A stretch of 23,173 nt of DNA, taken from Anaerolineales bacterium. Its GTDB lineage: Bacteria > Chloroflexota > Anaerolineae > Anaerolineales > UBA4823. Positions 1-23,173 of this stretch are shown in pieces. The stretch lies in assembly GCA_016932955.1 (NCBI GenBank), contig JAFGBV010000056.1:1-23173 (forward strand). The letters run 5' to 3'. A model generated the notes under the pieces. It searched no databases. It was not told the origin of the DNA and was given only the letters and a program-made list of their open reading frames with translations. Numbering within the stretch: the stretch's first letter is position 1; every line of letters begins with the position of its first letter. The translations under genes were made by a program, and so were the position numbers.

Positions 1-47
1 CCTGAGAAATGCGGGCGGTAATAGGTGAGGGTGGTGAGGATCTTCAT
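1..47 (-). CDS. Glycosyltransferase, N-terminus only (partial)
   Basis: The minus strand opens with ATG at 47-45 and reads MKILTTLTYYRPHFSG before leaving the window. This resembles the first beta-strand and Gly-rich loop of GT-B glycosyltransferases (family 4 type), which usually begin MKIL...TYYPPH.GG. The frame stays open upstream to a stop near 101, so a TTG at 71 is an alternative start. No strong ribosome binding site is visible. It follows a flippase-like membrane protein on the same strand, a common pairing in lipid or polysaccharide glycosylation clusters. Only about 15 codons are present, so the call rests on a short motif. Confidence 0.45.
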   Translation of the reverse strand, partial: MKILTTLTYYRPHFS

Positions 48-107
48 TAAATCGGACAGAGAACGCAGCAAGCGCAGACTCGTCTCTGCAAAGAGGCGTC
101 AGAGGCA

Positions 108-1113
108 TTACGAGTTCCCGGATCTTAACCTTCGGTACATGGATGATAGGGTCTGTCCATCTGCGGCCAGGGCAAAACCGCCGATCAGGCCGGTGATGGC
201 GTAGTTAAAGATATGGGCTGAAACTGCAAACGCGGCAGCCGCCGACAAATTGGGATCGAAGACGGCCAGGGCACCCACCATGGTAGCCTCATACACACCA
301 ATCCCCCCCGGCGAGGAGGGAGCCGCCAGGCCCAACGCCCCAGCTCCCAATGCAAAAGCTGCCCACAGCGGTTGTGCATGGGGGAAAAAAGCGCGCAGCA
401 AGAGGTCGTATTGCAATACACCCAACAGCCAGTTGAACAGCATCCAGGTCAGGGCGATTAAAAAGCGGCGCAGGCTGGTGAGGATAGAAAGGCCCTCGAA
501 GAAGGCCGATACCCGCTCCCCGCTCAACCTTTGCACCAGCGGCCAACGGCGTCCTGCCTTTTCAACCAGGTTGAGCACACGCGGACGATTGTGCGCCATG
601 ATATACAATAAAACCAACCCGAAGCCAACGATCAGCCCGGTACCCAGGGCAGCCTGCTGCGCCCAATCTACCCCTACTACAAAGGGGAGAGTGCTCAAGA
701 ACAAGCCGACCGCGATGATAAGATCAATCGCCCGCTCAATCAGGATCGTGGGTATAACCTGCCAGAAAGCCAGGCTGGATTTACCGCCAAGCAAAAAGGC
801 CCGCCCTACCTCGCCCAGGCGAAAGGGCAAGATGTTATTGAGCAGATAACCCTCATTCAGGGTCAAGAAGACATCGCGATAGGCAGCTTTTTCTTGCAGC
901 AGGGTGCGCCAGACAAAAGCACGCACGAAGAGCCACGGCAGGGTGATGAAGCCGCCCACCAGCAGGTAGCGCCAGTCGGCCTGGCGCACTGCCTGAAGGA
1001 AATCGTCCAGGTCAATCAACGAAAAAACCACTGCCAGGGCCAACACACTGACCAGCAGCCCCGGCAGCAAGCGTTTCCAATCCTGGTTGGAGTGGGGTAA
1101 ACCGGCGGCGATC

Positions 1114-1127
<14 letters not shown>
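108..1127 (-). CDS. Flippase-like membrane protein (LPG_synthase_TM / UPF0104 family)
   Basis: A polytopic membrane protein of about 340 residues. It has hydrophobic segments throughout and the motifs [14 protein letters not shown] in the first third and [13 protein letters not shown] in the last third, both typical of the lysylphosphatidylglycerol synthase transmembrane / flippase-like family. Members move or modify lipids, or accompany glycosyltransferases; no substrate can be read from the sequence. The frame is open up to an ATG at 1175, but the first residues from there are encoded by the antepenultimate part of lepA in another frame. The true start is more likely the TTG at 1127 or a slightly later one, so the N-terminus is uncertain. 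It slightly overlaps the 3' end of lepA, and its stop abuts a short region before the glycosyltransferase, which fits one minus-strand operon. Confidence 0.8.
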
Positions 1128-2916
<1,789 letters not shown>

Positions 2917-2927
2917 AGCCGGGAAGA

Positions 2928-2933
2928 AGTATA
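2928..2933 (-). promoter_or_regulatory. Putative -10 box of lepA (TATACT), very short leader
   Basis: On the minus strand TATACT ends 11 nt before the lepA ATG. Transcription starting about 7 nt downstream of the box would leave a leader of only 4-5 nt with no room for a ribosome binding site. No clear -35 is seen. Assignment is by pattern only. Confidence 0.4.
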
Positions 2934-2947
2934 ATCGATTTCCTTAG

Positions 2948-2981
2948 AGAAAACAGCCAGATTTCCAGCGGGCTGTTTTCT
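2948..2981 (-). terminator. Hairpin terminator between tlyA and lepA
   Basis: Perfect inverted repeat AGAAAACAGCC / GGCTGTTTTCT (2948-2958 and 2971-2981) with a 12-nt loop. On the minus strand the right part of the stem and what follows are T-rich (TTTTCTCT), as in intrinsic terminators; the stem's A/T ends make it potentially usable on both strands. It sits just after the tlyA stop and before the lepA promoter, separating the two units. Confidence 0.6.
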
Positions 2982-3022
2982 TGAGAAGCCGTTGTTTTGT
3001 ATCCATAGCCATTCCGATTGCC

Positions 3023-3838
3023 TCACGAGGCTGATTCGCTGCGCAATACCTGCTCAACCAATGTCTCGATATGGTCCTCAGCGGTAACATTCCAGCGAAG
3101 CCAAGCGAGGAATTCTGAGTTGCCTTTTGGCCCCAGCAAAGGCGAGCGCACAAGGCCCAAGAGGCCAAAGCCTTTTTCCTGTGCAAAGCCCAGCACATCC
3201 AACAGCACTCGCCGGTGAATTGCGGGATCACGGATCACGCCTTTGCCGCGGCCGACCTCGGCCTTGCCGGCCTCGAATTGGGGCTTGATCAGCGCCACAA
3301 TGTCGCCCGCCTGCGCCGCTTCTACGCTGCCTGGTGCCGCGAACCAGCCTTTGATGACCGGGAGTAAAACCTTCAAGGAGATGAACGAGGCGTCAATCGT
3401 CACCAGGCTGACCGGCTCTGGCAGTCGCTGGAGATAACGAGCGTTGGTCTCTTCCATTACCACCACGCGCGAGTCGGAGCGCAGTTTCCAATCCAAGATC
3501 CCCTTCCCCACATCGATGGCGTACACCCGCGCCGCCCCCTGCTGCAATAAGCAATCGGTGAAGCCGCCAGTGGATGCACCTACATCTGCGCAGACACATC
3601 CCTTCACAAGGATGGGAAAGGCAACCAGCGCCGCGGCAAGCTTTTCACCGCCGCGTGAGACGAAACGCGGGCCGCTTTCCACCGCCAAGCCAGCCTGAGG
3701 GGATACCATCAAGGATGGCTTCAACGCCACCTGCCCATCCACACGCACCTGCCCTGCCATCACCAGGCGCTGCGCCAGCGAGCGGCTCTCTGCCAGCCCG
3801 CGTTCCACCAGCAGCAGGTCCAAGCGCGTCTTGGGCAT
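3023..3838 (-). CDS. tlyA: TlyA-family rRNA 2'-O-methyltransferase (hemolysin A family)
   Basis: A 271-residue protein with an N-terminal S4 RNA-binding domain (residues about 3-60, RLDLLLVERGLAESRSLAQRLV...GQVRVDG) followed by an FtsJ/RrmJ-like Rossmann methyltransferase domain. The SAM-binding motif is DVGASTGGFTDCLLQ (about residues 88-102), with IDVGKG and TIDASFISL further on. The family 2'-O-methylates cytidines in rRNA using SAM; some members were first reported as hemolysins. Its ATG directly follows the TAG stop of the serine hydrolase gene (TAGATG), so the two are translationally coupled. The 3' end is followed by a hairpin terminator. Confidence 0.93.
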   Translation of the reverse strand: MPKTRLDLLLVERGLAESRSLAQRLVMAGQVRVDGQVALKPSLMVSPQAGLAVESGPRFVSRGGEKLAAALVAFPILVKGCVCADVGASTGGFTDCLLQQGAARVYAIDVGKGILDWKLRSDSRVVVMEETNARYLQRLPEPVSLVTIDASFISLKVLLPVIKGWFAAPGSVEAAQAGDIVALIKPQFEAGKAEVGRGKGVIRDPAIHRRVLLDVLGFAQEKGFGLLGLVRSPLLGPKGNSEFLAWLRWNVTAEDHIETLVEQVLRSESAS

Positions 3839-5440
3839 CTAGCCTACTTTTTTGCAGGGATAGGATTGATTCCCCTGGTGCAGCACAAAGCTGGTCACCG
3901 CGCCATCAGGATCAAATTCGTAGACCAGGGTCAGATCCACTTCACGCGGGAAGAGGCGCTCAGGCGTTTCGGCAAACAAAGCCAGCTTTTCTTGCCCCGG
4001 CGCCTGGATGAATAGCTGCCCCTCTGCCAGGCTGACGATAACCGCCATGCCAGGCGCAAGCTCGAAGATGCCGGCATAACGCTCTAGCAATGCTGGCTTG
4101 AGCGAAATCACCGGGCGCAGCTGCGGCAAGGGCTTATCCGTTTTCTTCGCCTGATCTGGAGGGCCAAAGCGGCGCACAACCCGCATCCCTTCCACCTGCC
4201 CATCCCCAGCACGGTCAAAGAAGAAACGATCTGGCGCCTCTTTGATAAAGAAAGCATCTTCCGCATAGGGGATGAGCTCCAGGCGCATCCCGCCGGTGCG
4301 CTGCGAATAAACCTTACTGCCATCGCGGGTGACGACCCGTTCTTCGTTCTCCTTGATCTGGTACACGCCCACATAAGAATCCAGCGCCTCCAAGGGCAGC
4401 TCGATTGGCACGGGTTCGGTATAAGGCTTGCCAATCGCCATCGTTGCCAGTTGGAAGGCAACCATGCTGGGGTCTAGCTTGGGAGCATCCAGGTTGGTTA
4501 GAACGGCTACATACACCTGAAAATCAGGGACTCTGACCCCGCCGCAGGAGAAACCGTTAATGCCGCCGCCGTGCTCGATGAAGAGATGGCCCTCGTATTC
4601 AGATATCCCCCAACCAAAGCCGTAGCCCGTGGGGCTGCCATCACTCAGCTTAGCCGACTGAAATGCCAGCCCTAGCGTCTCGGGGCGCATGAGCTCAGCA
4701 GTATACTGAGCTGCATCCCAGCGCACCAGGTCATCCACGCAGGAGGCCAGCGACCCGGCAGCGTAAGGCTGGGACATGCTCAAATAGGGCGAGTTGGCAA
4801 AGCCATCTGGGGTGCTGGTGTAACCGGCAACACGCCCAGGGACAAGGCGCACTGGGTCATCATATAACGAATGCGCCATGCCCAGGCGGTCAAAGATCTG
4901 CTTCTGAACAAATTCTGCATAGGGCATCCCGCTGACCTGCTCAATGATCGCCCCTAACAGGATGTATCCAGAGTTGTTATACAGGAAGCGCTCGCCGGGC
5001 TCAAACTCCAGCGGCTGATCTTTGAAGATAGCAATCAACTCTTGCAAGGACATATCTTTGCGCCACAGGGGCAGCCACTCGGGCATATCGGTATAGCTCT
5101 TGATGCCAGAAGTATGAGTCAATAAATGCTCGATGGTGATCTTGCGCCCCTGGGTGGGATAATCGGGCAGGAAGAGGGTGAGATCATCCTGCAGGGATAG
5201 CTTGCCTTGTTCCAGTAGCATAAGAATACAAACGGCAGTGAACTGCTTGGTGATCGAGCCGAGGCGGAACACCATGTGCGGCTCCACCGGCACGCCCAGC
5301 TCGAGGTTCGCCAAACCGTAACCTTTGCGCAGCAAAACCTGCCCTCCTTTCATCACAATCACAGCAGCGCCCGGCTGGTCAGGCAGGTAGACAGCTTTGA
5401 GAAATTCATCCATCTTACCCAACAGCTCTGTATCGGTCAT
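3839..5440 (-). CDS. Beta-lactamase-fold serine hydrolase (class C / PBP-like)
   Basis: 533 residues from the ATG at 5440, chosen because an AAGGAG ribosome binding site lies 8 nt upstream; the frame extends further upstream but without good start signals. The catalytic S-x-x-K is S62-I-T-K65 within FRLGSITKQFTAV. The Y-x-N motif is in FLYNNSGYILLGAIIEQ, and the KTG-equivalent box is HGGG in FIEHGGGINGFSCG. This is the class C beta-lactamase / D-aminopeptidase / esterase superfamily. The C-terminal about 180 residues form an extra beta-rich region like the appended domains of Chloroflexota and Bacteroidota relatives. No signal peptide is evident, so it looks cytoplasmic. The substrate (peptide, ester or amide) cannot be deduced. 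It is the first gene of a unit with tlyA. Confidence 0.88.
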   Translation of the reverse strand: MTDTELLGKMDEFLKAVYLPDQPGAAVIVMKGGQVLLRKGYGLANLELGVPVEPHMVFRLGSITKQFTAVCILMLLEQGKLSLQDDLTLFLPDYPTQGRKITIEHLLTHTSGIKSYTDMPEWLPLWRKDMSLQELIAIFKDQPLEFEPGERFLYNNSGYILLGAIIEQVSGMPYAEFVQKQIFDRLGMAHSLYDDPVRLVPGRVAGYTSTPDGFANSPYLSMSQPYAAGSLASCVDDLVRWDAAQYTAELMRPETLGLAFQSAKLSDGSPTGYGFGWGISEYEGHLFIEHGGGINGFSCGGVRVPDFQVYVAVLTNLDAPKLDPSMVAFQLATMAIGKPYTEPVPIELPLEALDSYVGVYQIKENEERVVTRDGSKVYSQRTGGMRLELIPYAEDAFFIKEAPDRFFFDRAGDGQVEGMRVVRRFGPPDQAKKTDKPLPQLRPVISLKPALLERYAGIFELAPGMAVIVSLAEGQLFIQAPGQEKLALFAETPERLFPREVDLTLVYEFDPDGAVTSFVLHQGNQSYPCKKVG

Positions 5441-5469
5441 GGAGGATCTCCTTGGCCGCATGGTGTAGG

Positions 5470-5482
5470 TGTGCGGCGCACA
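5470..5482. promoter_or_regulatory. 13-bp palindrome TGTGCGGCGCACA, candidate operator
   Basis: TGTGCG and CGCACA flank one central base. The dyad sits where transcription from the adjacent minus-strand -10 box would begin, in the divergent region between the serine hydrolase and recO. The function is unknown; its position suits a repressor site. Confidence 0.3.
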
Positions 5483-5483
5483 T

Positions 5484-5489
5484 ATTATA
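5484..5489 (-). promoter_or_regulatory. Putative -10 box (TATAAT) of the serine hydrolase-tlyA unit
   Basis: An exact TATAAT on the minus strand about 44 nt before the serine hydrolase ATG. No convincing -35 hexamer is found at the expected distance. Confidence 0.4.
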
Positions 5490-5532
5490 AATGCGAAAAG
5501 GCACGACTGGTACAGATGCGTGATTTGACATG

Positions 5533-5538
5533 TATAAT
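5533..5538 (+). promoter_or_regulatory. Putative -10 box (TATAAT) of recO
   Basis: An exact TATAAT 22 nt before the recO ATG, followed by a purine-rich GGGAGAGGA that can serve as ribosome binding site. A TTGACA lies only 2 nt upstream of it, too near to be its -35; that hexamer might instead pair with TACAAT at 5551-5556 across a long 20-nt spacer. Confidence 0.4.
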
Positions 5539-5560
5539 ATCGGGAGAGGATACAATAGGT

Positions 5561-6325
5561 ATGCTCCCAAAGATCAGATCGCAACGGGTAGAGGCAATCG
5601 TCTTACGCCACGCCGACTGGGGGGAGGCGGACCGTCTGCTGTGGCTCTATACACGCGAGTTGGGTAAGGTGCGGGCAGTTGCCAAAGGGGCGCGCAAGCC
5701 GCGCTCACGAAAAGCTGGTCACCTGGAACCCTTCACATGCGCCAGCCTGCTACTGGCCTGGGGCAGGGATATCTACATCGTGACCCAGGCCGAGGCCAAC
5801 AACCTCCACCTGGCACTGCGCCAGGATTTGCTACGCATTGGCTATGCATCTTACATCACAGAACTGCTGGACCGTTTCACCTACGAAGAGGGGGAAAACC
5901 CTGCCCTGTACCACCTGCTGGCTGATACCCTGAAGCGTCTAGATGAGCAACCAGACCCCGAATTCGCAGTGCGCTACTACGAAGTGCGCTTGCTAGACCT
6001 GGTCGGATTCCGCCCGCAGCTCATGCGCTGCACAGCCTGCGAGAAGGAGATCCAACCCGAAGATCAGTACTTCTCAGCAGCAAAGGGCGGCGTTCTGTGC
6101 CCGCGATGTGGGGCTAACACGCCTGGCGTGCGCCCGATCTCGATGCTGGCACTTAAGACCCTGCGCCACATGCAACGCAGTAATTATGCTGTCGCCCGCC
6201 GCCTGCGGCTGAGTCTGAGCACCAACCGAGAGCTGGAAAACCTCGTCGGTCACTACCTGACTTACCTGCTGGAACGGAGTCTGAACACCCCTGCCTTCCT
6301 GCGCCAGGTGCGCTCCGCTAGATAG
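5561..6325 (+). CDS. recO: DNA repair protein RecO
   Basis: 254 residues from the ATG at 5561, chosen because it starts directly at the conserved RecO N-terminus (RVEAIVLRHADWGEADRL). The N-terminal OB-fold is followed by the RecO helical domain, which carries a zinc-finger-like Cys set (CTACEKEI near residue 150 and CPRCG about 20 residues later). RecO anneals SSB-coated single strands and loads RecA with RecR in the RecF pathway. The frame is open far upstream into the divergent serine hydrolase gene, but that part is antisense to coding DNA and should not be included. It is a single-gene unit, with 226 nt to the next gene. Confidence 0.93.
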   Translation: MLPKIRSQRVEAIVLRHADWGEADRLLWLYTRELGKVRAVAKGARKPRSRKAGHLEPFTCASLLLAWGRDIYIVTQAEANNLHLALRQDLLRIGYASYITELLDRFTYEEGENPALYHLLADTLKRLDEQPDPEFAVRYYEVRLLDLVGFRPQLMRCTACEKEIQPEDQYFSAAKGGVLCPRCGANTPGVRPISMLALKTLRHMQRSNYAVARRLRLSLSTNRELENLVGHYLTYLLERSLNTPAFLRQVRSAR

Positions 6326-6344
6326 TCTACTAATCAGGTTAGAC

Positions 6345-6362
6345 TTGTGATGAATGTCACGA
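6345..6362. promoter_or_regulatory. Rex- or CRP/FNR-like dyad upstream of the hdrA operon
   Basis: TTGTGA-N6-TCACGA, an almost perfect dyad (one mismatch between arms). It resembles the Rex consensus (TTGTGAA-N4-TTCACAA) and also the CRP consensus (TGTGA-N6-TCACA). Its centre is about 65 bp before the predicted transcription start of the hdrA operon. A Rex site would make sense for NADH-linked genes. Both readings are inference from pattern. Confidence 0.45.
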
Positions 6363-6403
6363 ACAAATAATTACACTCGATAGTGCATAAGCAACTTCTC
6401 CCA

Positions 6404-6412
6404 TGTTAAAAT
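6404..6412 (+). promoter_or_regulatory. Extended -10 promoter of the hdrA operon (TGTTAAAAT)
   Basis: TGn-TAAAAT with only a weak -35 (TGCATA) 17 nt upstream. Transcription would start near 6419 and leave a leader of about 130 nt. The same TGn-TAAAAT form occurs before the dsbA gene and the C39-TPR gene in this window. Confidence 0.45.
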
Positions 6413-6422
6413 ACAGTGGGGT

Positions 6423-6466
6423 GTGGGGGCTTGCTTGATTGATCACATCGCGGTATCAGCCCCCGC
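6423..6466 (+). promoter_or_regulatory. Leader hairpin at the start of the hdrA operon transcript
   Basis: GTGGGGGCT (6423-6431) pairs with AGCCCCCGC (6458-6466), 9 bp including one G-U pair, around a 26-nt loop and followed by TTTCT. It begins a few bases after the predicted transcription start. It could be a recO terminator, a stabilising 5' hairpin or an attenuator. The remaining leader to 6551 shows no recognisable riboswitch. Confidence 0.35.
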
Positions 6467-6551
6467 TTTCTATTGGTCGCGACATTCCTTCATTGCAGCA
6501 ATGCGACACCTTCCTAATTAGCCGTGTAATCCCACCCAGGAGGTCCGCCGG

Positions 6552-8537
6552 ATGAAGCCCAACACACGAGGTAGTCCAAGAATAGGAGTTTACGTCTGTC
6601 ACTGCGGGACGAACATTGCCGGGACGGTCGATGTTGAGGCAGTTGCCGAATATGCCGCTCATCTCAATGGGGTTGTTTTATCCCGGCACTACACGTACAT
6701 GTGCTCTGATCCAGGTCAGGCCCTCATCCAGGATGATATCCGCGATGCGGGCCTGAATCGTGTTGTGGTGGCTTCCTGCTCGCCGTTGATGCATGAGGGC
6801 ACCTTCCGCCGGGCATGCGCTAAGGCGGGGTTGAATCCCTTCCTGTTCCAAATGGCGAACATCCGCGAGCACTGCTCTTGGATCGCAGATGACCACCAGG
6901 CAGCAACCCGCAAAGCAATTTCACTGGTTTCTGCCGCCGTTCAGCGCGTGCAGTACAACCAGCCGCTGGAAGCCCGTCAAATGCCAATGAAACAATCGGC
7001 GCTGGTGGTTGGAGGCGGGATTGCTGGGATCGAAGCTGCCCTGCGCCTAGCGGATGCGGGAAAGAAAGTGTACCTGGTGGAGCGCCAGCCGAGCATCGGC
7101 GGGCACATGGCCCAACTCTACAAAACCTTCCCCACGCTGGACTGTGCGGCTTGAATTCTCACCCCCAAAATGGTGTCCGTCGGACGCCACGAGAACATCG
7201 AGCTGCTCAGCTACAGCGAAGTTGAGAGCATAGCGGGATATGTAGGAAATTTTACCGTGCAGGTGCGCCGCAAGGCGCGTTATGTAAATGAGGATCTGTG
7301 CACGGGCTGCGGCACCTGCGTGGAGAAATGCCCCTGGAAGAAAATCCCCTCCGAATTTGATATGGGGCTGGGCACACGCCCGGCAATTTACTTCCCCTTT
7401 GCACAAGCCGTGCCGCGTGTGCCGGTGATAGATGCGGAGAACTGCGCTTATTTACAAAAGGGGAAATGCCGCGCATGCGAAAAATTCTGCCCAACCGGGG
7501 CAATCGACTTTAGTCAGAAGGAGCAACTCATTGAGGTAGAAGTAGGCACGATCATCCTGGCGACTGGTTTCCATGATTATGACCCACGGCACGCGCCGCA
7601 ATATGGGTACGGCACACTGGATAATGTACTCACCAGCATGGAATTCGAGCGGATGATCAACTCTGGGGGGCCGACCAACGGAGTGGTGCATCTCAAAGAT
7701 GGAAGCAAGCCGCGTGCAATCGCTCTGCTGCACTGTGTGGGTAGCCGCGACGTTAAGGAACACGAGTATTGCTCGCGAGTTTGCTGCATGTACTCTCTGA
7801 AGCTGGCGCAACTGATCCGCGATTATGTGGGAGCAGAGGTGCACGAGTTCTACCGTGACATGCGCGCCTTTGGCAAAGGCTACGAGAATTTCTACGAGAG
7901 AGTGGAACATGCCGGAGTTCATTTCTACCGTTTCGATGAGGGAATCCAAGTCAGCCAGCAGAACGGACAGCTCAAGGTGACTGCCCAAGATATGTACACC
8001 GGCCTGGCGAACGAGGTGCTGGTGGATATGGTGATCCTGAGCACCGGCCTGGAGCCACAGCCAGATGCGCACCAGGTTGCAGCAATCTTCGGCATCAGCC
8101 GCAGCCCGGATGGCTTCTTCCTCGAGAAGCACCCCAAACTAGCGCCAGTAGAAACGGCAACGGATGGCGTCTACCTGGCTGGCACCTGCCAGGGCCCGAA
8201 GGACATCCCCGACAGCGTGGCCCAAGGGGGCGCCGCCGCGGCGGCAGCCCTCTCACTGATGGATACCGGGTTTGTAACGCTTGAACCCTTTACTGCGTAT
8301 ATTGATACGAGCCGCTGCAGTGGCTGCCAGACCTGCGTGGGCACATGCCCATACCATGCCATCCAGATGATCGAGATAGAGGGGCGCAACGTCGCATGGG
8401 TGAATGAGGTACTCTGTAAGGGCTGCGGAACCTGCGTGGCAGGTTGCCCGGCTCACGCTGCCATGCAATATGGCTTCAGCGATGATCAAATCGGAGCAGA
8501 AATCGAAGGCGCACTGATGCTCCACTTGGAGGCGTAG
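6552..8537 (+). CDS. hdrA: HdrA-1, selenocysteine-containing FAD/iron-sulfur subunit of a Hdr-type complex
   Basis: 661 residues when the TGA at 7152-7154 is read as Sec201; otherwise the gene is split in one frame. ATG 6552 has a strong AGGAGGT site 7 nt upstream. In order: N-terminal HdrA domain with CHCGTN (16-21); FAD-binding GGGIAG (about 154-159); GGHMAQ; CAAU (Cys198, Sec201) followed by ILTPKM, the place of a conserved Cys in HdrA (Sec in some methanogens); a ferredoxin-like CxxCxxC...C at Cys250/253/256/260; a further Cys set KCRACEKFCPTGAIDF; an FAD/NAD-type core; and two C-terminal [4Fe-4S] motifs (Cys589/592/595/599 and Cys622/625/628/632). HdrA carries the FAD that bifurcates electron pairs between a high- and a low-potential path. 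It is first in a five-gene operon, 3 nt before a second hdrA. The internal ATG at 7170 is just the Met of PKM, not a start. Confidence 0.93.
7152..7154 (+). other. Recoded TGA, Sec201 of HdrA-1
   Basis: The TGA is in frame between 200 upstream codons and 460 downstream codons that both match HdrA, with no frame change. It falls in DCAA-U-ILTPKM where HdrA has Cys. The same codon is kept in the neighbouring paralogue, and a hairpin follows at suitable spacing. Confidence 0.9.
7171..7189 (+). promoter_or_regulatory. Putative bacterial SECIS hairpin of hdrA-1
   Basis: TGGTGTCC / GGACGCCA form 8 bp around a GTC loop, beginning 16 nt after the TGA, so the apical loop is 25 nt from the Sec codon. 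This is a usual distance for bacterial SECIS elements, which are read by SelB. The apical G and U fit known SelB-contacted loops. One pair is U-G here and U-A in the hdrA-2 copy, so pairing is preserved. Confidence 0.75.
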
Positions 8538-8540
8538 AAT

Positions 8541-11500
8541 ATGAATCGTTCGAAAATACGCACCGGCGTTTACGTCTGTCATTGCGGCACCAACATCTCC
8601 AGCAAAGTTGATGTGGAGAGCGTGGCTGAGTATGCGCAAACGCTGGAAGGGGTAACCCTGGCACGCGACTACACCTACATGTGCTCCGAACCAGGCCAGG
8701 ATCTGATCAAGCAGGACATCCATGCGCATGGGCTGAACCGCATCGTGGTGGCCTCCTGCTCGCCGTTGATGCATGAACCCACCTTCCGCCGGGCATGCTC
8801 TGAGGCGGGGTTGAATCCCTTCTTTTTACAGATGGCAAATATTCGTGAGCACTGCTCGTGGGTGATCGACGATCAAGAGCAGGCAACGGCAAAAGCGCGC
8901 AGCCTGGTGAATGCTGCGGTGCGGCGTGTGCACTACCACCAGCCACTCGACATGCGCACCGTGGAGATTACCCCGTCGGCGCTGGTGGTTGGAGGCGGGA
9001 TTGCCGGGATCGAAGCTGCCCTGCGCCTGGCGGATGCGGGAAAGAAAGTGTACCTGGTGGAGCGCCAGCCGAGTATCGGCGGGCACATGGCCCAAATCTA
9101 CAAAACCTTCCCCACGCTGGACTGTGCGGCTTGAATTCTCACCCCCAAAATGGTGTCCGTCGGACACCACGAGAATATCGAACTGCTCAGCTACAGCGAA
9201 GTCGAGAGCGTGTCGGGATATATAGGGAATTACCATGTGCAAGTACGCCGAAAAGCGCGCTACGTTGATGAGAGCCTGTGCGCAGGATGCGGACAGTGCG
9301 CAGAAGCCTGCCCGGTAGAGGTGATTAGCGATTTCGACGCCGGCATCAGCATGCGCAAGGCTGTTTATCGCAACTCGGCACAGGCAGTACCAGGCGCCTA
9401 TGCAATTGAAAAGCGTGGTGTGGCACCATGCCGCTCTGCCTGCCCTACCGATCAGCGTGCGGAGGGATATATCGCCCTGATCCGGCAGAAACGCTATGCT
9501 GATGCTTATTGGGCAATTCGCCGCGAGCATCCATTCCCTTCGGTGTGCGGGCGGGTGTGCAACCACCCCTGCGAGACAGCCTGCACGCGCGGCCAGGTGG
9601 ACCAACCAGTTAACATCATGGCGCTCAAGCGCTTCGTTGCAGATTGGGCTTACGAGCACCGCCACGAGCTGCCCAATATGCGCGATAAATCTCTCATCGG
9701 CACACCCTTCGAGCATCACCCGCGCCCCACCGGAAAGAAGATTGCGATCATCGGCGCCGGGCCAGCAGGGCTGACCGCGGGGATGGATTTGGTGAGGCTA
9801 GGGCATAAGGCCACCGTATTCGACAGCCTGCCGATTGCAGGAGGAATGATGCGCGTGGGCATCCCACCCCACCGGCTGCCATACCACTTACTGGATTGGG
9901 AAGTGCAACAAATTTTGGACGAAGGGGTAGAGCTGCACCTGAACACGCGCATCGAAGATATCCCCGGCCTGTTCGAAAAAGGTTACCACGCCGTGGTGAT
10001 TGCCACCGGCGCTCACCAGGCGACCAAGTTGAGCATTCCCGGCTCTGAGCACCCGGATAACTGGCTGAGCCTGGACCTGCTGAAGCGGGCCTGCCTGGAT
10101 GAGAGCCTGAGCCTGAGCGGGCGCGAGATTGTGGTGCTGGGGGCGGGCGATGTGGCGCTGGATGCAGCCCGCACTGCTGTCCGGCTGGGGAAACCGAAAG
10201 TGAGCATTGTCTGCCGTGGCATGCGGGCATCCTTCAACGAGATAGAGGAAGCACAGGCAGAAGGCATCCAGATCATCCGCAACCGGGTATTTAAGGAAGT
10301 GGATGTGCGCTTTGGCAAGATCATCGGCATCTTATGCCTGGAGGCCGAGGTGGGAGATGTGGTTGGCGGGCAGCGCCAGGTGCGGGAGATCCCCGGCACC
10401 GAACACATCATCCCCTGCGATATGGTGATCTGGGCGCTGGGCCAGCGGCCCGATTTCTCTTTCTTACCGGATGATGGCTCGATTGCCACCCGCTACCCAA
10501 TCGGCCTGTGGGCAAACGACGAGATGATGACCACCCGGCCCGGTGTGTTTACTGCCGGCGACCTGCGCCGTGGTACAACTTTCTTTGTAGTGGACGCCAT
10601 CGCAGAGGGGCACCATGTGGCTCGCTGCGTGGACCGTTACCTGCGCGGCGAAAGAGGCGTGCCCGAGCCGCACCTATCGCCTCCGGCGCAGCTCAGCATG
10701 GCGGAAATTGAAGCCAAGTTCAGGCGGGGCGAAGCATCGCAGCGCGAGCGGGTGCAGATTGCTTCAATCCCACCAGAAATGCGTGAAAACAATTTCGACG
10801 AGGTCGATATCACGCTCACGGAAGAACAAGCCCTGGCTGAGGCAGAGCGCTGCCTGCGCTGTGGGGTTTGCTCGGAATGCCTGGAATGCGTGGCAGCCTG
10901 CGAGCGCGGCGCGATAAACCATGATATGGAAGACAGCTATCTGGATCTGCAGGTGGGGACGATCATCCTGGCTACCGGATTCAAAGATTTCGACCCGCAG
11001 CGCGCACCTGAGCTGGGGTATGGAACACTGCCTAATGTGATCACCGCACTGGAATTCGAGCGCATGATCAATGTGTCTGGGCCAACCGGCGGCAAAGTGT
11101 TGATGAAGAACGGGCAGGCGCCGCGCAGCGTAGCCATCCTGCACTGCGTGGGCAGCCGTGACAGCAAGTACAACGATTATTGCTCGCGGGCTTGCTGCAT
11201 GTACTCACTGAAACTCGCCCAACTGGTGCATGATTACATGGATGCTGAAGTGTACGAGATCTATCGTGACATGCGTACGTTTGGCAAAGGATATGAAGAA
11301 TTCTATAACCGCACCCGCGCCAAAGGTGTGAATTTCTACCATGGGCGTGTGCAAAACATTGAAACGCAGGATGGGCAGCTCACCGTTCGCTGGGGCGAGG
11401 CTTTCCACAACCAGCCCGACCACGTGACGGTGGACATGGTGATTCTTGCCACGGGCTTCGAACCGCAGGAGGACACCGGACATATCAGCAGCTTGTTTGG

Positions 11501-11969
11501 GGTCAGCCGCAGCAAAGATGGCTTCTTCATGGAAAAGCACCCCAAACTGGCACCGGTGGAAACAGCCAGCGAGGGAATTTACCTGGCCGGCACCTGCCAG
11601 GCGCCTAAAGATATCCCCGATAGTGTGGCGCACGCCGGTGGCGCAGCTGCAGCGGCGCTTTCGCTGCTGGATCAGGGCAAGATCGCCCTCGATCCTTCCA
11701 TCGCCCAGGTGAACGTGCAGCGTTGCGCCGGGTGCGGGCAGTGTGTGATTGCCTGCCCGTACGGTGCCATCAGCCTGGTGGATGGGGCTGCTTCGATCAA
11801 CAGCTTCTTGTGCAAAGGCTGCGGAACCTGCGCAGCCGCCTGCCCCAATAAGGCAATGTCGCTGCTCCACTTCGATGACCAGCAGATCGTCAACGAGATC
11901 ATCGGCGCACTGAGCATAGAGAAGCCATTGATTCCTGGCATCGTGGACGGATCGGAGGTGAGCAGATGA
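8541..11969 (+). CDS. hdrA: HdrA-2, selenocysteine HdrA with an inserted GltD/NfnB-like NADPH flavoprotein module
   Basis: 1142 residues with the TGA at 9132-9134 read as Sec198. HdrA parts: CHCGTN (residues 13-18), GGGIAG, CAAU-ILTPKM (Cys195, Sec198) and a ferredoxin motif at Cys247/250/253/257. After QAVPGAY, about residues 290-705 are a GltD/NfnB-like module: N-terminal Cys cluster CRSACPT...CGRVCNHPCETAC, FAD motif IIGAGPAGLTAG (about 402-413), pyridine-nucleotide motif VVLGAGDVALDAARTAVRLG (about 530-549) and the closing TAGDLRRG...VDAIAEGHHVARC. The HdrA chain resumes with a Cys-rich RCLRCGVCSECLECVAAC (about 770-787), VGTIILATGF and two C-terminal [4Fe-4S] motifs (about 1060-1108). 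Ordinary HdrA is about 650 residues. The insert implies a second FAD and direct NADP(H) exchange. Its stop overlaps the next ATG (ATGA). Confidence 0.9.
9132..9134 (+). other. Recoded TGA, Sec198 of HdrA-2
   Basis: The in-frame TGA lies in DCAA-U-ILTPKM, the same place as in HdrA-1. The 197 upstream and 944 downstream codons belong to one HdrA chain. The same gene ends with a TGA used as stop, so context, not a changed code, must decide. Confidence 0.9.
9151..9169 (+). promoter_or_regulatory. Putative bacterial SECIS hairpin of hdrA-2
   Basis: TGGTGTCC / GGACACCA, 8 perfect Watson-Crick pairs around a GTC loop, at the same distance from the TGA as in hdrA-1. Confidence 0.75.
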
Positions 11970-13381
11970 GCTACGAGCCAAAGATCGTCGCCTTCCTGTG
12001 CAGTTGGTGTTCCTACACCGGAGCAGATACCGCCGGGATCGCACGGATGAAATCGCCAGCCAACCTGCGCACCATCCGTGTGCCCTGCTCGGGACGGGTG
12101 GCGCCAGAATGGATCATGCGCGCCTTTGACCAGGGTGCTGATGGGGTGCTGGTGTTAGGCTGCCACATCGGCGAATGCCACTATGATAGCGGAAACCACC
12201 GCGCAGCCAAGCGCATCCCCGTCCTCCAGCAATTGATGGCTTATGCGGGGCTGGAGAAAGAACGGTTGCACCTGGATTGGGTGTCAGCCTCTGAAGGCGA
12301 GCGTTACTCGCGAATCACTACCGAGTTCACCGAGCGCATCCGCGCCCTGGGGCCGGTGCGCTGGCGCGTTGAAGGTAACCAGTGGGAGGCCTTGCGCCAG
12401 GCTGCAGCCTCAATCGACCAGGAACTGCCCACTGTGCCGGGCATCCTGGCAAACCCATCGCCCCCAGCAGAGCGCTTCACGCAGGAGATCCAGCAGACTG
12501 CTCACGACCTGTTAGCCAATGGCGAGGTGAGCTGTGTGATCGGGTATGAGGTGGGGCCGCGCGGGCGAACCCGCCCGGCATTCATTTACCGACCTGATGA
12601 AGCCCAACGCCTGGTATGGAACCAGGATTGCACCCACAACCTGACTACTTACCTGAGCCAGAAACTGGGCAAGCCTCGTCCAGGTCAAAAAGCTAAAACC
12701 GAAAAGCCCGCCCGCGTGGCAGTAGTAGTAAAAGCATGTGATAGCCGGGCGATCAACATGTTGATGGCAGAAAACCACTTTGAGCGCGAGCAAGTGCATG
12801 TGATCGGGGTGGTTTGCGAAGGCATTCGCCAGGGCGCCGGGTTTGATGCGCCTGCCCCAGGACCCTGGAAGATGCAAGATCGCTGCCTGGAGTGTTATGA
12901 GCACACGCCAGTGGTTTACGATACGCTGATCGGCGAGGTAATGCCTGTAACAGGAGAGCCTGGCAAACCATCCAACATGAGCGTTGGGATGGAGGCTTTA
13001 CAAAACATGTCACCCAGCCAGCGTATGGAGTTCTGGCTCAGCCAGTTTGACCGCTGTATCCGCTGCTATGCCTGCCGGCAGGCCTGCCCCATGTGCGATT
13101 GCCCCACCTGCCTTTACGAGAGGGATGACTCCTTGTGGGTTGGCATGGGGGTGGGGCTCAATGAGAAACGCACCTTTCACCTGGGACGCGCTTACCACCT
13201 AGCAGGGCGCTGCATCGGCTGTGATGAGTGCATGCGGGTCTGCCCGATGAACATTCCCATCGGGCTACTCAACCGCATGTTGGCGCAAGAAATGCAAAGC
13301 CAATTTGGATACCGCGCCGGGCTGGCTGCGGTTCCCGCACCATTTACGACGATCCTGGGTGGAGAGGAGGAACACGCATGA
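11966..13381 (+). CDS. MvhD/FlxD-FlxC-like fusion, iron-sulfur electron-transfer subunit
   Basis: 471 residues. Residues 1-about 135 are an MvhD/FlxD domain (FLCSWCSYTGADTAG with Cys12 and Cys15, then VPCSGRV and GCHIGECHY), the [2Fe-2S] adaptor that hands electrons to HdrA. From about residue 185 follows a FrhB/FlxC-like region (CVIGYEVGPRGRTRPAFIY, VVVKACDSRAINMLMAEN, DRCLECYEHTPVVYDTLIGE). The C-terminus has two ferredoxin motifs: CIRCYACRQACPMCDC and CIGCDECMRVCPMNIPIG. In Desulfovibrio-type Flx-Hdr systems FlxC and FlxD are separate proteins. The ATG overlaps the hdrA-2 stop, and the stop overlaps the next ATG, so the subunits are coupled. The MvhD half is secure; the name of the C-terminal half is less sure. 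Confidence 0.82.
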   Translation: MSYEPKIVAFLCSWCSYTGADTAGIARMKSPANLRTIRVPCSGRVAPEWIMRAFDQGADGVLVLGCHIGECHYDSGNHRAAKRIPVLQQLMAYAGLEKERLHLDWVSASEGERYSRITTEFTERIRALGPVRWRVEGNQWEALRQAAASIDQELPTVPGILANPSPPAERFTQEIQQTAHDLLANGEVSCVIGYEVGPRGRTRPAFIYRPDEAQRLVWNQDCTHNLTTYLSQKLGKPRPGQKAKTEKPARVAVVVKACDSRAINMLMAENHFEREQVHVIGVVCEGIRQGAGFDAPAPGPWKMQDRCLECYEHTPVVYDTLIGEVMPVTGEPGKPSNMSVGMEALQNMSPSQRMEFWLSQFDRCIRCYACRQACPMCDCPTCLYERDDSLWVGMGVGLNEKRTFHLGRAYHLAGRCIGCDECMRVCPMNIPIGLLNRMLAQEMQSQFGYRAGLAAVPAPFTTILGGEEEHA

Positions 13382-14370
13382 GTATTATCACACACCAGGA
13401 ATTGACTGCCTGGCTGGACCAGGTGGCGACCGCTAACCTTCTGGCAGCCCCACGCCTTGTGGACGGTGTGCTCCTCTACCGCCCAGTGACCCACAGCGCA
13501 GAAATCGCCTGGGGTTACACTCGGCCGGTGTTATCGGCCAAGGAGTTCTTCTTCCCGGCGACAGAAAGGCTGCTTCAAATCCAAAAAACCGGGCAGCAAG
13601 TGCGCCTGATCGAGACTCTGCCAGAGGGAGAGCTGGTCTTGTTTGGGATACGCCCCTGCGATGCCCGCGGCCTGCAGGCGCTGGATGCGCTTTTTATCGA
13701 CACGCCCCCTATTGATCCCTACTATGCCAGGCGACGCGCCAACACCACGCTGGTTGGGCTGGCCTGTAAAGAAGAAGGCCCCAGTTGCTTCTGCACGCGC
13801 ATGGGCGGCGCACCAGACGATGCCAGCGGGATGGATGTGATGTTGCAAGAGGTGGATGGCGGATACGTTGCCCAGGCAATCACACCGAAAGGCGAGAGGC
13901 TGCTACAGGAAGCTGGTTTTACCGCTCAACCCGGGAGACCGCCCACGAAGAAGAAAGCCGACCTTCCTCCGCTGGACGCTTGGCCGCCTGAGTTTGCGGA
14001 TGCCTATTGGGCGCAAATGGCAGAACGCTGCCTCTCATGCCGCATCTGTGCCTACGTCTGCCCCACCTGCCGCTGTTTCGATGTGCGCGATGAGGCAGTG
14101 AGCACCCCCGAAGGGTCTGAGGAATTTGAGCGCCTGCGCTGCTGGGATGCCTGCACCAGGGAAACCTACCGCACTACTGCCGGAGGGCATAATCCACGCG
14201 CCGATAAAGGGATGCGCCTGCGCAACCGCTTCTTCTGTAAATTTTATTATTACCCCGAGCAATACGGCCCTACTGGCTGCACGGGCTGCGGGCGATGCGT
14301 GGATGCCTGCCCGGTGAACATCGATATCACCGAAGTGCTGGAGCATGTAACAGCGAGGATCATGGAATAA
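13378..14370 (+). CDS. FlxB/AsrA-like 4Fe-4S dicluster protein
   Basis: 330 residues from the ATG at 13378, which overlaps the previous stop (ATGA) and has GGAGAGGAGG about 8 nt upstream; an in-frame extension to 13228 lies inside the previous gene. Residues 1-200 match the AsrA / FlxB / hydrogenase-beta type (VLSAKEFFFPATERLL, FGIRPCDARGLQALDALF, ACKEEGPSCFCTRMGG). Two [4Fe-4S] motifs follow: Cys218/221/224/228 (CLSCRICAYVCP) and Cys301/304/307/311 (CTGCGRCVDACP). Such proteins relay electrons from the flavin reductase subunit to the rest of the complex. Next to a FlxA-like gene and MvhD/HdrA genes, the FlxB role is the better reading than anaerobic sulfite reductase, whose AsrC subunit is absent here. 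Confidence 0.85.
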   Translation: MSIITHQELTAWLDQVATANLLAAPRLVDGVLLYRPVTHSAEIAWGYTRPVLSAKEFFFPATERLLQIQKTGQQVRLIETLPEGELVLFGIRPCDARGLQALDALFIDTPPIDPYYARRRANTTLVGLACKEEGPSCFCTRMGGAPDDASGMDVMLQEVDGGYVAQAITPKGERLLQEAGFTAQPGRPPTKKKADLPPLDAWPPEFADAYWAQMAERCLSCRICAYVCPTCRCFDVRDEAVSTPEGSEEFERLRCWDACTRETYRTTAGGHNPRADKGMRLRNRFFCKFYYYPEQYGPTGCTGCGRCVDACPVNIDITEVLEHVTARIME

Positions 14371-14397
14371 ACCCCAGCCGAGATCAGGAGAGATGCC

Positions 14398-15243
14398 ATG
14401 ACCGATACACACGATAATCCGATGCTGCCCTACCAGGGCAAGCTGGTGGAGGTCAAAGACCTGGCTGCTGAGATCAAGCTGTTCCGGGTTGAGCTACTGA
14501 ATGGGGGCAGCCAGGTGTTCAGCGATTACCAGCCCGGACAGTTCGCTTTCCTCTCTGCCTGGGGCACCGGCGAAGCGCCTTTTGGCATCGCCAGCACCCC
14601 GCAGCGCGGCAAGACGCTGGACTTTGCCGTGCAACGCTTGGGGGCGGTGACCACTGATCTGCACGAGCTGGGGGTTGGCGACCCGCTGGGGGTGCGCGGG
14701 CCAATGGGCAATTGGTTTCCAATGCAACAGTTCAAGGGTAAGAATCTGATCGTCATTGGCGGCGGGATCGGCGGGGCACCGCTGCGTCCTGTGATCCAGA
14801 GCGTGCTTGATCAGCGCTCTGATTACGGGCATCTCACCATCTTATGGGCTGCGCGCCACCCTTCCCTTCTCGTGTTCACAGACGAATACGACGAATGGCG
14901 CACCGCCCCCGATACCGATCTGCACCTGACGGTTGACCAGGCCGATGAAAACTGGCCACACAACACCGGGTTGATCACAGACTTGCTGGCGCGTGTATCG
15001 CCCTCCCCGGCGAATGCGGTTGCCATCATTTGCGGCCCGCCGATCATGATCCACTTCGTCAACAAGCTGCTGGTGGAGGAAATTGGTTTTTCACCGGCGC
15101 AGAATCACGTCACGCTGGAGGCGCGCATGCACTGCGGGATTGGCAAATGCGGGCGCTGCAACCTGGGAGATAAGCTGATCTGCGTGGATGGGCCGGTTTT
15201 CACCATGGCTGAAGTGGGGGGGCTTTTGGAGAATTTCCTGTAA
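14398..15243 (+). CDS. FlxA/AsrB-like NAD(P)H:flavin oxidoreductase subunit
   Basis: 281 residues of the ferredoxin-NADP+ reductase fold (PyrK / AsrB / FlxA group). An N-terminal FAD-binding beta-barrel (YQPGQFAFLSAWGTGEAPFGIAS) is followed by the nucleotide-binding domain (NLIVIGGGIGGAPLRPVI near 115-132, and IICGPPIMIHFVNKLL). A C-terminal [2Fe-2S] site is at Cys246, Cys251, Cys254 and Cys262 (CGIGKCGRCNLGDKLIC). It likely oxidises NADH and feeds the FlxB/FlxCD/HdrA chain. It begins 27 nt after the previous stop with a CAGGAGAG site. The preference for NADH over NADPH cannot be read from the sequence. Confidence 0.87.
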   Translation: MTDTHDNPMLPYQGKLVEVKDLAAEIKLFRVELLNGGSQVFSDYQPGQFAFLSAWGTGEAPFGIASTPQRGKTLDFAVQRLGAVTTDLHELGVGDPLGVRGPMGNWFPMQQFKGKNLIVIGGGIGGAPLRPVIQSVLDQRSDYGHLTILWAARHPSLLVFTDEYDEWRTAPDTDLHLTVDQADENWPHNTGLITDLLARVSPSPANAVAIICGPPIMIHFVNKLLVEEIGFSPAQNHVTLEARMHCGIGKCGRCNLGDKLICVDGPVFTMAEVGGLLENFL

Positions 15244-15260
15244 AATTTATCTCACCAGGT

Positions 15261-16139
15261 ATGAATCTGCGCGGATACTGGTTCGTTTTTCTGGCCGCAG
15301 TGCTGTGGGGCACAAACGGCACTGCTCAGGCTTTTGCGCCGCCTGAAGCAAAACCCATTGTCATCGGTGCAGCGCGCATGGTGATCGGAGGACTAGGGCT
15401 GCTGGCAGTGGCACTGACGCGCCGCTCGTTGGGAGGGGGGAAAAGCTGGCCATTTTGGCCCACCCTGTTTGCGGCGCTGAGCATGGCGGCATATCAGTTG
15501 TTCTTTTTTGCCGGGGTTAGCCGTACGGGGGTGGCAGTGGGGACAATCGTGGGCATCGGCTCATCTCCTATCCTGGGCGGGGTGGTGGGATTCCTGGTGC
15601 GCGGTGAGCGACCAAGCCGCCGCTGGGGTGCGGCTACGCTGCTGGGCATCTTGGGCAGTACACTGCTCATCCTGGCTGGCAACCTGCCTGGCAAGGAAAC
15701 CAACAATATTCCTATTGACTTGCTGGGGATTGCCCTGGCAACCTGCGCTGGTCTTTCCTACGCCATTTTCACCACCGCCAGCAAAGGCTTGCTGGAAAAG
15801 CACCCCCCAGAGGCAGTGATGGCAGTTGCTTTCTGCGCCGGGGCGCTGCTGCTGTTGCCGATCCTATTCCTCAACGACAGCAGATGGTTGGCGCAGCCGA
15901 GAGGGTTGGCAGTTGCACTGCACCTGGGATTAGTCAGCGCTGCGCTGGGTTATACCCTGTTTGCACGCGGCCTGCGCCTGGTGCCGGTGGCAACTGCTGC
16001 CACGCTCACGCTGGGAGAGCCGCTCACAGCAGGGCTGCTGGGCTTCCTGTTACTGCGCGAGCCCATAACCCCGCTGGCAGGGGCAGGCATCTTGCTGATC
16101 TTTGCCGGACTAGTGGTTCTATCTGCCGAGCGGGGATAA
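15261..16139 (+). CDS. EamA/DMT-superfamily transporter
   Basis: 292 residues with about ten hydrophobic segments and two EamA repeats. The first begins YWFVFLAAVLWGTNGTAQAFAP; the second begins near LLGIALATCAGLSYAIFTT and ends ATLTLGEPLTAGLLGFLLLREPITPLAGAGILLIFAGL, with the family's conserved GEP and E-x-(I/L)-T. Members export amino acids, metabolites or drugs; the substrate is unknown. It starts 17 nt after the flxA-like stop, so it may be read through from the operon, but a TAAAAT box (15241-15246) 14 nt upstream could also give it its own promoter. It converges with alr, with 4 nt between the stops. Confidence 0.9.
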   Translation: MNLRGYWFVFLAAVLWGTNGTAQAFAPPEAKPIVIGAARMVIGGLGLLAVALTRRSLGGGKSWPFWPTLFAALSMAAYQLFFFAGVSRTGVAVGTIVGIGSSPILGGVVGFLVRGERPSRRWGAATLLGILGSTLLILAGNLPGKETNNIPIDLLGIALATCAGLSYAIFTTASKGLLEKHPPEAVMAVAFCAGALLLLPILFLNDSRWLAQPRGLAVALHLGLVSAALGYTLFARGLRLVPVATAATLTLGEPLTAGLLGFLLLREPITPLAGAGILLIFAGLVVLSAERG

Positions 16140-16143
16140 GTAT

Positions 16144-17310
16144 CTATTCCACATACACGCGTGACACGCGGGTGTTGATATTGGTGAGAATCTCATAGGG
16201 GATCGTATCCGCCCAATTTGCCAGATCCTCACAGGTGATGGAGAGGCCTTCTGGACCAGCATCCAGCGACTCACCAATCAGGAGCACTTCATCGTCGTTA
16301 TAGGCGCTATCCCATTCGATATTGACCACGATCTGATCCATGGAGATCCGCCCCACCACAGGGTATTTTTTGCCGCGGATGATGACCTGCGCCTTGTGTG
16401 ACATGCTGCGAAAATAACCATCCCCATAGCCCACAGGCACGGTGGCAGCGCGCACCATGTGGTCCGGCTGCCAAGTGGAGCCATAACCCACCGGATGACC
16501 TGGCTGGATCACCTTGAAGTAAACGACGCGCGACTTCCAGGTGAGGGCAGGGCGAACGATCACGGTGTGCGGAATTTCGCGCGTGGGGTAAACGCCATAG
16601 AGCAGCAGCCCCGGGCGCACCAAGTCCAGGGCGGCCTCGGGCAATTGCAGGATGGCGCCAGAATTGGATATGTGGCGCAGGCGGGGCGGAGGCAAACTGT
16701 TCTTGCGGTAAAAATCCAGCACCTCCTCGAAGCGCTCCAGTTGGAGATGCGCGTGGGTCAGGTCAGGCGCATCGGAATTGGCGAAATGGGAATAGATGCC
16801 CTCGATCTCCACATGGCGGCATTTGAGGGATGTTTCCAGGAAAGGCAGGGCGTTGTAATAATGCACGCCAACGCGTTCCATACCGGTATCGATTTTGAGA
16901 TGCACTTTGGCGCGAATACCCATCTGCTCAGCTACTTCTTCGATCTGGCACAGCTTCTCGATTGAGGAAGCGGTAATTGCCAGGCCGTGCTGCAAAAAGA
17001 GGGGCACCTGATTGCCCAAGATGCCCCCTAGCACCAGGATTGGCGAGGAAATGCCACACTCACGCAGCAAAATGCCTTCTTCCAGAACAGCCACACCCAG
17101 GTAGGGCGCGCCTAAAGACTGCATCAGGCGCGCCACCTCCACCATGCCATGCCCGTAGGCGTTGGCTTTAAGGATCGGCATCACCTGTGCCGGGGCCGCA
17201 TGCTGGCAGATGGCGCGGTAATTCTCAACCAGGCGGGTCAGGTTGACTTCCACCTGGGTGGGGCGCACCACGCCGTTGACGGAGATGGTGGGAATATTGA
17301 TTTTGCTCAT
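16144..17310 (-). CDS. alr: Alanine racemase
   Basis: 388 residues. It interconverts L- and D-alanine for peptidoglycan with PLP. The PLP lysine is Lys48 in VMPILKANAYGHG. The fold continues with KIDTGMERVGV and SHFANSDAPDL, and the C-terminal beta-domain carries the catalytic Tyr in VGYGDGYFRSMSH plus GRISMDQI. The length is typical. The ATG at 17310 has no Shine-Dalgarno but a TATAAT box ends 8 nt before it, suggesting a leaderless mRNA. It is divergent from the cbiX-like gene and convergent with the DMT transporter. Confidence 0.95.
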   Translation of the reverse strand: MSKINIPTISVNGVVRPTQVEVNLTRLVENYRAICQHAAPAQVMPILKANAYGHGMVEVARLMQSLGAPYLGVAVLEEGILLRECGISSPILVLGGILGNQVPLFLQHGLAITASSIEKLCQIEEVAEQMGIRAKVHLKIDTGMERVGVHYYNALPFLETSLKCRHVEIEGIYSHFANSDAPDLTHAHLQLERFEEVLDFYRKNSLPPPRLRHISNSGAILQLPEAALDLVRPGLLLYGVYPTREIPHTVIVRPALTWKSRVVYFKVIQPGHPVGYGSTWQPDHMVRAATVPVGYGDGYFRSMSHKAQVIIRGKKYPVVGRISMDQIVVNIEWDSAYNDDEVLLIGESLDAGPEGLSITCEDLANWADTIPYEILTNINTRVSRVYVE

Positions 17311-17326
17311 GGGTATCTATTATAAT
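17297..17326 (+). promoter_or_regulatory. Promoter of the cbiX-like gene, sharing -10 bases with the alr promoter
   Basis: TTGATT (17297-17302), an 18-nt spacer and TATAAT (17321-17326) drive the plus strand. The overlapping TATTATAATA also gives TATAAT on the minus strand at 17324-17319 for alr. Polymerase cannot bind both at once, so the two genes may compete. Confidence 0.55.
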
Positions 17327-17346
17327 CCCTCAACTTGGAGGTGCTC

Positions 17347-17850
17347 ATGAAGACTGTGATTGTATTAGCCATGCACGGGGCTCCACCCAATGACTTTCCG
17401 CGCGAGGAGATGACTGAGCTGTTCAACCTGCACAATGCTCTCGAACATATCCGGGGGCCAGAACGCGCCAGGATGGAAGAACGGTATAATGCTTTAGATA
17501 CACGGATGCGCTCGTGGCCGCGCAGCGCCAACAATGATCCGTTTTGGGCTGGCTCCCTGGCCCTGGCTGAGGCACTCGAAAAAGCCTGCGGGATGCGGGT
17601 GGTGATGGGGTTCAACGAGTTCTGCGCGCCCAGCCTGGATGAGGCGCTTGACCAGGCGCTGGATCAGGCGCAAGAGGTGCTGGTGCTGACCCCGATGATG
17701 ACGCGCGGTGGAGAACATGCAGAAAAGGATATCCCTGCCGCCATCCGCCGAGCACAGGAGCGCCGTCCCGGCGCAGCCATTCGTTATCTCTGGCCATTCG
17801 AGACGCAGGCCGTGGCGGATTTCCTATCAGAACAGATCTATTTAAAATAA
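17347..17850 (+). CDS. CbiX-like sirohydrochlorin chelatase family protein
   Basis: 167 residues from the ATG at 17347, which has GGAGG 5 nt upstream; a TTG at 17335 in the same frame is inside that site and rejected. The N-terminal strand VIVLAMHGAPPNDFP carries the metal-site His of chelatases. The second half has VLVLTPMMTRGGEHAEKDIP, the CbiX signature with its second His, and ends IRYLWPFETQAVADFL. Small CbiX proteins insert Co2+ or Ni2+ into sirohydrochlorin for B12 or F430 synthesis. No other tetrapyrrole gene is in the window, so the metal and pathway remain open. Confidence 0.78.
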   Translation: MKTVIVLAMHGAPPNDFPREEMTELFNLHNALEHIRGPERARMEERYNALDTRMRSWPRSANNDPFWAGSLALAEALEKACGMRVVMGFNEFCAPSLDEALDQALDQAQEVLVLTPMMTRGGEHAEKDIPAAIRRAQERRPGAAIRYLWPFETQAVADFLSEQIYLK

Positions 17851-17916
17851 ACACTGAGGCGCGGTGGAAGCATGTGCACAACACCCCAGTGAAAGATTTT
17901 GGACGGTGCTTGCGGT

Positions 17917-18720
17917 CTACTGGCCCAAGAAGTTGTCTATCGCCTGCTGGAATACCTCATAGGGCTGCGCGCCAACAATCCCCTGCCCATTCATCAGAAA
18001 GGTGGGCGTGCTGCGCACACCTATTCCACCTGCCATCTCCGTTTGAGCCTGGACGAGTTCTGTATAACGGCCCGATTGCAGGCATTCGCTGAAGGCATCT
18101 GTATCCAGACCCAGTTCAGTGGCAAAGCCGGTGAGATTCTCTTGGCTGAAGGCGCCCTGGTTTTCGCCACCGTGGTTATCGAAGAGATAATCGTGGTATT
18201 CCCAGAAGGCATCCTGCTCGGCCGCGCATTCGGAGGCTTCAGCTGCCCAATATGACTCTTCGCCTAAGAAGACAAAGTGAATATAGCCAATGCGCACTGA
18301 GCCATTTTGGATATATGTTTCATCGATCTGGCGACCCGCGCCAGTAGCCCAAAGGGCACAATAGGGTCACTGAAAGTCGCTGAATTCGATGAGCGTCACC
18401 GGCGCATCTGGATCACCACGAAAGTGCTGGGTTTGGCCAACGACGAACTCCATCAATTCCGCAGCGCTGGGCTGGGAGGGTTGGGTGGCAACGGGCTGGC
18501 TGGTTGGCTGGATAACGGTATCCTGCGTGGCAGCCGGGCTGGCAACGGCGGCCTGCGGCTCTGCGGTGGATTGGGTTAGCAAGGGGCGAACGGCGAAACC
18601 AGCAACCAGGCCAATGACCAGCATCGCCAGGCCAACCAGCAGCGTGGTCCAGGATTGGACCACAATGGTCAGCGCTGGGCGTTGGGCGCTTTCACGATCT
18701 TCTTTCAACGGATCAGTCAT
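17917..18720 (-). CDS. Membrane-anchored DsbA-family thiol oxidoreductase with a Sec active site (U-P-Y-C)
   Basis: 267 residues when the TGA at 18369-18367 is read as Sec118. ATG 18720 is preceded by AAGGAG at 5 nt. A short cytoplasmic N-terminus leads to one membrane segment (about residues 27-48), then an Ala/Pro/Thr/Gln linker (50-85), then a thioredoxin fold: APVTLIEFSDFQ-U-P-Y-C, the usual FSDFQCPYC with the first Cys replaced. Downstream are HFVFLGEESYWAAEASECAAEQ..FWEYHDYLF, the helical insert, and the cis-Pro loop RSTPTFLMNGQ. Upstream and downstream parts are in one frame. It would work outside the cytoplasmic membrane on disulfides or other oxidised substrates. Sec DsbA-like proteins are known in bacteria. 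The gene lies 3' of miaB on the same strand, with its own promoter. Confidence 0.88.
18328..18344 (-). promoter_or_regulatory. Putative bacterial SECIS hairpin of the dsbA-like gene
   Basis: On the minus strand CTGGCG / CGCCAG form a perfect 6-bp stem around loop CGGGT, starting 23 nt after the TGA with the loop about 29 nt away. A smaller GCCC-TTT-GGGC hairpin (18357-18347) lies between. The loop differs from that of the hdrA copies but keeps G and U residues. Confidence 0.6.
18367..18369 (-). other. Recoded TGA, Sec118 of the DsbA-like protein
   Basis: The TGA occupies the first position of the C-x-x-C active site. 117 codons before it and 149 after it form one DsbA chain without frame change. 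Confidence 0.87.
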
Positions 18721-18756
18721 AAGTGCTCCTTCATAAAGTCGACTTGACAGGTCGCA

Positions 18757-18765
18757 ATTTTATCA
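18757..18765 (-). promoter_or_regulatory. Extended -10 promoter of the dsbA-like gene (TGATAAAAT)
   Basis: TGn-TAAAAT about 36 nt before the ATG, in the 86-nt gap after miaB; a normal leader with AAGGAG follows. The form matches the promoter proposed for the hdrA operon. Confidence 0.45.
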
Positions 18766-18806
18766 CGCGCGGCTGAGAAAATGAGAACAGATCAGAGCCA
18801 GCCGCC

Positions 18807-20159
18807 CTAGGCCACAGGCAGGGAGGCTTGCATCGACCAAGGGCCAGTCCAGGTGATGCGCACCGAGCGGCGCTGGCCTCGCAGATCATCCTCCGACTCC
18901 ACAAAGACAAGCTTATTGGTGACAGTACGCCCCTTCCAGCGTCCTTTCACCTTGTCTTCAAAGAGAACATCCACCATCTCGCCGAGGTAGCGCTGGTTGA
19001 TCTCAGCGGCAATCTCTTGCTGGAGGGATTCGAGCAGGCGAAAGCGGCGGCGCTTCTCGGCGTCGGGCACATCATCCGGCATGCGCCGCGCGGAAACTGT
19101 GCCCTGGCGCGGCGAATAGCGGGCTAGATGGGCAACATCCAGGCGCAGCCCCGCCAACAAATCATAAGTACGCTGGAACTGCGCCTCAGTCTCGCGGGGG
19201 AAGCCAACGATAATATCCGTGGCGATCGAGACGCCCGGGAAACCAAGCCCCAAACGGCTACGGATCTTTTCCACCAGGAGGTAGTAATCTTCGGCGGTGT
19301 AGCCGCGCTTCATGTTTGCCAGCACATCATTGTCACCTGCCTGCACCGGCACCTCGATATGCGGCATCACTTTGGGCAGCGCAGCAACAGCATCCAACAG
19401 CTCATCCGTCATCCAATTGGGGTGCGAGGTGAGGAAACGGATGCGCTCCAGGCCGTCAATGTCGTTTGCCTGACGCAGCAGCCCCGCCAGATTTGGGCCA
19501 TCGGGGATATCCTTGCCGTAACGGTCTACAATCTGTCCCAGAAAGGTCACCTCGCGCACGCCTTGCTCCACCAGGGAGCGCACCTCGGTGATGATCTCTC
19601 CTGCAGAGCGGCTGCGCTCGATGCCGCGCCGGTAGGGGATAATACAAAAGGTGCAGGCATGCGAGCAACCTAACACGACAGGCACATAGGCCGAGACCAG
19701 GTGGCCGCGATCCCGGGCAGGAAGGGTCAGCAATGGGCCGCCAAGGTAGGGTTCCTCATCCATCAGGGAAAAACGCTGCTGCGTAAGGCCTTCCTCCAGC
19801 TCGCGGCTCTCTGACTGAGAGAGATGCGCCACAAGCGGGCCGGGATCCGATGGTGGCGAAAAGACGTCTACAAAGGGAAAGCGTTCCTTCAAGCGCGGGT
19901 TGCTTTTGACGCCCACCAAGCATCCCATCAGATTGATCACCAGCGCGGGGTGCTTTTCTTTCAGAGGGCGTAGTGACTGCAAGTAACCATAGGCTTTATC
20001 TTCAGCGCTCTGGCGCACCACACAGGTGTTCAGCACAACCACATCCGCATCGTCGGGGCGCGCTGCGACCTGGTAGCCAAGGCTTTCCAAAGCCGAGGCA
20101 ACCCGCTGCGAATCAGCCACATTCATCTGGCAGCCTTCCGTCCAAATGTGATATTTCAT
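18807..20159 (-). CDS. miaB: tRNA-2-methylthio-N6-isopentenyladenosine synthase MiaB
   Basis: 450 residues from the ATG at 20159; the frame opens further at 20183 but MKYHIWTEGCQMN is the family N-terminus and a -10 box precedes it. The N-terminal UPF0004 domain has three auxiliary-cluster cysteines (Cys10 in EGCQMN, one in LNTCVVRQSAEDKA, one in LMGCLVG). The radical SAM CxxxCxxC is in LGCSHACTFCIIPYRRG. A C-terminal TRAM domain (EMVDVLFEDKVKGRWKGRT) binds RNA. It methylthiolates i6A37 of tRNAs reading U-starting codons, using SAM and sulfur donors. MtaB or RimO are less likely given the CQMN motif and overall fit. No Shine-Dalgarno is seen. Confidence 0.93.
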   Translation of the reverse strand: MKYHIWTEGCQMNVADSQRVASALESLGYQVAARPDDADVVVLNTCVVRQSAEDKAYGYLQSLRPLKEKHPALVINLMGCLVGVKSNPRLKERFPFVDVFSPPSDPGPLVAHLSQSESRELEEGLTQQRFSLMDEEPYLGGPLLTLPARDRGHLVSAYVPVVLGCSHACTFCIIPYRRGIERSRSAGEIITEVRSLVEQGVREVTFLGQIVDRYGKDIPDGPNLAGLLRQANDIDGLERIRFLTSHPNWMTDELLDAVAALPKVMPHIEVPVQAGDNDVLANMKRGYTAEDYYLLVEKIRSRLGLGFPGVSIATDIIVGFPRETEAQFQRTYDLLAGLRLDVAHLARYSPRQGTVSARRMPDDVPDAEKRRRFRLLESLQQEIAAEINQRYLGEMVDVLFEDKVKGRWKGRTVTNKLVFVESEDDLRGQRRSVRITWTGPWSMQASLPVA

Positions 20160-20166
20160 GTCCAGT

Positions 20167-20172
20167 ATTATA
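20167..20172 (-). promoter_or_regulatory. -10 box of miaB (TATAAT), leaderless
   Basis: TATAAT ends exactly 7 nt before the ATG, placing the transcription start at or next to the start codon. Confidence 0.5.
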
Positions 20173-20254
20173 TCAAGGGTCAAGACTGTGGGCAGGCAGC
20201 GATCTGCGGATTAATAAACCCTAATCACGCCTCACATAGACCCGAATTTCCTGG

Positions 20255-20263
20255 TGGTAAAAT
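20255..20263 (+). promoter_or_regulatory. Extended -10 (TGGTAAAAT) of the C39-TPR gene, leaderless
   Basis: TGn-TAAAAT ends exactly 7 nt before the ATG at 20271. There is no Shine-Dalgarno, so the mRNA probably starts at the initiation codon. Confidence 0.5.
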
Positions 20264-20270
20264 ACGCCTC

Positions 20271-21542
20271 ATGCGCCAAAAGCCCAAACTCTCTACACCC
20301 GCTCGCCTCGGGCTGGCATTGCTTGGCCTGGCTGTAGCAGGCATCTTGCTCTACCAGATCCCGGCCGTTAAACAGCGCCTGGATTGGCGGATCGATCTGG
20401 CGTTGACCTATTTGCGCGGCGTGGTCAACCCCGCTCAACCCGTGCCCACGCCGGAACAGACCACTGGGGCAACCATCGATGTGCAGCCCACACCGACAAT
20501 GATCTCCAGCCCCACTTTGGCGGCAAACCAGCCGACCTATACACCCGCGCCAACTGAGACGCCTTTCCCAACGCCCACACCGCTGCCCGGCGCGATTTCG
20601 CTGCCGCCGCCAGCGTGGGAGAAACAGGGCCCAAACAACTGCGGTCCCGCCAGCCTGGCAATCTACCTGCGCTATTATGGCTGGGATGGCGACCAGGAGA
20701 CGATTGCAGAGGTGGTCAAGCCGCTTGATGAAGACCGCAATGTCAACCCGGAGGAGTTGGTCTACTTTGTGCGCAACCATGCCGGCTGGCTGAATACAGA
20801 ATTCCGCGTGGGCGGGGATATTGCGCTGCTCCGGCAACTGCTAGCGGCTGGCTTCCCGGTACTGATCGAGGAATCCTTCTACTTTGATACACCCTACTGG
20901 CCCAATGATGATCTCTGGGCGGCGCACTACCTTCTGCTGACCGGCTACGATGACAGCACCCAGACATTCACCGGGCAAGACAGCTTCCATGGGGCTAATC
21001 AGACGATCGCTTACCAGACGTTGGATAAGGATTGGAAGATCTTCAACCGCGTGTACCTGCTGGTGTATTTGCCGCAGCAAGAAGAGACGGTACGCACGAT
21101 CCTAGGGGATAACTGGGATGCGGATGCGAACCGCCTGCATGCTCAGGAAGTGGCGCTGGAAGAAACCCAGGACAATCCCAACGACGCCTACGCCTGGTTC
21201 AACCTGGGCAGCAACCTGGTGTACTTTGGGCGTTATGGCGAGGCAGTGGCCGCTTATGATACCGCGCGCACATTGGGGCTTTACCAGCGCATGCTACGCT
21301 ACCAGTTTGGTCCCTTCTTCGCTTACTTCCATAACGGCCAAACCGATGAATTGATCGGACTGACCGAGTATGCGCTGCAGCGCACGCCCAACTCAGAGGA
21401 AGCCCTGTTGTGGCACGGCTGGGCACTCTACCGCCAGGGGGATACCCAAAAAGCGATCACCGATTGGCAAAAAGCGCTGGAGGCCAACCCCACTTACCAG
21501 GACGCGCTGTATGCGCTGAATTTTGTGGGAGCAAGCCCCTGA
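20271..21542 (+). CDS. Membrane-anchored C39-like peptidase with TPR repeats
   Basis: 423 residues from the ATG at 20271; an in-frame upstream extension to 20148 overlaps miaB and is rejected. A single membrane segment near residues 13-27 is followed by a Thr/Pro-rich linker (about 60-110). The Peptidase_C39_2 domain follows, with Cys124 in GPNNCGPASLAIYLRYYGW and His219 in AAHYLLLTGYDD, plus GQDSFHG. From about residue 295 come tetratricopeptide repeats (NDAYAWFNLGSNLVYFGRYGEAVAAYDTA, and SEEALLWHGWALYRQGDTQKAITDWQKALEANP). The fold implies cysteine peptidase activity outside the membrane, with the TPR part binding partners or substrates. C39 domains also cleave bacteriocin leaders, but no ABC transporter or precursor peptide is nearby, so the role is unknown. 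Confidence 0.85.
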   Translation: MRQKPKLSTPARLGLALLGLAVAGILLYQIPAVKQRLDWRIDLALTYLRGVVNPAQPVPTPEQTTGATIDVQPTPTMISSPTLAANQPTYTPAPTETPFPTPTPLPGAISLPPPAWEKQGPNNCGPASLAIYLRYYGWDGDQETIAEVVKPLDEDRNVNPEELVYFVRNHAGWLNTEFRVGGDIALLRQLLAAGFPVLIEESFYFDTPYWPNDDLWAAHYLLLTGYDDSTQTFTGQDSFHGANQTIAYQTLDKDWKIFNRVYLLVYLPQQEETVRTILGDNWDADANRLHAQEVALEETQDNPNDAYAWFNLGSNLVYFGRYGEAVAAYDTARTLGLYQRMLRYQFGPFFAYFHNGQTDELIGLTEYALQRTPNSEEALLWHGWALYRQGDTQKAITDWQKALEANPTYQDALYALNFVGASP

Positions 21543-21554
21543 GGTTGCGCGTTC

Positions 21555-21833
21555 TCACTTGGTGAGGAATGGCAGACTGGTGCGGAAGAATTTTTCGAGC
21601 CCACACCAGAAGCCGCTGCACAGCTCATAGGAGGTCTCATCAACCGGACCTACGACAGGCTGGCCAGTCGTGCCATCCAGGGTAAATAAGCCATCCGTGC
21701 TTGCTACCTGCCCACCGCCACCGCCGATCACAGACCAATCCACTGCCAGGCCACTCGCCGCCAGGGATACACCGGTGAGCAGCAGGATGGCGAGCAAAGG
21801 AACGATCAGGATGATCCATTTTCTCTTATTCAT
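21555..21833 (-). CDS. Small secreted protein of unknown function
   Basis: 92 residues. A typical signal peptide (KRKWIILIVPLLAILLLTGVSLAASG) is followed by a Gly-rich GGGGGQVASTDGLFTLDGTTGQPVVG segment and YELCSGFWCG with two cysteines that could pair. An AAAGGA site lies 9 nt before the ATG. It starts 31 nt after a larger secreted protein gene on the same strand, so they are probably one operon. I recall similar short proteins in Chloroflexota but know no function. Its end is 12 nt from the convergent C39-TPR gene. Confidence 0.7.
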   Translation of the reverse strand: MNKRKWIILIVPLLAILLLTGVSLAASGLAVDWSVIGGGGGQVASTDGLFTLDGTTGQPVVGPVDETSYELCSGFWCGLEKFFRTSLPFLTK

Positions 21834-21864
21834 GTCACAGCATCCTTTAGAGCGTTGCTCCCGA

Positions 21865-22881
21865 TCAATACGCCACGACCATGATATCTCCAGTAATCCC
21901 GGACCCTAATTCACTCCAACGGAAGCACCTCAGTTGTTGCGGATCAATGGGGTTCCTAGAACATGATACACCACGAGCGGTGGTGCCCACACCCAAAGCG
22001 GTAAAGTAGCGCGCGCTGAGGTCGAAGCCGAAGTCGATATAGCAAATTCCGGAACCAGCCCCAGTGACCACGATCTCATCGCTAATGCTGTTGAATGCAT
22101 TGTGAGGTGGAACATCCCCTGAGCCGCCGCAAGAGGTAAAAACTGCTGCTTTCACCAAGCCATCGGCCTCTAGAGACTGCTGAACATCGCCTTCATTGGT
22201 TACTATGAATTCGTGTTCGCCGCCGTTGCCGCCAAACCCCTTGAATAAGGCGCCGCTGCCATGGTTGCTGGCGATCACCGTGGTGTCACTGCCATAAGCG
22301 GTGGCCCACAGGGCTATACCGCTGGTGGCGTTGTCGTTGACAACCCACAGCGAAGTACCAGCACTGGATGTAGCATTGCTGCGAACCTCCAGCGCATGTT
22401 GGTCACTCGCCTCGTTTGAGATCACTGCCCCCGGGCGCAAACCCCATGCATAGGGAGCAGCGGTGATAGGCTGGCGCGGCAGGGTGGTATAGGCAGCATC
22501 GGCGTCGCGCTTCACCTCCACCTGAAGCCAGCGCCCGGCGCCGGTAAACACCTCATTCATCGCATCGCCAGGCAGGCAAAGGATGGTAAATTTGCCGCCG
22601 GTGACGATCTGGTCGTCGAGGCTCTGGCAGGAGGAGACCTGCGTGCTGGCGGCCGGGTCCTCAGCATCCCAGATGGTGAGGCGAAAATCATAGGTGCCGC
22701 TGGCGGGCTGCCCGTTATCCGTCAGATAACCCTGGTAGGAAAACGAGTCGGTCATCGGCGGCCCGGCAAGCGGCGATGCAATCCCACTGGCAGGTTCTTC
22801 TTTGGCCAGGCTGAGGCTGGTGGAAAAGGCCAAGAGAACCAGCAACACTCCGAAACCAATCAGGAATTTTGCAGTCTTCAT
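21865..22881 (-). CDS. Secreted protein of unknown function, phage tail-collar/fibre-like style
   Basis: 338 residues from the ATG at 22881 (AAAGGAG 7 nt upstream; the frame opens to 22950 without a ribosome site). The signal peptide is TAKFLIGFGVLLVLLAFSTSLSLAKE. Residues about 45-135 (FSYQGYLTDNGQPASGTYDFRLTIWDAE...GRWLQVEVKRD) are a module often seen in extracellular proteins, ending TLPRQPITAAPYAW. The middle part is a repetitive beta-rich Ser/Asn/Gly stretch resembling fibre proteins, and the C-terminal part is Cys-containing (CGGSGDVPPHN, GICYIDFGFDLSARYF). Likely exported and surface-associated. No enzymatic motif is seen. Confidence 0.75.
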   Translation of the reverse strand: MKTAKFLIGFGVLLVLLAFSTSLSLAKEEPASGIASPLAGPPMTDSFSYQGYLTDNGQPASGTYDFRLTIWDAEDPAASTQVSSCQSLDDQIVTGGKFTILCLPGDAMNEVFTGAGRWLQVEVKRDADAAYTTLPRQPITAAPYAWGLRPGAVISNEASDQHALEVRSNATSSAGTSLWVVNDNATSGIALWATAYGSDTTVIASNHGSGALFKGFGGNGGEHEFIVTNEGDVQQSLEADGLVKAAVFTSCGGSGDVPPHNAFNSISDEIVVTGAGSGICYIDFGFDLSARYFTALGVGTTARGVSCSRNPIDPQQLRCFRWSELGSGITGDIMVVAY

Positions 22882-23122
22882 CGATTTGCTCCTTTCTTTA
22901 AAACACAACCCAAAATAGTTGACAGGTGGTATTGCCTTCCTGCCCGGCAAAATGGGTGGACGCTAATCTTGTGCCGGGTTCATCATTGTCAACAATGGTT
23001 CGATCTAACCCCCCAGGTCAATGCCAGAATGTATGCTGCGACTGGCAACATCCATATCCCTATTTTCATTATAGACACAATCGCGGAAATTTCAATAGGG
23101 TAGATGGAAGGTTTCTGTAACC
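22882..23122. other. Non-coding upstream region of the secreted-protein genes
   Basis: 241 bases without a credible gene. It holds two dyads: CATTGT-CA-ACAATG (22984-22997) and CCCGGCA / TGCCGGG (22943-22949 and 22972-22978, 22-nt loop). The first overlaps a minus-strand TTGACA (22992-22987) that could be a -35, but no good -10 is found at the expected spacing. Either dyad could be an operator or a leader hairpin. Confidence 0.4.
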
Positions 23123-23173
23123 TCAGCGGTAGGCGAAAAGGGGAAATTGGTACAGGCGCAGGTATTCCAGGCG
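23123..23173 (-). CDS. Possible C-terminal end of a gene entering from the right (partial)
   Basis: On the minus strand the frame is open from the window edge and reads RLEYLRLYQFPLFAYR, then TGA at 23125-23123. Composition looks protein-like, but 16 codons allow no family assignment and the frame could be open by chance. Confidence 0.3.
   Translation of the reverse strand, partial: RLEYLRLYQFPLFAYR

Follow-up and report, generated by a model that had tools for sequence, protein, structure and literature searches.

The window, by which we mean the whole 23,173-nt stretch of DNA analysed here, comes from an Anaerolineales bacterium (GCA_016932955.1, contig JAFGBV010000056.1, forward strand, 1..23,173). 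Evident from its sequence is a compact unit of five genes at 6552-15243, encoding HdrA-1, HdrA-2, a fused MvhD-FlxC, FlxB and FlxA (Table 1), with intergenic gaps of 3 and 27 bp and a 4-bp overlap at two junctions. HdrA-1 sits just outside the range 8541..15243 covered by an earlier, sequence-only reading of this DNA. HdrA-2 matches NF040770 (HdrA2) in two stretches that sum to 809 bits, below the model cut-off of 1100, while its insert scores 467 bits against a PRK12771-type NAD(P)-binding protein (cut-off 516) and also matches Fer4_20 and Pyr_redox_2. FlxA, FlxB, FlxC and FlxD (MvhD) are all represented, as judged by family resemblance, and the C-terminal dicluster of the MvhD-FlxC fusion resembles FdhB of Hdr-Fdh complexes. 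No StnAB (HydBC-like) core was found among the operon proteins, and no MetV/MetF among the 15 window proteins scanned; the window also gave no hit to Rfam families or tRNAs. As an NfnA, FlxA reaches 84 bits, below the curated cut-off of 220. All 12 related (tandem) genomes found with a close HdrA-2 have the unit, either whole or truncated at a contig end, and it occurs in 8/201 genomes of an Anaerolineales order sample. The genes flanking it vary from genome to genome. An origin by chance or as an annotation artefact is ruled out, since domain scores and conservation are overwhelming.

Table 1. Features of the five-gene unit, in window coordinates
Feature	Position	Strand	Basis
HdrA-1, complete HdrA with intact 2[4Fe-4S] inserted ferredoxin domain	6552..8537	+	domain matches, alignment
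In-frame TGA, putative Sec201 of HdrA-1, at the position of M. thermolithotrophicus Cys197	7152..7154	+	alignment, Cys homologues
SECIS-like hairpin 3' of HdrA-1 TGA, 8 bp, 3-nt loop	7171..7189	+	folding
HdrA-2, HdrA bearing inserted GltD/StnC-type flavoprotein module	8541..11969	+	domain matches, alignment A1, model
In-frame TGA, putative Sec198 of HdrA-2	9132..9134	+	Cys homologues
SECIS-like hairpin 3' of HdrA-2 TGA	9151..9169	+	folding
HdrA ferredoxin domain, first half, C247/C250/C253/C257	9279..9311	+	invariant in 42-row alignment A1
GltD/StnC-like insert, about residues 291-775	9411..10865	+	domain matches, alignment, fold comparison
HdrA ferredoxin domain, second half, C777/C780/C783/C787	10869..10901	+	invariant in A1
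HdrA-2 C-terminal ferredoxin domain	11688..11885	+	domain match
MvhD (FlxD) fused to FlxC	11966..13381	+	domain matches
FlxB, AsrA / sulfhydrogenase-beta-like FeS protein	13378..14370	+	family match
FlxA, AsrB / sulfhydrogenase-gamma / PyrK-like NAD(P)H-FAD-[2Fe-2S] protein	14398..15243	+	family match

The in-frame TGAs of the two hdrA genes look like selenocysteine codons, and both align with Cys197 of M. thermolithotrophicus HdrA. The hairpin just 3' of the codon was present in 6/6 Sec copies folded and in 0/2 Cys copies, its z-scores against shuffles being modest (-1.5 to -2.3). That the TGAs are true stops, or mark pseudogenes, is ruled out by the Cys homologues, the hairpin and the conservation on both sides of the codon. 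selB was found in 9/12 tandem Anaerolineales genomes, and the three without it (assemblies of 1.8-1.9 Mb) still carry the TGA. Since Cys versions of HdrA exist (L002 and L003 have Cys at this position in both hdrA genes), the term "selenium-dependent", applied to the complex by the sequence-only reading, is too strong.

HdrA-2 had been described as carrying a complete GltD/NfnB-like flavoprotein between its first ferredoxin domain and its core. The domain matches confirm an inserted flavoprotein, but it lies inside the HdrA ferredoxin domain, which it splits between C247-C257 and C777-C787, and it is of StnC type rather than NfnB type. The insert contains Fer4_20, an FAD motif (405-410), R445, K363, a nucleotide motif (534-539) and CRGMR (558-562), and is circularly permuted, as in StnC/NfnABC, with a permuted NfnB N-terminal segment that bears C771/C774. 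Its FAD motif, nucleotide motif and FeS ligands are retained, in support of the sequence-only reading. In the HdrA part, K891/E840, equivalent to K409 and E356, are invariant in A1. The structure model of HdrA-2 is of low confidence at the Sec loop, where residues 179-199 have pLDDT <50. The FAD-proximal [4Fe-4S] cluster is coordinated by a Glu in NfnB and by a Lys, K170, in StnC (PMC10482914); Lys363 of the insert stands where NfnB has Glu and matches K170. We read the insert as an entry site for a nucleotide that supplies the bifurcating HdrA flavin, and its StnC-type ligand makes the role of a feeder likelier than that of a further bifurcating site. It is conceivable, though very unlikely, that the insert forms a second NfnB-like flavin-bifurcating site, so that one chain would bifurcate twice, an arrangement proposed for ANME-1 HdrA9-11 (PMC9012536), and R445 indeed aligns with NfnB Arg187. 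However, StnC retains this Arg yet is non-bifurcating (PMC10482914), Lys363 takes the place of the Glu ligand, and the folds closest to the insert model (Foldseek) are NfnABC and StnC (8oh5, 9bov and 9n5u being the structures behind the Stn/NfnABC comparison), fold likeness saying nothing of function.

Which coenzyme the insert would use is a more delicate matter. We assume that CLE marks an NAD-type and CRGMR or YRR-like residues an NADP-type signature. The window has GxGxxA (GAGDVA) with CRGMR and no acidic residue, which is NADP-like, and the earlier proposal of NADP(H) as the third redox partner is plausible for HdrA-2 of the window. However, it is not secure, because CLE is found in 33 of the 119 homologues listed, all 119 of which have Ala at the motif end; these are raw motif counts, since A1 sets CLEPR against CRGMR. 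Among tandem insert copies the NAD-type signature occurs in 4/13. L091-L093 carry CLE, and so does one copy of L005, where NADP- and NAD-type signatures both occur within one operon. The nucleotide loop of FlxA does not clearly covary with the signature of the insert, and the coenzyme of FlxA is not distinguishable from sequence. Perhaps NADH serves at both nucleotide sites and the unit is an NADH:ferredoxin hub, or feeds another acceptor, with no transhydrogenation. We consider this rather improbable: the CLE homologues point to it, as do the NADH use proposed for archaeal type III HdrA in the available text of PMC12054007 and the role of NADH as electron carrier of the Moorella MTHFR, whose HdrA carries GltD (PMC13391211, PMC7325909, as far as the accessible parts go), but the window signature does not, nor does the YRR that L085 and the CCG+Flx type share with NfnB and StnC.

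The absence of HdrB and HdrC from the operon, claimed in the sequence-only reading, is borne out in the window and in the relatives found. In contrast to the HdrABC heterodisulfide reductase, the CCG-domain active site of HdrB is not encoded with HdrA: no CCG domain was detected among the 15 window proteins scanned with Pfam, nor by a home-made CCG profile in window frames of >=70 aa, and no CCG gene (curated PF02754) lies on the operon contigs of 11/12 tandem genomes. The exception is G006, in which a CCG gene is encoded about 3.9 kb from the operon on the other strand, and a second, weak match lies tens of kb distant. Co-location of HdrB/HdrC genes in relatives, which would tell against the sequence-only reading, is seen in part: an HdrC-HdrB fusion occupies the place of HdrA-1 in L038 and L051, and a CCG-CCG protein does so in L049, whereas the tandem operon contigs are free of CCG but for that one. 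HdrA-1 retains C395, C407, C411 and C412, which we take to be the ligands of the HdrA cluster from which HdrC receives its electrons, in 12/12 rows; it looks as if some partner still docks there, an observation that runs against a transhydrogenase. It is possible, if unlikely, that HdrBC acts in trans and that the unit is a FlxABCD-HdrABC-type NADH dehydrogenase/disulfide reductase in which the GltD module provides a second nucleotide entry. The retained HdrC-facing cysteines and the fusion in L038 and L051 are consistent with this; so are the CCG genes found elsewhere in 12/12 tandem genomes, some of them beside other HdrA genes, and the frequent lack of co-localisation of archaeal hdrABC and mvh genes (available text of PMC6085437). 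However, besides the clean operon contigs, in 5/7 genomes compared (G001, G002, G004, G006, G007) the best HdrA outside the operon is already served by a CCG gene next to it; in G003 and G005 this HdrA has none on its contig, and HdrB may therefore be shared there.

A more appealing scenario, to which we give slightly less than an even chance, is that the unit forms a ferredoxin-linked transhydrogenase complex on an HdrA scaffold, Nfn/Stn-like, with two nucleotide ports and one ferredoxin port; three such ports, as first proposed, are supported as the simplest reading of the genes. The five gene products would assemble into one soluble complex in which HdrA-1 and HdrA-2, duplicates within one family, form a pseudo-symmetric HdrA dimer. 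Electrons from NAD(P)H would enter at FlxA and pass through FlxB, FlxC and MvhD to the C-terminal HdrA clusters and the HdrA FAD. In the window the second nucleotide is probably NADP(H); it would bind to the StnC-type module within HdrA-2, and the clusters of this module would lead directly into the split ferredoxin domain, while ferredoxin would dock at the intact ferredoxin domain of HdrA-1, where all 8 Cys and K417 (the K409 equivalent) are kept in 12/12 rows, including the window and L085. The HdrA flavins, with their Lys/Glu signature kept, would be the coupling site, and the net reaction could plausibly be NADH + reduced Fd + 2 NADP+ -> NAD+ + oxidised Fd + 2 NADPH, or the reverse. Against this scenario, electrons of low potential leave canonical HdrA through the domain that is split here, and donation by a nucleotide at this point would oppose the usual flow. 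NfnA above the curated cut-off is absent from the tandem Anaerolineales genomes (0/12), but the absence of Nfn with the unit is not significant in the order sample (0/8 versus 41/193, p 0.16) and has p 0.06 with four added genomes (0/12), so that we place no weight on this weak anticorrelation. The L085 genome contains NfnA, and PntB is rare in the order regardless (2/201 genomes).

The sequence-only reading knew of no characterised complex with this architecture, yet a GltD domain interrupting the HdrA ferredoxin domain has been published for Moorella thermoacetica HdrA (PMC9430772), ANME-1 HdrA9-11 (PMC9012536) and archaeal type III HdrA (PMC12054007, available text). The last, from ANME-1 and Bathyarchaeota, shares the GltD/NfnB-like insert and the HdrA Lys/Glu, and a rerouting from ferredoxin to NAD(P)H has already been proposed for it; in the text available it comprises 9 archaeal sequences in clusters with mvhADG or several hdrA. 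The unit described here is bacterial, with a Flx module, a duplicate HdrA-1 and GxGxxA + CRGMR. Since the GXGXXG reported there (NAD-type, perhaps the FAD motif) is replaced by GAGDVA, we place the unit beside type III HdrA by architecture, not as a member. The Moorella protein shares the interrupted domain, a TrxR-like domain, the MvhD partner and the Lys/Glu signatures, but is a double HdrA, 1487 aa long, that is accompanied by MetVF and HdrBC (PMC9430772); the double-HdrA loci L063 and L075 likewise carry MetV/MetF, whereas the present unit combines a single HdrA with Flx and a separate HdrA-1 and has neither MetVF nor HdrBC. FlxABCD-HdrABC, in the accessible part of its description (Ramos 2015), has the same FlxA-D feeding HdrA, but the present unit lacks HdrB and HdrC and adds the GltD insert and a second HdrA. 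Stn and NfnABC have the same permuted GltD module, and StnC with its Lys ligand feeds an external bifurcating flavin. The operon has no StnAB core, whose part would fall to the HdrA flavin. NfnAB has the same GltD-like FAD subunit, and FlxA is distantly NfnA-like, but here Lys replaces the Glu ligand, NfnA above cut-off is absent and the module is permuted. Thus, while the insertion is already published, a bacterial unit of HdrA, HdrA-GltD and Flx that lacks HdrBC appears to be new.

AU tests disfavour a single origin of all HdrA-GltD + Flx units, and most simply the HdrA/HdrA-GltD/Flx unit would have been assembled at least twice. This claim rests on a careful 36-row tree and the AU test, the broader HdrA-core tree being a quick one, and the groups compared in the AU test were defined with the trees already known. 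The L085 pair is placed as sisters in the HdrA core and its insert separately. Gene conversion between tandem copies could mimic the first placing and insert exchange could explain the second; a single origin needs both. The full scenario, in which HdrA was duplicated, a StnC-type module was spliced into one ferredoxin port, HdrBC was dropped, and all this occurred at least twice with the nucleotide signature switching between NADP- and NAD-type even in closely related members, would add another ferredoxin-dependent transhydrogenase architecture to those of Nfn and Stn; it may hold, but we regard it as doubtful.

Lone and tandem archaeal hdrA genes leave open the question of a disulfide-free HdrA (PMC12054007, available text). 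The Cys and Sec versions, the CRG/CLE switch and the exchange of HdrA-1 for HdrCB are natural variants with which this question can be tested. If the transhydrogenase reading is true, the HdrA bifurcation core would be able to run without a disulfide branch, and a group of uncultured anaerobic Chloroflexota could keep NADH, NADPH and ferredoxin in balance with neither NfnAB nor a membrane-bound transhydrogenase.

Gene calls and domain matches confirm the arrangement claimed by the sequence-only reading and place five genes in succession in the window: HdrA-1, HdrA-2 (the HdrA with an inserted GltD/StnC-type flavoprotein module), MvhD-FlxC, FlxB and FlxA. HdrA-1, which lies upstream of the range first proposed (8541-15243), is a member of this tandem unit. 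FlxA is similar to sulfhydrogenase I gamma and FlxB to its beta counterpart, and the dicluster of FlxC resembles FdhB from Hdr-Fdh complexes. When gene order was checked in the 12 relatives with a close HdrA-2 (tandem genomes G001-G007, G241, G277, G172, G313 and G279), the unit, whole or cut by contig ends, was present in all of them. HdrA-1, complete or cut, occurs in 12/12, and MvhD, FlxC, FlxB and FlxA come next in 11/12, with FlxA cut by the contig end in locus L091; the twelfth contig, L002, ends inside MvhD. The curated HdrB-type CCG domain (PF02754) was not found on the operon contigs of 11/12 tandem genomes; the operon lacks HdrBC in these relatives as well. The exception, G006, encodes a CCG protein of 635 aa ~3.9 kb past FlxA, on the other strand, and a weak match (1e-4) lies tens of kb off. 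However, HdrB and HdrC are co-located at loci L038 and L051, where an HdrC-HdrB fusion (Fer4_8, CCG, CCG) takes HdrA-1's place and is followed by HdrA-GltD, MvhD, FlxC, FlxB and FlxA. CCG proteins are encoded elsewhere in all 12 tandem genomes, and the best other HdrA is adjoined by its own CCG gene in five of the seven genomes compared (exceptions G003 and G005). Some genomes share flanking genes for a MAM-domain protein, ClpB and sensor kinases, and no metabolic gene was found among the seven identified flank genes.

Locations of the HdrA genes, of segments compared between them, and of two other loci
Feature	Location	Remark
HdrA-1	window 6552-8537	member of the unit
HdrA-2	window 8541-11969	carries the insert
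Near-identical segment	window 7016-7195 vs 8996-9175	175/180 identical; spans Sec codon and hairpin
Further block	window 6783-6842	55/60 identical
Three-HdrA operon	L005:1866-13966	HdrA-GltD (CLE), HdrA-1, HdrA-GltD (FRK), MvhD-FlxC, FlxB, FlxA
Aminicenantes contig	L011:2008-11077	HdrA N-terminal and C-terminal halves ~7 kb apart

Where the second Rossmann strand ends, an acidic residue classically points to NAD and basic ones to NADP. The window insert carries CRGMR at this position, which reads CRG in 86/119 homologues and CLE in 33/119; the 13 tandem copies divide into CRG (7), CLE (4) and FRK (2), and YRR, as in NfnB, occurs in L085 (a locus of G009) and in the CCG+Flx type. Taken with the fingerprint, these readings make NADP(H) the likely coenzyme of the window insert, but not a fixed one across the family. 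The proposed NADH/NADP(H)/ferredoxin bifurcating complex is partly supported. The coenzyme of FlxA is not distinguishable from sequence. The three-HdrA operon possibly encodes a complex with one NAD and one NADP port together.

Domains, ligands and Lys/Glu signatures (K417/E366 in HdrA-1, K891/E840 in HdrA-2) can be read from the sequences of both HdrA proteins. Electrons would pass from FlxA through FlxB, FlxC and MvhD to the HdrA C-terminal clusters and on to FAD, the insert would act as a second nucleotide port via the split ferredoxin domain of HdrA-2, and ferredoxin would dock at HdrA-1. In an archaeal proposal, the insert shuts out ferredoxin and delivers NADH to the HdrA FAD (PMC12054007); in contrast, HdrA-1 of the tandem unit retains an intact ferredoxin site, with 8/8 Cys of this domain in 12/12 rows. 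An Nfn-like reaction is thermodynamically sensible, because NADH lies near -280 mV, NADP near -380 mV and ferredoxin near -500 mV (PMC9304861). PntB is rare throughout the order (2/201 genomes). A close HdrA-2 occurs in eight of the 201 genomes of the order sample, including G001, G002 and G004. The scheme has weak points: the lack of Nfn in tandem genomes falls short of significance (0/8 vs 41/193, p 0.16; 0/12, p 0.06), the split ferredoxin domain is the usual low-potential exit of HdrA, and the HdrC-facing cluster keeps its Cys residues.

Each HdrA gene contains a single TGA in frame, within the motif FPTLDCAAUILTPKM, at the position of Cys197 of M. thermolithotrophicus HdrA (by counting along an alignment), a residue that ligates the partner HdrA's N-terminal cluster in the solved M. 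wolfeii complex (PMC9012536). Both HdrA genes of L002, L003 and L085 have Cys instead. Just downstream of this site, a hairpin of 8 bp closed by a 3-nt loop is present in 6/6 Sec copies folded and 0/2 Cys copies (z-scores -1.5 to -2.3). While selB is present in 9/12 tandem Anaerolineales genomes and in G009, it was not found in G007, G277 and G172 (1.8-1.9 Mb), all of which nevertheless have TGA. Since the two genes are 97% identical around the Sec codon and roughly 40-80% identical in the remaining 60-base blocks, save one, gene conversion of the flavin/Sec segment is suggested.

The Anaerolineales unit's HdrA-1 and HdrA-2 form sister clades in the HdrA-core tree (98/98 and 100/99; together 99/98), in which the L085 pair are mutual nearest relatives (100/99). 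A single group of all tandem-type inserted copies was rejected there (AU test, p 6.6e-11), and the insert tree sets L085 (p 3.2e-8) and the CCG+Flx type (p 2.8e-42) apart from the window's clade, the groups having been named only once the trees had been seen. These separations point most simply to a tandem unit assembled twice and to three insert lineages occurring with Flx. An alternative to two assemblies is gene conversion plus insert exchange. The window clade's insert, which lies among those of double-HdrA proteins, probably derives from them.

Such proteins are common in the class sample, where a junction query at E 1e-80 matched 40/120 genomes at 51 places: at only four (L001, L049 and L051, plus L038 with its frames broken) is the insert part of a single HdrA that has an N-terminal domain of its own, and most others are double HdrAs of roughly 1500 aa with a GltD insert. 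Both double-HdrA loci checked, L063 and L075, adjoin MetV/MetF and are Moorella-type methylene-THF reductase clusters. The order sample gave 15 matches, namely the eight tandem ones, one double type and six of roughly 1080 aa (one cut; CCG-CCG adjacent in 4/6). These last (L095-L100) run from a TrxR start through GltD and the HdrA N-terminal domain to ferredoxin; their uncut loci also encode MvhD, CCG-CCG and an HdrA-MvhD fusion. G013, the genome that also contains the Desulfobacteraceae locus L014, has long-branch GltD-bearing HdrAs at L087 and L089; an HdrB-like gene is located near one of them.

The sequence-only reading knew of no characterised complex with this architecture, but GltD insertion in HdrA is not new: it was described in ANME-1 (Chadwick 2022, PMC9012536) and Moorella (PMC9430772), and a 2025 study names it type III HdrA (PMC12054007). 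The bacterial HdrA/HdrA-GltD/Flx unit was not found described in the literature searched, which further included PMC10482914, PMC6405883, PMC5736913, PMC10553843, PMC6687939, PMC9304861, PMC6085437, PMC7325909 and PMC13391211; subscription papers lay outside its scope, hence this is not proof. Thus, the tandem unit appears to join known components and a known insertion in a bacterial combination that is apparently undescribed.
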